From: an uncultured Pseudomonadota bacterium
GTDB taxonomy: Bacteria > Pseudomonadota > Gammaproteobacteria > Methylococcales > Methylomonadaceae
Direction: 5' to 3'
NCBI GenBank assembly: GCA_903918375.1
Contig: CAIXED010000052.1
Coordinates: 1-64,000 of the forward strand
Length of the DNA stretch: 64,000 nucleotides
In this document: in pieces, positions 1 to 64,000 of the stretch
How positions within the stretch are numbered: the first letter of the stretch is position 1
How the letters are laid out: the number at the start of each line of letters is the position of its first letter
Program-made: the position numbers and the translations under genes
The notes under the pieces: generated by a model
Database searches by the model: none
Seen by the model: only the letters and a program-made list of their open reading frames with translations
What the model was told of the DNA's origin: nothing

Positions 1-53
1 AAATGAAAAATGTTTTTTGCAATATCCAAACCCACTACGTTACGATTCATTTC

Positions 54-120
54 GGACTCCTCTTTGCCCCGTTTTAATTGTCTGGTGCATTGTGACACCG
101 TTGGGTGTGGAGAGGAGTCC
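54..120 (+). promoter_or_regulatory. Structured leader ahead of ureB
   Basis: Perfect 10-bp inverted repeat GGACTCCTCT (54-63) / AGAGGAGTCC (111-120) enclosing an inner hairpin ACACC (95-99) / GGTGT (104-108). It ends 43 nt before the ureB start. No T-run follows, so it is not a classical terminator. It could be a 5' UTR structure or the end of an upstream unit. No known riboswitch class was recognised. The rest of 1-163 shows no convincing coding sequence. Confidence 0.4.
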
Positions 121-163
121 ATGTCATCATCCTATGGCCCTTAACTTAATGGAAGGAGCCCCC

Positions 164-481
164 ATGATTCCTGGCGAAATCATCGCTGCTGATGGCGAAA
201 TCGAACTGAACAGCGGCCGAGCCAAACTTGAATTATTGGTCGCTAACACCGGCGACCGCCCAATCCAAGTCGGCTCGCATTATCATTTTTACGAAACCAA
301 CCCCGCTTTGACATTTGACCGCGAAGCCAGTCGTGGCTTTCGTTTGGATATTGCCGCCGGCACCGCAGTGCGTTTTGAACCCGGCCAACAACGCCAAGTC
401 AACTTGGTCGCTTTTGGCGGTTTACGCAAAGTCTATGGTTTTAGACAAGCCATCATGGGCGCATTGGAGGCAGAAGCATGA
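164..481 (+). CDS. ureB: Urease beta subunit
   Basis: A 105-residue cytoplasmic structural subunit of nickel urease, which hydrolyses urea to ammonia and carbamate. The family signature is visible: an early MIPGE, the motif [11 protein letters not shown], a [12 protein letters not shown] segment and a conserved C-terminal RKVYGFR. The start at 164 is chosen because GGAAGGAG lies 5 nt upstream and the family normally begins MIPGE; the in-frame extension to position 17 has no urease similarity. The stop overlaps the ureC start (ATGA). A ureA (gamma) gene normally lies directly upstream, but none ends in the 163 nt available. Confidence 0.95.
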
Positions 482-2181
482 GCAAAATTAGCCGTCAGGC
501 ATACGCCGATATGTTCGGCCCTACTACTGGTGATCGAGTCCGGTTAGCCGATAGTGGACTGTTTTTACAAGTCGAAGCCGATTACACCATTTACGGTGAT
601 GAAGTGAAATTTGGCGGCGGCAAAGTGATTCGCGATGGCATGGGTCAAAGCCAGTTAGATAATTCAGTCGCGGTTGATTTGGTGATTACCAATGCCTTGA
701 TTATCGATTATTGGGGCATCGTCAAAGCCGATGTCGGGGTTAAAGATGGCCGAATTGCAGCGATTGGTAAAGCCGGTAATCCTGACGTACAACCCGGGGT
801 GACTATCGTGATTGGCCCCGGTACTGAAGTGATTGCCGGTGAAGGTCAAATCCTCACTGCTGGCGGCATTGACGCCCATATCCATTTCATTTGCCCACAA
901 CAAATTGAAGAAGCCTTAGCCTCTGGGGTCACCACCATGATTGGCGGTGGCACCGGCCCCGCTACTGGCACCAACGCCACTACTTGCACTCCCGGCCCTT
1001 GGCATATCGAGCAAATGCTGAAAGCCTTGGACGGTTTTCCGATGAATTTTGGTTTATTAGGCAAAGGCAACGCCAGCTTGCCAGCGGCTTTGGAACAACA
1101 AGTGGCAGCCGGTGCGATGGGTTTAAAGCTGCATGAAGATTGGGGCACCACGCCAGCGGCGATTGATTGCTGTTTGGATGTTGCCGAGCGTTTTGATGTG
1201 CAGGTGGCAATTCATACTGACACCTTGAACGAATCCGGTTTTGTTGAAGACACTTTTGCCGCTTTCAAAGGCCGCACTATCCACACTTATCACACCGAAG
1301 GCGCTGGCGGTGGCCATGCCCCAGACATTATCAAAGCCTGCGGTTTGAGTAATGTACTGCCGTCCTCGACCAATCCGACACGACCATTCACCGTCAACAC
1401 CGTTGATGAACATTTAGACATGCTGATGGTTTGTCATCATCTTGATCCTAGCATTGCCGAAGACGTTGCCTTTGCCGAATCGCGCATCCGCCGCGAAACC
1501 ATTGCCGCCGAAGACATTTTGCATGACTTAGGCGCGTTTTCGATGATTTCCTCGGATTCACAAGCGATGGGTCGGGTCGGTGAAGTGATTATTCGTAGCT
1601 GGCAAACCGCGCATAAAATGAAATTACAACGCGGTAGTTTGGGCGAAGATCCCAGCCAACATGACAATTTTCGGATTAAGCGCTACATCGCCAAATACAC
1701 GATTAACCCCGCCATTAGTCACGGTATTAGCCATGAAGTTGGCTCTATCGAAGTCGGCAAATTAGCAGATTTGGTATTGTGGCAACCGGCGTTTTTTGGG
1801 GTAAAACCGAGTCTGATTTTAAAAGGTGGCTTAATCGCTGCCGCACCGATGGGCGATGCCAATGCCTCGATTCCAACCCCGCAACCCGTTCATTACCGCC
1901 CCATGTTCGGCAGTTTTGGCAAAAGCTCAGCCAATAACTCGATGATTTTCTTGCCGCAAGCGGCAGTTGCCAACGGTGTTGCTGAACGTCTGGCTTTACA
2001 AAAACGGGTGGGTACAGTCAAAAACACCCGCAATATCGGCAAAGCGGATTTGCATCACAATCATTATCAGCCGACGATTGAAGTTGATTCACAAACTTAT
2101 TTGGTGCGTGCCGATGGGCAAATCCTCAGCTGCGAACCGGTCGATGTCTTGCCGTTTGCTCAACGTTATTTCTTATTTTAA
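478..2181 (+). CDS. ureC: Urease alpha (catalytic) subunit
   Basis: The 567-residue catalytic subunit, full length for the family. All nickel-site residues are visible: His134 and His136 in DAHIH, the carbamylated Lys217 in GLKLHEDWG, His246, His272 and Asp360. The mobile-flap Cys319 and His320 lie in MVCHHLD. The chain starts with the typical [11 protein letters not shown] motif. The gene is coupled to ureB by an ATGA overlap and followed 2 nt later by ureE. The intact active site suggests a functional enzyme supplying nitrogen from urea. Confidence 0.98.
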
Positions 2182-2183
2182 TC

Positions 2184-2615
2184 ATGCTTAAACTGACTGA
2201 ACTGTCGAACAGCGACGCTAAAACTGATGATGTCTTAACCCTACCGTTTGAAGCGCGGCAAAAAAGCCGTTTGCCCGCCACCACCGATGGTGGGGTGGTG
2301 GTTGGCTTGTTTTTACCGCGCGGGCAATTATTACGCTCGGGTTTGGTATTAACCGGCAGCCAAGGGTTTAAAGTGCGGGTGCAAGCGGCGTTGGAAGATG
2401 TGTCGGTGGTCGAATGCGATGATGCTTTATTGTTCGCTCGCGCTTGTTACCACTTGGGCAATCGTCATGTCGCTTTGCAGATTCTGCCCAATCAATTGCG
2501 CTATCTCAGCGATCATGTGCTGGATCAAATGCTGGTCGGATTAGGCTTGACGGTCAATCATCAACAATTAGCCTTTGAACCGGAAGCCGGTGCTTATCAC
2601 GGTCATGGCCACTGA
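2184..2615 (+). CDS. ureE: Urease accessory protein UreE, nickel chaperone
   Basis: A 143-residue UreE family protein that delivers nickel to the urease maturation complex. The N-terminal part carries the LPFEARQKSR-type segment and the C-terminal metal-binding domain holds RACYHLGNRHVALQI. The chain ends in a very short His-rich tail (HGHGH), compared with the long tails of some homologues. It starts 2 nt after the ureC stop and its last 11 nt overlap the likely ureF start. Confidence 0.95.
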   Translation: MLKLTELSNSDAKTDDVLTLPFEARQKSRLPATTDGGVVVGLFLPRGQLLRSGLVLTGSQGFKVRVQAALEDVSVVECDDALLFARACYHLGNRHVALQILPNQLRYLSDHVLDQMLVGLGLTVNHQQLAFEPEAGAYHGHGH

Positions 2616-3279
2616 TTTAGCCTTATTAAGACTGTTGCAATTGGTCAGCCCCGGCTTACCAATTGGCATGTACAGCTATTCACAAGGCTTGGAACGGGCA
2701 GTCGATGATGGTTGGATTCGTGATGTTGATGACTGCGAAGCATGGCTACATGGCCTGTTAAATCAAGCGCTGGGCTTAACTGATACCCCGATTCTGGCAC
2801 GTTTGTACGATGCTTGGGCTGAACAAGATTTGGCAAAAGTCGAATACTGGAGCCAATACCTAATCGCTTGCCGCGAAACCGCAGAATTGCGTAGCGAAGA
2901 TAGACAAACCGGACAAGCGTTGGCGCGGTTGCTGATTAAATTAGAAATGCCCGACGCGCAAGTTTGGTTGCGTCATAGTGACGCGACCTTAGCGACTTTA
3001 TTCAGCTTGGCGGCGGTCAATTGGCAAATTAGCAAATCAGCTGCCTTGAGCGGTTATTTATGGGGTTGGTTAGAAAACCAAGTGTTATGCGCGGTGAAAC
3101 TGGTGCCCTTAGGCCAAGTCGCTGGTCAACAATTACTCAGCGCCCTCGCCCAGCAAATCCCCGCTTTGGTTGAACAAGCCTTGCAATTAACTGATCAACA
3201 AATTGGCGGCAGCGCATTTGGTTTAGCTTTAGCCAGCAGCCGCCATGAAATGCAATATTCACGATTATTTCGTTCTTGA
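2605..3279 (+). CDS. ureF: Urease accessory protein UreF
   Basis: A 224-residue, mainly helical accessory protein that joins UreD and UreG on apo-urease during lysine carbamylation and nickel loading. The family segments [18 protein letters not shown] near the N-terminus and [14 protein letters not shown] at the C-terminus are clear. The start at 2605 gives the usual short N-terminus and overlaps ureE by 11 nt; an upstream in-frame start at 2575 would add ten non-conserved residues. Translation is probably coupled to ureE. Confidence 0.92.
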
Positions 3280-3290
3280 GAGTAACAACA

Positions 3291-3905
3291 ATGACTAAAA
3301 AACCTGTCCTGAGAGTCGGTATCGGTGGCCCCGTCGGTTCTGGAAAAACTGCCTTGGTTGATGCTTTATGCAAAAAGATGCGCGATCAATATCAGCTTGG
3401 CGTGGTTACCAACGACATTTACACCCGCGAAGATCAACAATTTTTAATTCGCAGCCAAGCTTTGGCGGAAGACAGAATTTTGGGCGTGGAAACCGGTGGC
3501 TGTCCGCATACGGCAATCCGCGAAGATGCCTCTATGAATTTGGCTGCTGTCGATGAACTCTGCGAACGCTGGCCGGATTTGGATTTTATTATGGTGGAAA
3601 GCGGTGGCGATAACCTCAGTGCTACCTTTAGCCCTGAATTAGCCGATTTAACCATTTATGTGATCGATGTTTCAGCGGGTGACAAAATCCCGCGCAAAGG
3701 TGGCCCGGGGATTACCCGTTCTGATTTGCTAGTGATTAATAAAATCGATTTAGCGCCTTATGTCGGTGCTTCGCTGGAAGTGATGGACAGGGATGCCAAG
3801 AAAATGCGCGGTGAGAGGCCGTTTGTGTTTACCAACATTAAGACTGGGCATGGTTTGGAGGCAGTGGCTAATTTTATTGTTGAGCAAGGGATGTTGGATC
3901 GCTAA
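3291..3905 (+). CDS. ureG: Urease accessory GTPase UreG
   Basis: A 204-residue SIMIBI-class GTPase that powers nickel insertion. The P-loop GGPVGSGKT lies at about residues 12-20, the nickel-binding Cys-Pro-His is in [13 protein letters not shown], and [10 protein letters not shown] supplies the guanine-specificity motif. The ATG at 3291 is preferred over an in-frame TTG at 3276 because the family begins shortly before this P-loop. It lies 11 nt after ureF. It is the last urease gene seen; ureD and a urea transporter are not in the window. Confidence 0.96.
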
Positions 3906-3959
3906 TCAGCTTTAATTGTTTGGATTTCGCTAACTCATTTGCGGATGGCTGAGAGTGAG

Positions 3960-3983
3960 GCCGAAGTCTATTGTTGCTTCGGC
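3960..3983 (+). terminator. Hairpin after ureG
   Basis: Seven-bp stem GCCGAAG / CTTCGGC with a 10-nt loop, 55 nt after ureG. No T-run follows, so a factor-independent terminator is uncertain; it may only be a stable 3' structure. Confidence 0.3.
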
Positions 3984-4049
3984 TCCGCTAGACACCTAGC
4001 ATTATTCACCTAGACTTGATTTTCCGATTCAATCACCGGATCAAGCCTC

Positions 4050-6329
4050 ATGCACAACCGCTTGCCTCTCAACTGCCTAGCCTTTCTGCTGGGAATCGTT
4101 GGCACACAACATCTAGCCCATTTACCCGATTCATGGTTGTTAATCAGCTTTTCCACTGCTGCGGTGTTTTTCGCTTGGCGACGCGATTGGCCGTTGGCAT
4201 TTTTACTGGCTGGGATCGTTTGGGCCAGTCTGTTCGGTACTTGGCAATTAAAGCAACGCTTACCCGAATCAGCTATCAACAAGGAGATGGTAGTTGAAGG
4301 CTATATCAGCAACTTGCCTGAACAACACAACCACCGCGTCAGTTTTGATTTTATCGTCACCTCACCTAGCAAAAACTTCCCCGAAAAAATCCGCCTCAAT
4401 TGGTACAACCCAGAACCAAGGCTTACCGCTGGTCAAAACTGGCGACTTAACGTAAAACTCAAGCCACCGCATGGCCGTAGTAATCCCGGTGGTTTTGATT
4501 ACGAAGCGTGGTTATTTGCCAATCGAATTGGCGCAATCGGCTATGTACGCCCTAAACCTGCGCCCACTAATATTGAGGCTTCGTTCAGCTTAAGCCGCTA
4601 CTTCGCGGTTTGGCGGCAAACGCTGGCCGACAACATCGACCAAGCGCTGCCCAACGGTCAACAATTAGGCTTAATCAAAGCCCTCAGCCTCGGCAGTCAA
4701 AGCAGCATTAGCCAACAACAGTGGGATTTGTTTCGCATCACTGGCGTGATTCATTTAATCGTTATTTCTGGCTCGCACATCAGCTTAATCGCCGGTTTAG
4801 TGTATTTATGGTTAAGACGCGGCTGGGCTTGGTTGGGGATTTTGTCAGTGTCGCCGCAACAAGTCGCGGCGGGTTTTACTTGGTTAACCGGCTTGTTTTA
4901 TGCCGGATTAGCCGGTTACACGATTCCGACCTTACGCGCGGTGATTATGCTTAGCGTGGCATTGGCAACCATCGTTTGGCAGCGCAATAGCTCGCCTTTG
5001 CAGATTTTATTTCTGGCACTGTTCGCGGTACTGATCTTTGATCCTTTAGCGGTATTAGCAGTCGGCTTTTGGTTGTCGTTTCTGGCGGTGGCTTTATTGA
5101 TTTATTTGTCAGCCGGTCGTTTAGGCTTTCGGCAAACTTGGCAACAAGCCAGTCTTAGCCAACTCGCCACCACGATAGGTTTAGCGCCACTGTTAATTGC
5201 CTTATTCCAACAAGTGTCGCTGATTTCACCGTTAGCGAATTGGTTGGCAGTGCCTTTGATCGGCTTGATAATTGTGCCGCTGATTTTATTGGCGATGATT
5301 TTGTTAGTCATAGCACCGATTTTAGCAACGCCGATTTTGTGGCTGGTTGATCAATTACTGCAAGGATTCTGCTGGTTACTGTCGATCATGGCAGAACTAC
5401 CACTCGCCAACCTAAACTGCCTGCCACCACCTTGGTACGCGCTGATTTTCGCTGTGTTTGCTGTCTTGCTAATGCTGGCACCGAAAGGTTTTCCCTGCCG
5501 TTATTTAAGCCCGTTGCTATACCTGCCACTGTTATTAGTCAACATCGAACCACCCAAAATAGGCGAAATTTGGTTGACTTTATTAGACGTCGATCAAGGT
5601 TTATCAGTCGTTATTCAAACCCAACACCACAACTTAGTTTTCGACACCGGTGCGAAATTTGCCGATAGCACGGACATGGGCGAAGCGGTTTTGTTACCAT
5701 TTTTACATCAGCAAGGCATTAACAGCATTGATCATTTAATCATCAGCCACGCCGACAACGACCATAGCGGTGGCGCAGAGTCCTTATTAGCAGAAATGCC
5801 GATCCACCAAATCAGCAGCAGTGCCGCGCCTTGGGCTGAATATGCTAACGGCAACTATTGCCAAGCGGGGCAAAGCTGGGAATGGGATACGGTGAAATTC
5901 CAAATGCTTTCACCACCGGCTGAACCATTCAGCAGCGAAAATGATAATTCCTGTGTGTTGCAAATTAGCTCCGCCAATCAGCGTTTTTTACTAACCGCTG
6001 ATATTGAACGCGATGCCGAACAATGGCTAGTCGAGCAATATGGCTCGCAACTTCAAAGCAAGGTCCTGATTGCCCCACATCACGGCAGCAAAACTTCATC
6101 AAGCGAATCGTTTTTGCAACAAGTCGCGCCTGAGTTAATTCTGATTCCAGCCGGTTATCTCAATCGCTTTCACTTTCCCCATCCCTTGGTTTTAGAGCGT
6201 TATCAACGTTTAGGCGCTGATTGGTTAAATACTGGCGAGAAAGGCGCGATTAGTCTGCGTAGTGATGATGCTGGCTTAAAGGTGGTGGCAGAAAGAGAGG
6301 GCAAGCAACGCTATTGGATGAAGAAATAA
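4050..6329 (+). CDS. comEC: ComEC/Rec2 DNA-uptake channel
   Basis: A 759-residue inner-membrane protein of the ComEC/Rec2 family, the channel that moves single-stranded DNA into the cytoplasm during transformation. N-terminal membrane segments precede a soluble OB-like region. A polytopic competence domain follows, with HLIVISGSHISLI and the GYTIPTLRA segment. The C-terminus is a metallo-beta-lactamase-like domain with ISHADNDHSGG near residue 570 and LIAPHHGSKTSSS near residue 680, consistent with a nuclease-like site. Length is typical. No other competence gene is adjacent. Confidence 0.93.
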   Translation: MHNRLPLNCLAFLLGIVGTQHLAHLPDSWLLISFSTAAVFFAWRRDWPLAFLLAGIVWASLFGTWQLKQRLPESAINKEMVVEGYISNLPEQHNHRVSFDFIVTSPSKNFPEKIRLNWYNPEPRLTAGQNWRLNVKLKPPHGRSNPGGFDYEAWLFANRIGAIGYVRPKPAPTNIEASFSLSRYFAVWRQTLADNIDQALPNGQQLGLIKALSLGSQSSISQQQWDLFRITGVIHLIVISGSHISLIAGLVYLWLRRGWAWLGILSVSPQQVAAGFTWLTGLFYAGLAGYTIPTLRAVIMLSVALATIVWQRNSSPLQILFLALFAVLIFDPLAVLAVGFWLSFLAVALLIYLSAGRLGFRQTWQQASLSQLATTIGLAPLLIALFQQVSLISPLANWLAVPLIGLIIVPLILLAMILLVIAPILATPILWLVDQLLQGFCWLLSIMAELPLANLNCLPPPWYALIFAVFAVLLMLAPKGFPCRYLSPLLYLPLLLVNIEPPKIGEIWLTLLDVDQGLSVVIQTQHHNLVFDTGAKFADSTDMGEAVLLPFLHQQGINSIDHLIISHADNDHSGGAESLLAEMPIHQISSSAAPWAEYANGNYCQAGQSWEWDTVKFQMLSPPAEPFSSENDNSCVLQISSANQRFLLTADIERDAEQWLVEQYGSQLQSKVLIAPHHGSKTSSSESFLQQVAPELILIPAGYLNRFHFPHPLVLERYQRLGADWLNTGEKGAISLRSDDAGLKVVAEREGKQRYWMKK

Positions 6330-6467
6330 ATCAAACAAAACCTTAATCAACTGCGATAATCAACGGGATTTTCAAATGTTTAAATGGATTACATTTTTAA
6401 TTTATATTTAATAACTTTTGTAAATTTGATTTACTATAGGACAGCGCTTACCAAGGAATGATTTGTT

Positions 6468-6734
6468 ATGAAGACGCGATTTACTCAAGCTTTAATCTTT
6501 AGTTTACTCATTGGCACAACTGGTTGTGCATTTCAGATCCCTTTTTGGGATGATAGCGATGAGACCGAGCAAACCGCTACCCCTGAGTCCATACTAACCC
6601 CAGACTTTTCTACCAATATAAGCCCGCCATCAGACAGCAATATCTGCGAGGCTCAATGTGCTAAATACGGTGGTCTGAAAAAGAAGTATTGCAAGAAAAA
6701 ATGTGAATCCAAGCTCAAGAAAGAAAAACGCTAA
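6468..6734 (+). CDS. Small cysteine-rich putative lipoprotein
   Basis: An 88-residue protein I do not recognise. It has a hydrophobic signal segment ending in GTTGC (Cys20), a plausible but weak lipobox. An acidic/threonine-rich linker follows, then a basic C-terminus with Cys60, Cys64, Cys75 and Cys79. Their spacing is CX3C-X10-CX3C, as in disulfide-linked helical hairpins. AAGGA lies upstream of the ATG with suitable spacing. The gene is convergent with the next one, with one base between the stops. Confidence 0.7.
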   Translation: MKTRFTQALIFSLLIGTTGCAFQIPFWDDSDETEQTATPESILTPDFSTNISPPSDSNICEAQCAKYGGLKKKYCKKKCESKLKKEKR

Positions 6735-6735
6735 T

Positions 6736-7245
6736 CTAATTTCTATCGATTTTTTCCAGACAGACAATCATGGTGTGGCGGACGATGAAGAAGGTCATCG
6801 CCATGGCGTAAAGCGCGTAATGGCGGGTGATTAACAAGCCGAGAAACACAAAGCCAATCACAAACGGCATATTAAAGCGGGTAATTTTTTCCAGATAACG
6901 CAGCTGAACCACTGATTCGACATCGAAATAATCGGCTTTGTTGATTAGCGATAAGGTCAGGATTGAAGTAAAGGCGGCGAAGTACAGCGGATACAGTAAA
7001 AACATCGGCGCATCAGCACCAAATTCCGGTTGCCAGTAAGCATACCAAACCAGTAAACCGCCCGTCGCAAAGCCATCGTGCCAGTTAATGGTGCTGGCTT
7101 TTTTCAAGTAGCCAGCGATCATGCTGGCAAGCATAATGGTTAAACCTAATCCAAGCGCCACAGGACTGGTTAGCAATGCCAAGATTTCATTATTGGTTTT
7201 GACCAGAATGGCTAATATCAAGCTGTAGGCGATGAAGAAAATCAT
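6736..7245 (-). CDS. Unknown polytopic membrane protein
   Basis: A 169-residue hydrophobic protein with about five predicted membrane segments by eye, including the N-terminal residues 1-18, a segment near 30-47, one around 80-100 and a C-terminal pair. I recognise no family and no catalytic motif. An AGGAAA ribosome site precedes the ATG. It stands alone between a convergent small lipoprotein gene and a hairpin-rich intergenic stretch. Confidence 0.75.
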   Translation of the reverse strand: MIFFIAYSLILAILVKTNNEILALLTSPVALGLGLTIMLASMIAGYLKKASTINWHDGFATGGLLVWYAYWQPEFGADAPMFLLYPLYFAAFTSILTLSLINKADYFDVESVVQLRYLEKITRFNMPFVIGFVFLGLLITRHYALYAMAMTFFIVRHTMIVCLEKIDRN

Positions 7246-7329
7246 GGGTAGGTTTCCTGCTTTGGTTTGTTATTAGTCGTTAGTGAACCTCAATGGCAAG
7301 GTTACCATGTGAAACAGCCTTATTCGTAG

Positions 7330-7396
7330 GGTGCATTCGCGATAGCAATGCACCATTGGCCTGAAAGTTATGGCGGTTCGCTATCGCGGAACCGCC
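7330..7396. repeat. Paired hairpins with complementary loops
   Basis: Hairpin 1: GGTGCATT (7330-7337) / AATGCACC (7347-7354), loop CGCGATAGC. Hairpin 2: GGCGGTTC (7372-7379) / GAACCGCC (7389-7396), loop GCTATCGCG. Both stems are perfect 8-mers, and the two 9-nt loops are exact reverse complements. The element lies downstream of tpx and upstream of the membrane protein gene. It resembles REP/REPIN-like intergenic repeats. Confidence 0.75.
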
Positions 7397-7417
7397 GTAC
7401 ATTACAGCTGGGATTGG

Positions 7418-7918
7418 TTAAGCAGACAACGCCGCCAACGCACTCACATAATCCGGTTCATCAGCAATTTCACTGACCAACTGCTTGTAAATCACTTGAT
7501 CGTTTTCATCAATCACAATCACCGCGCGGGCAGTTAAGCCTGCCAAAATGCTGTCCAGCAAGTTAACGCCGTAATCGTTGCCAAAGCTAGAGCGGAAACT
7601 AGAAAGGGCAGTAACATTTTTAATCCCTTCAATTTCACAGAATCTGGCTTGAGCGAATGGCAAATCGGCAGATACCACCAAAACCACGGTGTTGTCTAAG
7701 TGACTGGCTTTTTCGTTAAATTTACGGGTTGAGGTGGCGCAGGTTGGGGTGTCCAAGCTCGGCACGATGTTCAAAACTTTGCGTTTGCCAGCAAATTCGG
7801 CTAAACCGACATCCTGCATTTTGCGGTTGCAGAGTTTAAACTCGGGGGCTTGGCTGCCAACAGCGGGTAAATCGCCGATGGTGTTAATTGGGTTGCCTTG
7901 AAAGGTAATCGTTGCCAT
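7418..7918 (-). CDS. tpx: Thiol peroxidase (Tpx)
   Basis: A 166-residue atypical two-cysteine peroxiredoxin that reduces alkyl and lipid hydroperoxides with thioredoxin. The peroxidatic Cys60 sits in [16 protein letters not shown], and the resolving Cys94 in [11 protein letters not shown], matching the E. coli Tpx spacing. Length is normal. The gene is 17 nt downstream of der on the same strand but is probably a separate function. A second peroxiredoxin, bcp, lies at 47.9 kb. Confidence 0.95.
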
Positions 7919-7935
7919 AAGTTAAGCCTCGTAGG

Positions 7936-9327
7936 TTATTTTTTGCGTTTGCTAAAGGTGATTAAACGTTTGCGTTTTTTCATTTGGCGGTCAGACAACT
8001 GATTTTTTTGACCTTGGAATGGATTTTCCGGCGATTTAAACACCAAACGTACCGGCGTACCGCGTAGTTGTAGTTGCTCGCGGAAATAGTTCATCAAATA
8101 GCGTTTGTAAGCGCCCGGCAAAGCATCGGTCTGAGTACCGTGAATCACCACGATAGGCGGATTACGACCGCCTTGATGAGCGTATTTCAACTTAATCCGG
8201 CGACCACCCACTAACGGCGGCTGGTGATCTTTTATAGCGTCAGTCAAGATGCGGGTCAGTACGGGAGTCGACATATCGGTCATGGTTGACTCGTACAAAC
8301 TACCGACTACATCAAACAATTTGCCAACCCCGCTGCCGTGGAGCGCAGAAATTGGGTGTTTTTCGGCAAAGTCTAAGAAGCTTAATTTAATTTCGATTTG
8401 TTTTTTAACAATCTCGCGGTGCTCAGCGCTGAGGCCATCCCATTTGTTCAAACCAATAATCAAGGCGCGGCCCGCTTCTAATACCAAGCCTAAAATGTGA
8501 GCGTCTTGATCGGTGACGCCTTCTTGAGCGTCGATCAGGTAAATCACCACATGGGCTTTTTCAATTGCTTGCAGGGATTTGATGATGCTGAATTTTTCCA
8601 CTGTCAACGAAACCCGCGAACGACGACGCATACCCGCAGTATCGATGATGGTGAATTTTTGTTCGTTGCGCTCGAAGGGAATGTAAATACTGTCGCGAGT
8701 GGTGCCGGCTTCGTCGAATACTACTACGCGTTCTTCGCCTAAAATCCGGTTAACCAGTGTCGATTTACCGACATTAGGGCGACCAACAATCGCAATCGCA
8801 ATACCTGGATCTTCTTCGATAATTTCTTCATCAAGCGGTGGCAATAATTCGTCGATACGCTCTAACAAGTCATGCACATTACGGCCATGAGAAGCAGCAA
8901 TGGGAATGGGCTCGCCAAACGCTAAGCTGTAAAACTCGTGAGTAACGGTGTTGCTGTTAATGCCGTCCATTTTATTGACGACTAATACTACCGGTTTACC
9001 CAGTTTACGCAGCATGTCAGCAATCGCTTCATCGGAAGCATTCAAGCCATCACGGGCATCAACCAAGAAAAACACCACATCGGCTTCTTGCAGGGCGATT
9101 TCGACTTGTTTTTTGGCAAACGCGTCAATGCCTTCCAAATCGTCGGTGATACCGCCAGTATCGACCACCAAACAATCACGTTCACCGCGTTTGACGCGAC
9201 CATATTGGCGGTCGCGGGTAAGGCCCGGATAGTCGGCAACCAGCGCCTCACGGCTACGGGTTAGGTAATTAAACAAAGTGGATTTGCCCACGTTGGGGCG
9301 GCCGACTAGGGCGATAACAGGTAACAT
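7936..9327 (-). CDS. der: Ribosome-assembly GTPase Der (EngA)
   Basis: A 463-residue double GTPase needed for maturation of the 50S ribosomal subunit. It has two Era-like G domains, each with GRPNVGKST (residues 9-17 and about 181-189), paired NKMD and NKWD specificity motifs and DTAG/DTGG switch regions. A C-terminal KH-like domain ends in a lysine/arginine-rich tail. It begins 3 nt after the bamB stop, consistent with translational coupling in the conserved hisS-yfgM-bamB-der order. Confidence 0.97.
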
Positions 9328-9330
9328 AAA

Positions 9331-10548
9331 TTATTTGACTCTCAAAGCGGCAAGGGTGCCGTCTTTTGCGTAAACGTAAACAGTGCCGTCAACAACGACG
9401 GGGGTATTTTCTATGGGGGCTTTGGTGATTCGAGTGCGGCCCATTAAGCGGCCATCGGTAATCGATAGCCAATGCACATAACCTTCAAAATCACCGACTA
9501 CGACATAATTATCGTAGGCAATCGCAGCAGTTAAACGGCGGTTGTGTAAATCTTTTTGTTTCCAAAGTGCCGCGCCGTTGCGTTGATCTAATTGCGAAAT
9601 ATCACCGCGAGTGTCGCTGATGTAGATATAACGCATATCGGTGCTAAGGCCGGTATAAGACGAAACTGCTTCATTACGCCAAATCACATCGCCATCGGTT
9701 TCTGATACTGATGAGGTGCCACCTTGGTAGCTGGCAATGAAAATTGCGCCACGGCGTTCAACTGGATCGGCGTCCAAATCCACCAAGCGTTCTACTTCAG
9801 AACGACCAGCTGGCATGGCGATGGTGGCTTCCCATAAGGCTTTACCATCGCTGACTTGAAAGGCGCCCAGTTTGCCATTGGCAGCGCCGGCAATCAGAGT
9901 GTCGTCAATTACTAAAGGGTTGCCTGTGCCGCGAATGCTCAAAGCAGGCACGCTTTGTTCGACAGTCCAGACCACGCTGCCGCTGTGTTCATTCAAGGCG
10001 ATGATTTTGCCATCGGTGGTGCGGATGAACACCAAACCTCTAGCCACGACAGGTACCGCTAACACTTCACTCGGCACCCGAGTGTTCCATTTTTGTTCGC
10101 CAGTGACTTTGTCAAAAGCGATGACTTCGGCATGGCTGGTGCCCATGAAAATGCTGTGAACGCCAACTCCAGGGCCTGCTGAGAAGTTGTAGTTGGTTTT
10201 GTTTTCCCAAGCGCTTTCGCCGTTGACCGAATTACGCGCTTGTAGCAAACCTTTACGGTCGCCGACAAACAGAATATCGCTACGAACTGCGGGAATCAGC
10301 TTGAGAAATTGACCGTCTGCGCCATCGCCGATGCTGTGTTGCCAAAGCTGTTCTGTTTGAATTTCGCCCTGAAAATCTTCAGCCAATGTCGCGGGTGGAT
10401 CAGCATTATCGTCATCCCCCAATACATATTCGGTAAGACCCGAAATTAAGTCGCGTCCGGCATCAAGCCCCGCGCAACCGGTTAAAAGGGTAAGGCTAGC
10501 CAACAAGGTTGCGGCTAGTAAATAACGACGGTTCCGAGTCATTAACAT
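9331..10548 (-). CDS. bamB: Outer-membrane assembly lipoprotein BamB
   Basis: A 405-residue lipoprotein of the BAM complex that inserts beta-barrel proteins into the outer membrane. The signal peptide ends in a clear lipobox LLTGC. The body consists of PQQ-like beta-propeller repeats (for example VYVYAKDGTLAALRV at the end and repeated DG/WKQ strands). A second Met at residue 3 is an alternative start. It lies between yfgM and der on the same strand, as in many gammaproteobacteria. Confidence 0.95.
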   Translation of the reverse strand: MLMTRNRRYLLAATLLASLTLLTGCAGLDAGRDLISGLTEYVLGDDDNADPPATLAEDFQGEIQTEQLWQHSIGDGADGQFLKLIPAVRSDILFVGDRKGLLQARNSVNGESAWENKTNYNFSAGPGVGVHSIFMGTSHAEVIAFDKVTGEQKWNTRVPSEVLAVPVVARGLVFIRTTDGKIIALNEHSGSVVWTVEQSVPALSIRGTGNPLVIDDTLIAGAANGKLGAFQVSDGKALWEATIAMPAGRSEVERLVDLDADPVERRGAIFIASYQGGTSSVSETDGDVIWRNEAVSSYTGLSTDMRYIYISDTRGDISQLDQRNGAALWKQKDLHNRRLTAAIAYDNYVVVGDFEGYVHWLSITDGRLMGRTRITKAPIENTPVVVDGTVYVYAKDGTLAALRVK

Positions 10549-10571
10549 GATGATTTAAGTGGGATCAGGTT

Positions 10572-11225
10572 TTACTTAGCGGTGCCGGTTGCTAAAGCCG
10601 GTACTGCGATGTCGTCGAGTTTAAATTGCACCAGCGGTGTCGCGAAACCGCTTCGAATCGCGCTTTGATAAGCATTGCGTGCTTCGTCATAACGCTCCAT
10701 AGCCACATACAAATCACCTTGCAATTCGTCATAGCTGGCAGAAAAACCTTCGCTAGACGCAGGGTCAACTTCGGCAATCAGTTGTAAACCTTGTTCGTAT
10801 TGCTTGGTTTCCAACAATAATTGAATTAAACGCAAGCGGCTTAAATGTTGCAGTTCGTCGCTTTCGTTAGTTTTAATTTCTTTCTGCAAAATCGCTTTAG
10901 CCGCTTCAACATCGCCTTTTTGCACTTTAAGTTTGGCTAATTGCAAAGCCGCGTAGTTGCTATAAATGGATGAGCCGTATTCACTGGCTAATTGACCTGA
11001 CAATTTCTCAATGTTGTCGCTGTTGTTAGCCGCAGAAGCATCTAATACTTGTTGATAAAGTTCTGAAGCTTGGCCGCGTTTTTCTAATTGCTGAGCTTGC
11101 CAAAAATTAAAACCAGTCACGATGACAACAGCAGCAGCAACGCCAGCAATCAGCGAAGTATTATTGCTTTCCCACCATTTTTTTAACTGTTCCAGTTGTT
11201 CTTCTTCGGTATCGTAAATTGCCAC
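10572..11225 (-). CDS. yfgM: YfgM-like membrane TPR protein
   Basis: A 217-residue protein with a cytoplasmic N-terminus containing the typical EEEQLEQLKKWWESN segment. A single membrane helix follows at about residues 24-43, then a periplasmic TPR-like helical domain. In E. coli the homologue is an ancillary SecYEG-associated protein working with periplasmic chaperones. Position between hisS and bamB supports the assignment. Its precise role here is inferred from the family. Confidence 0.9.
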   Translation of the reverse strand: MAIYDTEEEQLEQLKKWWESNNTSLIAGVAAAVVIVTGFNFWQAQQLEKRGQASELYQQVLDASAANNSDNIEKLSGQLASEYGSSIYSNYAALQLAKLKVQKGDVEAAKAILQKEIKTNESDELQHLSRLRLIQLLLETKQYEQGLQLIAEVDPASSEGFSASYDELQGDLYVAMERYDEARNAYQSAIRSGFATPLVQFKLDDIAVPALATGTAK

Positions 11226-11249
11226 GTCGATTCTCTTTGCTTACTTAAA

Positions 11250-12548
11250 TTAAAGGGATAAGTGTGATTTTAATCGGTCGATCAAGTCATCATGATTTAG
11301 GGTGATTTGTTCTTGCTCAACCCGTAAAGATTTTAACGCTACATCGCCACGTTGCGCTTCATCGTCGCCGATGATGATGGCATAAGCGGCACCGGATTTA
11401 TCGGCTTTTTTAAACTGGCTTTTAAAGCTGCCGCCACCAAAGTTGACTTGTAGTTTTAAGCCGTCCAGTTGGTCACGTAAACGCTCGGCTAATATCATGC
11501 CCGCTTGTTCGGCGGCTTCGCCGACCCGAATCATATAAACATCAACGGTTGGCGCGATGTCGACATTTTCAAGCAGCTCAACTAAAGCCAAAATTCGCTC
11601 CATGCCCATCGCAAAACCAATTGCATGATTGGGTTTGCCGCCCAGTTGTTCGATTAAGCCATCGTAACGACCGCCAGCACAGATGGTGCCTTGTGAGCCG
11701 AGTTCGTCTGTGACCCATTCAAAAACGGTTTTGCTGTAATAATCAAGGCCGCGAACCAAGCGCTCATTAACTCGATACTGAATTTTTAATTCGTCCAGTA
11801 TTTGTTTAAATTCATCGAAGTGTTTACGACTTTCTTCACCAAGGTAGTCTGATAATTTTGGTGCAGTATTTATTGCGTCTTGAGTTGCAGGGGTATCACT
11901 TTTGCTATCCAAAGCTCTAAGAGGATTTCTTTGATACCGTTCTACAAAGTCACTATCAAACTTAGCAAACATTCCTCTGTTATTAAAGTGATCCCTTACA
12001 GCGATTTGATACTTTAAGCGTTCTTCGCTAGTGCCCAACGAGTTAATTTGTAATTCTACTTTGTCTAAAATCCCAAGTTTTTTCCAAAGGCGATGGGTGA
12101 TTAAAATCATTTCAGCATCTATATCTGGCCCAGATATGCCATAAGCTTCGACACCAAATTGATAAAACTGGCGGTAGCGGCCTTTTTGTGGGCGTTCGTG
12201 ACGGAACATCGGGCCGTAATACCATAAGCGGTGGCTTTGGTTGTGTAGTAAGCCGTGTTCCAAACAAGCACGCAAACAGCCAGCGGTACCTTCGGGACGC
12301 AAGGTCAGTGAATCGTTGTTGCGGTCGTCGAAGGTGTACATTTCTTTTTCAACGATGTCAGTGACTTCGCCAATAGAGCGTTTAAACAGCTCGGTTTTTT
12401 CGACGATAGGCAGGCGAATTTCTTGGTAGCCATAAGAGCCTACAACTTCTTTAATATTTTTTTCTAGCCAGTGCCAGTAAGATGATTGTTCGGGCAGTAT
12501 GTCGTGCATACCGCGAATAGATTGAATAGCCTGTTGTTGTTTTGCCAT
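11250..12548 (-). CDS. hisS: Histidyl-tRNA synthetase
   Basis: A 432-residue class II synthetase that charges tRNA-His. Motif 2 ([11 protein letters not shown]), the histidine-binding [21 protein letters not shown] and the motif 3 arginine segment [11 protein letters not shown] are all present. A C-terminal anticodon-binding domain follows. Roughly 11830-12130, encoding the insertion region with NPLRALDSK, uses visibly different codons from the rest (AGA, CTT, TCT). This may mark a recombined patch, but the protein remains intact. Confidence 0.97.
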
Positions 12549-12566
12549 GTTTTTGTTGATGCCGGA

Positions 12567-13319
12567 TTAGTTGCTGATCGCGGATTTGATTTGTTGTGCC
12601 TGTTGAGATGACGGAAAACTCGTCAGCAATTGCTGGCTGTAGTCTGCTGCCAAATGATTATTGCCTAAAGCGCGTTCGGTTTGTGTAGCCAGCCATAGCG
12701 ATTCGGCTGTGTGTTTGGCGACACTTAAATAACGCTCCATAAAACCACGCGCCGATAAATATTGGCGATGCTGGTAACTGATTTTTTGCATTGCCAATAA
12801 AGCCGGCGGGTAGTCGGCTTGGCTTTGCAAGGCTTGGCGGAAATGTTGTTCAGCCGAGTTTAAATCGTTTTGTTGTTGGTAGCAGATACCTAAGTTAGTT
12901 GCTGCGACCCACGGTTGTTTGTTCAATGCCGATGCTTGGGTTTTTTGTAACAAGCTGATGCCTTCTGCATAATGGCCGCGCTGACAAAGAAAATGACCGT
13001 AATTGCTTTGGATACTGGCATTATCGGGCGCTAATTTTGCCGCCTTTTGATAATAATCACCGGCTTGGTTCAAGTCGTTAATCCGTTCGTAAAACACCCC
13101 TAAGCTATTTTCAATCTCAGGATTATTGGCGTCCAAACTTAAGGCTGTATCTAGCTTGGTTTTGGCAACGTCTAACATGCCTAATTCCAAATAACGGCTA
13201 CCCATTTCCAAATTAAGCTGGGCTTTTTCGCTGTTGCTGATGCTCCCAGAATCAGGGAGCAGGGCACAGCTACTGCTTAAAACGCTGGCTAAAATCAATC
13301 CACAGCGGTTAAGCCGCAT
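12567..13319 (-). CDS. pilF: Type IV pilus biogenesis lipoprotein PilF/PilW
   Basis: A 250-residue TPR protein with a signal peptide ending SVLSSSC, a plausible lipobox. Six or so tetratricopeptide units follow, including [20 protein letters not shown] and [20 protein letters not shown]. PilF/PilW helps assemble the PilQ secretin in the outer membrane. It begins inside the last 11 nt of rlmN with AGGAA upstream. Its place between rlmN and hisS is typical, but rodZ and ispG, which often lie here, are absent. Confidence 0.88.
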
Positions 13320-14424
13320 GGTTATTTCCTGCCGCCGCTTGCAGTTTTAAATGGCGACGACTTTTATCTTTCACTTGTCCGACTAACTGCCCACAGGCGG
13401 CATCAATATCTTCACCGCGTGTTTTGCGGATGGTGGTGATAATGCCTGCATTATGCAAAGTATCGCGGAACGCCAACATAGTGGCTTTTTTCGAGCAGCG
13501 ATAATTGGATTGTGGGAACGGGTTAAACGGAATCAAGTTGACTTTTGATGGTACGTCTTTCAACAGCTTGACCAATTTTCTCGCATCGTCTTGGCTGTCG
13601 TTAATGCCATCTAGCATTACATATTCAAACGTAATGTGTTTGCGCGGACCGGTTTTGGCGTATTCGCGGCAAGCATCCATCAATTGATCTAACGGGTATT
13701 TGATATTAATCGGCACCAGTTGATCGCGTAATTCGTTGTAAGGCGCGTGTAAAGACACCGCCATGCTGACATCGCAAACATCACCCAAACGATTCATCGC
13801 TGGTACAACGCCAGAGGTACTAACGGTGACGCGGCGTTTGGATAAGCCAAAAGCGAAATCATCCATCATCAAATTCATCGCAGCAACGACGTTATCAAAG
13901 TTCAGCAACGGCTCGCCCATGCCCATCATCACGACATTGGTGATGCGGCGATCTGGACCTAACAGCTTTTGAGCCAGATACAACTGACCAATAATTTCGC
14001 CAGTCGAGAGATTGCGGTTAAAACCTTGTTGTGCGGTTGAACAAAAGCTACAAGCCAAGGCACAGCCCACTTGCGAAGAAATGCACAAAGTCGCGCGTTT
14101 TTCTTCGGGGATGTACACGGTTTCGATGCGATTGCCGCAATGGGTTTGCATCGCCCATTTGCAAGTGCCGTCAGTGGCTAATTGCTCAGCGACGATTTCG
14201 GGAGTGCTAATCGTGCAGTTTTCTTTAAGATACTGGCGCAAAGATTTGCTCAGGTTGGTCATCTCGTCAAAATCAGTGACGCCTTCCTGATAAATCCATT
14301 TCAGCAACTGGGTTGCACGAAATGGTTTTTCGCCAAGACCGACAAAAAAGGGCTGTAGCCCTTTTCTGTCGAAATCAAGCAGATTAATCAATGCTGGCTT
14401 AGCGGATACGGTCGCAGAGTTCAT
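13309..14424 (-). CDS. rlmN: 23S rRNA/tRNA adenine-C2 methyltransferase RlmN
   Basis: A 371-residue radical SAM enzyme that methylates A2503 of 23S rRNA and A37 of some tRNAs. The cluster motif CALACSFC, the motif MGMGEPLLN and the C-terminal catalytic cysteine in DIDAACGQL are present. The start at 14424 gives the usual short N-terminus before [15 protein letters not shown] and overlaps ndk by 26 nt. A longer frame to 14490 would lie entirely inside ndk and adds no family sequence. Confidence 0.95.
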
Positions 14425-14830
14425 CAGCAGAGAAGAAGTAAGCGATTTCTTGAGCAGCTGTTTCTTGAGCGTCAGAGCCGTGTACAGCATTTTCGTCGAT
14501 GCTTACAGCGAAATCAGCGCGGATAGTGCCAGGAGCAGCTTCAGCAGGGTTGGTTGCACCCATCAAATCACGATTTTTCAATACTGCATTTTCGCCTTCC
14601 AAAACTTGGGCAACGATAGGGCCAGAAATCATGAATTTAACTAAGTCGTTGAAGAAAGGACGCTCTTTGTGAACAGCGTAAAAGCCTTCAGCTTGTGCTT
14701 GGCTCAATTGCATCATTTTTGATGCAACAACGCGCAAGCCATTTTGTTCGAAGCGGCTAACAATTTCACCAATCACGTTTTTAGCGACTGCGTCAGGCTT
14801 GATGATTGAGAAAGTACGTTCGATTGCCAT
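14399..14830 (-). CDS. ndk: Nucleoside diphosphate kinase
   Basis: A 143-residue enzyme that balances nucleoside triphosphate pools through a phosphohistidine. The family start [15 protein letters not shown] and the catalytic histidine in [16 protein letters not shown] are visible. The start at 14830 is chosen because GGAG lies 9 nt upstream and five extra residues encoded upstream are not conserved. It lies directly upstream of rlmN, the conserved gammaproteobacterial order. Confidence 0.97.
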
Positions 14831-14883
14831 TGTGTAAAACTCCAATAGGGTTAATAAAAAAGGGTTGTGAAATTATAAGGTAT

Positions 14884-16731
14884 TTAGATTGACAGCTTTT
14901 CGACTTGACGGTTGCCACCATAAACCCAGTTCGCCAACATCCGAGTGCTGGTCACTGAGGTAAACAATGAAGTCAAAATACCGACCGATAATACCAGCGC
15001 AAAACCTTTAACTGGGCCGGTACCGAAAGCAAATAACAACACCGCGACGATAAAGTGGGTGACGTTAGAATCAAGAATGGTGGCGAAAGCTTTTTCGTAA
15101 CCGACATAGATACTGGCTTGTGGACTGCTGCCGTTACGCAATTCTTCACGGATCCGTTCGTTAATCAAAACGTTAGCATCCACCGCCATACCGACGGTTA
15201 AGACGATACCTGCCATACCTGGTAAGGTTAGGGTTGCTTGTAACACTGACATGATCGCAATCAGCAGTAATACGTTGTAAATCAAAGCAAAGTTAGCGAT
15301 TAAGCCAAAGCCTTTGTAGTAAACAATCATGAAAAATACCACCAACAAGAAGCCGGCCATAATCGACATCATGCCTTGGTCGATGTTTTCTTGACCCAAG
15401 CTTGGACCAACGGTGCGTTCTTCAACGATTTCAACCGGAGCAGCCAAGGCGCCGGCTCTTAGCAATAACGCCAAGGTGCGAGCTTCTTGTGGGCTGTCTA
15501 AGCCAGTGGTTTGGAAACGTTTGCTAAAGCTGTCACGGATAGTGGCAACGCTGATGACTTTTTCAATTTTTTCTTTGTGTTGAACTTTTTGGCCATCGAT
15601 AACGCGAGTTTCTGATTTGTATTCGATAAACACCACCGCCATTGTCTTGTTGATGTTTTCTTGGGTCATTTTGCCCATTTTCTTAGCACCAGCACCATCT
15701 AAAGTGATGAATACTGCCGCTGCGCCGTCTTGGTCAAGACCAGAAGAAGCGTCGGTAATTTGGTCACCAGTAACAATCACTGCACGTTTTAACAATACAG
15801 GTGCACCGTTTTTGTCGTAATACAAACGGCTGCCAACAGGAACATGACCTGCAATGGCTGATTGCACATCGTGTTCAACATCAACTAAGCGGTATTCCAA
15901 AGTTGCGGTAGTGCCCAATAATTCTTTAGCGCGAGTAGTGTCTTGAACGCCAGGTAATTGAACGATGATGCGGCTATCGCCTTGTTGTTGAATAATCGGT
16001 TCAGCAACACCTAATTCGTTAACACGGTTACGCAAGGTGGTGATGTTTTGACCTAATGAGGATTTTTTGATTTCTCTGATTTCACGCTCAGGCATGGTCA
16101 AAGTAAATTCATTAGTCGCTGTTTCGTCTAAATCCAGATTACGAAAATCTTTGTTTAATACAGCAGCAGCGGCAACACGGGCTTCTTCGTTAGGTAAAAC
16201 GATTTTAATCCCGCCTGATTCTTTCGCTACCGATTGGTAACGGACTTTGCCATCTCTAAAAGCGCCACGAATGTCGTTGATATAGCGCTCTTCCGCTTGT
16301 TTGATCGCGGTGTCCATATCCACTTCTAAAGTGAAATGCACACCACCACGCAAATCCAGACCCAAATACATCGGTTTTGCGCCTAGTTTATGCAACCATT
16401 CTGGGGTTGCTGGTGCCAAGTTGAGGGCAACGGTGGCTTGGCCGTACATTTTTTCTCTTAACAAATCGGCGGCTTTTAATTGCTCGTCGGTATTGTTAAA
16501 ACGCGCCAGAATTTTGCCTTCGTTAAACTCAAACGATTTTAGGGTGTAGCCGGCTTCTTTAATCGCCGCTGTCACTGTATCGGCTTGGCTTTGTTGCAAC
16601 GGGGTATTGTTGCTCGAAGCCAATTGCACCGCTGGGTCATTACCATAAAGATTTGGTAATGCGTAAAGAGCGCCGATAACCAGAACGGTCAGGACCAGAA
16701 TGTTTTTCCAAAGTGGGAAATGGTTTTGCAT
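14884..16731 (-). CDS. secD: Protein translocase subunit SecD
   Basis: A 615-residue inner-membrane protein that uses the proton gradient to pull exported proteins through SecYEG. An N-terminal membrane helix precedes a large periplasmic region with LDLRGGVHFTLEVDMD and ELGVAEPIIQQQG. Five C-terminal membrane segments include the conserved GMAVDANVLINERIREE. YajC lies upstream as usual. secF, normally next, does not follow; ndk begins 53 nt beyond the secD stop. Confidence 0.96.
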   Translation of the reverse strand: MQNHFPLWKNILVLTVLVIGALYALPNLYGNDPAVQLASSNNTPLQQSQADTVTAAIKEAGYTLKSFEFNEGKILARFNNTDEQLKAADLLREKMYGQATVALNLAPATPEWLHKLGAKPMYLGLDLRGGVHFTLEVDMDTAIKQAEERYINDIRGAFRDGKVRYQSVAKESGGIKIVLPNEEARVAAAAVLNKDFRNLDLDETATNEFTLTMPEREIREIKKSSLGQNITTLRNRVNELGVAEPIIQQQGDSRIIVQLPGVQDTTRAKELLGTTATLEYRLVDVEHDVQSAIAGHVPVGSRLYYDKNGAPVLLKRAVIVTGDQITDASSGLDQDGAAAVFITLDGAGAKKMGKMTQENINKTMAVVFIEYKSETRVIDGQKVQHKEKIEKVISVATIRDSFSKRFQTTGLDSPQEARTLALLLRAGALAAPVEIVEERTVGPSLGQENIDQGMMSIMAGFLLVVFFMIVYYKGFGLIANFALIYNVLLLIAIMSVLQATLTLPGMAGIVLTVGMAVDANVLINERIREELRNGSSPQASIYVGYEKAFATILDSNVTHFIVAVLLFAFGTGPVKGFALVLSVGILTSLFTSVTSTRMLANWVYGGNRQVEKLSI

Positions 16732-16808
16732 GGTTATTCCGTTAAAAGCAGTGACAGCCGTGCTGTTGCTAAAAAATCAAGGAAGAGTTGAAACGACAGA
16801 ATCAAAAA

Positions 16809-17150
16809 TTAGTTCTTTTTGTTCAAAGTTTTGTAAGTACCTTTAGGCATCATGTTGGCAATCGCATGACGTTGTACTTGGATAAAGCTGTTGTCAGACA
16901 CTTCTAATTTGACAAAATTATCATCTAATTCAACCACTTTGCCCAAAATGCCGCCTGTAGTAACCACTTCAGCATTTTTGCCTAACGCGGCCAGCATTTG
17001 TTTTTGTTCTTTGTTACGTTTTGATTGTGGACGAATGAACAGAAAATAGAAAAACACCAAAATCCCTAATGGGAACAACATGCCTTCAAAGCCAGGTTGT
17101 GATGAAGCAGGCGCTGCTTGAGCCAATGCGTCAGAGATAAAAAAACTCAT
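16809..17150 (-). CDS. yajC: Sec translocase accessory protein YajC
   Basis: A 113-residue small membrane protein with one N-terminal membrane helix (about residues 25-42) followed by the family signature FIRPQSKRNKEQKQML and a small basic domain with GKVVELDDNFVKLE. YajC forms part of the SecDF-YajC holotranslocon. It lies 77 nt upstream of secD on the same strand. Confidence 0.95.
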   Translation of the reverse strand: MSFFISDALAQAAPASSQPGFEGMLFPLGILVFFYFLFIRPQSKRNKEQKQMLAALGKNAEVVTTGGILGKVVELDDNFVKLEVSDNSFIQVQRHAIANMMPKGTYKTLNKKN

Positions 17151-17266
17151 GGAAATCCTCTAATAGTTATTGTCTTATTGAAATTAGGTTTCAGCCTGCC
17201 AGCCGAACAGTCGCGCATTATGCCACACAAGAGGCGATTCTCGCATTTCGCTGTGGTTTTAAGCGC

Positions 17267-18124
17267 TTACAGGGTTTGACCGATTTGCTCGCCGAGTCTG
17301 ACCGCTTGCCCTGCGACTAAATGCTGCGCCCATTCTGTTTGGTCTTTGCCGAACAAAACGATGATGGTCGAACCCATGTTAAAACGGCCCATTTCCTCAC
17401 CTTTTGCCAATACTGGCGCATCATCTTGATATTGCCAAGCTCTTGGTTCGCTAATGCTAGGTGGCGTTACTACACCGTGCCAAACGGTTTCAACACTCGA
17501 AACAAAAATCGCCCCAACCAAAATTAAAGCCATTGGACCCGCTTCGGTGTCAAAAATACACGCCACCCGTTCGTTACGGGCAAATAAGTTCGGCACCGCG
17601 CTGACAGTCGTATTGTTAACGCTGAACAAACGGCCTGGAATATGCACCATCTCTTTTAAAGTGCCGGTTAAAGGCATGTGTAAGCGGTGATAATCTTTCG
17701 GTGACAAATAAATTGTCGCAAACGAACCGTCTTCAAAGGCTTTAGCGCGTTCAACATCGCCGCCTAATAATTCTAAAGCCGTGTAGCTATGGCCTTTGGC
17801 TTGAAAAATCTGGCCTTGCTCAATCGGTCCAGCTTGGCTGACTGCGCCATCGGCAGGGCAGGCAATCGCATTGGCGGCATCGGCAATTGGACGCGCATGG
17901 TCTTTTAGTTCACGGGTGAAAAAGTGGTTAAAGCTGGGGTAATGGTCAAGGTTTTCAAATTTCGCCTCAGTCATATTGACGCCGTACAAGCGAATAATCA
18001 GCTTGATAAAACTGTTTTTCCACGCAGTGTTTTCGCAATGGGTGAGTTTAGACATCAGCGTAGACAAAGCGTGATGCGGCAAAATGTATTGAGGCCAAAC
18101 GGTAAGAATTTTCTTTAAGCTCAT
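17267..18124 (-). CDS. psd: Phosphatidylserine decarboxylase proenzyme
   Basis: A 285-residue membrane-associated enzyme that makes phosphatidylethanolamine. It self-cleaves before a serine that becomes the pyruvoyl cofactor. Here the site reads MGST with Ser252, where many homologues have LGST. The conserved YHRLHMPLTG and FARNERV segments are present and length is normal. It stands alone between yajC and queF on the minus strand. Confidence 0.95.
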   Translation of the reverse strand: MSLKKILTVWPQYILPHHALSTLMSKLTHCENTAWKNSFIKLIIRLYGVNMTEAKFENLDHYPSFNHFFTRELKDHARPIADAANAIACPADGAVSQAGPIEQGQIFQAKGHSYTALELLGGDVERAKAFEDGSFATIYLSPKDYHRLHMPLTGTLKEMVHIPGRLFSVNNTTVSAVPNLFARNERVACIFDTEAGPMALILVGAIFVSSVETVWHGVVTPPSISEPRAWQYQDDAPVLAKGEEMGRFNMGSTIIVLFGKDQTEWAQHLVAGQAVRLGEQIGQTL

Positions 18125-18211
18125 GGGGATTTAACGGTAGGGCGTAAAAAATTAGGCCAGATGCAACGATTTAAACGCTACCTCTGGCCTATAAGTATTG
18201 ATGCGGGTTGA

Positions 18212-18601
18212 TTACGGTAAGTTAATCAATTCTGGCACTTTCCATTCTGGATTGCGGTGTTCAGCAATCACTTTGGTGTAGATGCCACCACGAACGTTGA
18301 AATCAGCGGTTAAGCGCATAAAATTAGGCGCAGTCGCGGCAACAATATGATCCAAAATTTCGTGAGTGATTGCTTCATGGAATGCACCACGTTCACGGAA
18401 AACCCACATATACAATTTCAATGATTTCAACTCAACGCACAATTTGTTTGGCACATATTCCAAAGTCAATTTGGCGAAATCCGGTTGGCCGGTTAGCGGG
18501 CACAAGCAAGTAAATTCAGGAATATCAATGCGAATCGTAAAATCGCGACCTGGTCTTGGATTTTCAAAAGTCGCTAAATCTGAGCTAGGTTGGGTGGTCA
18601 T
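18212..18601 (-). CDS. queF: preQ0 reductase QueF
   Basis: A 129-residue, short (unimodular) NADPH-dependent 7-cyano-7-deazaguanine reductase that makes preQ1 for the tRNA base queuosine. The catalytic Cys34 sits in CPLTGQPD, Asp41 follows, and the QueF motif [10 protein letters not shown] begins at Glu57. No other queuosine gene is adjacent. Confidence 0.96.
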
Positions 18602-18719
18602 GTTCGGTATAAATTTAGTTTAAAGTGGGTGGAGAGCGGATAATACGTCCGCCAGCTGGGGGTGGATTTTACCAGTTATGCGTCTAATGGCTAATTTAAG
18701 CCCATTTTTTGATTTCAAT

Positions 18720-19418
18720 ATGAACAAAATCATCGAACTAAAACACGTCTATAAAGACTACCCGCAAGCCGCTGGCCTGCAAACGGTATTGCACGACATT
18801 AACTTAGACATTTTTGCTGGTGAATTTGTCGCGATTGTCGGGCCATCGGGCAATGGCAAATCGACCTTATTAAATTTACTCACTGGCATCGATTATCCCA
18901 GTCGTGGTGAAGTGTTGGTCAATGGCGCGGCTTTGCACCAGCTGAATAGCGAACAACTCAGCGCATGGCGTGGTGTCAATTTGGGCATCGTGTTCCAGTT
19001 TTTCCAATTGCTACCCGCGTTAAGTTTGCTGCAAAACATCGTGTTGCCGATGGATTTTGTTGGCAAATTATCCAAGCGCGAACGTCATGAAAGAGCGCTG
19101 CATTTATTGGAATTGGTAGGCTTGGCCGATGCCGCTGATCGCTTGCCTAGTCAGATTTCTGGCGGTCAGCAACAGCGGGTAGCGATTGCGCGCGCTTTAG
19201 CCAATGATCCACCGTTGATTGTTGCCGACGAACCGACTGGCAATCTCGACACTGCCACCGCGGATGCGGTGTTTGATTTATTCGCCCATTTACGCGATCA
19301 AGGCAAAACCTTGGTGATGGTTACCCATAACGAAAACTTAGCCGACGCCGCCAGCCGCAAATTGGAAATCCGCAATGGACGGATTCATGCCGACACACAA
19401 ACGGTGGCTGGGCTGTGA
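18720..19418 (+). CDS. ABC transporter ATPase, LolD/MacB-like class
   Basis: A 232-residue nucleotide-binding subunit with Walker [10 protein letters not shown] (41-49), signature [15 protein letters not shown], Walker [14 protein letters not shown] and a switch histidine in MVTHNENLA. The start at 18720 fits the family N-terminus; 18678 is an alternative in-frame ATG. The last 4 nt overlap the permease start, so the two form one transporter. The size pattern resembles E. coli YbbA/YbbP, but the substrate is not known. Confidence 0.9.
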
Positions 19419-21826
19419 ATACCTTATGGCATAAAGTTTGGGCCGATTTATGGCTGTCAAAATCGCGAACCGTGATGGCCATTATCAGCATGGCTGCTGG
19501 TGTGTTTTGCGTCGGCACTTTGTACGGCATGATTGCTTTGCAATTATCAAAAATGGACGCCGCGCATCAACAATCGCAGCCTTCGCATATCAGTTTAATC
19601 CTGCGCCAAGCTGCTGATGCCAATGTCTTGACGCAAATCCAAGCCCTTGAGGGTGTCGAAGCGGTTGATAGCATGACGCAGTTAACGGTGTCATTTAAAG
19701 CCAATCAAAATGCCGATTGGCAAATTGCGACCTTAATGATTCGCCCTCAACCGAATCAGCAACGCTTTGATAAAACCAGCTTGCAATCCGGCGCTTGGCC
19801 AGCGAAAGGCGAAGTGGCGATTGAAAATTTATCGGCTGCCTTTAGCGGTTTAAAGCAGGGTGATTTGATTGAATTAGCGACCGATACCGGCAGCCAACAT
19901 TTGCAGATTAGCGCTGTGGTTCGTCATCCTTTTGTTAAGCCACCCAAATTCGGCGGCCAAGCGCATTTTTTCATTGATAGCAGCCAAGCCGAGCAATTTG
20001 GCTTATCCGCTCAACAATTCAAACAACTGCTAGTCCAAATCAAACCGCCTTACGACAGCGATCAAGTCCGAAACGTGGCTGAACAAATCCGCACTCTGCT
20101 GGCTAAACGCGCAATTGATGTCAACGTCACATTATTACAAGACCCGCAAAAACATTGGGGCAGACCGTTTTTAGCCGGTGTCAATGGCGTGTTGCAGTGG
20201 ATGGCTTTAGTGTCGTTGGCGCTGGCGTGTGTGTTGATTTTAAACACAGTTTCCGCCCATATCGCCCAGCAAAGTGACCAAATTGGGGTGATGAAAGCCT
20301 TGGGCGCATCGACGTTCACCATTGCCAAATTGTATTTGCTGGAAATTTTGTTGATGGCGCTGTTGGCGATTGGCTTGGCATTAGCGCCGAGTTTAGCGGC
20401 GGCTTATTTCAGCTCCTGCAAAATTTTGGGCTTGTTTAACATAGCTTGCGGTGGCTTTGATTATTCGCCATTAGCGATTCAATACATGCTGCTCGGTGGA
20501 TTGTTAGTGCCGTTGCTAGCGGCTTTACCGCCCATTTGGCGAGGTGCCACCATCACCGTTCGTGAAGCGATTGCCAGTTATGGTTTGGGCAGTGATTTTG
20601 GGCGCAGTCGCTTTGATAGTTTGATTGAAACCTTCGGCGCACATTTTTTGCCAACCGTTTACGCGGCTGCTTTGGGCAATCTGTTTCGTCGCAAAGGCCG
20701 GTTATTGTTGACCCAAAGCGTATTGATTATCGCTGGGGTGATGTTTTTGTTGTTGATGAGTTTGATAGCCTCGTTAAATTTAACCTTGGATAACGAAATG
20801 GCGCGTAGTCGATATGCGCTGCGTTTGGGTTTTACCAGCGACCAAGCCGAATCCAAAGTCAAAGCCTTAGCCGAAACGATTAACGACACTCAAGCGGTTG
20901 AAGTTTGGCAGCGGTTACCGATGAGTTTGGCGAAAAATCATCAGGTTTTGCGGCAACAAGGGAGCTTGGGCGCACAGTTATTAGCGCTGCCAGTTGATGG
21001 AAATTTGTATCAACCTTTAATTGAATCCGGTCGTTGGCTGCAAGCCAGTGATGCAGGGCAAAAAGTCTTGGTATTAAGCGCTGACACCGCTCAGCTTAAT
21101 GGTATTGCAGTCGGTGATCAGTTAGAGATGCGCTTGGGAGCAACGCAACAAACTTGGCAAGTGATTGGTTTATATCGCTGGTTAGCGGGTACTAACTATG
21201 CCGTCGAGCCAGTCTACGCGCCATTGGATAGCGTCCGCCAAATCAGTAAACGTGGCGATTTGGCATCGTTTGCTTTGCTGGATGCGCCGATTAACAGTCT
21301 TGAGCAAGAAGCCGATTACCTGAAACAAGTCAAACAAGTGTTTGCAGATCAAGCGATTAAACTCGATGTTTACACCACCCAAGCCAAATTGGAACAACGC
21401 CAATTCGCCCGTAATCAATTTCAATCAGTGATTGGCACTTTGCTTGGTCTAGCCAGTATGATCGTTGCGGTTGGCGGGATTGGTTTGTCGGGGGCGTTGG
21501 CGATTAGCGTTTTGCAACGGCGGCGGGAGATTGGTGTGTTGCGAGCGATAGGCGCATCGGCAGCGGCGATTTTTCGCTTATTTTTGCTGGAAGGCTTGTT
21601 ACATGGGTTAATGGCTTGGACGCTCAGTATCCCCATTGCCTATTTTGCCGCTCAGCCGGTTGCAGCCGAGTTAGGCCGAACCATGTTGGGGATAAAACTG
21701 GATTATTGTTTTAATTATCCGGCGGTTGCTTATTGGCTTTTGATCATGCTGATCATGGCTTGGCTTGCCGCTTACTGGCCAGCGAAGAAAGCGGCAGGGA
21801 TGACGGTTAAGGATTGTTTGGCCTAA
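19415..21826 (+). CDS. Double FtsX-type ABC permease
   Basis: An 803-residue permease partnered with the preceding ATPase. By eye there are about eight membrane segments: one N-terminal, three near residues 265-385, one near 430-455 and three at the C-terminus. They form two FtsX-like units separated by large extracytoplasmic MacB-type domains. Each unit carries the typical coupling-helix context, for example QQSDQIGVMKALGAS and QRRREIGVLRAIGAS. Such permeases work on lipoproteins, lipids or peptides rather than by simple channel transport; the cargo here is undetermined. Confidence 0.88.
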   Translation: MNTLWHKVWADLWLSKSRTVMAIISMAAGVFCVGTLYGMIALQLSKMDAAHQQSQPSHISLILRQAADANVLTQIQALEGVEAVDSMTQLTVSFKANQNADWQIATLMIRPQPNQQRFDKTSLQSGAWPAKGEVAIENLSAAFSGLKQGDLIELATDTGSQHLQISAVVRHPFVKPPKFGGQAHFFIDSSQAEQFGLSAQQFKQLLVQIKPPYDSDQVRNVAEQIRTLLAKRAIDVNVTLLQDPQKHWGRPFLAGVNGVLQWMALVSLALACVLILNTVSAHIAQQSDQIGVMKALGASTFTIAKLYLLEILLMALLAIGLALAPSLAAAYFSSCKILGLFNIACGGFDYSPLAIQYMLLGGLLVPLLAALPPIWRGATITVREAIASYGLGSDFGRSRFDSLIETFGAHFLPTVYAAALGNLFRRKGRLLLTQSVLIIAGVMFLLLMSLIASLNLTLDNEMARSRYALRLGFTSDQAESKVKALAETINDTQAVEVWQRLPMSLAKNHQVLRQQGSLGAQLLALPVDGNLYQPLIESGRWLQASDAGQKVLVLSADTAQLNGIAVGDQLEMRLGATQQTWQVIGLYRWLAGTNYAVEPVYAPLDSVRQISKRGDLASFALLDAPINSLEQEADYLKQVKQVFADQAIKLDVYTTQAKLEQRQFARNQFQSVIGTLLGLASMIVAVGGIGLSGALAISVLQRRREIGVLRAIGASAAAIFRLFLLEGLLHGLMAWTLSIPIAYFAAQPVAAELGRTMLGIKLDYCFNYPAVAYWLLIMLIMAWLAAYWPAKKAAGMTVKDCLA

Positions 21827-21900
21827 TTAACGGGTTCAAGTCCGTTCGCTTCGGCTACGCTCAGCCAACGGCAAATCTTATTTATCCGTTCAGGGCAGGT

Positions 21901-21984
21901 CGGGGTGTATAACCCCGATCTTAACGTTTCAAATTACTTCAAAGTAACAATAAACGGATCAGACGGGGTTACAAACCCCGTCTG
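21901..21984 (-). repeat. Two-hairpin repeat, copy 1 (inverted)
   Basis: Hairpin with stem CAGACGGGGTT (21960-21970) / AACCCCGTCTG (21974-21984), and a second with CGGGGT (21901-21906) / ACCCCG (21912-21917). They are joined by a linker that, read on the minus strand, contains AATTTGAAAC. The same layout recurs at 46171-46253 and 47796-47879. It begins 19 nt beyond the stop of the following minus-strand gene. Confidence 0.75.
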
Positions 21985-22003
21985 GCAGTGAAACCTTACT
22001 AAA

Positions 22004-22558
22004 CTAAGCTAACAATTTCCCGCTAGTATGTTTGTATAAACTGCTCAACAAGCGAATCACCACATAAATCATCACTTGAGTGATTTTAACCGCATCAACC
22101 CGCGTCGAGTTTTCAGCAGCAAACTCATCAATCGAATCATTCATAAATTTGACCAAGCCAGTTTGCGGGTCGTCTTCATGCTCGCGTTGTTTAAAGCGAT
22201 TTTGCAGCTTGTCGCGGATTTTTTCATCCATCGCCGTTTCTGGCATCAGCGCTTGTAATTCGCTATCAACCAATGCCGCTTGTTTTTCCAACCATTCAAC
22301 ATCAATGGTTTTTTGCGCGGGCAGGGTGCCGAAAGCGTGTTCAAACACACAAATGACATCGAAACATAAGTCCATAAACAAATGGCTCATGTCTTGATTT
22401 TGTTGGGCGATCATTGATGGGAAAATCCCGAACACGGCTTGGGCTAAGGCGGGTTGTTCATTCTGAAAGCGCAGAATGATTTCACGGCCAGCGTTTTCGT
22501 CGAGGCTTTTGGCGTATTGGAGGGCTAAAAATAGTTCGCGGTCTGTTAGTTCGTGCAT
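22004..22558 (-). CDS. Hypothetical soluble protein
   Basis: A 184-residue, mostly helical, acidic protein I do not recognise. It has no signal peptide or membrane helix in the core; the C-terminal stretch VKITQVMIYVVIRLLSSLY is amphipathic to hydrophobic. The start at 22558 (MHELTDRELF) is chosen because the upstream in-frame 26 residues look non-coding and run into repeat DNA. It is monocistronic, with a two-hairpin repeat just beyond its stop. Confidence 0.65.
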   Translation of the reverse strand: MHELTDRELFLALQYAKSLDENAGREIILRFQNEQPALAQAVFGIFPSMIAQQNQDMSHLFMDLCFDVICVFEHAFGTLPAQKTIDVEWLEKQAALVDSELQALMPETAMDEKIRDKLQNRFKQREHEDDPQTGLVKFMNDSIDEFAAENSTRVDAVKITQVMIYVVIRLLSSLYKHTSGKLLA

Positions 22559-22658
22559 GGCTATGGTGTTTGTTTTTATTATTTTTAAGGATTCGCGTTG
22601 CGAGGCTTGTTTTGATGTCGGTTTCACGAAAAACATCCCTGCTTTTCGCCCTAAAGTG

Positions 22659-22905
22659 TAAATGTCAATCGGCTATCCTGCCGATTGGTCGCACCGACAG
22701 GCGAGTTACTTTTCTTTGTTTGGGCAAAGAAAAGTAACCAAAAGAAAGTCCACCCGACTGCCGCTTGCTTCCTGCGCGCTGAAACTTTTACAGGGGGTTG
22801 GCAAAAGGGACTTCCTGTCCCTTTGCCAACTCGCCGCGTCCTGCAGCGACCCTAACGGGCTGTTCCCAGTAAAAGTTTCAGTGCTCGGCGCGGCAGACGG
22901 GAGAA
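22659..22905. repeat. Compound multi-hairpin intergenic repeat
   Basis: A first hairpin has stem GTTACTTTTCTTTG (22705-22718) / CAAAGAAAAGTAAC (22725-22738). A long-range inverted repeat CTGAAACTTTTAC (22779-22791) / GTAAAAGTTTCAG (22869-22881) encloses a third hairpin based on GGCAAAAGGGAC / GTCCCTTTGCC with one bulge. Similar sequences are scattered in intergenic regions of many proteobacteria. Open frames across it are repeat translations, not genes. Together with 22989-23052 it fills the gene-free stretch 22559-23104. Confidence 0.7.
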
Positions 22906-22988
22906 TAACGATCCACTCCGAAACACCAGATAACAAAATCAAAAAGTTATTTGATATTTGCTAACCAGTTAAGGCTTTTCCGTTCGTC

Positions 22989-23052
22989 CTGAGCTTGTCG
23001 AAGGATGATCGGAAAAGCCGAGTTAATCGCCTTCATACTTCGACAAGCTCAG
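22989..23052. repeat. Inverted repeat, CTGAGCTTGTCGAAG type
   Basis: Perfect 15-bp inverted repeat CTGAGCTTGTCGAAG (22989-23003) / CTTCGACAAGCTCAG (23038-23052), 53 nt downstream of the desaturase stop at 23105. This core is a widespread dispersed repeat in proteobacterial intergenic DNA. It may stabilise or end the carotenoid operon transcript, but no T-run is present. Confidence 0.7.
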
Positions 23053-23104
23053 TACCAACGGCTTAGGTAGCTGGAAAAAGTGTAGGTTTGACGGCAATCA
23101 TTAT

Positions 23105-24592
23105 TTAACTTTTAAGATCCGCCAAAATCTTATCCCTAACCAACTGCCCCGACATTGTCACCATCGGCATTCCGCCGCCGGGATTCACACTGCCACCGAC
23201 AAAATACAGATTGCTTAATTCATGACTGCGCTGTGGTGCTTTAAAGCCTAAGTTCTTTTTGCGATCCGCGACCACGCCGTAAATGGAACCCAAATTCGAG
23301 TAATACCGAGCTTGAATATCCAGCGGTGTCCAATATTCTTCGGTGACGATATGTTGACGTAAATCGGTTAACCCCATGCGCTCTAGCTTAATCAACACCC
23401 GTTCCCGTAGAGCTAGATAATCTTCGGCAGATAGCGGTTTTTCTGGGTCAAGGTGGGGAATATGCGGCAAGATTTTAATAATCTCGCAACCTTCAGGCGC
23501 TTGGCTGGGGTCGGTTTTGACTGGTGCGACCAGATAAATGGTGGGGTCTTCTGACAAAGTGTGTTTGTGGAACACCGCATCAAAATGTTGTTCTGGCTGA
23601 TCGGAATAAAAGAAATTGTGGTGCGCGAGTTGTGGGTAAATGCGGTTGACGCCCAAATGCAACACCAAGCCCGAACAGCTGGGTTCAAATCGCTGCATTT
23701 TTTTCAGCTCTTTGGCTGGGCTATTGAGTAGTTGCTGCATCGCCGGAATCACTTCCATATTCGATACCACAATGTCAGCCGCTAACACGCTGCCATCTTG
23801 TAGCTTAACCGCTGTGGCTTTTTGGTTTTGTTGTTCAATGGCTGTGACTTCGCTGTTTAAACGAATATTGACACCCAATTCAATCGCCAACCGCTCCATC
23901 GCCTGTGCCATGCCGTACATGCCGCCTTTGACATACCACAAGCCGTATTCGGCCTGAATATGCGGCAATAAATTCATCAACGCTGGCGAGTCATAAGGTG
24001 AGGAGCCGACATATTTGATGAAGTAATTTAAGATTTCCACCAGTTTAGGATTGGAAATAAAGCGTCTGACGCCTTGATCCATGCTGCGGAACACATCAAA
24101 GTTCTGCAAACTGCGGCGCACGCCGTAAAACTTCACCAGCTCCCAAAAACTATCCAAGCCTTTGGCAAAATAACCTTCTTCCACTGCATCAGAAATCTGT
24201 TTTGAATAAGCCATAAAACGGGCAAATTCATCAGCAGTTTTCGGGCCTAGTTTCTCGAACTCACGGCGTTGCGCCTCTTCGTCAGGGGTTAAATCGACCA
24301 CCGTGCCATCTTCAAAAAAGTTACGCCAATGCGGAGTGACAGTTTCGATGCCAACGTAGTCGTGCATGTTTTTGCCTGCTCGGGTGAACAAGGCTTCAAA
24401 CACATGCGGCATGGTCAAAATCGACGGGCCTAAGTCAAAAGTAAAGCCGTCTTTGCTCATGATATTTAGCTTGCCGCCGACTTTGTCGTTTTTCTCGACC
24501 AATTCCACAGCAAAGCCTTCAGAAGCCAAGGCAATCGCGGCGGATAAACCACCCAAGCCGGCACCAATTACGACGACACGTTTGTTGTTCAT
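23105..24592 (-). CDS. CrtN-like carotenoid desaturase/oxidase (second copy)
   Basis: A 495-residue FAD amine-oxidase-fold protein of the phytoene desaturase family. The N-terminal dinucleotide site VVVIGAGLGGLSAAIALASE is followed by FDLGPSILTMP, and the C-terminal FAD motif reads NLYFVGGSVNPGGGMPMV. It starts 1 nt after the aldehyde dehydrogenase stop. In Methylomonas a crtN-ald-crtN arrangement makes C30 carotenoids; there the second protein can act as a terminal oxidase. Which step this copy performs cannot be told from motifs alone. Confidence 0.85.
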   Translation of the reverse strand: MNNKRVVVIGAGLGGLSAAIALASEGFAVELVEKNDKVGGKLNIMSKDGFTFDLGPSILTMPHVFEALFTRAGKNMHDYVGIETVTPHWRNFFEDGTVVDLTPDEEAQRREFEKLGPKTADEFARFMAYSKQISDAVEEGYFAKGLDSFWELVKFYGVRRSLQNFDVFRSMDQGVRRFISNPKLVEILNYFIKYVGSSPYDSPALMNLLPHIQAEYGLWYVKGGMYGMAQAMERLAIELGVNIRLNSEVTAIEQQNQKATAVKLQDGSVLAADIVVSNMEVIPAMQQLLNSPAKELKKMQRFEPSCSGLVLHLGVNRIYPQLAHHNFFYSDQPEQHFDAVFHKHTLSEDPTIYLVAPVKTDPSQAPEGCEIIKILPHIPHLDPEKPLSAEDYLALRERVLIKLERMGLTDLRQHIVTEEYWTPLDIQARYYSNLGSIYGVVADRKKNLGFKAPQRSHELSNLYFVGGSVNPGGGMPMVTMSGQLVRDKILADLKS

Positions 24593-24593
24593 A

Positions 24594-26174
24594 TTAATAA
24601 TCCCGTTGCCAAGGCAGCAGTTGTTTAAAGTTTTGCCAGCTCTGTTTCACATCGATGGCGGAATATTGACGAAAAGCCATTAAAGCTGGCCAGTTGCGTT
24701 TTAGGCGTTTGAGTAGCGAGTCCTGACTGTAAACAAAATCCATATAGCTTTTAAATTGCTCGTAGCTTTTTGGGTGATACGGAAACCAGTTCGGCTCTTT
24801 GGCTAAGCGACTGCGATTGCTTAAGCCTGATACCGGATAAGTAAAATTGCTTAGACCTTCCGCGCCACGATACCGGCCAAAACCGCTGTGTTTAACGCCG
24901 CCAAAAGGCAGGGCAGGGTGGCCAGCATTTTTGATCACATCGTTAATCGCCCAATTGCCGACTTGTAATTGTTGAGCAATGCTTTCGGCTTGAGCTAGGT
25001 CTTGGCTCCAAATGCTGGTGTTCAAGCCAAATTCACTATCATTGGCCAGTCGTACCGCTTCGGCTTCATCGCTAAATGCCATCACCGCCAATAACGGCCC
25101 AAAGCTTTCTTCCCGCATTACCCGCATGTTGTGATTCACATTCCACAACACGATAGGCTTTAGATAATGACCGTCACGTTGGAAAGGGCCGGAGGCTTTT
25201 GCACCTTGGGCAATCGCATCGTCGTAATGGGCTTGCAGAATCGCAAATTGCCGTTCCGAACTGATGGCACCCAAATCAGCTTGTAGGGTTAATTTGTCTA
25301 CTTCGCTCAGCAATAATTGCAAAAACCCTTCAAAACAGCTTTGCTCAATATATAAACGTTCGATGCTCATACAGACTTGGCCGCTATTGCTAAATGCGCC
25401 GTATAAAGCCGCCTGACAAGCCCGTTGCAGATTGGCTTTGGCAAACACCAGCATCGCATCTTTACCGCCCAATTCCAGCATTACCGGAATCGGATGTTGC
25501 GCGGCAGCTTGCATGACCGCCCGGCCAGTTTTCAAACTGCCGGTAAACACTACCAAGTCGGGGCCAGCGGCAATTAATTGTTGTCCGGTTTCACCATCGC
25601 CAGTGACTGCTTGCACTAAGCCAGTCGGCAAATCCAGTTCGGCGAACAAACTCAGCAATAATGCCGCCACCGGCAAACTCAATTCCGAAGCTTTTAAAAT
25701 CACCGCATTGCCAGCAATCAAGGCGCTAAGCATCGGTGAAATGGCTAATTGAAACGGATAATTCCAAGGCGAAATTACCGCCACCACCCCAAAAGGCCGA
25801 CGCTCAATTTTGGCGGTGGCAAACGGGAAGGTCAGCGGCGAACTAAAAACGTGGCGCGGTTTTAAAATTGCGACCGCGTGTTTTTGGTAATAACGCTGTA
25901 ATTCCAAAATCGGAATTAACTCACCTAACAAGGCATCGGTACTGACTTTGCCGCTGGTTTGGCAGACGCAGTCACAAATCCTGTCCAGATTAGCCAATAA
26001 CAATGGATTCAACGGTGCCAGTTTTTGCAAACGGGCTTTAACGCTTAACTGCGCCCATGCGCTTGCAGCGAGTTTAGCCGATTGTAATTGTTGCTGAATG
26101 TGTTCTGGCTGGGTAATCGTAAAACTACCTAGCGCACGGCCATCAATCGGTGATATAGCTTGGATTTCCGCCAT
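24594..26174 (-). CDS. Aldehyde dehydrogenase of the carotenoid locus
   Basis: A 526-residue NAD(P)-dependent aldehyde dehydrogenase. The catalytic cysteine lies in SNSGQVCMS, the general-base glutamate in MLELGGKDAM, and the cofactor region includes SPWNYPFQLA. Its position between two CrtN-like genes, 1 and 6 nt away, suggests that it oxidises a terminal carotenoid aldehyde to an acid, as proposed for Ald of Methylomonas. A C-terminal extension of about 50 residues follows the core and may aid membrane association; that is inference. Confidence 0.85.
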   Translation of the reverse strand: MAEIQAISPIDGRALGSFTITQPEHIQQQLQSAKLAASAWAQLSVKARLQKLAPLNPLLLANLDRICDCVCQTSGKVSTDALLGELIPILELQRYYQKHAVAILKPRHVFSSPLTFPFATAKIERRPFGVVAVISPWNYPFQLAISPMLSALIAGNAVILKASELSLPVAALLLSLFAELDLPTGLVQAVTGDGETGQQLIAAGPDLVVFTGSLKTGRAVMQAAAQHPIPVMLELGGKDAMLVFAKANLQRACQAALYGAFSNSGQVCMSIERLYIEQSCFEGFLQLLLSEVDKLTLQADLGAISSERQFAILQAHYDDAIAQGAKASGPFQRDGHYLKPIVLWNVNHNMRVMREESFGPLLAVMAFSDEAEAVRLANDSEFGLNTSIWSQDLAQAESIAQQLQVGNWAINDVIKNAGHPALPFGGVKHSGFGRYRGAEGLSNFTYPVSGLSNRSRLAKEPNWFPYHPKSYEQFKSYMDFVYSQDSLLKRLKRNWPALMAFRQYSAIDVKQSWQNFKQLLPWQRDY

Positions 26175-26180
26175 GCCTAC

Positions 26181-27707
26181 TTATTTTTTCAGCCAGGTAT
26201 TTTGTTTCAGGTCTGTAAAACTGACGCGGTGTTTTTTGCAAATCAGATTCGCGGAAATCCGCGCTGATTCGTAAATGGTTGGTAAACCGCTGCCGGGATG
26301 AGTACCGCCGCCAACCAAATAGCAATTATCCAGTTCTTCAAAGCGGTTGTGAGGACGCCAGTACAGCATTTGGCTGAATTTATGCGCCAAGCTAAAAGTC
26401 GCGCCTTTGTAGACGTTTTCCTCAGTTTCCCAAGTTTGTGGGGTAATGATTTTTTCGCATTCGATATGCTCGCGAATATCCGTTAAACCTAAACGCTCGC
26501 CCAGTGTATCTAAAACGCGTTCCCGTACCGCTTGGCAATGACCATCCCAATCAATATTGGCGTCGTTATTCGGCATCGGCACCAGCACGTACAAAGCCGA
26601 TTTACCGGCTGGCGCTAGGCTAGGATCGTTCACCGAAGCGTTTTGCACATAAAACGACATATCGCTGCTTAAGGTTTTGCTGCGGAAAATGTTGTGAATA
26701 TTGCTGTGATAATCGTTAGCAAAGGCGATAGTGTGATGTGGCAAGTCGTAAAGCTTGTCTAAACCCAGATACAACATAAAGGTCGAGCAAGAATATTCGC
26801 GCTTTTCCAGTTGCTCTGGGCTGTATTTGCTTAATTCGCCATTCGCCACCAAATGCGTCATCGCATGAGCAAAGTCGGCGTTGATAATCACTTCATCACC
26901 GCGAATTTCTTCACCATTCGCCAGTTTCACGCCTTTAACCACTTTGTTTTCAATGATTAACGAGTCAATTTCGCTATCGGTGTGAATGCTACCGCCTTGT
27001 TCTTCAATCACTTTTGCCATCGCTTTAGCAATTTGAAACAAGCCGCCGTTGACGTGATAAATGCCGTATTCATGTTCCAGATAAGGCAGCATGGTAAACA
27101 GCGCCGGACAATCCCAAGGCGACATGCCTAAATATTTGGATTGAAACGAAAACGCCAAACGCATTTTTTCTTGCTGGTAATAATTGCCCAAATTGGCAAA
27201 CACGCTTTTCGGAAACGCCAGCCAAGGAATCGCTTTAATCAAATCCAGCGATAACAAGGAAGTCAACGAGCTGTAATCACGGGTAATGCAAGGATAGAGT
27301 TTGTTAAAACGCTGTTTCTCGGTCGCCATAAAGCGGTCATAGCCTTCGCTACCTTCGTTAAACACCTTGTCCAGCTCGGCGCGCATATTTGCGCTGTCAG
27401 AAAATACCGACAACTGGCGATCATCGTAGAGTAATCGGTACATGGGATTCAGCGGCAAAAACGATAGATAGTCTTCGCTATTGCGATCACAAAGCTGAAA
27501 CATTTCATCCAACACATCTTTCATCAACAAAAAGGTCGGGCCGGTATCAAAGCTAAAACCATTGAGTTTAATCGGACGATTACGCCCACCGACTTCGCTG
27601 TTTTTATCGAAAACTGTGACTTTAAAGCCGCGATGGCTTAACAACATACCCGCGCAAAGTCCGCCCGGCCCCGCGCCGACGATGATGATGTGTTTAGAAT
27701 TGGCCAT
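26181..27707 (-). CDS. crtN: CrtN-like C30 carotenoid desaturase (first copy)
   Basis: A 508-residue phytoene-desaturase family protein with FAD site IIIVGAGPGGLCAGMLLSHRG, FDTGPTFLLMKD and C-terminal NCYLVGGGTHPGSGLP. It is the first gene of the operon, the place of diapophytoene dehydrogenase in Methylomonas-type loci. The ATG at 27707 is preferred; a GTG nine codons upstream at 27734 is possible. No diapophytoene or squalene synthase gene is in the window, so the C30 precursor must come from elsewhere. Confidence 0.85.
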   Translation of the reverse strand: MANSKHIIIVGAGPGGLCAGMLLSHRGFKVTVFDKNSEVGGRNRPIKLNGFSFDTGPTFLLMKDVLDEMFQLCDRNSEDYLSFLPLNPMYRLLYDDRQLSVFSDSANMRAELDKVFNEGSEGYDRFMATEKQRFNKLYPCITRDYSSLTSLLSLDLIKAIPWLAFPKSVFANLGNYYQQEKMRLAFSFQSKYLGMSPWDCPALFTMLPYLEHEYGIYHVNGGLFQIAKAMAKVIEEQGGSIHTDSEIDSLIIENKVVKGVKLANGEEIRGDEVIINADFAHAMTHLVANGELSKYSPEQLEKREYSCSTFMLYLGLDKLYDLPHHTIAFANDYHSNIHNIFRSKTLSSDMSFYVQNASVNDPSLAPAGKSALYVLVPMPNNDANIDWDGHCQAVRERVLDTLGERLGLTDIREHIECEKIITPQTWETEENVYKGATFSLAHKFSQMLYWRPHNRFEELDNCYLVGGGTHPGSGLPTIYESARISANLICKKHRVSFTDLKQNTWLKK

Positions 27708-27738
27708 GATGTGGTGATCTGTGGCGAATGCCACTTAG

Positions 27739-27767
27739 TTTATAAAGAGCGGTAATGTAACAGTAAA
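27739..27767 (-). promoter_or_regulatory. Candidate promoter of the crtN operon
   Basis: On the minus strand, TTTACT (27767-27762) and TATAAA (27744-27739) are spaced by 17 nt, resembling a sigma-70 promoter. They would give a leader of about 25 nt before the ATG at 27707. Confidence 0.35.
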
Positions 27768-27860
27768 AGCTGGGTTTTGGCAGGGGAATGATGATTGATT
27801 CTTGGGTTTGTTTAAGCGCTCCATGTCAGTAGTATTCGCTTTTCTGCTTTAGCATCAGGT

Positions 27861-27866
27861 TATAAT
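27861..27866 (+). promoter_or_regulatory. Candidate -10 box of the polyene operon
   Basis: Perfect TATAAT at 27861-27866 on the plus strand, 102 nt before the first polyene-operon ATG. No good -35 box lies 16-18 nt upstream, so an activator may be needed or the match may be chance. Confidence 0.3.
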
Positions 27867-27886
27867 CGAGATTTTTTCTGGTTCAG

Positions 27887-27903
27887 TATTATTCCGAATA
27901 ATA
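27887..27903. promoter_or_regulatory. 17-bp palindrome, candidate operator
   Basis: Perfect TATTATTC-C-GAATAATA dyad (8-1-8). It lies in the intergenic region shared by the crtN operon and the divergent polyene operon, 20 nt after the TATAAT. The geometry suits a dimeric repressor, but no regulator gene is adjacent. Confidence 0.4.
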
Positions 27904-27967
27904 GCTATATAAGGCTAGATGATTAGGGGTGTGTTTGTGTTGTTAAAATCAATGGGGTCGTTTTTTT

Positions 27968-28549
27968 ATGCAAAAAATCCGCATGGGTTTCATCGTTAAG
28001 ATTTTGATTTGCTGGCTTATATTGATTTTAAATGCCTCATGTTCAAAATTAGATTCAATGAGTATTGATGCAAAGCCTGTTGAATTAGTTTCTTTTGGCC
28101 CTGCTCGACATATAGAACAATTGGTTACTGCTAAATGGCAAAATATTGAACGACGATTTATTTGCGTTTTAGAAATTGACGATACGCATTTGTCGCTAGC
28201 TGGGCTTGATGAGACTGGGTTTAGTCTGTTCAATCTTTTTTATGATGGAAATCAGCTGGTTTTGAATAAAGATCAGTTATTGAATATAGATATTGATCCG
28301 ACAAGAATTTTGATCGATTTGCAGATGATATATTGGCCTGTTGATAAGTTAAAACAATCGCTTAAGCATTTTTCTGATATTAGTGTTATTGATAATGGTA
28401 GGGTTTTTTATGATGATACTAATCAAGTGCAGGTCGAAGTTAAATATCTTAAAATGCAATCTAATTGGCCAGTAGAGGTTGATTTTGTTAATAATAGCTT
28501 GGGTTATTCGCTGCATATTCTGACGACTAAATATGAATATCTATATTAA
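27968..28549 (+). CDS. Lipoprotein of the aryl polyene locus (DUF3261-like)
   Basis: A 193-residue protein with a signal peptide and lipobox (LNASC, Cys25) followed by a small beta-rich domain. The type and place match the DUF3261 lipoprotein found in aryl polyene clusters, where it is thought to help move or anchor the product at the outer membrane. It is the first gene of an AT-rich operon and overlaps the next gene by 17 nt. The family match is by size, signal and context; sequence conservation is weak to the eye. Confidence 0.7.
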   Translation: MQKIRMGFIVKILICWLILILNASCSKLDSMSIDAKPVELVSFGPARHIEQLVTAKWQNIERRFICVLEIDDTHLSLAGLDETGFSLFNLFYDGNQLVLNKDQLLNIDIDPTRILIDLQMIYWPVDKLKQSLKHFSDISVIDNGRVFYDDTNQVQVEVKYLKMQSNWPVEVDFVNNSLGYSLHILTTKYEYLY

Positions 28550-29714
28550 TGATTTTGGTATTGTTTGTTGTCTAGGATCGAATAAACAGGAAATTAAAGA
28601 TAAATTGTTGGCAGGTGAGCGTAGTGGCTTGCGATTATCAGATAAATTTATCGCTGATCGAGCCATTGTCGTGGGTCAAGTAATCGATACAATTCCTGAT
28701 ATACCTGATGACTTTGAACTCTATGGGTGTCGTAATAATCAATTATTGTTAGCAGCGCTTTCTCAGATTGATTTAGTGGTAGAAAATCTAATCAGTCAAT
28801 TTGGATCTGATCGGATAGGTATTGTTTTGGGCACAAGCACATCAGGTGTTAGGAGTACCGAAATTGCACTTTCTCATCTCGCTACTGTGGGTGAATTGCC
28901 ACCGCATTTCCATTACAAGCAGCAACAAATGGGAGCGGGATCGGATTTTTTGGCTAAATATCTTAATGTTTCTGGGCCCTGTTATACCTTATCGTCAGCT
29001 TGCGCTTCGAGTGGCAAAGCCTTTGCTTCAGCGAAAAGGTTATTAGAAACCAATAGTTGTGATGCGGTGATTGTCGGAGGGGCGGATTCCTTATGTCGAT
29101 TAACTATCAATGGTTTTTCGGCATTGGAATCTTTGAGTAAAAGCTTTTGTAAGCCTTTTGGTACTAGTCGCGATGGGATTAATATTGGTGAGGCTGCAAG
29201 TCTTTTTGTTTTGAGTCGTGTGCCTGGGGCGATCCGTTTAGCGGGAATAGCTTCTACCAGTGATGCTTATCATTATTCTGCACCTGATCCTGCAGGTAGT
29301 TCGGTGGTTCGGGCAATGGCTAAAGCATTAGAACAAGCCGGACTTAAAGCCAATAATGTCGATTATCTTAATCTTCATGGTACGGCGACTATTTTGAATG
29401 ATGCGATGGAAAGTCGTGCCGTGGATACGCTTTTCAGTAATAATGTGGCGGTTAGCTCTAGTAAAGGCATGACAGGTCATACTCTAGGGGCCGCTGCTGC
29501 ATTGGAGCTTGGTTTTTGTTGCTTGTTATTGAGCGGTAATGAATCGGATAGACATGTGATTCCCAATATCAATGATGATAATTTCGATAAATCGCTACCC
29601 GATCTTAATTGGGTGAAATTAGGTCAGCGATTAAATAAAACCATTAATGTTTGTCAAAGCAATTCTTTCGCGTTTGGCGGTAGCAATGTCTCGATAGTTG
29701 TGACAAGAGTATGA
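28533..29714 (+). CDS. apeO: Ketosynthase of aryl polyene synthesis (ApeO-like)
   Basis: A 393-residue FabF/type II PKS ketosynthase with the full catalytic triad: Cys157 in SSACASSGK, His282 in NLHGTATILND and His316 in KGMTGHTLGA. In characterised aryl polyene systems one such ketosynthase pairs with a chain-length-factor-like subunit to elongate the polyene. The order here (KS, dehydratase, reductase, KS) equals apeO-P-Q-R. Neighbouring starts overlap stops, so translation is coupled. Confidence 0.85.
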   Translation: MNIYINDFGIVCCLGSNKQEIKDKLLAGERSGLRLSDKFIADRAIVVGQVIDTIPDIPDDFELYGCRNNQLLLAALSQIDLVVENLISQFGSDRIGIVLGTSTSGVRSTEIALSHLATVGELPPHFHYKQQQMGAGSDFLAKYLNVSGPCYTLSSACASSGKAFASAKRLLETNSCDAVIVGGADSLCRLTINGFSALESLSKSFCKPFGTSRDGINIGEAASLFVLSRVPGAIRLAGIASTSDAYHYSAPDPAGSSVVRAMAKALEQAGLKANNVDYLNLHGTATILNDAMESRAVDTLFSNNVAVSSSKGMTGHTLGAAAALELGFCCLLLSGNESDRHVIPNINDDNFDKSLPDLNWVKLGQRLNKTINVCQSNSFAFGGSNVSIVVTRV

Positions 29715-30154
29715 GCGAGAGTTTGGATGTGCGAGAGTTTTTGCCTCATACAGGCAATATGGTTTTGCTCGACCGTATTTTGGAAGTAGGTGACAATTAT
29801 TTAATCGCCTTGGCTGAAGTCAGAGGCGATGGTTGGTTATTAGGGAATGAGTATTTTGTGCCAGCATGGGCTGGCTTGGAATATATGGCTCAAGCTATCG
29901 CTGCTTATGTCGGTTATAACGCTAAACAAAATAATCAGCCTGTACGATTAGGTTTCCTGCTCGGAACTCGTCAATATACCTGTAGTGTTGATAAATTTGC
30001 TGTGGGCGTGCAGTTAATTATCCATGTTGAAAAAATTATGCAAGATGAGCTTTTAGGTGTTTTTGATTGCACTATTAAAAGTGAGCATGTAGAAATAAAA
30101 GCAAAAATCACCGCGTATCAGCCGGATTCAATTGAGAATTTAAAGCCTTTATGA
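29711..30154 (+). CDS. apeP: Hotdog 3-hydroxyacyl-ACP dehydratase (ApeP-like)
   Basis: A 147-residue single-hotdog protein with the opening VREFLPHTGNMVLLDRI and WAGLEYMAQAIAAYVG, typical of the FabZ/FabA-like ApeP family. It would dehydrate the hydroxyacyl chain to form the conjugated double bonds, probably as a partner of the second dehydratase domain fused to the adenylation enzyme at 34660-36309. ATGA overlaps join it to both neighbours. Confidence 0.85.
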   Translation: MSESLDVREFLPHTGNMVLLDRILEVGDNYLIALAEVRGDGWLLGNEYFVPAWAGLEYMAQAIAAYVGYNAKQNNQPVRLGFLLGTRQYTCSVDKFAVGVQLIIHVEKIMQDELLGVFDCTIKSEHVEIKAKITAYQPDSIENLKPL

Positions 30155-30876
30155 ATAAAAATATTTTAGTGACAGGGTCTAGTCGTGGCATTGGTAAAGC
30201 CATTGCAATCTATTTGGCTAAGCAAGGCTATGATTTGACGTTACATTGTCGCTCTCGACGAGAGGATGCGGAGAAAGTGGCTGACGAGATTTCAAAAATC
30301 GGCCGAAGTGTCAGGGTATTACAATTTGATATCGCCAATCGTCAACAATGTGCTGAAACATTGCTAAAAGATATTGAAGAACAAGGGTGTTATTACGGGG
30401 TGGTTTGTAATGCGGGTATCAGTGCTGATAACGCATTTCCTGCTTTGACTGGTGATGAATGGGATAGCGTTATTAATACCAATCTCGATGGTTTTTTTAA
30501 TGTCCTTCAACCTGTCATTATGCCAATGGTTAGACGAAAAAGCCCTGGGCGTATCGTCACACTTTCGTCGGTCTCAGGATTGGTGGGGAATCGTGGTCAG
30601 GTAAATTACAGTGCCGCTAAAGCAGGGATTATTGGTGCGACTAAAGCCTTGGCTATCGAATTAGCTAAAAGAGATATTACTGTTAATTGTGTCGCACCGG
30701 GTTTAATTGATACCGAAATGGTCGAATCTTTACCTTTGGACGAAATTAAAAAAATGATTCCATTGCGCCGTGTAGGTAGGCCGGAAGAAGTTGCTGCCAC
30801 TGTTGCCTTTTTGATGTCAGATGATGCAGCCTATATTACTCGACAAGTAATATCGGTAAACGGGGGCTTGTGTTGA
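30151..30876 (+). CDS. apeQ: 3-ketoacyl-ACP reductase, FabG-like (ApeQ)
   Basis: A 241-residue short-chain dehydrogenase. The NADPH site is VTGSSRGIGKAIA, followed by the NAG motif in CNAGIS, catalytic Ser in TLSSVSGLVGN, the YSAAK Tyr-Lys pair and a C-terminal SVNGG. It reduces the beta-keto group after each elongation. It overlaps apeP by 4 nt and the next ketosynthase by 7 nt. Confidence 0.92.
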   Translation: MNKNILVTGSSRGIGKAIAIYLAKQGYDLTLHCRSRREDAEKVADEISKIGRSVRVLQFDIANRQQCAETLLKDIEEQGCYYGVVCNAGISADNAFPALTGDEWDSVINTNLDGFFNVLQPVIMPMVRRKSPGRIVTLSSVSGLVGNRGQVNYSAAKAGIIGATKALAIELAKRDITVNCVAPGLIDTEMVESLPLDEIKKMIPLRRVGRPEEVAATVAFLMSDDAAYITRQVISVNGGLC

Positions 30877-32096
30877 AACGGGTTGTCGTGACTGGTATGG
30901 CGGGCCTGTCGCCAATCGGCAATTGCTGGAACGATGTATCCAGACATCTCAAAGCTAAGCAAACAGGGATTAAATATGTTGAGCATTGGGATAAATATAA
31001 AGGGCTCAACACACGTTTAGCTGGCCCGGTTGAGTTTGAAAAACCTGCTCACTATTCACGCAAGCAAACTAGGAGTATGGGGAGAGTCGCTTTATTGTCT
31101 ACCTACGTTACAGAATTGGCTTTACTTGATGCTGATCTATTGATGCATAGTAGTTTGCGATCAGGTGAAACCGGCATCGCATTTGGTAGTTGTGCGGGTA
31201 GTCTCGAGGCTGTTGCTGAATTTGGCAATATGTTGATTAATCATTCTGTCGATGGCTTAAATGCCACTTCTTATATCAGAATGATGTCGCACACCGCGCC
31301 AGTTAATATAGGATTGTTTTTTGGTATCAATGGCCGAGTTTATACAACCTCAAGTGCCTGTACTTCGGCAAGTCAAGGTATAGGATTTGCTTATGAAGCG
31401 ATTAAGCACGGTTATCAAAAGATAATGGTTGCTGGCGGTGCCGATGAGCTTTCTGCTTGTCAAGCTGCGGTGTTCGATACCTTGTTTGCCACCAGTTTAC
31501 AAAATGACAATCCGCAATCAACCCCCAGACCATTTGATATTGATAGAGACGGTTTGGTAATTGGTGAAGGCGCGGGAGCTTTGATTCTCGAAGAGTGGGA
31601 TCATGCTAAAAACAGAGGCGCTAAAATTTACGCGGAAATCGTTGGCTTCGGTACTAACTCAGATGGTCTGCATGTTACTCAGCCAGATAGTTTAAGTATG
31701 CAAGTGCCTATGCAACTGGCGCTTAAAGATGCCAATCTTACAGCCGATCAAATTGCCTATATCAGCGCACACGGCACAGCCACAGAGCATGGTGACATTG
31801 CCGAAAGTCATGCAACCCATAGCGTTTTTGGCAATAAAACGCCAATCAGTTCATTAAAAAGCTATACCGGTCACACATTGGGGGCTTGTGGCGCATTAGA
31901 AGCGTGGACGGCTATTTCAATGATGAATGAAGGTTGGTTTCATCCTAATTTAAACTTGGTTAATCCAGATCCTAGATGTGCAGCGTTAGATTATATTGTT
32001 GGTAATACACGGCAAATTAATTGTGAATACGTTATGAGTAATAATTTTGCATTTGGTGGAATTAATACGTCATTAATTTTTAAGCGAACTATGTAA
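30870..32096 (+). CDS. apeR: Second ketosynthase (ApeR-like)
   Basis: A 408-residue ketosynthase with Cys164 in SSACTSASQG, His301 in SAHGTATEHGD and His335 in SYTGHTLGACG, all intact. It probably starts with GTG (30870) or the adjacent TTG. In studied systems ApeR acts separately from the ApeO/ApeC heterodimer, perhaps in starter handling; assignment between the two ketosynthases here rests on gene order. Confidence 0.85.
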   Translation: MLKRVVVTGMAGLSPIGNCWNDVSRHLKAKQTGIKYVEHWDKYKGLNTRLAGPVEFEKPAHYSRKQTRSMGRVALLSTYVTELALLDADLLMHSSLRSGETGIAFGSCAGSLEAVAEFGNMLINHSVDGLNATSYIRMMSHTAPVNIGLFFGINGRVYTTSSACTSASQGIGFAYEAIKHGYQKIMVAGGADELSACQAAVFDTLFATSLQNDNPQSTPRPFDIDRDGLVIGEGAGALILEEWDHAKNRGAKIYAEIVGFGTNSDGLHVTQPDSLSMQVPMQLALKDANLTADQIAYISAHGTATEHGDIAESHATHSVFGNKTPISSLKSYTGHTLGACGALEAWTAISMMNEGWFHPNLNLVNPDPRCAALDYIVGNTRQINCEYVMSNNFAFGGINTSLIFKRTM

Positions 32097-32113
32097 ATAT
32101 ATTAATTGTTAAA

Positions 32114-32860
32114 ATGGAATTTAACTTAGGTATTGATAGCTGGGCTGCTTGGGCACCTGGTTTAGAAACAAGGCAAGATTGGTTGAGTTGGGATTTTAAT
32201 ATCAATTCAATGCCTAGTGATTATAGTTTGCCAATTCCAAGTGATCATGTGCCGAAACTACTTAAACGGCGGTTGAGTCCTTTGGCACGCATCGTTTTTC
32301 ATGTGATCAATCAATGTATTACCCCCGATCAAACTATGCCAGCGGTTTTTGCCTCGGGTAGTGGTGAAATCAATAATGCGTTCTCCTTACTACAGGATTT
32401 GCAAAATAATGAAGAACTTTCGCCAGCAGGGTTTAGCCTATCAGTCCATAACGGCATAGCGGGTCTATTTTCAATGGTGTATCACAATACCCATGAAATT
32501 GTAGTGATTGCATCGGCTGGTAACGGCATGGTGTCGGGATTTCAAGAGGCGTTGGGGATATTAAACGAAGGTGTCGAGCAAGTGTTATTGGTTTTCTATG
32601 AAGAGCCTATACCGATTTTTTTCCCAATCGAGCCGTTTAAATTAGATAGTGGTTTTCCATTGGCTTTAGCGCTCAAGCTAAGGTCTAATTCAAAGCAATT
32701 AACTCTAATCGCTCGGCGAATTGAACAACTGCAACAAGAGCAGAGTGAGCACTCAATTCAGTTATTAAAGTTCATTCGGTTTTTGGTTTCAGATCAATTG
32801 AACATAATGCTTGATGGGTTTCAATGTAGTTGGCAATGGGAAAAACATGTCTCGAATTAA
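32114..32860 (+). CDS. apeC: Chain-length-factor-like ketosynthase subunit (ApeC)
   Basis: A 248-residue protein resembling only the N-terminal half of a ketosynthase. Where the catalytic cysteine is expected (SA-C-A in the neighbours) it has Gly136 in VIASAGNGMVSG, and both active-site histidines are missing with the C-terminal half. This fits the non-catalytic ApeC family, which pairs with ApeO and sets chain length. The last 14 nt overlap the acyltransferase start. Confidence 0.8.
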   Translation: MEFNLGIDSWAAWAPGLETRQDWLSWDFNINSMPSDYSLPIPSDHVPKLLKRRLSPLARIVFHVINQCITPDQTMPAVFASGSGEINNAFSLLQDLQNNEELSPAGFSLSVHNGIAGLFSMVYHNTHEIVVIASAGNGMVSGFQEALGILNEGVEQVLLVFYEEPIPIFFPIEPFKLDSGFPLALALKLRSNSKQLTLIARRIEQLQQEQSEHSIQLLKFIRFLVSDQLNIMLDGFQCSWQWEKHVSN

Positions 32861-33614
32861 CTATGTTTGGCGATTAATCGCAACCGCAATTAGTTTTATT
32901 AGTTTTGGTGTTGGTGGAGTGATTTTGTGGTGGTTTATTTTTCCCGTTGCTAATCAGTTTTCAGGTAGTCAAAAAATAAAAATTAATAGAAACCAAAGAA
33001 TGGTCCATTATAGTTTTTCTCTGTTTATTGGGCTAATGCATAGGCTAGGGATAATGACTTATGAAGTTATTGGTATTGAAAAACTTAATAAGCCAAAACA
33101 ATTAGTGGTAGCGAATCATCCAACGCTGATTGATGTTGTATTTTTATTAAGCCGAATTAAACATGCGACTTGTATTGTGAAAGCGGCATTGCTTAATAAT
33201 CCAGCTATGCGAGGCCCTATTTTAAATGCTGGGTATATTAGCAATGAAAATTCTGAAATGATGATTGATCAATGTTCGGAATATTTAAAATCAGGCGGAT
33301 GTTTAATTGTTTTTCCAGAAGGAACTCGAAGCCAAGCTGATAAACTTTCGCCTTTTCAAAGAGGCGCAGCCGCTATCGCATTAAAATCAAATTGTATAAT
33401 CACCCCTGTAACGATTACCTGTAACCCAAGTACACTGACAAAAGCAGAGGCTTGGTATCAAATACCTAAGAAGAAATTTCATTTGAGAATGGTGGTCGGG
33501 GATGATATTGGTTTTGATGAGTTTTATGATGCTCAATCAAGACCAATTGCAGTTCGGCGCTTAACAGAAAAGCTAACAGATTATTTTACAAAAACAAAAA
33601 AATATTATGAATGA
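32847..33614 (+). CDS. apeD: PlsC-like acyltransferase (ApeD-like)
   Basis: A 255-residue membrane-anchored acyltransferase of the 1-acylglycerol-3-phosphate family. An N-terminal hydrophobic segment is followed by ANHPTLIDVVFL (HX4D motif) and FPEGTRSQADKLSPFQRGAA. It probably attaches an acyl or polyene chain to a glycerolipid-like scaffold. The start at 32847 fits the family; an upstream in-frame TTG at 32811 lies deep in the previous gene. Confidence 0.82.
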   Translation: MSRINYVWRLIATAISFISFGVGGVILWWFIFPVANQFSGSQKIKINRNQRMVHYSFSLFIGLMHRLGIMTYEVIGIEKLNKPKQLVVANHPTLIDVVFLLSRIKHATCIVKAALLNNPAMRGPILNAGYISNENSEMMIDQCSEYLKSGGCLIVFPEGTRSQADKLSPFQRGAAAIALKSNCIITPVTITCNPSTLTKAEAWYQIPKKKFHLRMVVGDDIGFDEFYDAQSRPIAVRRLTEKLTDYFTKTKKYYE

Positions 33615-33864
33615 ACTGGAAATAGAAATAAAAAAACTCATTGTTGATACGCTGGCTTTAGACGATGTGGATTTTGATGATATTGATAGTCAGGCACCAC
33701 TTTTTAACGAAGGATTGGGCTTGGATTCAATTGATGCTTTAGAGTTAGGTTTGGCGATTAGAAAAAAATATAATATTAAAATTGATGCTGAAAAAGATGA
33801 TGTTGTAAAAATATTTTCATCTGTTTCAGCATTAAGTCACTATATTAAAACAGCTAAAGCCTGA
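33607..33864 (+). CDS. apeE: Acyl carrier protein 1 (ApeE-like)
   Basis: An 85-residue acidic carrier protein with the phosphopantetheine site GLGLDSIDALELG (Ser41). It would carry the growing polyene chain. It overlaps the acyltransferase by 8 nt and lies 7 nt before a second carrier protein. No phosphopantetheinyl transferase gene is in the operon. Confidence 0.92.
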   Translation: MNELEIEIKKLIVDTLALDDVDFDDIDSQAPLFNEGLGLDSIDALELGLAIRKKYNIKIDAEKDDVVKIFSSVSALSHYIKTAKA

Positions 33865-33871
33865 GGTTAAC

Positions 33872-34120
33872 ATGGAAAATCGTCAAGAGATATTGGCAAC
33901 CATTCAAGAGATTATGGTTGATATGTTTGAATTGGATCCTGAAAAAGTCACGCTAGAGGCTAGATTATATGAGGATCTTGATTTTGATAGTATTGATGCG
34001 GTTGATATGATTGTAAGATTAAAGGAAATTACAGGGAAAACGGTTAAACCTGAGGATTTCAAATCGGCACGAACTATTAATGATGTTGTTGAGGCTGTTT
34101 TTAATCTAATCAATAGTTAA
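33872..34120 (+). CDS. apeF: Acyl carrier protein 2 (ApeF-like)
   Basis: An 82-residue carrier protein with the attachment site DLDFDSIDAVDMI (Ser40). Two distinct carrier proteins side by side are typical of aryl polyene clusters, one probably for the aryl starter and one for extension. It ends 1 nt before the membrane protein gene. Confidence 0.92.
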   Translation: MENRQEILATIQEIMVDMFELDPEKVTLEARLYEDLDFDSIDAVDMIVRLKEITGKTVKPEDFKSARTINDVVEAVFNLINS

Positions 34121-34121
34121 T

Positions 34122-34673
34122 ATGCGTGGATTAGTAAAAGCATTGATCATTTTGATAATGCTTATTTACCCAATAATTGTGTATTGCGGTTTGCAATATT
34201 ATGAACCACGTATATTGGCTATTGTTATGGTATCGCTATTTTTGCTGAGATTAGTCTTTTTTGATCAAATTAAAAATAAAATATTGGGTTTAGTGGTTTG
34301 TGCCTATTTTGTTTTAGTGGTATGGACTAATCAACTGATTTCATTGCAGTTTTATCCTGTTGTAATGAGTTTTACTTTGTTGTTGATTTTTACATTAAGT
34401 TTGTTTTTTCCTCCACCTATTATTGAGAAAATTGCCCGTATCAGTCAGCCCGATTTGCCACCAGAGGCTGTCGTTTACACAAGAAAAGTTAATATTGTTT
34501 GGTGTGTTTTTTTTGCAGTAAATGGTGTGGTTGCTTTACTGACAGCATTATGGGCAAGTTTTGAAATCTGGACGTTGTATAATGGATTGATTTCTTATTT
34601 ATTGATGGGGATTTTGTTTGTTGCAGAATATGCAGTAAGGCAGAAATTGATTAAACAGAATGTCAATGATTAA
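34122..34673 (+). CDS. apeG: Polytopic membrane protein (ApeG-like)
   Basis: A 183-residue hydrophobic protein with about six membrane segments by eye, and PPIIEKIARISQPDLPPEAVVYTRKV as its main hydrophilic loop, a feature of the COG4648-type protein found in these clusters. Its role is unknown; it may organise the lipid-side enzymes at the membrane. It overlaps the next gene by 14 nt. Confidence 0.75.
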   Translation: MRGLVKALIILIMLIYPIIVYCGLQYYEPRILAIVMVSLFLLRLVFFDQIKNKILGLVVCAYFVLVVWTNQLISLQFYPVVMSFTLLLIFTLSLFFPPPIIEKIARISQPDLPPEAVVYTRKVNIVWCVFFAVNGVVALLTALWASFEIWTLYNGLISYLLMGILFVAEYAVRQKLIKQNVND

Positions 34674-36309
34674 TCTATCAGAAATTAATTCGACAAAATT
34701 AGATCATCCGGCTGCTTTTCACAATGGCAGTTATTTTTCTTTCAATCAGTTTAAAAGACAAGTTAATTTTTGGACTGGAGTTTTTCTAAAACAACCTAAT
34801 AAAAAATTCGCGCTCTATAGTCACGATACTTATCCATTTGCCGTTTTGTTTTTTGCACTTTTACAAGCCAGTAAACAAATATGGATTCCGGGAAATAATC
34901 TGCCTGCTACTGCTCGAGAACTTGAGAAATTAGGTTGTCAGCTAATAGGCGATTGGTTAGAAAAATTTGATTATCAATTGACAAAACAATCAGATAATCA
35001 ATTTCCGTTAATTGATTTAAAAAATGATGTTGTTGTTTTATTTACGTCGGGATCTAATGGATTACCAAAGCAAGTCGCCAAATCAATTCAGCAATTACAA
35101 AATGAAATTAATTGTTTGGAAAAACAATGGGGGCATGAGCTTGAAGATTGCCAAATTTATGCCAGTGTCAGTCATCAGCATATTTATGGTTTATTGTTTA
35201 GAGTATTATGGCCATTAGCTAGTGGGCGTTGTTTTAATAGTCAAAATAGATGGTATAAAAATAATCATCAGTCTATTTGTTGGATTAGCTGTCCTGCTCA
35301 TTTAAAAAGATTGGATTTTTATGCTGCTTGGATTGATTTATCCAAGGTGCGGATGATTTTCAGTTCTGGCGGTGTTTTACCTTGTTTGGTTTCAGAGGCA
35401 ATTAGTAATCAATATAGCATTGTGCCAAATGAAATATATGGCAGTACAGAAACTGGCGGTATCGCTTGGCGACAATATCCCAGTCAAACTTGGACGTTAT
35501 TTGAAAGTTTAAAATTAGATGCAGAGGGGGACGATGTTTTACTGTATTCACCTTATTTGCCCGATGCTAATGGGTATTTAATTGAGGATAGTCTTCAATT
35601 TGAAGCTGATAATAAGTTTAAACTTTTGGGTAGAAAAGATACTGTAGTCAAAATAGAAGAAAAAAGATTGTCATTAACGGCTTTTGAGTTTTTATTAACT
35701 GATAGTGTTTGGGTTAATGAAGCGGTGGCGATTAAATTAATAACGAATCGAGAATGTATTGCCGTAATCGCTGTTTTATCTGAAGAAGGCCAGCAATATA
35801 AGAATGATTTTGGTCGGAAAGCTTTGATTGATATTTTAAGGTTAAAGTGTTTAGAAAGTTTTGAGGCTTTGTTCTTGCCAAGAAAATGGATTTTTATTAA
35901 TACAATGCCTGTTAATAGTCAAGGAAAAATAGATAAATTATTGTTATATTATTTTTTTGACCTAAATACTAAAAAATATCCGCTTGTTAAACAATTATCG
36001 CTTGATAATCAATCGGTGTCTCTTGATATAAAAGTTAGTAAAAAACTGATGTATTTTGCGGATCATTTTCGTGATTTTCCAATTCTTCCCGGCGTGATTC
36101 AAGTAGGGTGGGTAGAGCATTTTGCTAAATTATTATTGCCAATTCATGCGAATTTCAGCCATATGGAAGTGATTAAATTTATTAAGCCAATTTTGCCGGG
36201 TGTTGAATTAAATCTAAAATTAGATTGGCAACCTGATAAAGGTAAGTTGACATTTGGTTATACACTCAGTGGCGAAGTTGTTAGTTCTGGTCGCATTCTT
36301 TATCGATAA
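34660..36309 (+). CDS. apeH: Fused adenylation enzyme and dehydratase (ApeH-ApeI)
   Basis: A 549-residue two-domain protein. The N-terminal acyl-AMP ligase domain has FTSGSNGLPK (128-137), EIYGSTETGG (around 259-267) and the catalytic-lysine segment NSQGKIDK near its end. The C-terminal part from about residue 440 is a FabZ-like hotdog domain with DHFRDFPILPGV (His469). In E. coli and Xenorhabdus these are separate proteins, ApeH loading the aryl acid and ApeI dehydrating. The fusion ties starter activation to chain processing. Confidence 0.88.
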   Translation: MSMINLSEINSTKLDHPAAFHNGSYFSFNQFKRQVNFWTGVFLKQPNKKFALYSHDTYPFAVLFFALLQASKQIWIPGNNLPATARELEKLGCQLIGDWLEKFDYQLTKQSDNQFPLIDLKNDVVVLFTSGSNGLPKQVAKSIQQLQNEINCLEKQWGHELEDCQIYASVSHQHIYGLLFRVLWPLASGRCFNSQNRWYKNNHQSICWISCPAHLKRLDFYAAWIDLSKVRMIFSSGGVLPCLVSEAISNQYSIVPNEIYGSTETGGIAWRQYPSQTWTLFESLKLDAEGDDVLLYSPYLPDANGYLIEDSLQFEADNKFKLLGRKDTVVKIEEKRLSLTAFEFLLTDSVWVNEAVAIKLITNRECIAVIAVLSEEGQQYKNDFGRKALIDILRLKCLESFEALFLPRKWIFINTMPVNSQGKIDKLLLYYFFDLNTKKYPLVKQLSLDNQSVSLDIKVSKKLMYFADHFRDFPILPGVIQVGWVEHFAKLLLPIHANFSHMEVIKFIKPILPGVELNLKLDWQPDKGKLTFGYTLSGEVVSSGRILYR

Positions 36310-36315
36310 AATAAT

Positions 36316-37050
36316 ATGAGATTTTGTATAGTCATCCCTGTTTATAATCATGACTCAGCAGTTTTAAGTGTATTAGAAAACTTAAACAAGTTTCAATTGC
36401 CTTGTATTTTGATTAATGATGGTAGTTCAGTGGAATGTGGTCAAAACTTATTTCGATATGCTCAAGACAGAGCAGATTGGGTGACGCTGATAAATAGACC
36501 GGAAAATGGTGGTAAAGGCATCGCGGTTTTAGATGGTTTTAAATATGCTATCGCTACAGGTTTTACTCATGCAATACAAATTGATGCCGATGGTCAGCAT
36601 AATACAAATGATATTCCGATGATACTTGAAATGAGTCGGAACTCACCGAATCAGCTGATATTTGGTAAGCCAGTTTATGAAAGTTGCGCGCCGTTAAGTC
36701 GTAGATATGGGCGCTATATTGCTAATTTTTGGGTTTGGGTAAATACATTATCGTTTGCAATTGCAGATGGTATGTGTGGATTTCGACTTTATCCTTTACA
36801 TGCTGTACAAAAAATTTTAAATAATGACATTAAACTGGAGTCAGGAATGGCTTTTGATATTGATATTGCTGTTCGACTTTATTGGGAAAAATTTGATGTT
36901 ATTAATTTTTCTACCATAGTCACTTATCCGTTAGATGGTATTTCACATTACAAAATATTGAACGATAACTGGCAAATTACTAAAACACATACAAAATTAT
37001 TTTTTGGTATGTTGTATCGTGTTATTGACCTGATGGCTAGACATTTTTAA
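36316..37050 (+). CDS. Family 2 glycosyltransferase
   Basis: A 244-residue GT-A glycosyltransferase of the dolichol-phosphate-mannose synthase type, with IVIPVYNHD, NGGKGIAVLDGF, the metal-binding DADGQHN and ADGMCGFRLYP. No C-terminal membrane anchor is visible. In several aryl polyene clusters a glycosyltransferase is fused to an acyltransferase (ApeJ); here the acyltransferase is the separate next gene, overlapping by one base (TAATG). Confidence 0.87.
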   Translation: MRFCIVIPVYNHDSAVLSVLENLNKFQLPCILINDGSSVECGQNLFRYAQDRADWVTLINRPENGGKGIAVLDGFKYAIATGFTHAIQIDADGQHNTNDIPMILEMSRNSPNQLIFGKPVYESCAPLSRRYGRYIANFWVWVNTLSFAIADGMCGFRLYPLHAVQKILNNDIKLESGMAFDIDIAVRLYWEKFDVINFSTIVTYPLDGISHYKILNDNWQITKTHTKLFFGMLYRVIDLMARHF

Positions 37051-37973
37051 TGAAGCAAACAAAACATTGGGCCGATTTTCAAGAGAAAAGTTCTCTTTTA
37101 GGTATTCGCTTATTATTTGATATTTATCGGTTTTTTGGCAAAAGGATTGCTGGTCTGATTTTATATCCAGTGGTATTTTATTATTGGTTGACTAATAAAC
37201 CAGCCAGATTAGCCAGTTACAATTATTTGCGTCGATTATCGCTCTATGCGCCACAATCTAAAATTGATGATTCGATTGGTTTTAGCTTGAAACATTTTTT
37301 TAGTTTTGCAGACTCAATAGTCGATAAATTAGCTGGCTGGTGTGGTTTGTTGCCGGAAACGCATTTTGAGTATCAAGGAAGAGATCTATTGGTGGCAGAA
37401 TTAAATGCCGGTAGAGGTGTGTTGCTTTTGGGGTCTCATTTTGGCAATCTCGAATTATGTAGAGTGATTGCTAATCATCAAGAAGATATAAAAATTAATG
37501 TTTTAGTTCATACTAAACATGCTCAAAAATTTAATCACTTACTTAAACAATACAACGCTAAAAGTAGTCTGAATTTGTTTCAAGTTACCGATATTGATAT
37601 GAGTACCGTAATGATGTTGGCTGATAAAATTGATAATGGCGAATTAGTTATTATCGCGGCGGATAGAGTGCCGGTGAATAATAATCGAAGAACAACGCAA
37701 GTTAGCTTTCTTGGTGGTTTAGCAGCCTTTCCGCAAGGGCCATATATTTTAGGTTCGTTATTAGCTTGTCCGATTTATACTGTGTTTTGTGTGAAAGATA
37801 AAAATAATTACAAAATTAATTTCGAGCTTTTTAGTCAAAAACTGATGTGGTCTAAATCTGATAGAGAATATGAAATTGCACAGTATGTACAGCTTTATGC
37901 AAAACGATTAGAGGCTCAGGTTTTGAAAGCACCTTTGCAGTGGTTTAATTTTTATGAATTTTGGATAGGTTGA
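37050..37973 (+). CDS. LpxL/HtrB-type lipid acyltransferase
   Basis: A 307-residue inner-membrane acyltransferase of the lipid A biosynthesis family. The HX4E catalytic motif is GSHFGNLE (His130, Glu135), followed by AADRVPVNNN and FLGGLAAFPQGPYIL. Together with the previous glycosyltransferase it corresponds to the two halves of ApeJ. It probably acylates the glycosylated lipid carrier of the polyene rather than lipid A, judging from the operon. Confidence 0.85.
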   Translation: MKQTKHWADFQEKSSLLGIRLLFDIYRFFGKRIAGLILYPVVFYYWLTNKPARLASYNYLRRLSLYAPQSKIDDSIGFSLKHFFSFADSIVDKLAGWCGLLPETHFEYQGRDLLVAELNAGRGVLLLGSHFGNLELCRVIANHQEDIKINVLVHTKHAQKFNHLLKQYNAKSSLNLFQVTDIDMSTVMMLADKIDNGELVIIAADRVPVNNNRRTTQVSFLGGLAAFPQGPYILGSLLACPIYTVFCVKDKNNYKINFELFSQKLMWSKSDREYEIAQYVQLYAKRLEAQVLKAPLQWFNFYEFWIG

Positions 37974-37977
37974 TTAG

Positions 37978-39510
37978 ATGGATCAAGATCAAATAGTATT
38001 TGATGGCTCATGTTTGACAATTGAAAATATTGTTGATGTTGCAAGACAAAACAATCAATATCACTTATCTAATCAAAATCAATTTGTTGAGCGTATTGAT
38101 AAAGGTGCAGCTTTTGTTGATAAGCTACTTAAAGAAGATCAATGTGTTTATGGTGTCACTACTGGATACGGTGATTCTTGTACTGTGGCTGTTCCTTTGG
38201 ATTTGGTAGATCAATTACCCATACATTTATATACTTTTCATGGTTGTGGAATGGGTGATTCTTTTAATGTTGAAGAAACACGAGCTATCCTAGCAACACG
38301 ATTAAATAGTTTGGCTAAGGGGTTTTCAGGTGTTAGATATAGTTTACTAAATCAAATTTATCAATTATTAATATTTAATATAAATCCATTAATTCCCAAA
38401 GAAGGCTCAGTGGGTGCGAGTGGTGATTTAACCCCATTATCCTATCTCGCGGCTGTTTTAGCTGGTGAAAGAGAAGTGATTTATCAAGGTCAGCAACAAA
38501 CTACAGCGGTTGTTTTTGCCGAATTAAATATTAAGCCGCTTAAATTTAAGCCAAAAGAAGTGTTGGCTATTATGAATGGCACAGCAGCGATGACCGGGGT
38601 CGCTTGTCTTGCTTGGTATCGTGCTGAATATCTTTCCAGATTAATTACCCGAATTACCAGTATCGCTATCTTAGCCTTGCAAGGAAATGACTATCACTAT
38701 GATGCTAAATTATTTTCTTTAAAGCCGCATCAAGGACAAAGTCAAGTTGCCAGTCGAATTCGTCAGGATTTATTGATAACAGGCGATGTCCCGCGTAATG
38801 ATGGTCGTTTGCAAGATCGTTACTCGCTTCGTTGTGCGCCTCATATTATTGGTGTGCTTGAAGATGCGTTGCCTTTTCTAAGGCAATTGATAGAAACCGA
38901 ACTGAATAGCGTGACCGATAATCCCATCATTGATTTTGAAACTGAGCGAGTTTTACATGGCGGGCATTTTTATGGTGGACATATTGCAATGGCAATGGAT
39001 ACTTTGAAAGTCGCTGTTGCCAATTTAGCCGATCTTTTAGACAGGCAGTTCGCTCAATTGGTTGATACAAAATTTAATCAAGGATTACCGGCTAATTTAT
39101 CGGGTGCCGCTAATGATCAGTTGATGTTAAATCATGGTTTTAAAGCGCTTCAAATAGCGGTGTCATCTTGGACGGCTGAGGCTTTGAAATTAACTATGCC
39201 AGCCAGTGTCTTTTCAAGATCCACCGAATGTCATAATCAAGACAAAGTGAGTATGGGCACTATTGCTGCTCGTGATTGTATTCGTGTATTGGAATTGACC
39301 GAACAGGCCGCTGCCGCTTTACTTATCGCCACAGTGCAAGCGCTTGAATTAAGAGATAAGCAGTTTCCTGTGAGTAATGACATTCAACAAACAATTACCA
39401 GCTTGCGAAATCACGTTGCTTTTTTAACCGTTGATAGGGCGCTAGATAGCGAACTTCGGCTTTGTGTGGATTTGATTCGTAGTCGATATTGGAATTTATA
39501 TGAAGCCTGA
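37978..39510 (+). CDS. Aromatic amino acid ammonia-lyase (HAL/TAL/PAL family)
   Basis: A 510-residue MIO-cofactor lyase. The cofactor triad Ala147-Ser148-Gly149 is in GSVGASGDLTPLSY, and the N-terminal catalytic Tyr58 in VYGVTTGYGD. At the substrate-selectivity position the residues are Phe87-His88 (YTFHGCG), unlike Ser-His of histidase or His-Leu of Rhodobacter tyrosine lyase. Within a polyene operon it most likely makes a cinnamate or p-coumarate starter, as in flexirubin loci. No urocanase or other hut gene is nearby, which argues against histidine use. Confidence 0.88.
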   Translation: MDQDQIVFDGSCLTIENIVDVARQNNQYHLSNQNQFVERIDKGAAFVDKLLKEDQCVYGVTTGYGDSCTVAVPLDLVDQLPIHLYTFHGCGMGDSFNVEETRAILATRLNSLAKGFSGVRYSLLNQIYQLLIFNINPLIPKEGSVGASGDLTPLSYLAAVLAGEREVIYQGQQQTTAVVFAELNIKPLKFKPKEVLAIMNGTAAMTGVACLAWYRAEYLSRLITRITSIAILALQGNDYHYDAKLFSLKPHQGQSQVASRIRQDLLITGDVPRNDGRLQDRYSLRCAPHIIGVLEDALPFLRQLIETELNSVTDNPIIDFETERVLHGGHFYGGHIAMAMDTLKVAVANLADLLDRQFAQLVDTKFNQGLPANLSGAANDQLMLNHGFKALQIAVSSWTAEALKLTMPASVFSRSTECHNQDKVSMGTIAARDCIRVLELTEQAAAALLIATVQALELRDKQFPVSNDIQQTITSLRNHVAFLTVDRALDSELRLCVDLIRSRYWNLYEA

Positions 39511-39913
39511 AAATTTATCCGCTATTGTCGATATTGAAGTGCCTTTTCATGATGTAGACATGATGACTATTGTTTGGCATGGTCATTATTGTAAATATTT
39601 TGAAATCGCCCGTTGTGCCTTATTGACGCAATTTAATTACAACTACCCGCAAATGCGTGATTCTGGATACAGCTGGCCAATAGTTGATTTAAGAATACGT
39701 TATGTTAAGCCGGCTTATTTTGGTCAAATACTCTCTGTGCGAGCTACCTTGGTGGAATGGGAGAATCGTTTAAAAATTGAATATTTAATTTTCGATAAAC
39801 TGAGCGGACAAAAGTTGACTAAGGGATATAGTATTCAAGTCGCAGTTGATATGACTACGCAACAAATGTGTTTTGAATCTCCGAAAATACTGTTTGATAA
39901 ATTAGGTCTATGA
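39500..39913 (+). CDS. apeK: 4-hydroxybenzoyl-CoA-type thioesterase (ApeK-like)
   Basis: A 137-residue hotdog thioesterase with the family signature FHDVDMMTIVWHGHYCKYFE, including the probable catalytic Asp18. It may release or edit acyl chains on the carrier proteins. It overlaps the ammonia-lyase by 11 nt and the next gene by 4 nt. Confidence 0.85.
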   Translation: MKPENLSAIVDIEVPFHDVDMMTIVWHGHYCKYFEIARCALLTQFNYNYPQMRDSGYSWPIVDLRIRYVKPAYFGQILSVRATLVEWENRLKIEYLIFDKLSGQKLTKGYSIQVAVDMTTQQMCFESPKILFDKLGL

Positions 39914-40503
39914 TGATTATTTACCGATTATTTATCTTTATTGCACTCTGTTTGATGGTTGATATGGCGGTGGCTGAAGACGTTTTGCAGCAAATACAAA
40001 ATCAGCTAAGCCAGGCGAAAATTGCTAGTGGCCAGTTTCAACAGGAAAAACAACTCAAATTTCTAAAAAAACCCTTGATTTCAAGTGGCGATTTTACTTA
40101 TCAACATAAAGTGGGTTTAGTTTGGAAAACCAACTCGCCTTTTACATCTACCTTATTGCTTAGTGAAACCCGCTTAATTTCAAATCAGATTGAACGTGAA
40201 ATTCCGATTGGCTTTGGGCGAATCTTTGCCTCAGTATTGGGGGGTGATATTCAGCAACTCGATCAAGATTTTGTCATTAATAGCCAACTAAAAAACCATA
40301 CTTGGGATTTAACCCTTAATCCTAAAAACCAAGCCCTGTCCAAAGCAATTGTTATGCTTAAACTCACTGGTGACAGTGAATTAAGATTGCTTGAAATTCA
40401 TGAAGTGAATGGCAATGTCGCACGAATACAGTTTGACAAAATAACTCATCCGACAGAGTTAAGCCCGCAACAGGTAACAGACTTTGAACAATTATTACCC
40501 TAA
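39910..40503 (+). CDS. apeL: LolA-like periplasmic carrier (ApeL-like)
   Basis: A 197-residue protein with a signal peptide ending about VDMAVA and a LolA-type domain (ASGQFQQEKQLKFLKKPLISSGDF, KVGLVWKTNSP). LolA proteins carry lipoproteins across the periplasm; the version in polyene clusters is thought to carry the lipidated pigment to the outer membrane. The next gene starts inside its last 20 nt. Confidence 0.85.
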   Translation: MMIIYRLFIFIALCLMVDMAVAEDVLQQIQNQLSQAKIASGQFQQEKQLKFLKKPLISSGDFTYQHKVGLVWKTNSPFTSTLLLSETRLISNQIEREIPIGFGRIFASVLGGDIQQLDQDFVINSQLKNHTWDLTLNPKNQALSKAIVMLKLTGDSELRLLEIHEVNGNVARIQFDKITHPTELSPQQVTDFEQLLP

Positions 40504-42814
40504 GTTTGCCGCCCTGATTTGGGGTGTTGCTATGTTGTTTATTATTGGGTTTGGCTGGCAGCGAAGCCATACCGATTGGTTGGAAACTAGTTTTCTTTCA
40601 TTACTACCTGCGACCGAACAAAGACCTGAAGTTGCCGCCGCTATTGATCGCCATAATCAAACCATTAATCGCAAAATTATTTGGTTAGTCGGCGCAAACA
40701 ATGTCGAGCAAGCGATTGATCAAGCCCAAATTATTGAAAAGCAATTAGTTGATAGTCATCTATTTAGTCAATTATTGTTTCAACTTCTCCAAGCGCAGTA
40801 TCAAAATAAATACACAGATTTATTTAGTTATCGCTATCAATTCTTGGATCAACAAACTCGAGCTCTGATTGGCAACGACTTAAATACCTTTGTTAAAAAT
40901 GCCGTAGAACTGATTTATAGTCCTTTAGGTAGTATTCAATCATTTGGATTAGAGCATGACCCTTATTTGATTTTTAATCGATTTTTCAGTCAACAAACGC
41001 AATTTAATTTTAATATTGAGCACAATGTGATTGTGCTTAAAGAAGCCGATAGAGCTTGGGCTGTTATTATTGGTGAGCTAGAAGATCAAAGTTTAAAATT
41101 AGATAAATTAGAACAATTAGTCACATTAAACACTCAATTTCATTCATTAATCAACGCTCAAGGTGGTGAATTATTGGCGACGGGATTGCCGCTATACACT
41201 GCGTTTGGTGCCCAGGTTGCACAAACAGAAATCTCAACCATAGGATTAGGTTCTACGATTGGTATTGTTTTGCTATTGCTATTGGTTTTTAAAGATCCAA
41301 GACCATTATTGTTGTCTTGCATCGCGGTCGGCAGTGGTTTGCTGGCGGCTTGGGTTATATCTTTGCAATTATTTGGCAAGTTACACATTCTCACCTTAGT
41401 TTTTGGTGCCAGTCTGATTGGGGTAGTGATTGATTATTCCTTACACTTTTTCTGTGATGGTCTTGGACTAAAGCATTGGACACCAATGTCTGGATTGAAA
41501 TATGTGCTACCAGGTATTGCATTTGGCTTGTTAACCAGTTTGCTAGGCTACGCTGGATTAGGTTTTTCACCGTTTCCGGGCTTACAAGAGATTGCGGTTT
41601 TTTCAGCGATTGGTTTGATTGTGTCTTGGCTTACGGTCGTGATGTTATTTCCGCTTTTGTTGCGCGGCTTTAAATTCAAACACGACAGCAGCTTTGTGAC
41701 TTTAATTGGCTTTTGGCAGCAACAATGGCCGATATTGATTTTGAATAACCAACGCTTGCTGATGTTTGGATTGGCTGGATATATCATTATCGGCCTTAGT
41801 CAGTTGGTGGCGAATGACGATATTCGCGCCTTGCAAACGGTGCCGGAACAATTATTTTCAGCCGAACAAAAAATCAAGCAGCTTTTACCTATCCATCGTG
41901 AGCATCCATTTTTTTTAGTGACTGGCAAGCAAATAGATGATTGGTATCAAAACGAACAAATTTTGGTATCAAGTCTGAGCGAGCTAAAACAACAAAACCA
42001 ACTCAAAGATTTTGAAGCTATTTCGGCCTATTGGCCCGATCAAACCCTACAGCGACAGAACTATCAATTATTAAAAAGCACGGTTTATCAACCGGATTTT
42101 CTAAAACACTATATGGCTGATTTAGGTTTTGATGACAATGCTTATGCTAAAGAGCTTAGTGACTTTAAGTTAGCAGAAAACTTGACGATGAGCTTGGCGG
42201 CTTGGCTAAACAGCGATGAAAAATTTAAAAGCCAGTGGCTTGGATGTAATGAAAATGGCTGCCAAAGCATAGTTTCTCTGACTGGTATAAAAGACTTAGC
42301 CAAGCTTGAGTCTTTGGCTAAGCCTGATGCCGTGATTTGGGTTAATCATACTGGTGAAATGTCAGGTCTTTTCAAACGCTATAGGCTTGATGTCAGTGTT
42401 TTAATCATCATCGTTTGTGTGATGATTTATTGTGGATTGCTATTCAAACTAGGGCGATTAAATGCCACGCGGATTATGGCGGTTCCGGTGATTTCTATGT
42501 TGTCGGCCTTAGCAACATTGGGCTTATTTAACCAGTTATTCAGTTTATTTAATCTATTTGCATTGCTATTGGTTTTAGAAATAGGCATTGATTATGCTTT
42601 TTTCTTTTATATGGCCGGACAAGATCAAAATGTCGATGAAAAAAGAACTAGTACTTCATTAGCCGTCACCTTATCAGCATTTACCACGCTGTTATCGTAT
42701 GGACTTTTAGCAACCTGTACTACAACTATTGTCCATGCTTTTGGGCTTACTTTATTAGTGGGGGTTTTAGTGGCGTTTTTATTGTCGCCGTTGGTTGGGG
42801 TTGTAAGAAAATAA
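40484..42814 (+). CDS. apeM: MMPL/RND-type exporter (ApeM-like)
   Basis: A 776-residue inner-membrane exporter with the two-fold MMPL plan: one N-terminal helix, a large periplasmic loop, five or so helices (about residues 250-390), a second loop and a C-terminal helix bundle with LVLEIGIDYAFFFYMAG. It would lift the polyene lipid out of the inner membrane for the LolA-like carrier. Translation probably begins at TTG 40484; a later ATG at 40532 is possible. It is the last gene of the AT-rich operon. Confidence 0.85.
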   Translation: MNNYYPKFAALIWGVAMLFIIGFGWQRSHTDWLETSFLSLLPATEQRPEVAAAIDRHNQTINRKIIWLVGANNVEQAIDQAQIIEKQLVDSHLFSQLLFQLLQAQYQNKYTDLFSYRYQFLDQQTRALIGNDLNTFVKNAVELIYSPLGSIQSFGLEHDPYLIFNRFFSQQTQFNFNIEHNVIVLKEADRAWAVIIGELEDQSLKLDKLEQLVTLNTQFHSLINAQGGELLATGLPLYTAFGAQVAQTEISTIGLGSTIGIVLLLLLVFKDPRPLLLSCIAVGSGLLAAWVISLQLFGKLHILTLVFGASLIGVVIDYSLHFFCDGLGLKHWTPMSGLKYVLPGIAFGLLTSLLGYAGLGFSPFPGLQEIAVFSAIGLIVSWLTVVMLFPLLLRGFKFKHDSSFVTLIGFWQQQWPILILNNQRLLMFGLAGYIIIGLSQLVANDDIRALQTVPEQLFSAEQKIKQLLPIHREHPFFLVTGKQIDDWYQNEQILVSSLSELKQQNQLKDFEAISAYWPDQTLQRQNYQLLKSTVYQPDFLKHYMADLGFDDNAYAKELSDFKLAENLTMSLAAWLNSDEKFKSQWLGCNENGCQSIVSLTGIKDLAKLESLAKPDAVIWVNHTGEMSGLFKRYRLDVSVLIIIVCVMIYCGLLFKLGRLNATRIMAVPVISMLSALATLGLFNQLFSLFNLFALLLVLEIGIDYAFFFYMAGQDQNVDEKRTSTSLAVTLSAFTTLLSYGLLATCTTTIVHAFGLTLLVGVLVAFLLSPLVGVVRK

Positions 42815-42925
42815 TCATACTGGTTTCAGTATTAGATGATAAATCTCCAAAACATAAGTGGTTGGGAATACAGCTATTACCAGCGATATTGGGTATTAGC
42901 TTAAATGCCGTTCACTATCCATACG

Positions 42926-42985
42926 CTGATGGTGAATCCAAATCTCGGCTAAATTCTGATCCGCGAGTTTGCTAAGTTTATACCG
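42926..42985 (-). pseudogene. Fragment of a ParE-type toxin gene
   Basis: The minus-strand translation RYKLSKLADQNLAEIWIHHQ looks like the N-terminal helix of a RelE/ParE toxin, but the similarity ends at once and no partner antitoxin is seen. The rest of the 382-nt gap 42815-43196 shows nothing else recognisable apart from a TATAAT at 43157-43162. Confidence 0.35.
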
Positions 42986-43196
42986 TTGAACGTTTGGCCT
43001 TTTCGCGGGCGATGATGTCATCACCTCTGGTTTCACCGGTTCGGTGTCTGTCATAGCGACTGCTAGAAATTTGAGAAGCGATAAAGCTATCGAAATGATC
43101 GTGTATAGAAAAACTGGTTTTTGTGCATGCCAAGCGGCTAGCAAAATCATTAGGGTTATAATGCTGACCCGACTTCATCAAAACACTTTTCAAACC

Positions 43197-44999
43197 ATGT
43201 CCAACACCACCTTCCGCCGCGCAGCCTCCGCGCCACCACTGCCCACTAAAACCGTCAGTTTCATCCTCTATTGCGTCAAACAGTTTCGGGCTTGGATTGC
43301 TTTGATGCTGGTGCTGGAAATCGGCCAGGCGGCGGGGAGTATTTTGGTGCCTTATGCGATTAAAACCTTGATGGATGCTGTGGCGCAGCATAGTGGTGAA
43401 CTGCCGGTTTGGGAGGCGTTTAAACAGCCGTTGCTGTTGTTAATTGGCTTGAATGTTTTGGAAATTGTCTTTAGCCGTGGCAGTGGCGCGGTGTTGATTA
43501 TCATGGGGCCTCGCTTGCGGCAGCGCACCAGTCGCTTGATGTACGCTTATTTACAGCAACATTCACCTCGCTATTTTGGCAACCATTTTGCGGGCAGTTT
43601 GGCGCATCGCATCAGCGAAACCGCGATGAGTGTTAACCATACGACTTGGTCGGTGATTTGTGATTTTTGGCCGATTACCGTGACTTTTGCGGTGTCGGTG
43701 ACTTTGTTATTACAAGCGCATGTCGGCTTGGGTAGTTTTGTGGCCGGTTGGGTGTTTTTGTATGTGGCGATTTCTTATTGGTTGGCGACACGTTGCCAGC
43801 CTTATGCCCAAAACTACGCGGCGACGCGCAGTTTGGTGAATGGCAAGATTGTCGATGCGGTGACTAATATCCTTAACGCCAAGCTGTTTGCGCGTTTGGA
43901 TTACGAACGCGAATATCTGGAAGGCTTTTTAGAAACCGAAGTGCAAAGTGGACGCCGGACGTTTTGGTACATGGAGCGGGTGCGTTGGTTTCAATTTACC
44001 GCGGCGGCGATTTTGAAAATTGGCACCATCGGCTATGCCTTGATGCTGTGGGATGCGGGGCAAATTAGTGTCGGCGATTTTGCGATGAGCACCGGTTTGG
44101 CGTTGTTGATTATTGGCGATGCCCGTAATTTGACGCGGCGCTTTTTGGAGTTTTTTGAATATGTCGGCAACGTCGCCAATGGTGTCGATACCATTGTTAA
44201 GCCGCATGAGATTGTCGATGTTGATAATGCCCAAGCCTTGCAAGTTAGCCAAGGACGGATTGAGTTTAAAAATGTCTGTTTCGCTTATGAAGCCAATCGT
44301 CCGGTATTTGAAAACTTAAATGTGGTGATCGAGCCGGGTCAGCGAGTGGGTTTGGTGGGGTTTTCCGGTTCGGGAAAATCGACGTTTGTTAGTTTGATTT
44401 TGCGCAATTACGAGCCGCAATCTGGGCAGATTTTGGTTGATGGACAAGAGATTAGCCAAGCCACTCAAGACAGTTTGCATCAGCAAGTCAGCCTAATTCC
44501 CCAAGACCCTAGCTTGTTCCATCGTAGCTTGAAAGACAATATCGGCTATGGGCGTTTGAATGCCAGTGATGAAGAATTGGTGGCGGCGGCAAAGTTGGCT
44601 CATGCCGATAAATTTATTCAGGCGATACCGGAAGCTTATGAGTCTTTAGTGGGCGAGCGTGGGGTTAAATTATCCGGTGGTCAACGTCAGCGGATTGCGA
44701 TTGCGCGGGTGATGTTAAAAGATGCACCGATTTTGATTTTGGATGAAGCGACTTCGAGCTTGGATTCGGTGACTGAAAAAATCATTCAGGATAATTTGGA
44801 TCGGGCGATGGGTCGCAAAACCGTGATTGCGATTGCTCACCGTTTATCGACGATTGCTCATTTAGATCGGATTTTGGTGTTTGATCAAGGCCGGATTGTT
44901 GAGGATGGTAGCCATCAGGATTTGCTGGATAAACAGGGCTTTTATTATCGGTTGTGGGCTATGCAAGTGGGTGGGTTTTTGCCGGATGAGGTGGTCTAA
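43197..44999 (+). CDS. ABC exporter, fused membrane and ATPase domains
   Basis: A 600-residue half-transporter. The N-terminal six-helix domain is followed by an ATPase domain with Walker A GFSGSGKST, Q-loop IPQDPSLF, signature LSGGQRQRIAIARV, Walker B PILILDEATSSLD and switch histidine IAHRLS. The start at 43197 (MSNTTFRRAA) fits best; an ATG at 43161 is possible and coincides with a TATAAT. Codon use returns to the richer-GC style of the flanks, so it is probably not part of the polyene operon. Substrate unknown. Confidence 0.88.
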   Translation: MSNTTFRRAASAPPLPTKTVSFILYCVKQFRAWIALMLVLEIGQAAGSILVPYAIKTLMDAVAQHSGELPVWEAFKQPLLLLIGLNVLEIVFSRGSGAVLIIMGPRLRQRTSRLMYAYLQQHSPRYFGNHFAGSLAHRISETAMSVNHTTWSVICDFWPITVTFAVSVTLLLQAHVGLGSFVAGWVFLYVAISYWLATRCQPYAQNYAATRSLVNGKIVDAVTNILNAKLFARLDYEREYLEGFLETEVQSGRRTFWYMERVRWFQFTAAAILKIGTIGYALMLWDAGQISVGDFAMSTGLALLIIGDARNLTRRFLEFFEYVGNVANGVDTIVKPHEIVDVDNAQALQVSQGRIEFKNVCFAYEANRPVFENLNVVIEPGQRVGLVGFSGSGKSTFVSLILRNYEPQSGQILVDGQEISQATQDSLHQQVSLIPQDPSLFHRSLKDNIGYGRLNASDEELVAAAKLAHADKFIQAIPEAYESLVGERGVKLSGGQRQRIAIARVMLKDAPILILDEATSSLDSVTEKIIQDNLDRAMGRKTVIAIAHRLSTIAHLDRILVFDQGRIVEDGSHQDLLDKQGFYYRLWAMQVGGFLPDEVV

Positions 45000-45274
45000 A
45001 ACAAAATGCCAATATTCCGTGATTGATGTATCACCCGAACAATATCGATTCCATTTTCTAAGGGAAAATAAAAAATTAGATAATTGCCGATTGGGTGACT
45101 ACGCAAATTTGCTTTGAGTTCGTTTCGTATGGTTCCCAAGTGAGGAAAATTCGCCAGCGACAGACTGGTTTCTTGGATTTGATTAAGAAATCGGTCTGCG
45201 TTATTTGGGCTGTCTTGAGCAATGTAAAACCAAATATCATCAAGGTCGATTTTGGCTTCTGGGCGAATTAACAA
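44996..45274 (-). CDS. parE: ParE/RelE-type toxin
   Basis: A 92-residue toxin of the ParE family with IRPEAKIDLDDIWFYIAQDSPNNADRFL and the C-terminal NYLIFYFPLENGIDIVRVIHQSRNI. Family members poison gyrase or act on RNA. The start is probably TTG at 45274, since no in-frame ATG lies nearby and the antitoxin gene ends 8 nt upstream. Its stop overlaps the convergent ABC exporter stop by 4 nt. Confidence 0.87.
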   Translation of the reverse strand: MLIRPEAKIDLDDIWFYIAQDSPNNADRFLNQIQETSLSLANFPHLGTIRNELKANLRSHPIGNYLIFYFPLENGIDIVRVIHQSRNIGILF

Positions 45275-45282
45275 ATGTGATA

Positions 45283-45546
45283 TTAAGCGTCGAACCCTTG
45301 TTGAGCTGCTAACCGTAGACGACCATTAGTTTTGATTGATTCTATGTCCAAAGCAGTTGATTCACCGCTATCTATTCCTTTTTGGATTTCTTTACGCAAT
45401 TCTTCAAGTTTTAGCTCGTGTAGCTGATCGCGTTCTTCCAATAATGCCAACGCTTCACGTATCACTTCGTTGATTGAGGTGTAATGGCCACTGTCGATTT
45501 TGTTTTTAATCAATGCTTCAAAATGAGGGGTTAAGGAAATATTCAT
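45283..45546 (-). CDS. parD: ParD-type antitoxin
   Basis: An 87-residue antitoxin with the ribbon-helix-helix opening ISLTPHFEALIKNKIDSGHYTSINEVIREALALLEE, followed by a charged flexible tail that would wrap the toxin. The ATG at 45546 has GGAG 8 nt upstream; another ATG at 45552 is too close to it. Such antitoxins usually repress their own promoter. Confidence 0.88.
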   Translation of the reverse strand: MNISLTPHFEALIKNKIDSGHYTSINEVIREALALLEERDQLHELKLEELRKEIQKGIDSGESTALDIESIKTNGRLRLAAQQGFDA

Positions 45547-45739
45547 GATCATGTCTCCAGTTAAACTGTTGAAATTCTAGCAGAAAGATATTGATTAATC
45601 CCTCAATAATCTCTCTTTCCCCTCCGACAATTTACAGCTTAGCTGTGCTTAAGTGGATGAGGGAGCTTTGATTATTGGTGTGTTGTCGTTGGTGGTAAAA
45701 GAAAAGCCTTTGCTTGATTTTGATAACAGTTTCTACATG

Positions 45740-46141
45740 CTATACAACTGTCAATTTGAATAAAGCCCAGCCTAAATTTAGAGTTACCAATCCAATAAGA
45801 GTCAGAAATGTGAATTGCATTCCCAATATACGCTTACTGAAATCTGGTGGTGGCACATTAATACCTTTAGCGTGAATTAAACGTCCAATAATTAAAGTAA
45901 TGCCAGGAATAGCAACCAACCACCAGGGTGCGTCATTTAACTCTAGGCATGCTATTAAAATAATTCCAAAAGGAACATATTCAGCGAAATTACCCTGAGC
46001 TCGAATCGCCCTTTCTAAATCATCGTGACCGCCACTACCTAAACCCACTTTATTTTTTCTTCTCAAACCAATCACGGCAAAAGAAAGTCTTATAAAGATA
46101 ATTGTTAATACCGAAGCAATGATTGAGGTAACTAATAGCAT
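45740..46141 (-). CDS. MAPEG-family membrane protein
   Basis: A 133-residue protein with four membrane segments and the MAPEG signature RAIRAQGNFAEYVPFGIILIACLE. The family includes microsomal glutathione transferases; bacterial members of this YecN type have no settled function. It stands alone, with a two-hairpin repeat directly upstream of its start. Confidence 0.87.
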   Translation of the reverse strand: MLLVTSIIASVLTIIFIRLSFAVIGLRRKNKVGLGSGGHDDLERAIRAQGNFAEYVPFGIILIACLELNDAPWWLVAIPGITLIIGRLIHAKGINVPPPDFSKRILGMQFTFLTLIGLVTLNLGWALFKLTVV

Positions 46142-46170
46142 TTAGGTCTCCAATGGATATTTACTTGGTC

Positions 46171-46253
46171 AGACTGGGTTTAAACCCAGTCTAAGATGTT
46201 TTGCTACTTTCAAGCAATTTGAAACAGTGATGGACGGGATAATTATCCCGTCC
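46171..46253 (+). repeat. Two-hairpin repeat, copy 2
   Basis: Hairpin A is a perfect 22-nt palindrome with arms AGACTGGGTTT / AAACCCAGTCT (46171-46192); hairpin B is another with arms GGACGGGATAA / TTATCCCGTCC (46232-46253). The linker contains AATTTGAAAC, as in the other two copies. It lies 25 nt beyond the dbpA stop. Confidence 0.8.
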
Positions 46254-46277
46254 CGCTTCGACTTGATTGGAGTCGAT

Positions 46278-47714
46278 TTAATTATTTCCTGACAATAACC
46301 GCGCCTTCACCGCTTTCCCCTTCACTTTCCCCGCTGACAATTTCCGTACCGCTTCCCGACCAATACTGCGCTCGACAGCAACATAAGTGGTCTGTTCGGT
46401 GACGTTAATTTTGCCGATTTGCTCGCCTTTAAAACCAGCGTCGGCGGTCAGTGCGCCGAGTACATCGCCCGGTCTGATTTTGTCTTTGCGACCACCGAAA
46501 ATTTGCAGGGTGACCATCGGTGGTTGCAGTGGGGCGGGGTTGCTGTTGCTTAATTCGTTAAGCTGGTGCCATTCCGGTTCGTTGCCCATGAATTGACTGA
46601 TGCTGTTGACTCTTGGTGTTTCTTGGGCGCTAAACAAACTCAATGCCCAGCCTTCTTCATCAGCACGACCGGTGCGGCCTATACGATGAACATGAATTTC
46701 GGGATCGGGGCTGATGTCGACATTAATCACCGCTTCCAATTGGCTAATGTCCAAACCACGGGCGGCGACGTCGGTGGCAACTAATACCGAGCAACTGCGG
46801 TTGGCGAATTGAATTAACACTTGGTCGCGGTCGCGTTGTTCCAAATCGCCATTTAAGGTTAAGGCGCTAAAGCCTTGAGCCAGTAATTCATCTAATAAAT
46901 CGCGGCATTGTTGTTTGGTGTTGCAGAACGCCAAGGTGCTGACAGGGCGGTAATGTTTGAGCAATTTGGCCACTGCTTGTAGGCGTTGTTTGTCATCAAC
47001 TTCGTAAAAACGCTGGCGAATTTTGCTGCTGGCATGTTGTTCGTGAAGGTGAACTTGCTGCGGATTATGCAGTAATTGTTTCGCTAGTTTAGCGATGCCA
47101 TTTGGGTAGGTGGCTGAAAATAATAGGGTTTGGCGTTGTTTGGGGCATTGTTTGGCGATGGAATTAATGTCGTCATAAAAGCCCATGTCCAACATGCGGT
47201 CGGCTTCGTCCAGCACTAGGCTGGTGATGTGGTCGAGATTAAGGCTGCCGCGTTGCAGGTGATCCATAATCCGTCCCGGTGTACCGACCACGATGTGTGC
47301 GCCGTGTTCGAGGCTGGTCATTTGTGGCCGCATCAGCGTACCGCCGCATAAAGCGAGGACTTTAATGTTGTCGGCAAAACGGGCTAAACGGCGAATTTCT
47401 TGGCTAACTTGTTCGGCCAGTTCGCGAGTAGGACACAGCACCAAACTTTGCACTCTAAACAGCGGTTGATTGAGGTTTTTCAGAATCGGCAAGGCAAAAG
47501 CGGCGGTTTTTCCGCTACCGGTTTTGGCTTGGGCGATTAAGTCAGTACCAGCCAACGCAATCGGTAAGCTGGCGGCTTGGATTGGGGTCATGGTTAGGTA
47601 TTGCAACTGCCGCAGGTTTTCCAGCATCGCTGCTGATAATGGCAATTGCTCAAAACTAGATCCTGCAACATCAGCAGCAGGCGTGGTCGATGGGGTTTGA
47701 TTTGTATTAGTCAT
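46278..47714 (-). CDS. dbpA: DEAD-box RNA helicase DbpA
   Basis: A 478-residue ATP-dependent RNA helicase that acts in 50S assembly. Motifs: AKTGSGKTAAFALP, PTRELAEQV, VLDEADRMLDMGF, FSATYP, ATDVAARGLD and HRIGRTGRA. The C-terminal RNA-binding domain (GDVLGALTADAGFKGEQIGKINV) is the one that directs DbpA to 23S rRNA hairpin 92. Structured repeats flank the gene on both sides. Confidence 0.95.
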   Translation of the reverse strand: MTNTNQTPSTTPAADVAGSSFEQLPLSAAMLENLRQLQYLTMTPIQAASLPIALAGTDLIAQAKTGSGKTAAFALPILKNLNQPLFRVQSLVLCPTRELAEQVSQEIRRLARFADNIKVLALCGGTLMRPQMTSLEHGAHIVVGTPGRIMDHLQRGSLNLDHITSLVLDEADRMLDMGFYDDINSIAKQCPKQRQTLLFSATYPNGIAKLAKQLLHNPQQVHLHEQHASSKIRQRFYEVDDKQRLQAVAKLLKHYRPVSTLAFCNTKQQCRDLLDELLAQGFSALTLNGDLEQRDRDQVLIQFANRSCSVLVATDVAARGLDISQLEAVINVDISPDPEIHVHRIGRTGRADEEGWALSLFSAQETPRVNSISQFMGNEPEWHQLNELSNSNPAPLQPPMVTLQIFGGRKDKIRPGDVLGALTADAGFKGEQIGKINVTEQTTYVAVERSIGREAVRKLSAGKVKGKAVKARLLSGNN

Positions 47715-47795
47715 GCCCCATTATCCGCGCAGGTTGGTGTGATGTCTTGAAAATTTAATTTATGCTGCGTTTGTGGATAGAAGGGGGGTTAGCCT

Positions 47796-47879
47796 GACGG
47801 GGTTTAAACCCCGTCTGAAATGTTTTTTGTTGCTTGAAAGTAATTTGAAACAGTAATGGACGGGATAAATATCCCGTCC
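47796..47879 (+). repeat. Two-hairpin repeat, copy 3
   Basis: Hairpin A: GACGGGGTTT / AAACCCCGTC (47796-47815). Hairpin B: GGACGGGATA / TATCCCGTCC (47858-47879) with AA between the arms. The linker contains AATTTGAAAC. It lies 34 nt beyond the bcp stop, between bcp and dbpA. Confidence 0.8.
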
Positions 47880-47913
47880 CGCTTCAGAAGGTTAGGGTGT
47901 TAATAGACGGCTG

Positions 47914-48393
47914 TTAGCTATCTAAATTGTTAATCAAGTCCAAAACCGCTTGTGCATGACCTTCTGGATTCACGCCATATTCCGCAGAAACCAAAATCCC
48001 ATCTTTATTAATCACGAAAGTCGAGCGCACGATTTTCCATTTTTTAACCCCGTCTTTTTCGACTTCTTGCCAAACGCCATAATTTTCACAAAGCTCACCG
48101 GATGTGTCGGCCAATAACTGTACGCTAAGGCTGTATTTGCTGATAAAGGCTTTGTGACTGTCGCAATCATCTTTGCTGACGCCCAAGACTACAGTGTCGG
48201 CTGCGGCAAATTCAGCCGCCAAGGCGGTAAATTGGTTGGCTTCAATCGTGCAACCTGGGGTGTCGTCTTTTGGGTAAAAATACAACACTAGGTTTTTCTC
48301 GTCGCTGAAATCATTCAGGCTAACCATTTGATTATCTTGGTTTTTGGCGCGGAAAAAAGGGGCTTCTTGGTTAGCTTCAAGTGGTGTGCTCAT
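47914..48393 (-). CDS. bcp: Peroxiredoxin Bcp/PrxQ
   Basis: A 159-residue thioredoxin-dependent peroxidase. The peroxidatic Cys48 lies in DDTPGCTIEANQF. The residue five positions on, a resolving cysteine in E. coli Bcp, is not cysteine here. Cys77 or Cys102 could serve instead, or the enzyme could work as a one-cysteine form. Monocistronic, with a structured repeat after the stop. Confidence 0.95.
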   Translation of the reverse strand: MSTPLEANQEAPFFRAKNQDNQMVSLNDFSDEKNLVLYFYPKDDTPGCTIEANQFTALAAEFAAADTVVLGVSKDDCDSHKAFISKYSLSVQLLADTSGELCENYGVWQEVEKDGVKKWKIVRSTFVINKDGILVSAEYGVNPEGHAQAVLDLINNLDS

Positions 48394-48571
48394 GGTGTTA
48401 GTCGCTTAGGTTGAAAACTGCAGGGTATGTCTATCGGGCGGGGTTTTCAAGCCCAGAACTTATGCGGTTTTAAACAGTAATTAGTGATTGATTCAAAATC
48501 CATTCCATTCTCAAGGGCATTTCGTTGATAATAGCCGCCTTTCCAATCGTTTTGAGCATCTTTCCCCAGTC

Positions 48572-51500
48572 ATGAAACTGGAAAAAATCAAACTTGCAGG
48601 ATTCAAATCCTTCGTCGATCCCACCACTATTCCGATTAATGGCAATCTGACCGCGATTGTCGGTCCTAATGGCTGTGGTAAATCCAATATTATCGATGCA
48701 GTGCGTTGGGTGATGGGCGAAAGCTCGGCTAAGCATTTGCGCGGCGGCAGCATGACCGACGTGATTTTCAACGGTTCATCAGGACGCAAGCCGGTCAGCG
48801 TGGCGTCGGTTGAGTTGATTTTCGATAACAGCGAAGGCAAAGCCGGCGGCGAATATTCGCAATACAACAGCATTTCTATCAAGCGCCAAGTCAGTCGTGA
48901 CGGCCAATCCTTGTTTATGCTCAACGGTTCACGTTGTCGGCGTAAAGATATTACCGATTTGTTTTTAGGCACCGGTTTAGGTTCGCGCAGTTATGCGATT
49001 ATCGAACAGGGCACGATTTCGCGGATGGTGGAAGCCAAGCCGGATGATTTACGGGTGCATATCGAAGAAGCGGCGGGGATTTCTAAATATAAAGAGCGTC
49101 GTTCGGAAACTGAGACTCGGATGCGTCATACTCGCGAAAATCTGGAACGGCTCGATGATTTACGCGACGAAGTTGATAAACAAATCAAAAACTTGGCGAA
49201 ACAAGCCGAAAAAGCCGAAAAATACACCGAATTAAAACAACAAGAACGCCGCTATAAACAAGAGTTGTTGGCGATGCGTTGGCAAAATTTCCAACGTTCT
49301 GCTCAGCAATTAGAAGACAAATTACAAGCGGTTGCAGAAGAGCATAATCGCTTGTTTGTGTTGTTGCGGGATACTGAAAAAGCCATGGAGTTAAAACGTG
49401 GCGAGCAAAAAGCCCAGCAGCAACATTTAGACGCTACTCAAGCCGATTATTATTCGGTGGTTGCTGAGGTGAGTCGCTTAGAACAGGCGATTAAGCACAA
49501 TGAAAAAAGCCACGAAGAAACCCTGATTGAAATCAATCGCTTAAAACAGCAAGCCGAGCAAGCTCAAGAAGATTGCGAGCAAGACCGTCAGCAATTAGAA
49601 GAAATTCGCCAGACTTTGCTGGAAGCCGAAGAAACCATGATTGTGGCGCGGGAGCGGGAAGAGGATTTACTGGGGATTCAGCAAGATGCTCATCTGCAAA
49701 AGCAGCAATGGCAACAGCAATGGGAAGGTTTTCTAGCTGAAAATGCCGGTTATCGCGAACAAGCCGAAGTGCAAAGAACTAAGCTGGTGCAATTGGATAA
49801 TCAAAATCGCCAGTTGCAAATTCGCTTGGACAAATTAAACAGCGAGCGTGGTTTATTGTCGGATACTCAAGATGCGTTTGAATTGGAAAGTTTGGAAAGT
49901 AGCATCGAGTTGATTGAAACCGAGCGTAGCCAGTTACAGGAACAATTAGAGGCCGTGTTACAAAATATTGCTGAATTGCGGCCTGAAATTAAGCAATTAC
50001 ACGACCAACTGCATCAAAATCGCGCTGAATTGCAAAAAGTGAATGGCAAAATCAGCTCTTTGGAATTGCTCCAGCAACACGCGATGGGCAAAGACAAAAA
50101 ACAGCTGACTAATTGGTTAGAGCAAGTCGGTTTAGCCCAACAACCACGCTTGGCGGAATTTTTAGAAGCCGAAGCGGGTTGGGAAACGGCTTTGGAAACC
50201 GTGTTAGGTAGCTATCTGGAAGCGATTTGTGTTGATAGCGCTGAAAGCATTTTCAATGAATTGCAGGATTTGGGTAAGCAGTCCTTGATTGTGTTTGAAA
50301 CCCATGCCGCCAATGGCGTTGAGCAAGCTGGGGTTAATTTAGCCAGTAAATTACGCAGTCGTTGGGATTTGTCGGGTTTATTGAGTGGGATTTATTGCGC
50401 TGACAATTTGCAGCAAGCGCGAGCGATGTCATTACAAGCTCATGAGTCGGTGGTGTTAGCTGATGGTACTTGGTTGGGTAAAGATTGGATCAAAATCAGC
50501 CGAGGCAGTGATAGCAAAGCCGGGGTTTTGCATCGCGAAAAAGAATTGCGCGAGTTAAAACAACGCCAAAGCGAGTTGCAGATGGCGATTGCTGAGGATG
50601 AGCAGCAAGTAGAAAGTAGCGAGCAAGCGCTGAAATCTGCTGAGGCGAATCGCGAACAATATCAACAACAAGAAAAACGTTTAAGTGCCGAATATTCAGC
50701 GAAAAGTGCCGAATACAGCGCACAGTCCGCCAGGTTTGAGCAGCAAAAACGCCGTTTAGAACAGTTGGATTTTGAGATTGACGAAATCAGTCAGCAACTG
50801 GCCGAAAATGCCGAAACCATTTCCGAAGCCGAATTAATCAAGCAAGATGCGGAACTGGCTTTGGGTGAGTTGGGCGATAAAAAAACCGAGCTTGAGCAAT
50901 TAAGCCAGCAAATTCAGGCGCAACAGCAAAATACCGATGCTTCGGTCAACGAAGCGCGTCAGCATTTGCATCGCTTACACGCACAAATTGAGTCGTTAAA
51001 ATCTTCAGAAGTGTTAACCGCCAAGCAGATTGAACGCTTGCAAATGCAGCATCAACAATCGGCGGATCGCATTGCTGAATTGGAAAATAAATTGCATTAC
51101 AGTTTGTCGCCTTTGGACGATGAAAAAATGCAGTTAGAGCAATTGTTGGAGCAAAAACAAGCGTTTGAAGATAATCTGCAAGCCGAACGGCAGTCGCAAC
51201 AAGCCAATGAGCAAACTGTCACCGAATTAGCCGAACAATATTCGCAAACCCAGCGCGGCTTGGAAAAACAGAAAGAAGCGCTGGATAAAATTCGCTTTGA
51301 ACAACAAGACAGCCGAGTGCGGCAGCAGACCATTGCTGAACAATTAGAAGAAGTTGATGCCGACCCCGAGGCGATTTTGGCTAATATCGTTGCCGATGCC
51401 AGCGAGTCGAAATGGAAAATAGCGGTTGATGATTTAACGGCACAGATTGAACGCTTGGGTTCTATCAATTTGACCGCGATTGAGGAATATAAAATTCAGT

Positions 51501-52069
51501 CGGAGCGGATGAAGTTTTTAAATGAACAGCATGATGATTTGATGGAAGCTTTGACGACTTTGGATCAGGCGATTAGTAAAATTGATCGGGAAAGTCGTCA
51601 GCGTTTTACCGAAACCTTCGATAAAATCAATACCGGTTTGAAAGAAAAGTTTCCGAAATTGTTTGGTGGCGGTCAGGCTTATCTGGAATTGACCGAGCAA
51701 GATGTATTGGAAGCGGGGGTGAATATCATTGCCAGACCGCCGGGGAAACGTAATAGCTCGATTCATTTGTTATCGGGTGGCGAGAAAGCTTTGACTGCGG
51801 TAGCCTTGGTGTTTTCGATTTTTGAATTAAATCCAGCGCCGTTTTGTTTGTTAGACGAGGTGGATGCACCTTTAGATGATGCTAACGTGGTGCGATTTTC
51901 CAAGATGGTCGAAGATATGTCGGCAAGTGTGCAGTTCTTGTACATTTCCCACAACAAAGTGACAATGGAAATTGCAAAACATCTAGCAGGTGTTACCATG
52001 AAGGAACCTGGCGTTTCCAGAATGGTAGCGGTTGATATTGAAGAAGCAGTGAGCATGGCAGAAAGCTAA
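48572..52069 (+). CDS. smc: Chromosome partition protein Smc
   Basis: A 1165-residue SMC ATPase that compacts and segregates the chromosome. N-terminal Walker A is VGPNGCGKSN, followed by a long coiled coil, a central hinge near residues 500-650, a second coiled coil, then the signature LLSGGEKALTAVAL and Walker B FCLLDEVDAPLDD. The start at 48572 gives the usual MKLEKIKLAGFKSF; upstream in-frame sequence is not conserved. Its stop shares a base with the zipA start (TAATG). Confidence 0.97.
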   Translation: MKLEKIKLAGFKSFVDPTTIPINGNLTAIVGPNGCGKSNIIDAVRWVMGESSAKHLRGGSMTDVIFNGSSGRKPVSVASVELIFDNSEGKAGGEYSQYNSISIKRQVSRDGQSLFMLNGSRCRRKDITDLFLGTGLGSRSYAIIEQGTISRMVEAKPDDLRVHIEEAAGISKYKERRSETETRMRHTRENLERLDDLRDEVDKQIKNLAKQAEKAEKYTELKQQERRYKQELLAMRWQNFQRSAQQLEDKLQAVAEEHNRLFVLLRDTEKAMELKRGEQKAQQQHLDATQADYYSVVAEVSRLEQAIKHNEKSHEETLIEINRLKQQAEQAQEDCEQDRQQLEEIRQTLLEAEETMIVAREREEDLLGIQQDAHLQKQQWQQQWEGFLAENAGYREQAEVQRTKLVQLDNQNRQLQIRLDKLNSERGLLSDTQDAFELESLESSIELIETERSQLQEQLEAVLQNIAELRPEIKQLHDQLHQNRAELQKVNGKISSLELLQQHAMGKDKKQLTNWLEQVGLAQQPRLAEFLEAEAGWETALETVLGSYLEAICVDSAESIFNELQDLGKQSLIVFETHAANGVEQAGVNLASKLRSRWDLSGLLSGIYCADNLQQARAMSLQAHESVVLADGTWLGKDWIKISRGSDSKAGVLHREKELRELKQRQSELQMAIAEDEQQVESSEQALKSAEANREQYQQQEKRLSAEYSAKSAEYSAQSARFEQQKRRLEQLDFEIDEISQQLAENAETISEAELIKQDAELALGELGDKKTELEQLSQQIQAQQQNTDASVNEARQHLHRLHAQIESLKSSEVLTAKQIERLQMQHQQSADRIAELENKLHYSLSPLDDEKMQLEQLLEQKQAFEDNLQAERQSQQANEQTVTELAEQYSQTQRGLEKQKEALDKIRFEQQDSRVRQQTIAEQLEEVDADPEAILANIVADASESKWKIAVDDLTAQIERLGSINLTAIEEYKIQSERMKFLNEQHDDLMEALTTLDQAISKIDRESRQRFTETFDKINTGLKEKFPKLFGGGQAYLELTEQDVLEAGVNIIARPPGKRNSSIHLLSGGEKALTAVALVFSIFELNPAPFCLLDEVDAPLDDANVVRFSKMVEDMSASVQFLYISHNKVTMEIAKHLAGVTMKEPGVSRMVAVDIEEAVSMAES

Positions 52070-52740
52070 TGGATAAAGAATTATTAAGACTTGTGATTGT
52101 TTTAATCGGCCTGCTAGCGATGGTACTTATCGTGATGTGGCATTTTATAAAAGGTTTTCGCAGTAGCCGTGATGCGTTGGATGACGAAGCAGATTACGAT
52201 GATGCTGAGGATTTCGATCTCGACGAAGATGATGAATTTGCGGTTTTGCCAATTGATTTTGAGGATGAGGTTGATGAAATTGACCAACCCGTTGCTCACA
52301 GCGAAGTAAAGCCAGCAGCGGTGGTGCCAAAAGCACCGCGTTATCACTTGCCAGGATTGATCGAATTTAGCATTGTCGCTCGTGCTGATGAAGGCTTTAA
52401 CGGTGAAGATTTATTTGAAGCCTTTGAAAATGTTGGACTTCGTTACGGTTCGGTGAAAGTGTTTGAACGTATCGATAGCCAACGAATGGTGGATTTTGCG
52501 GTAGCCAGTATGGCTGAGCCTGGTACATTCCCCGCTGATAATCTTGATCAATTCTTCTGCCCTGGCATCGTGTTTTTCATGCAACCACGCGAGCTCGATA
52601 ATCCTTCTGCGGTATTTGAAGACTTTGTTGATACGATTCAAGCGCTTGCAGAACGATTAGACGGTGTGGCTTGGGATAATCAACGTCAACCTTTAACCAT
52701 CGACACCATCGAACAGTTCCGCGACATATTGGCAGACTAA
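52069..52740 (+). CDS. zipA: Cell division protein ZipA
   Basis: A 223-residue membrane-anchored partner of FtsZ. An N-terminal membrane helix (about residues 5-25) is followed by a very acidic linker and the C-terminal FtsZ-binding domain (about 100-223, with FSIVARADEGFNGEDLFEAFENVGLRYG). The linker is short compared with E. coli ZipA. It is one base coupled to smc, an order common in gammaproteobacteria; ligA, often next, is absent. Confidence 0.93.
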   Translation: MDKELLRLVIVLIGLLAMVLIVMWHFIKGFRSSRDALDDEADYDDAEDFDLDEDDEFAVLPIDFEDEVDEIDQPVAHSEVKPAAVVPKAPRYHLPGLIEFSIVARADEGFNGEDLFEAFENVGLRYGSVKVFERIDSQRMVDFAVASMAEPGTFPADNLDQFFCPGIVFFMQPRELDNPSAVFEDFVDTIQALAERLDGVAWDNQRQPLTIDTIEQFRDILAD

Positions 52741-52755
52741 TTCCTTTTAATTTAA

Positions 52756-52780
52756 AGACAATAGCTAGTTGCTATTGTCT
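52756..52780 (+). terminator. Strong hairpin between zipA and lepA
   Basis: Perfect 10-bp stem AGACAATAGC / GCTATTGTCT with a 5-nt loop. No T-run follows on the plus strand, so it may act as a transcript-end structure for zipA or as a leader element of lepA rather than as a classical terminator. Confidence 0.45.
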
Positions 52781-52802
52781 AGGTAACAACAAGAAAAACT
52801 AA

Positions 52803-54602
52803 GTGGATCAAAAACATATCAGAAATTTTTCCATCATCGCTCATATCGATCATGGAAAATCAACCCTAGCCGATCGATTCATTCAAATTTGCGGTGGTTT
52901 AAGTGACCGAGAAATGGAAGCCCAAGTATTGGATTCCATGGATTTGGAAAGAGAGCGCGGGATTACCATCAAAGCGCAAAGCGTTACCCTCGATTACAAA
53001 GCCAGCGATGGCGAAGTCTATCAACTCAATTTCATCGACACCCCAGGTCACGTTGACTTTTCTTATGAAGTATCACGTTCTTTAGCCGCTTGTGAAGGTG
53101 CTTTATTAGTGGTTGATGCCGCACAAGGCGTGGAAGCGCAAAGCGTTGCCAACTGCTATACCGCGATTGAGCAAGGCCTAGAAGTAGTGCCAGTGTTGAA
53201 TAAAATCGACTTGCCTTCTGCCGAGCCAGAGCGGGTGATTACTGAAATCGAAGATGTCATCGGCATTCCGGCTGATGAGGCTTTAAAAATCAGTGCTAAA
53301 ACCGGCATTGGGGTTGAAGCGGTACTGGATCAATTAATTCAAAAAATCCCACCACCAGCCGGTAAAGAAGATTGTGCTTTGCAAGCCTTGATTATCGATT
53401 CTTGGTTCGATAACTATTTAGGCGTTGTGTCTTTGGTGCGGATTGTGAACGGCAGTTTACGCAAAAAACAAAAAATTACCGTGATGTCGACCGGTAAATC
53501 GTTTTATGCTGAAAAATTAGGTGTTTACACACCGAAACAATTAGAAAAGCAACAGCTGAATACCGGTGAAGTAGGTTTTATCGTTGCCGGTATTAAAGAT
53601 ATTTTTGGCGCACCGGTTGGTGACACCATTACCTCGGCTGATAATCCAGCCACCGAAGTTTTGCCCGGTTTCGAGCAAGTTCAGCCACGGGTTTTTGCCG
53701 GATTGTATCCAGTCAGTTCCGATGACTTTGGCACCATGCGCGAAGCTTTAGACAAATTACGTCTTAATGATTCCTCGCTTAATTACGAAGCCGAAACTTC
53801 GCAAGCCTTGGGCTTTGGTTTTCGTTGTGGCTTCTTGGGCATGTTGCACATGGAGATTGTCCAAGAGCGTTTAGAACGTGAGTACAACATTGATTTGATT
53901 ACCACCGCGCCAACCGTGGTTTACGAAGTGGAAACTCACGGTGGCGAAGTGTTGATGGTCGATAACCCATCAAAACTACCTGATGCTGGCGTGATTACCG
54001 AAGTTCGTGAGCCGATTATTTTGGCCAATATCTTGGTGCCACAAGCTTATTTAGGCAACGTGATTACCTTGTGTATTGAAAAACGCGGTGTTCAAAAGAA
54101 TATGCAATATGTCGGTGGTCAAGTGTCGTTGAATTACGAACTGCCGATGAGTGAAGTGGTTCTGGATTTCTTTGATAGATTGAAATCGGTCAGCCGTGGT
54201 TATGCCTCGTTTGATTACGAATTTTTGCGTTTCGATCCAGCACCTTTGGTCAAACTCGATGTCTTGATTAATGGCGAAAAAGTCGATGCTTTGTCGATTA
54301 TTGTCCATCGCGATCAAAGCCAAAATCGTGGCCGTGATTTAGTGGAAAAAATGAAAGACCTAATTCCACGTCAAATGTACGAGGTAGCGATTCAAGCGGC
54401 AATTGGCGCGAAAGTGATTGCCCGTTCTACGGTTAAAGCGATGCGTAAAAACGTGATCGCGAAATGTTACGGTGGCGATATTACCCGTAAGAAAAAACTG
54501 TTGGAAAAACAAAAGGCTGGTAAAAAACGTATGAAGCAAGTCGGCAGTATTGAGATTCCTCAAGAAGCGTTTTTAGCTGTGTTGCAAGTCGGCAAAGAGT
54601 AA
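52803..54602 (+). CDS. lepA: Elongation factor 4 (LepA)
   Basis: A 599-residue ribosomal GTPase that can back-translocate stalled ribosomes. Visible motifs: [40 protein letters not shown]. The C-terminal LepA-specific domain ends [21 protein letters not shown]. Translation starts at GTG 52803. The next gene, lepB, follows after 4 nt, the classical lepA-lepB operon. Confidence 0.97.
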
Positions 54603-54606
54603 GTTT

Positions 54607-55383
54607 ATGGATTACGATTTTTCATTTTTTCTAGTCATCGCCAGTTTGGTGACTGGCGTGGTTTGGGGTGGTTTTTTACTCTATCTCAAATTAGTTCATA
54701 AACCTTATCCCACCGAAAACGAACCCTTGATGGTTGAATACGCGCGTTCGTTTTTTCCTGTGGTATTGGTGGTGTTACTGTTGCGCTCGTTTTTAGCCGA
54801 GCCATTTAGAATTCCATCGGGTTCGATGATGCCGACTTTGTTAATCGGTGACTTTATCTTGGTTAACAAATTTACTTACGGCGTGCGTTTGCCAGTTTTG
54901 AATACCAAAATTATTGAAATTAGCGAACCTAAACGTGGCGATATTGTGGTGTTTCGTTATCCCAAACAACCGACGGTTGATTACATCAAACGGGTAATTG
55001 GTTTGCCAGGTGATCGCATCGCTTATTTCGACAAAAAAGTCTATGTCAACGGCCAGTTGGCGGCACAAACTTCACTAGGTCGTTATGAAGGTGTGGGTCA
55101 AGGCGCGAATATGACCGGTGCTGAGCATTTCGAAGAAAATTTGGAATCGGTCAAACATTCGATTTTGATTAACCACGGCACCATTTCGGTTGAAGATGTG
55201 TTCGTGGTGCCGCAAGGTCAATATTTTGTGATGGGCGATAATCGCGATAACAGTAACGATAGTCGCTATTGGGGCTTTGTGCCGGAAGCTAATTTAGTCG
55301 GTAAAGCCTTTTTTATCTGGATGAATTGGGATTGGGAAAATAACGGTATCGCTTTTAATCGTTTAGGCACGGTGCTGGAATAA
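54607..55383 (+). CDS. lepB: Signal peptidase I (LepB)
   Basis: A 258-residue inner-membrane protease that removes Sec and Tat signal peptides. Two N-terminal membrane segments precede the catalytic Ser73 in IPSGSMMPTLLIGD and the general base Lys128 in YIKRVIGLPGD. The C-terminal GDNRDNSNDSRYWGFVP motif is intact. Confidence 0.97.
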   Translation: MDYDFSFFLVIASLVTGVVWGGFLLYLKLVHKPYPTENEPLMVEYARSFFPVVLVVLLLRSFLAEPFRIPSGSMMPTLLIGDFILVNKFTYGVRLPVLNTKIIEISEPKRGDIVVFRYPKQPTVDYIKRVIGLPGDRIAYFDKKVYVNGQLAAQTSLGRYEGVGQGANMTGAEHFEENLESVKHSILINHGTISVEDVFVVPQGQYFVMGDNRDNSNDSRYWGFVPEANLVGKAFFIWMNWDWENNGIAFNRLGTVLE

Positions 55384-55399
55384 TGCAAACTGACAGGCA

Positions 55400-55423
55400 A
55401 ACACACCCGATGATAGGTGTGTT
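55400..55423 (+). promoter_or_regulatory. Hairpin directly before the rnc start
   Basis: Eight-bp stem AACACACC (55400-55407) / GGTGTGTT (55416-55423) with an 8-nt loop. The stem ends at the base before the rnc GTG codon, so it would mask the ribosome-binding region. In E. coli the rnc leader is itself an RNase III target; this stem is much shorter. Confidence 0.4.
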
Positions 55424-56107
55424 GTGATAAAAAAATCTGAACTATTGGCAAAAAAACTGGGGCTTAATTTTAATCAGCCCCAGCTATTTACTACCGCTTT
55501 AACCCATCGCAGTGTCGGCGCTAACAATAATGAGCGTTTAGAGTATCTAGGGGACTCGGTTTTAGGCTTTGTGATTGCACAAAATCTGTATGAACTGTTT
55601 CCGACAGCTGGCGAGGGGGCTTTGAGCCGCTTGCGCGCTAGTCTGGTTAATCAAACCTCTTTGGCTGAATTGGCGAGAAAGCATAATCTGGGTGATTATT
55701 TAATTTTAGGTTCTGGCGAACTGAAAAGCGGTGGTTATCGGCGCGATTCGATTTTGTCGGATGCTTTGGAAGCAATTATTGGTGCTTTGTTATTAGACCA
55801 AGGTATCGAGGTTTGTCAGCCGTGGGTTTTAAGTTTGTTCGCTGATAAATTGGCCGAGCTTAAAGTCGATAATTGGACTAAAGACCCCAAAACCCGTTTG
55901 CAAGAATATATGCAAAGCCGCAGAAAAGAGCTGCCGGTTTATGAATTGATAGGCCAAACCGGTGCCGATCATGCGCAAACTTTTGAAGTTAAATGCACCA
56001 TCTCTATTAATCAACTAAGCACCACCGGTGTGGGTATCTCCCGCAAAAGAGCCGAGCAGGCCGCGGCAGACACGATGTTAAATCTTCTACAAAATCAAAA
56101 TACATGA
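55424..56107 (+). CDS. rnc: Ribonuclease III
   Basis: A 227-residue double-stranded RNA endonuclease for rRNA and mRNA processing. The signature NERLEYLGDSVLGFV (36-50) holds acidic catalytic residues, DALEAIIGALLLDQG holds the remaining ones, and a C-terminal dsRNA-binding domain (about 155-225) follows. The GTG start at 55424 adjoins a hairpin. The stop overlaps the era start (ATGA). Confidence 0.96.
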   Translation: MIKKSELLAKKLGLNFNQPQLFTTALTHRSVGANNNERLEYLGDSVLGFVIAQNLYELFPTAGEGALSRLRASLVNQTSLAELARKHNLGDYLILGSGELKSGGYRRDSILSDALEAIIGALLLDQGIEVCQPWVLSLFADKLAELKVDNWTKDPKTRLQEYMQSRRKELPVYELIGQTGADHAQTFEVKCTISINQLSTTGVGISRKRAEQAAADTMLNLLQNQNT

Positions 56108-56994
56108 ATTGCGGATACGTCGCTTTAATCGGTAGACCCAACGTCGGTAAATCGACTTTGATGAATCATTTGTTGGGCCAAAAACTCAGCATCACCTCAC
56201 GCAAACCACAAACCACTCGCCATCGGATTTTAGGGATTAAAACCACCGAAGCAGGGCAGGCGATCTTTATGGATACCCCAGGTATGCATCAAGATGAGCA
56301 GAAAGTGCTGAATCGCTATCTCAACAAAACCGCTGATAGCACCTTATTGGGTGTCAACGTCGTAGTTTGGTTGTTGGATGGATTGTATTGGCATGACTAC
56401 GACGAAAAGATTTTTAAGAAGCTCGAACAAGCCGGTTTGCCAGTGATTTTGGTGGTCAATAAAATCGACAAAATCAAAGACAAAGAAGCGGTATTGGCGT
56501 TTTTTGCTGAAGCCAAGGAAAAGTACCCGTTTGAACAAATCGTTCCAGTGTCGGCGTTGAAAAGCCAAAATCTGGAAGTTTTGGAACAACAAATCATGTC
56601 TTTATTGCCTGAATCGGATTTGATTTACCCAGAAGACCAAATTACCGATAGACCAGAACGCTTTTTCGCTGCCGAAATCGTCCGTGAAAAACTGACTCGA
56701 CGCTTGGGTGATGAATTGCCTTATGCCTTGACGGTCGAGATTGAACGCTATGAAGAACATCCTGAACTGTGCAAAATTTACGCGGCGATTTTAGTCGAGC
56801 GTAACAGTCAAAAATGCATCGTGATTGGCAAACAAGGCGAAATGCTGAAAAAAATCGGCACCGAAGCACGGTTAGATATCGAAAAACTGATCGGCCAAAA
56901 AGTCTATTTACAGCTTTGGGTGAAAGTCAAAAAAGGCTGGTCAGATAGTGAACGGGCTTTGCAAAGTTTGGGCTTTGTTGACACGATTGATTAA
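56104..56994 (+). CDS. era: GTPase Era
   Basis: A 296-residue GTPase that matures the 30S subunit by binding the 3' end of 16S rRNA. The G domain has [19 protein letters not shown] and NKIDKIKD; the C-terminal KH domain has VIGKQGEMLKKIGTEAR. The order rnc-era-recO-pdxJ is conserved across gammaproteobacteria. Confidence 0.97.
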   Translation: MNCGYVALIGRPNVGKSTLMNHLLGQKLSITSRKPQTTRHRILGIKTTEAGQAIFMDTPGMHQDEQKVLNRYLNKTADSTLLGVNVVVWLLDGLYWHDYDEKIFKKLEQAGLPVILVVNKIDKIKDKEAVLAFFAEAKEKYPFEQIVPVSALKSQNLEVLEQQIMSLLPESDLIYPEDQITDRPERFFAAEIVREKLTRRLGDELPYALTVEIERYEEHPELCKIYAAILVERNSQKCIVIGKQGEMLKKIGTEARLDIEKLIGQKVYLQLWVKVKKGWSDSERALQSLGFVDTID

Positions 56995-57699
56995 ATGGAT
57001 GAAGCGGTCGTTTATCTTCAGCCTGCGTATATTCTGCAGCACCGACCCTACCGCGAAACCAGCTTACTGCTAGAGGTTTTTACCCGCGATTTCGGCTTGG
57101 TTTCGCTGCTTGCCAAAGGGGTGCGCAAAGAAAAATCCAAAACCGCTGGTTTATTGCTACCGTTTGCCTTGCTGCAAATTTCCTATCTCGATAAAAACGA
57201 ACTCAAGCTATTAACCAACGCCGAATTTTTAGAAGCCCATGATTTACAGCGACTGGGCTTGTATTGCGGTTTTTACGTCAACGAGCTAGTACAGCGGTTT
57301 TTACATAAACACGACCCCAATCCAGCGTTATTTGTCCGTTATCAGCAGTGTTTGCAAGCCTTATTGACTGACGACAACATCGAACAAACCTTACGCTATT
57401 TCGAGTTAGATTTATTAGAACAAGCCGGCTATGCAATAGAGTTAGATGTTGATAGTCGCAGCGGCAAACCGGTTCAAGCCGAGCGACGTTATCAGTTTGA
57501 AGCCAACTTAGGCATGGTCGAACACACCACAGGCACGATTGACGGCCAAACTTTATTAGCGATTTCGGAACGAAGTGCGCTAGATTCAGTCGCATTAAGC
57601 CAAGCAAAACAGTTATTACGCACTTTACTGGCGCAGCATTTACAGGGTAAGCCCTTAAAAAGTAGGGCGGTGCTGGCCAAAGTTATTCAATATTTATAA
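56995..57699 (+). CDS. recO: DNA repair protein RecO
   Basis: A 234-residue recombination mediator that loads RecA on SSB-coated DNA with RecR. An N-terminal OB fold (YILQHRPYRETSLLLEVFTRDFGLVSLLAKGVR) is followed by a helical domain. The start abuts the era stop. Confidence 0.94.
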   Translation: MDEAVVYLQPAYILQHRPYRETSLLLEVFTRDFGLVSLLAKGVRKEKSKTAGLLLPFALLQISYLDKNELKLLTNAEFLEAHDLQRLGLYCGFYVNELVQRFLHKHDPNPALFVRYQQCLQALLTDDNIEQTLRYFELDLLEQAGYAIELDVDSRSGKPVQAERRYQFEANLGMVEHTTGTIDGQTLLAISERSALDSVALSQAKQLLRTLLAQHLQGKPLKSRAVLAKVIQYL

Positions 57700-57711
57700 A
57701 GACAACAGAAT

Positions 57712-58455
57712 ATGGAAAAACAAAACATTTTATTAGGCGTTAACATCGATCACGTCGCCACCATTCGTCAAGCACGAGGCACCCGCTATCCTGAGTTGAT
57801 TCAAGCTGCTTTAGTCGCTGAACAAGCCGGTGCTGACGGCATCACCGCCCATTTACGCGAAGATAGACGGCATATTCAAGATCGAGACATTGATTTGCTA
57901 AAACAAATGCTACACAGCCGTTTAAATCTGGAAATGGCGGTGACTGATGCAATGCTGACCATCGCCACAGAAGTGCGGCCAGAAGCTTGTTGTTTGGTGC
58001 CTGAAAAACGCGAAGAACTGACCACCGAAGGTGGTTTGGATGTCGCTGGATCACCCGCAAGAATGCGTGAAGCTTGTCAGGCGCTTGCGGCAGTGGATAT
58101 TGAAGTGTCTTTGTTTATCGACCCTGAATTTAAACAAATTGAAGCCGCTGTTAAAGCCGGTGCGCCAGTGATTGAATTACACACTGGCCGCTATGCCGAT
58201 GCTGAAACCAAGCAGATACAAGCCCAAGAATTACAACGGATTCGCGAAGCAGCGGCTTATGCTCATCAGCTAGGTTTACAAGTCAATGCCGGACACGGTT
58301 TGAATATCCACAACGTCGAAGCGATTTGCCAGATTCCGCAGATTGTCGAATTAAATATCGGCCATTCGATTATTGCTCAAGCGATTTTTTCGGGTTTAGA
58401 TCAAGCGGTGAGAGATATGAAACAGGTGATGGTTTTGGCGCGTGGGGCTTGTTAG
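57712..58455 (+). CDS. pdxJ: Pyridoxine 5'-phosphate synthase
   Basis: A 247-residue TIM-barrel enzyme that makes pyridoxine phosphate from 1-deoxyxylulose 5-phosphate and aminoacetone phosphate. The opening [19 protein letters not shown], the [12 protein letters not shown] segment and the closing [11 protein letters not shown] and [13 protein letters not shown] are diagnostic. A palindromic repeat begins 21 nt after the stop. Confidence 0.97.
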
Positions 58456-58476
58456 CTGCTAAATTCCCGTAGGGCC

Positions 58477-58532
58477 GATAAGCAAAGCGCATCAGCCGTG
58501 AAGACCAACTTGGTGGATGCGCTTTGCTTATC
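58477..58532. repeat. 17-bp inverted repeat after pdxJ
   Basis: Perfect arms GATAAGCAAAGCGCATC (58477-58493) and GATGCGCTTTGCTTATC (58516-58532) with a 22-nt spacer. The right arm with its flanks recurs as a direct repeat at 58803-58832. Confidence 0.85.
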
Positions 58533-58553
58533 TACCCTACCAACTATTATTTT

Positions 58554-58772
58554 ATGCAACCCATTCCAAAAAAAAATATATACATTTTTGCCTCTTTCAT
58601 TACTATGTATTTGGGAGTTAATGGAATTTTAACTGGGAAAAGTTATTCAAGTCATTCGGGTTTGTTTGGATGGGTTGATATGTTATTTGATTATTTTTTT
58701 GGGTATAACGGTGGTAATTATTTTTCAATATTAGTTGGTTTGTATTTTCTTTTTCTTACATTCACTAAATAA
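58554..58772 (+). CDS. Small hypothetical membrane protein
   Basis: A 72-residue protein with two hydrophobic segments, about residues 10-27 and 50-68, and an AT-rich codon use unlike pdxJ or the downstream genes. No family is recognised. The start at 58554 is the first ATG after the inverted repeat. It is enclosed by copies of the same 30-nt repeat, which suggests a small inserted cassette. Confidence 0.5.
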   Translation: MQPIPKKNIYIFASFITMYLGVNGILTGKSYSSHSGLFGWVDMLFDYFFGYNGGNYFSILVGLYFLFLTFTK

Positions 58773-58802
58773 AATTGGAGAAACTTGATAGAAGGCCAAC
58801 AC

Positions 58803-58832
58803 GGTGGATGCGCTTTGCTTATCCACCCTACC
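58803..58832. repeat. Direct copy of the pdxJ-side repeat
   Basis: Thirty nt, beginning GGTGGATGCGCTTTGCTTAT, that match 58512-58541 with one difference. Together with the first copy it brackets the 72-residue gene. Confidence 0.85.
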
Positions 58833-58853
58833 AACCTAACCCTAGTTAGAGAT

Positions 58854-59804
58854 TTAAATCAAACCGTGCTTCTGCATCCGATAAAGCAAGGTATCCCTAG
58901 AAATTCCTAACAACCGAGCTGATTTGCTACGGTTGCCTTTAGTTCTCTCCAAGGCTTGATTGATCATATTCGATTCAAGCTCATCAAGCTGCAAACCACT
59001 GGCTGGCAAGATAAAGTCATCACAGCCAGATGTTTGGTTTGACAGGCTAAATTCTTTGGGCAAGTTTTTAACTTCAATCACTTGTCCCGGTAGCAAAATA
59101 CATAAACGTTCACAAAGATTGCGTAATTCACGAATATTGCCAGGCCATTTGTATTGAGAGAATACTTTGGTGGTCTGTTTGCTTAATGAAGGGATTTCTA
59201 AGCCATGCGAAGTGGCAAACAGGGTGAAAAAATGTTGGGCTAATTGTTCAATATCTTCGCTGCGGTGCTGTAGTGGTGGCAGTTCTAATGGCACCACGTT
59301 TAAACGAAAATACAGGTCGCGGCGAAACTCACCGGCTGAAACCAAGCTGTTTAAATCAGCATTAGTTGCGGCAATAATCCGTATGTCGAGGATGTCGGGG
59401 GTGTTGCCGCCAATTGGCATGGATTCGCCATTTTCAAGAAAGCGTAACAACTTTGACTGCACGCTTAGCGGCAGTGAATTAATCTCATCAAGAAATAAAG
59501 TCCCGCCATTCGCCGCTTCAAACAAACCTTGTTTATCAGTCACAGCGCCTGTGAATGCGCCTTTTTTGTGACCAAAAATTTCCGATTCCACTAAGCCTTC
59601 GGGTAAAGCCGCGCAGTTTAGGGTGATGAAGGGTTTGTTGGCGCGTGGACTGTCTTGTTGAATTGCGCGGGCTAAAATTTCTTTACCAGTGCCGGTTTCG
59701 CCTTTGATTAATACCGTAACATCAGTCGCAGCAACCACTCTGGCGCTACGAATTAAGGACTCAAGGGCTGGAGATTCGCCAATAATCGAATTGAAATTAG
59801 TCAT
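58854..59804 (-). CDS. Sigma-54-dependent transcription activator without sensor domain
   Basis: A 316-residue AAA+ activator that starts directly with the central domain: Walker A GETGTGKE, the sigma-54 contact loop GAFTGA, Walker B GTLFLDEI, and arginine fingers near FRLNVVPLELP. A C-terminal Fis-type helix-turn-helix (ARLLGISRDTLLYRMQKHGL) follows. The absence of a receiver or ligand domain resembles PspF-like activators controlled by a partner. Its targets are unknown. Confidence 0.9.
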   Translation of the reverse strand: MTNFNSIIGESPALESLIRSARVVAATDVTVLIKGETGTGKEILARAIQQDSPRANKPFITLNCAALPEGLVESEIFGHKKGAFTGAVTDKQGLFEAANGGTLFLDEINSLPLSVQSKLLRFLENGESMPIGGNTPDILDIRIIAATNADLNSLVSAGEFRRDLYFRLNVVPLELPPLQHRSEDIEQLAQHFFTLFATSHGLEIPSLSKQTTKVFSQYKWPGNIRELRNLCERLCILLPGQVIEVKNLPKEFSLSNQTSGCDDFILPASGLQLDELESNMINQALERTKGNRSKSARLLGISRDTLLYRMQKHGLI

Positions 59805-59813
59805 GAAAACCTC

Positions 59814-60539
59814 TTAAAACGTCATGATGTGTTCAACTTTCATCGGATTTAGCGATGGAAAAGCGGCTAACAATGCGAATAATATGAAGAGAATGCCGAC
59901 AGCGTGTTTGAAATGTTTGGCTCTTGATAAGCTAGTTAGCAGCGGGGTGATAACGCCAACGCCCATTACCGCCGGTAAGGTGCCGATCCCGAAGCAAAAC
60001 ATCGTGATCGCGCTGTGAGCAATGTTGCCGGTGGTCGCGGCTAAGGCTAATGCTGTATAGATCAAGCCACAAGGCAACCAGCCCCAAATCATGCCAAACA
60101 TCAAGGCTTGGGCATTGTTTTTGACTGGAATCAGTTTGCGTCCAAACGGTTCGATCATTTTCCAAAAACGGGTGCCGAGTTTTTCAATATAGGCAAAGCG
60201 CGGAAACCAGCCAGCCAGATATAAACCCGCGCCAGTCATCACTAATGCCGAGAAAATTTGTAATAAGCGATGGGCTTGGCCTTGAGTGAAAGGCAAGCTT
60301 AAAAATCCAGCCATGACCCCAACTAATAAACCCGCTAAGCCGTAACTGGTAATCCGACCCAAGTTATAGCTAAAAACAATCGTCAATAATCTAAATTTAC
60401 TTTTGCGAATTTCAGGACTAAGGCTAAAGGTTAATGTGCCGATAATGGAACCGCACATACCGATGCAATGTAAGCTGCTAAACAGCCCCATCATTATCGC
60501 GGCAAGATAAGAGGCATTAAAATCAAGATAAAGATGCAT
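59814..60539 (-). CDS. TauE/SafE-like (COG2836) membrane protein
   Basis: A 241-residue inner-membrane protein with six or so helices. The paired motifs FSSLHCIGMCG near the N-terminus and WGWLPCGLIYTAL in the middle define the DsbD_2-like family linked to copper/cytochrome oxidase maturation and sulfite export. It ends 9 nt before the sigma-54 activator gene on the same strand, so the two may be co-transcribed. Confidence 0.85.
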   Translation of the reverse strand: MHLYLDFNASYLAAIMMGLFSSLHCIGMCGSIIGTLTFSLSPEIRKSKFRLLTIVFSYNLGRITSYGLAGLLVGVMAGFLSLPFTQGQAHRLLQIFSALVMTGAGLYLAGWFPRFAYIEKLGTRFWKMIEPFGRKLIPVKNNAQALMFGMIWGWLPCGLIYTALALAATTGNIAHSAITMFCFGIGTLPAVMGVGVITPLLTSLSRAKHFKHAVGILFILFALLAAFPSLNPMKVEHIMTF

Positions 60540-60618
60540 GATTGGGAGTGGTTTGGCGTGGTGTTAAAAACAATGGTGGCGATTATAAACGCTAAGGCTG
60601 GCATGTGAAGCCGCTATT

Positions 60619-61605
60619 TTAGTTAATCGGCAGTTTGTAAGCGGCACCGGCTTGCTCTCTGACTAGTTTGGGAACTAAGTAACCCGGTAACTGGCGTTGC
60701 ATTTGTTCTAACAATTGCTTGGCGGTGTCATCGTCAACCGCGAAATGACCGGTGCCACTAGCATGATCGAGCAAGTGTAAGTAGTAGGGCAAAACGCCTA
60801 AGCTAAATAATTTTTCGCTAAGTTGGCACAGGGTTTGAGCATCGTCATTGACGGCTTTAAGCAACACGCTTTGATTCAGTAAAGTAATGCCGCGCTGACG
60901 GATTTTTAAACAAGCGGCAGCGACTGATGGGCTTAATTCATTGCCATGATTGCTATGCAAAACCATCACGATTTGTTGATTTGAATTGCTTAAATGGGTC
61001 AACAAACTATCGGTTATCCGAGCCGGTAACACGATAGGGACTCGACTATGCAGCCTGATGCGTTGAACGTGTTTGATGGCAGCTAATTGTTGCAATAAAA
61101 ATCCCAGCTTATCGTCGTTCAACAACAAAGGATCGCCACCGCTCAAGATCACTTCGCTAATATCGCTGTGTTCGGCAATATAACTAATCGCTTGTTGCAG
61201 TTTTTGGCTGGACAGTTGTTGTTCGCCATAAGGAAAATTACGCCGAAAACAATAACGACAATGTACCGCGCAAGCACCGGTAGCGATCAGTAACACCCGA
61301 CCTTGGTATTTATGAATCACTCCAGCGGCCGCCACCGCGTTTAAATCGCCGACTGGATCGGCGTTATAGCCAAGGTAATTAACTAACTCATCTTGGATGG
61401 GCAGAATTTGTCTTAATAAGGGGTCGTTGGGATTGCCTTTTTCCATGCAATCGACAAAACCGCGCGGCACTCGTAGCGGAAAATCTTTAAAACCGACCAA
61501 CAAAGGCAACTGATTTGGCTCTAATTGTAAATGCTGACAAAGGCTCTCAATGTCAGTAAATCCCTCGGCAAGCAGCTGTTGCCATGAGGTAGTTGAGGTA
61601 TTCAA
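60619..61605 (-). CDS. epmB: EF-P (R)-beta-lysylation protein EpmB
   Basis: A 328-residue radical SAM enzyme of the lysine 2,3-aminomutase family. The cluster motif is CAVHCRYC, with SGGDPLLLNDDKL and a pyridoxal-phosphate lysine near AGAAYKLPIN. It makes (R)-beta-lysine for EF-P modification. It is divergent from efp, with 73 nt between starts. Confidence 0.94.
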   Translation of the reverse strand: MNTSTTSWQQLLAEGFTDIESLCQHLQLEPNQLPLLVGFKDFPLRVPRGFVDCMEKGNPNDPLLRQILPIQDELVNYLGYNADPVGDLNAVAAAGVIHKYQGRVLLIATGACAVHCRYCFRRNFPYGEQQLSSQKLQQAISYIAEHSDISEVILSGGDPLLLNDDKLGFLLQQLAAIKHVQRIRLHSRVPIVLPARITDSLLTHLSNSNQQIVMVLHSNHGNELSPSVAAACLKIRQRGITLLNQSVLLKAVNDDAQTLCQLSEKLFSLGVLPYYLHLLDHASGTGHFAVDDDTAKQLLEQMQRQLPGYLVPKLVREQAGAAYKLPIN

Positions 61606-61640
61606 TGTCGCTCCGGTTTCCGAATAAAAATCATATCCAT

Positions 61641-61646
61641 TATAAT
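61641..61646 (+). promoter_or_regulatory. Candidate -10 box of efp
   Basis: Perfect TATAAT 33 nt before the efp ATG. A weak TTTCCG lies 18 nt upstream. The only intergenic space of the epmB/efp pair is here, so a promoter is expected. Confidence 0.4.
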
Positions 61647-61678
61647 CGCCAGACTATTGTTTGTTTCACGAGGAAAAA

Positions 61679-62248
61679 ATGGCGATTTATAGCACCAACG
61701 AATTTAAGGGCGGTTTAAAGATTATGCTGGACAACGACCCTTGTTCAATCATTGAGAACGAGTTTGTCAAACCCGGCAAAGGCCAAGCCTTTAATCGCGT
61801 TAGAATCAGAAACCTTAAAACCGGTCGCGTGATTGAGCGTACTTTTAAATCAGGCGAGAGCGTAGAAGGTGCTGACGTTGTTGATCGCGAAATGCAATAT
61901 TTGTACAGCGATGGCGAGTTCTGGCATTTCATGGTGCCTGATACGTTTGAACAATATCAAGCCGAAAAAAATGCGGTTGCAGATGCAATCAAATGGTTAA
62001 AAGAGCAAGACGTTTGCACCATGACCTTATGGAATGATTCGCCTTTGTCTGTGACACCACCAAACTTTGTCGAATTGTCTATCACCGAAACCGACCCAGG
62101 TTTAAAAGGTGATACCTCAGGCGGCGGTGGCAAACCTGCTACTTTAGAAACTGGCGCTGTGGTGCGTGTACCGTTGTTTGTTCAAATCGGTGAAATGATT
62201 AAAGTTGACACCCGTACCGGTGAATACGTTTCTCGCGTTAAAGAATAA
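61679..62248 (+). CDS. efp: Elongation factor P
   Basis: A 189-residue translation factor that rescues ribosomes stalled at proline runs. The modified Lys34 lies in [12 protein letters not shown], as in EF-P species that carry beta-lysyl-lysine. The ATG at 61679 has AGGA 4 nt upstream; a longer frame is not conserved. The next gene encodes the modifying ligase. Confidence 0.97.
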
Positions 62249-63220
62249 GTGACTAAGCGTTGGCAACCGATTGCTGATTGGCAGCATTTGCGTTTACGGG
62301 CGCAAATGCTCAACCAGATTCGTCAGTTTTTTGCCGAACGCGATGTATTAGAAGTCGAAACCCCGCTGTTGTGCAGTGCCACAGGGACTGACCCGCAGCT
62401 GGATTTCTTCTCCAGCCAGTTTAATTACCCCCCGCAAAATCCCACTCTCTACTTACAAACCTCGCCCGAATTTGCCATGAAACGGCTATTAGCGGCAGGT
62501 TCTGGCAGCATTTATCAAATCTGCAAAGCCTTTAGAAATGGCGAAAGTGGTCGCAGTCATAATCCTGAATTCACCATTTTGGAATGGTATCGAGTTGGCT
62601 ACGATTTGCCGCAGTTAATGGCCGAAGTTGCTGAATTATTGCAGCAAGTCTTGCCAGAAAAACTCAGCGTGATTGAGATTAGCTATCAGCAGATTTTTCA
62701 ACAAATCACCGGATTAGATGCCTTAGTCTTCAATCTCGATGCTTATCAAAATTACGCACTAGCCCAAGGCTTAGTCGATGCCGCGCATTTGTGTGGCGAT
62801 GACCATGCTTTATGGCTCGATTTTCTGTTTAGCCACTGCGTACAAACCGCACTCACGCCGGCCACGATTTGGTTAATTCACAGCTACCCCGCGATTCAAT
62901 CATCGTTGGCGCGATTAAATAGCCAAGATTCCCGAATTGCTGAACGCTTTGAAGTGTTAATTAATGGCATGGAATTAGGTAACGGCTTTTATGAATTAGC
63001 TGATGCCGAAGAACAATCAGCGCGATTTGATCAAGAAATCGCCTATCGCCAACAACATGGCTTAGCGGCTGTTGCCAAAGACCCATTATTGATTGATGCA
63101 CTTGCCGCTGGCTTGCCCGATTGTAGCGGCATAGCGATAGGCATTGATCGCTTGTTGATGATAGCTAGTGGTAGTAAAACCATTGATCAGGTTTTAGCGT
63201 TTCCTTTGCAAAACGCTTAG
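62249..63220 (+). CDS. epmA: EF-P beta-lysine ligase EpmA
   Basis: A 323-residue truncated class II lysyl-tRNA-synthetase homologue (GenX/PoxA/YjeA) that attaches beta-lysine to Lys34 of EF-P. Motif 2 CKAFRNGESGRSHNPEFTILEW and motif 3 GIAIGIDRLLMI are present; the anticodon domain is absent, as normal. Its GTG start abuts the efp stop. With epmB opposite, the whole modification route up to beta-lysylation is encoded here. Confidence 0.95.
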   Translation: MTKRWQPIADWQHLRLRAQMLNQIRQFFAERDVLEVETPLLCSATGTDPQLDFFSSQFNYPPQNPTLYLQTSPEFAMKRLLAAGSGSIYQICKAFRNGESGRSHNPEFTILEWYRVGYDLPQLMAEVAELLQQVLPEKLSVIEISYQQIFQQITGLDALVFNLDAYQNYALAQGLVDAAHLCGDDHALWLDFLFSHCVQTALTPATIWLIHSYPAIQSSLARLNSQDSRIAERFEVLINGMELGNGFYELADAEEQSARFDQEIAYRQQHGLAAVAKDPLLIDALAAGLPDCSGIAIGIDRLLMIASGSKTIDQVLAFPLQNA

Positions 63221-63228
63221 TCAGCCAG

Positions 63229-64000
63229 CTAGGCGATGGCTAAATTCAAAGTCACACTGGCGTGCCCATCGGCATCATTCTCCAGCTTTAACTGGCCTTG
63301 GTGATCCTTAACAAAGCGTTGCACCATGCTTAACCCCAAGCCAGTGCCACCGTCTTTCAAGCTCACAAACGGCCTAATCCCATGTCTTAGAAAATCGCTA
63401 TCAAAGCCGGGGCCGGTGTCGCTAACGGTTAATAACAAACGCTGACCTTCGCGACGGGCAACAATGTTAACCGTGCCACTAGCCGCGCCTATCGCTTGAA
63501 TTGAATTAAGCAATAAATTTAATAATACCTGCCGAAATTCGTTTTCGGGCAAAAATACCTGTAAATCATCCGCCACTGCATAGTTAAAGCTAATCGATTC
63601 TTGCGCTTGATATTTCAGCAAGCTCAGTAAATCTTCCAGCGCCTGTTTTACTTGAATGGTTTGCGATGACACTGTGCTACTGCGTGCTGACGCCAGCAAA
63701 TCATTGAGATTACGGGTTAAACGTTGCACCTCTTGATAAACCAATTGCAAGCGCTCTGCTAAGTCGCTGTCTTGGCATTCTTGCAGCATGTTTTCTAAAG
63801 CCAACTGAATGCTCGCCAGCGGATTGCGTAACTCATGGGCGGTGCTGGCAGCCAGTTCGGCCAAGGCGGCAAAACGCTCGGCTTTAGCCAATTGCTGACT
63901 TTGTTCCAGCAAAGCGTGGCTGGTTTGCCGGACTCTCAATTCCAACGCTGAGGTGTAATTAAGATGTTCTTGTTCCAGTTCAAGCAAACGCGAAACCAAG
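63229..64000 (-). CDS. Sensor histidine kinase, C-terminal part (cut by window edge)
   Basis: At least 256 residues of a histidine kinase whose 5' end lies beyond the window. A coiled segment leads to the phosphoacceptor H-box STAHELRNPLASI, then the ATPase domain with N-box LLNLLLNSIQAIG, DTGPGFD and GGTGLGLSMVQRFV. The form resembles NtrB-like kinases of sigma-54 systems. The gene is convergent with epmA. The sensor input and partner regulator are not visible. Confidence 0.9.
   Translation of the reverse strand, partial: LVSRLLELEQEHLNYTSALELRVRQTSHALLEQSQQLAKAERFAALAELAASTAHELRNPLASIQLALENMLQECQDSDLAERLQLVYQEVQRLTRNLNDLLASARSSTVSSQTIQVKQALEDLLSLLKYQAQESISFNYAVADDLQVFLPENEFRQVLLNLLLNSIQAIGAASGTVNIVARREGQRLLLTVSDTGPGFDSDFLRHGIRPFVSLKDGGTGLGLSMVQRFVKDHQGQLKLENDADGHASVTLNLAIA

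Follow-up and report, generated by a model that had tools for sequence, protein, structure and literature searches.

Aryl polyene (APE) biosynthesis is described for E. coli CFT073, whose cluster comprises ApeA–R (PMC8253772), and priming of the pathway is described with 4-hydroxybenzoate (PMC8253772, PMC8358021, PMC8041823). In the flexirubin locus of Chitinophaga pinensis, the tyrosine ammonia-lyase (TAL) FlxA is described as supplying an aryl polyene assembly line (PMC3992019). The locus analysed here shares this logic. It lies in a 64,000-nucleotide stretch (the window; contig CAIXED010000052.1, assembly GCA_903918375.1) from an uncultured, methane-oxidising member of the Methylomonadaceae, and consists of 17 consecutive forward-strand genes (27968–42814) that include an aromatic amino acid ammonia-lyase (AL). 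The cluster belongs to a very common pigment family, of which it is an ordinary example, and we put at roughly 70% the probability that it is an APE operon of a common AL-bearing subtype, working with a starter supplied by the AL in the manner proposed below.

Organization of the operon

The operon extends from the first ATG at 27968 to the last stop at 42814, with adjacent genes overlapping or at most 17 bases apart. A first-pass annotation had placed its start at 27708, a position that falls within a divergent crt gene; an intergenic gap (27735–27967), read in the sequence, separates the operon from the divergent carotenoid genes. The same annotation had described 17 packed genes encoding a polyene assembly line, lipid-side transferases and an export chain, and here Pfam matches and alignment with E. 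coli agree with it. Promoter and terminator scans returned sites no commoner than in shuffled sequence.

The first gene, in the ApeN position, encodes a DUF3261, LolB-like lipoprotein (27968–28549; PF11659, 91 bits). It is followed by the ketosynthase ApeO (28533–29714; PF00109/PF02801, 45% identity to the E. coli ApeO-position gene, with the motif SSACASSGKA), the dehydratase ApeP (29711–30154; PF22817, ApeP-like, 83 bits), the ketoreductase ApeQ (30151–30876; PF13561, 59% to E. coli) and a second ketosynthase, ApeR (30870–32096; PF00109/PF02801, 59% to E. coli). The second block opens with the chain length factor ApeC (32114–32860; PF13723, Ketoacyl-synt_2) and the lysophospholipid-type acyltransferase ApeD (32850–33614; PF01553), whose start we place at the ATG at 32850 rather than at the earlier TTG (32811) of the open reading frame list. 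Two tandem acyl carrier proteins, ApeE (33607–33864) and ApeF (33872–34120), both match PF00550 and carry the motifs GLDSIDA and DFDSIDA, respectively. The membrane protein ApeG (34122–34673) has no Pfam or NCBIfam match and is recognized by its 45% identity to the E. coli ApeG-position gene. The starter ligase ApeH is fused to the dehydratase ApeI in one gene (34660–36309; PF00501 and PF22818), and E. coli ApeJ corresponds to two, its first half to a GT2 glycosyltransferase (GT; 36316–37050; PF00535) and its second to a lipid A-type acyltransferase (37050–37973; PF03279, Lip_A_acyltrans). Between this acyltransferase and the thioesterase ApeK (39500–39913; PF13279, 4HBT; 54% to E. coli) sits the AL (37978–39510; PF00221, Lyase_aromatic, 525 bits), as the first reading of the sequence had it, with the ASG triad of its MIO group, the catalytic Tyr and an NQD motif intact. 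The operon closes with the LolA-like carrier ApeL (39910–40503; PF19574/PF03548) and the RND/MMPL-type exporter ApeM (40484–42814; 28% to the E. coli exporter), a marginal match that scores just under the cut-off of the MMPL model PF03176 (20.0 against 20.5) and far under those of the HAE3 and HpnN models.

The gene content is thus that of an APE cluster: a ketosynthase–chain length factor pair and a second ketosynthase, two carrier proteins, the ApeH ligase, a ketoreductase, two dehydratases (the Ape-specific Pfam models for ApeI and ApeP both scoring above cut-off), a thioesterase, lipid-side transferases, and the LolA, DUF3261 and marginally MMPL-like exporter proteins. E. coli CFT073 has matches for 16 of the 17 genes, all but the AL, and keeps the DUF3261–ketosynthase–dehydratase–ketoreductase–ketosynthase block in the same internal order. 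It differs in having ApeA and the methyltransferase ApeB, in encoding ApeH and ApeI separately but ApeJ as a single fusion, and in placing the two blocks the other way round, and its APE locus has no AL, as had been claimed. With an AL present and no ApeB match between 22 and 46 kb of the window, the cluster is not of the E. coli (4-hydroxybenzoate) subtype.

Closer likenesses are found elsewhere. The clusters of A. baumannii and Pseudoalteromonas share the AL slot, the split GT and acyltransferase, and S236 and G267 of ApeH, and A. baumannii also shares the ApeH–ApeI fusion; unlike the window, both follow the exporter with a flavoprotein bearing a WxWxIP motif and keep the usual block order, the reverse of that in the window. 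The window's order, ApeO-P-Q-R before ApeC-M, recurs in Methylomonas sp. FW.007, viewed from within ApeO, where its sequenced locus begins, and in a genome whose contig matches M. koyamae SM2 and which has no flavoprotein match. The blocks lie 475 bases apart in FW.007, about 4 to 6 kb apart in three genomes (G011, G079, G147) and 17 bases apart in the window.

Particular features of the window cluster are the swapped blocks and the lack of a match, anywhere in its genome at E 1e-5, to the halogenase-like flavoprotein of AL-bearing APE clusters. This search matched 4 of 11 genomes, and the flavoprotein is present in 17 of the 20 AL-bearing loci of a phylum-wide sample. Its lack of a match here sets the cluster apart from xanthomonadin-like (halogenated) clusters, and because the cluster also has no methyltransferase, we expect a head group that is a (hydroxy)phenyl ring without decorations.

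The ammonia-lyase: distribution and family

The first-pass annotation had treated an AL within a gammaproteobacterial APE layout as an oddity. It is instead a regular component of a subtype that is common, and its position is no novelty: the acyltransferase–AL–thioesterase arrangement occurs in 68 of 80 named loci across many genera, those of A. baumannii and Pseudoalteromonas included, and this retention speaks for a starter supplied by the AL. Within the window's family, 66 of 151 genomes have the AL; it accompanies ApeP in 64, occurs alone in 2, and is lacking in 8 with ApeP and 77 with neither, counts that leave out genomes with a weak AL (G009, G054) or weak ApeP (G047, G069, G087). Across the phylum it is found in 20 of 40 APE loci, these being 40 of 72 other genomes with an ApeI match, picked for family diversity. 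The window's own genus includes both AL-bearing and AL-less clusters.

The flexirubin comparison made earlier does not extend to the lyase itself, which scores 338.5 bits against the FlxA model, far under the cut-off of 700, and is not a member of that TAL family. All 134 distinct APE-type ALs, including the window's, have the ASG triad and catalytic Tyr, and 133 have Gln in motif 2; an in-frame TAG was reported for the ALs of two family genomes (G027, G052), and in G027, the one inspected, it sits one codon before the aligned end and reads as an ordinary stop. Motif 1 is F-H in 107 of the 134 and Y-H in 27. A published rule assigns Phe or His at this position to phenylalanine lyases and His to TALs (PMC3992019), which argues against a tyrosine lyase role and would fit a phenylalanine lyase giving plain cinnamate as starter. 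The same source, however, found the motif misleading for FlxA, itself a TAL, and the first residue is Tyr in the 27 Y-H enzymes, and we regard plain cinnamate as a tentative and rather doubtful assignment.

Base composition and origin of the cluster

The AT-richness noted at first sight was borne out by computing base composition. The cluster has a G+C content of 0.376, compared with 0.449 over 341,501 bases sampled elsewhere in its genome, and GC3 is 0.20–0.38 in the cluster against 0.49–0.54 in the four flanking genes measured. In all nine relatives compared, a set that does not include the AT-rich relatives L119, L127 and L130, the cluster is GC-richer than its own background, the opposite of the window; the FW.007 and SM2 clusters are themselves GC-richer than the window's (about 0.48–0.56 by gene and 0.53–0.62).

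A recent horizontal transfer from an AT-rich donor could account for this anomaly, and it would also fit the long end branch of the window AL (0.49) and the ApeH tree, in which the nearest row by path (L071, which the AL tree leaves out) belongs to another genus. However, the AL falls within an eight-row clade of Methylomonas and near kin, including FW.007 and SM2 (SH-aLRT 96), a placement made unsure by the long branch; FW.007 shares the block order; and apparent type II secretion genes elsewhere in this genome have an AT content similar to that of the cluster. We therefore think such a transfer somewhat unlikely. The hint of transfer in the first-pass annotation thus keeps a real compositional anomaly but loses a distant donor, and a donor, if any, was probably a close relative.

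Co-variation of ApeH with the lyase and the choice of starter

If the AL supplies the starter, it would deaminate L-tyrosine (or L-phenylalanine) to 4-coumarate (or cinnamate), which ApeH would activate and load onto ApeE. ApeO–ApeC would condense the loaded starter with malonyl units, and over several rounds ApeQ would reduce and the ApeI domain and ApeP dehydrate the chain. ApeK would then release the polyene acid or hand it on, ApeD, the GT and the lipid A-type acyltransferase may attach it to a lipid, and ApeM, ApeL and the DUF3261 lipoprotein are predicted to carry the product to the outer membrane.

Evidence bearing on the starter comes from ApeH. The window ApeH has the signature of AL-bearing clusters (I175, L179, L183, F234, S236, G267), reading HILLRFSG where E. 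coli CFT073 has PLTFLLAI. S236 and G267 are present in 123 of 123 ApeH rows from AL-bearing loci, whereas of 27 AL-less rows, 23 have another residue in place of G267 and 21 have Ala in place of S236. In held-out rows that were unused for flagging positions (20 AL-less, 20 AL-bearing), G267 is changed in 16 against 0, S236 in 14 against 0, L179 in 16 against 2, L183 in 15 against 1 and I175 in 15 against 3; H172, a further candidate, lost its signal (8 against 6). Five ApeH positions reach 97% conservation or more across the AL-bearing training rows and separate the groups by at least 0.6. No such position occurs in 11 other Ape proteins, in a test that scores gaps as changes and in which GT, ketoreductase and ApeP are weak controls with few rows on one side (6 AL-less; 5 and 8 AL-bearing). 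F234, S236 and G267 align with the adenylation domain of gramicidin synthetase, at what we take to be specificity-code positions 299, 301 and 330.

The ApeH sets leave out loci L076–L078 and L085–L095 as well as identical and short proteins, and the tree holds 92 of the 150 rows; one locus (L255, genome G458), whose AL lies elsewhere in the genome, counts as AL-less in the rows and control and as AL-bearing in the tree test. The original set was kept because a divergent upstream gene is the only full ligase match in six AL-less methanotroph loci, rows that restriction to the ligase beside the anchor genes would lose. A match to TIGR02372 (4-coumarate-CoA ligase) is uninformative as to coumarate, since E. 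coli ApeH matches about equally (75 against 77 bits).

Phylogenetic control of this co-variation is only suggestive. Among five independent pairs on supported branches, 3.8 on average agree and none oppose (p 0.125, range 0.125–0.25); with five pairs 0.05 is out of reach, and shared ancestry may therefore still account for the pattern. The amino acid-derived starter proposed in the first reading thus gains support from ApeH that falls short of proof.

Alternatively, 4-hydroxybenzoate from UbiC could prime the operon as in E. coli, with the AL in an auxiliary or bypass role, for instance as an additional supply or in modifying the product at a later stage. UbiC, a source of this acid, is present in the window's genome, and 4-hydroxybenzoate yields a polyene in vitro with the Ape enzymes of A. 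baumannii (PMC8041823), although a sequenced A. baumannii cluster has both an AL and the same ApeH signature. Three genomes that lack the AL (G346, G405, G192; lyases at 32–33% identity or none) also retain the AL-type signature (S236, G267), a point against an AL-supplied starter, and AL-less clusters exist in the window's genus. However, ApeH shifts along with the AL, whose slot is conserved over many genera, and we hold priming by 4-hydroxybenzoate to be improbable for this operon. For AL-bearing clusters at large, the chances seem evenly balanced that they form a chemically distinct subtype, in which the acid loaded is 4-coumarate or cinnamate, by a ligase whose pocket coevolved with the lyase, and the published 4-hydroxybenzoate priming does not apply, even in A. 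baumannii.

The locus exposes a gap in the described pathway: priming is described with 4-hydroxybenzoate, while half of the clusters sampled across the phylum encode a lyase expected to provide a different acid, and their ligases depart from the rest at a few positions that otherwise do not vary. The ApeH comparison suggests that AL-bearing clusters may start their pigment from a building block other than that of the E. coli version, and since both kinds of cluster occur in the window's genus, the starter question is testable in harmless related bacteria.

Operon layout and occurrence of the ammonia-lyase slot

The aryl polyene (APE) operon consists of 17 consecutive + strand genes spanning 27968-42814, with intergenic gaps of no more than 17 bases. 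The gene order is DUF3261, KS, ApeP, KR, KS, CLF, acyltransferase, two ACPs and a membrane protein, followed by an ApeH-ApeI fusion, GT2, a lipid-A-type acyltransferase, the ammonia-lyase (37978-39510), a thioesterase, LolA and an MMPL-like exporter. The KS-DH-KR-KS block lies upstream of the CLF-to-exporter block at a distance of 17 bases; the block order is the same in Methylomonas FW.007, where 475 bases intervene, and in three compared genomes (G011, G079 and G147), where the spacing is about 4 to 6 kb. The genome itself (2.79 Mb, 82 contigs) contains a methane/ammonia monooxygenase subunit match, UbiC and one phosphopantetheinyl transferase match.

Divergent from the APE operon and 233 bases away, a crt operon (23105-27734) encodes two CrtI-family desaturases above the TIGR02734 cut-off and an aldehyde dehydrogenase, placing two pigment loci back to back. 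Its genes presumably resemble the C30 carotenoid genes of methanotrophs.

E. coli CFT073 lacks the lyase, as the first-pass annotation had stated; Pseudoalteromonas and A. baumannii carry it in a slot identical to that of the window. Among the best 80 of 579 confirmed loci in named genomes, 68 place the lyase between acyltransferase and thioesterase. In the 12 deviating loci, the lyase follows an acyltransferase with nothing recognised downstream (five), lies between ApeH and a thioesterase (three), or has neighbours that are absent on one side or could not be recognised as the customary genes (four). Within the family, 68 of 151 genomes have lyase matches (66 without two weak ones) and 72 have ApeP above cut-off; both occur in 64, the lyase alone in 2, ApeP alone in 8 and neither in 77. 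Across the phylum, 398 genomes gave 73 with an ApeI match, among them that of the window, and the lyase lies inside the cluster in 20 of 40 fetched APE loci selected for family diversity. Seventeen of these 20 carry a halogenase-like flavoprotein with a WxWxIP motif, a motif known from flavin halogenases. Neither the window's genome nor any of five lyase-bearing genus-mates tested gives a match to the flavoprotein query, and the identical query does match four other genomes (G042, G014, G061 and G038).

APE clusters are reported as dominant in Methylococcaceae (PMC11964084). Titles and abstract beginnings from mostly open literature yielded no paper that links aryl polyenes to an ammonia-lyase or to coumaric acid; the lyase-bearing subtype may well already be described in the main Xenorhabdus study or the 2014 cluster survey.

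Five of the eight ApeP-only genomes belong to the window's own genus, and these, together with G120, hold a lyase-less APE-like cluster of another layout (L079-L084), comprising a flavoprotein, a KS-DH-KR-KS block and after it a CLF block, and a divergently oriented ligase. The window's LolA, MMPL and DUF3261 genes have no match in these clusters at E 1e-6. The loci fetched from G041 and G121 end at contig ends. In other genera of the family, lyase-bearing clusters (L054, L060, L061, L067, L069, L070, L072, L073 and others) have a CrtI-like gene after the thioesterase, at 21-24% to the window's crt genes, with no LolA match in that position and a weak MMPL match further along in L068, L072 and L073. 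In L055 and L058 the lyase stands without recognised main APE neighbours in the fetched 20 kb, and ApeP sits on another contig of each genome.

Covariation of ApeH with the lyase

If the lyase feeds the operon, the ligase proposed to load the starter, ApeH, would be expected to differ between lyase-bearing and lyase-less clusters. An initial comparison with 7 lyase-less rows flagged 45 positions. In a larger comparison (123 lyase-bearing and 27 lyase-less rows, 430 columns) the top separators were 179, 267, 175, 183, 236 and 190, with 234 next, past two variable columns. S236 and G267 are unchanged in all 123 lyase-bearing rows and replaced in 21 and 23, respectively, of the 27 lyase-less rows. 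In a check set of 20 lyase-less and 20 lyase-bearing rows kept apart from flagging, changes were found at G267 in 16 versus 0, S236 in 14 versus 0, L179 in 16 versus 2, L183 in 15 versus 1, I175 in 15 versus 3 and F234 in 13 versus 2; the majority of the remaining flagged positions did not hold in this set. Positions at least 97% conserved in the lyase-bearing training rows with a separation of at least 0.6 number five in ApeH and none in 11 other Ape proteins, of which GT (6 lyase-less rows), KR and ApeP (5 and 8 lyase-bearing rows) are weak controls. Less conserved positions match the separation of ApeH in several control proteins, with values reaching 0.8 for ApeE and 0.88 for ApeP.

F234, S236 and G267 align to positions in a gramicidin synthetase domain that we assume to be code positions 299, 301 and 330. 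Positions 175-183 follow the HIYG motif, which presumably helps to form the acid pocket of acyl-CoA ligases.

Several observations weigh against a starter derived from an amino acid. Four lyase-less loci retain the S236 and G267 signature; one of these genomes (G458) has a lyase elsewhere (57%), the other three have at most lyases of 32-33% identity, and the 16 remaining lyase-less genomes have no lyase above 35% identity. On an ApeH tree computed without the pocket columns, the number of changes is 7 for the lyase and 5 for the signature, and in the five independent pairs on supported branches an average of 3.8 agree and 0 oppose (p 0.125), so that the agreement between lyase and signature may reflect shared ancestry. 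The lyase reaches no cut-off among the NCBIfam lyase models, and its motif is no guide to whether tyrosine or phenylalanine is the substrate, by our own comparison and PMC3992019. PMC8041823 describes conversion of 4-hydroxybenzoate to polyene in vitro with A. baumannii enzymes; the A. baumannii cluster compared here, a different one, carries the lyase.

Base composition and descent of the cluster

The AT-richness claimed in the first-pass annotation is borne out, with a G+C of 0.376 versus 0.449 in the comparison sequence of the genome. In nine of nine relatives, selected for long contigs, the G+C of the matched cluster genes exceeds that of two other stretches and that of the remaining locus. 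Relatives outside these nine, such as L119, L124, L127 and L130, are AT-rich. Another contig of the window's genome (C17) holds a stretch of similar AT-richness (L212, about 4271-14770), where G+C falls to 0.344 over 5 kb and the genes read as type II secretion-like.

A small gene pair at 44996-45552 resembles, by reading only, a ParD/ParE-type antitoxin and toxin. Shortly past the operon, at 42896-43150, a fragment looks similar to this pair, likewise by reading only, and could be a trace of an old insertion border.

The row nearest to the window by path on the ApeH tree is L071, from another genus. The compositional observation behind the earlier hint of transfer stands. The lyase groups with Methylomonas (SH-aLRT 96), on a long branch whose placement the tree tool flagged as unsure. 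The cluster reads as one of the Methylomonas lineage after drift, or as an arrival from a close AT-rich relative.
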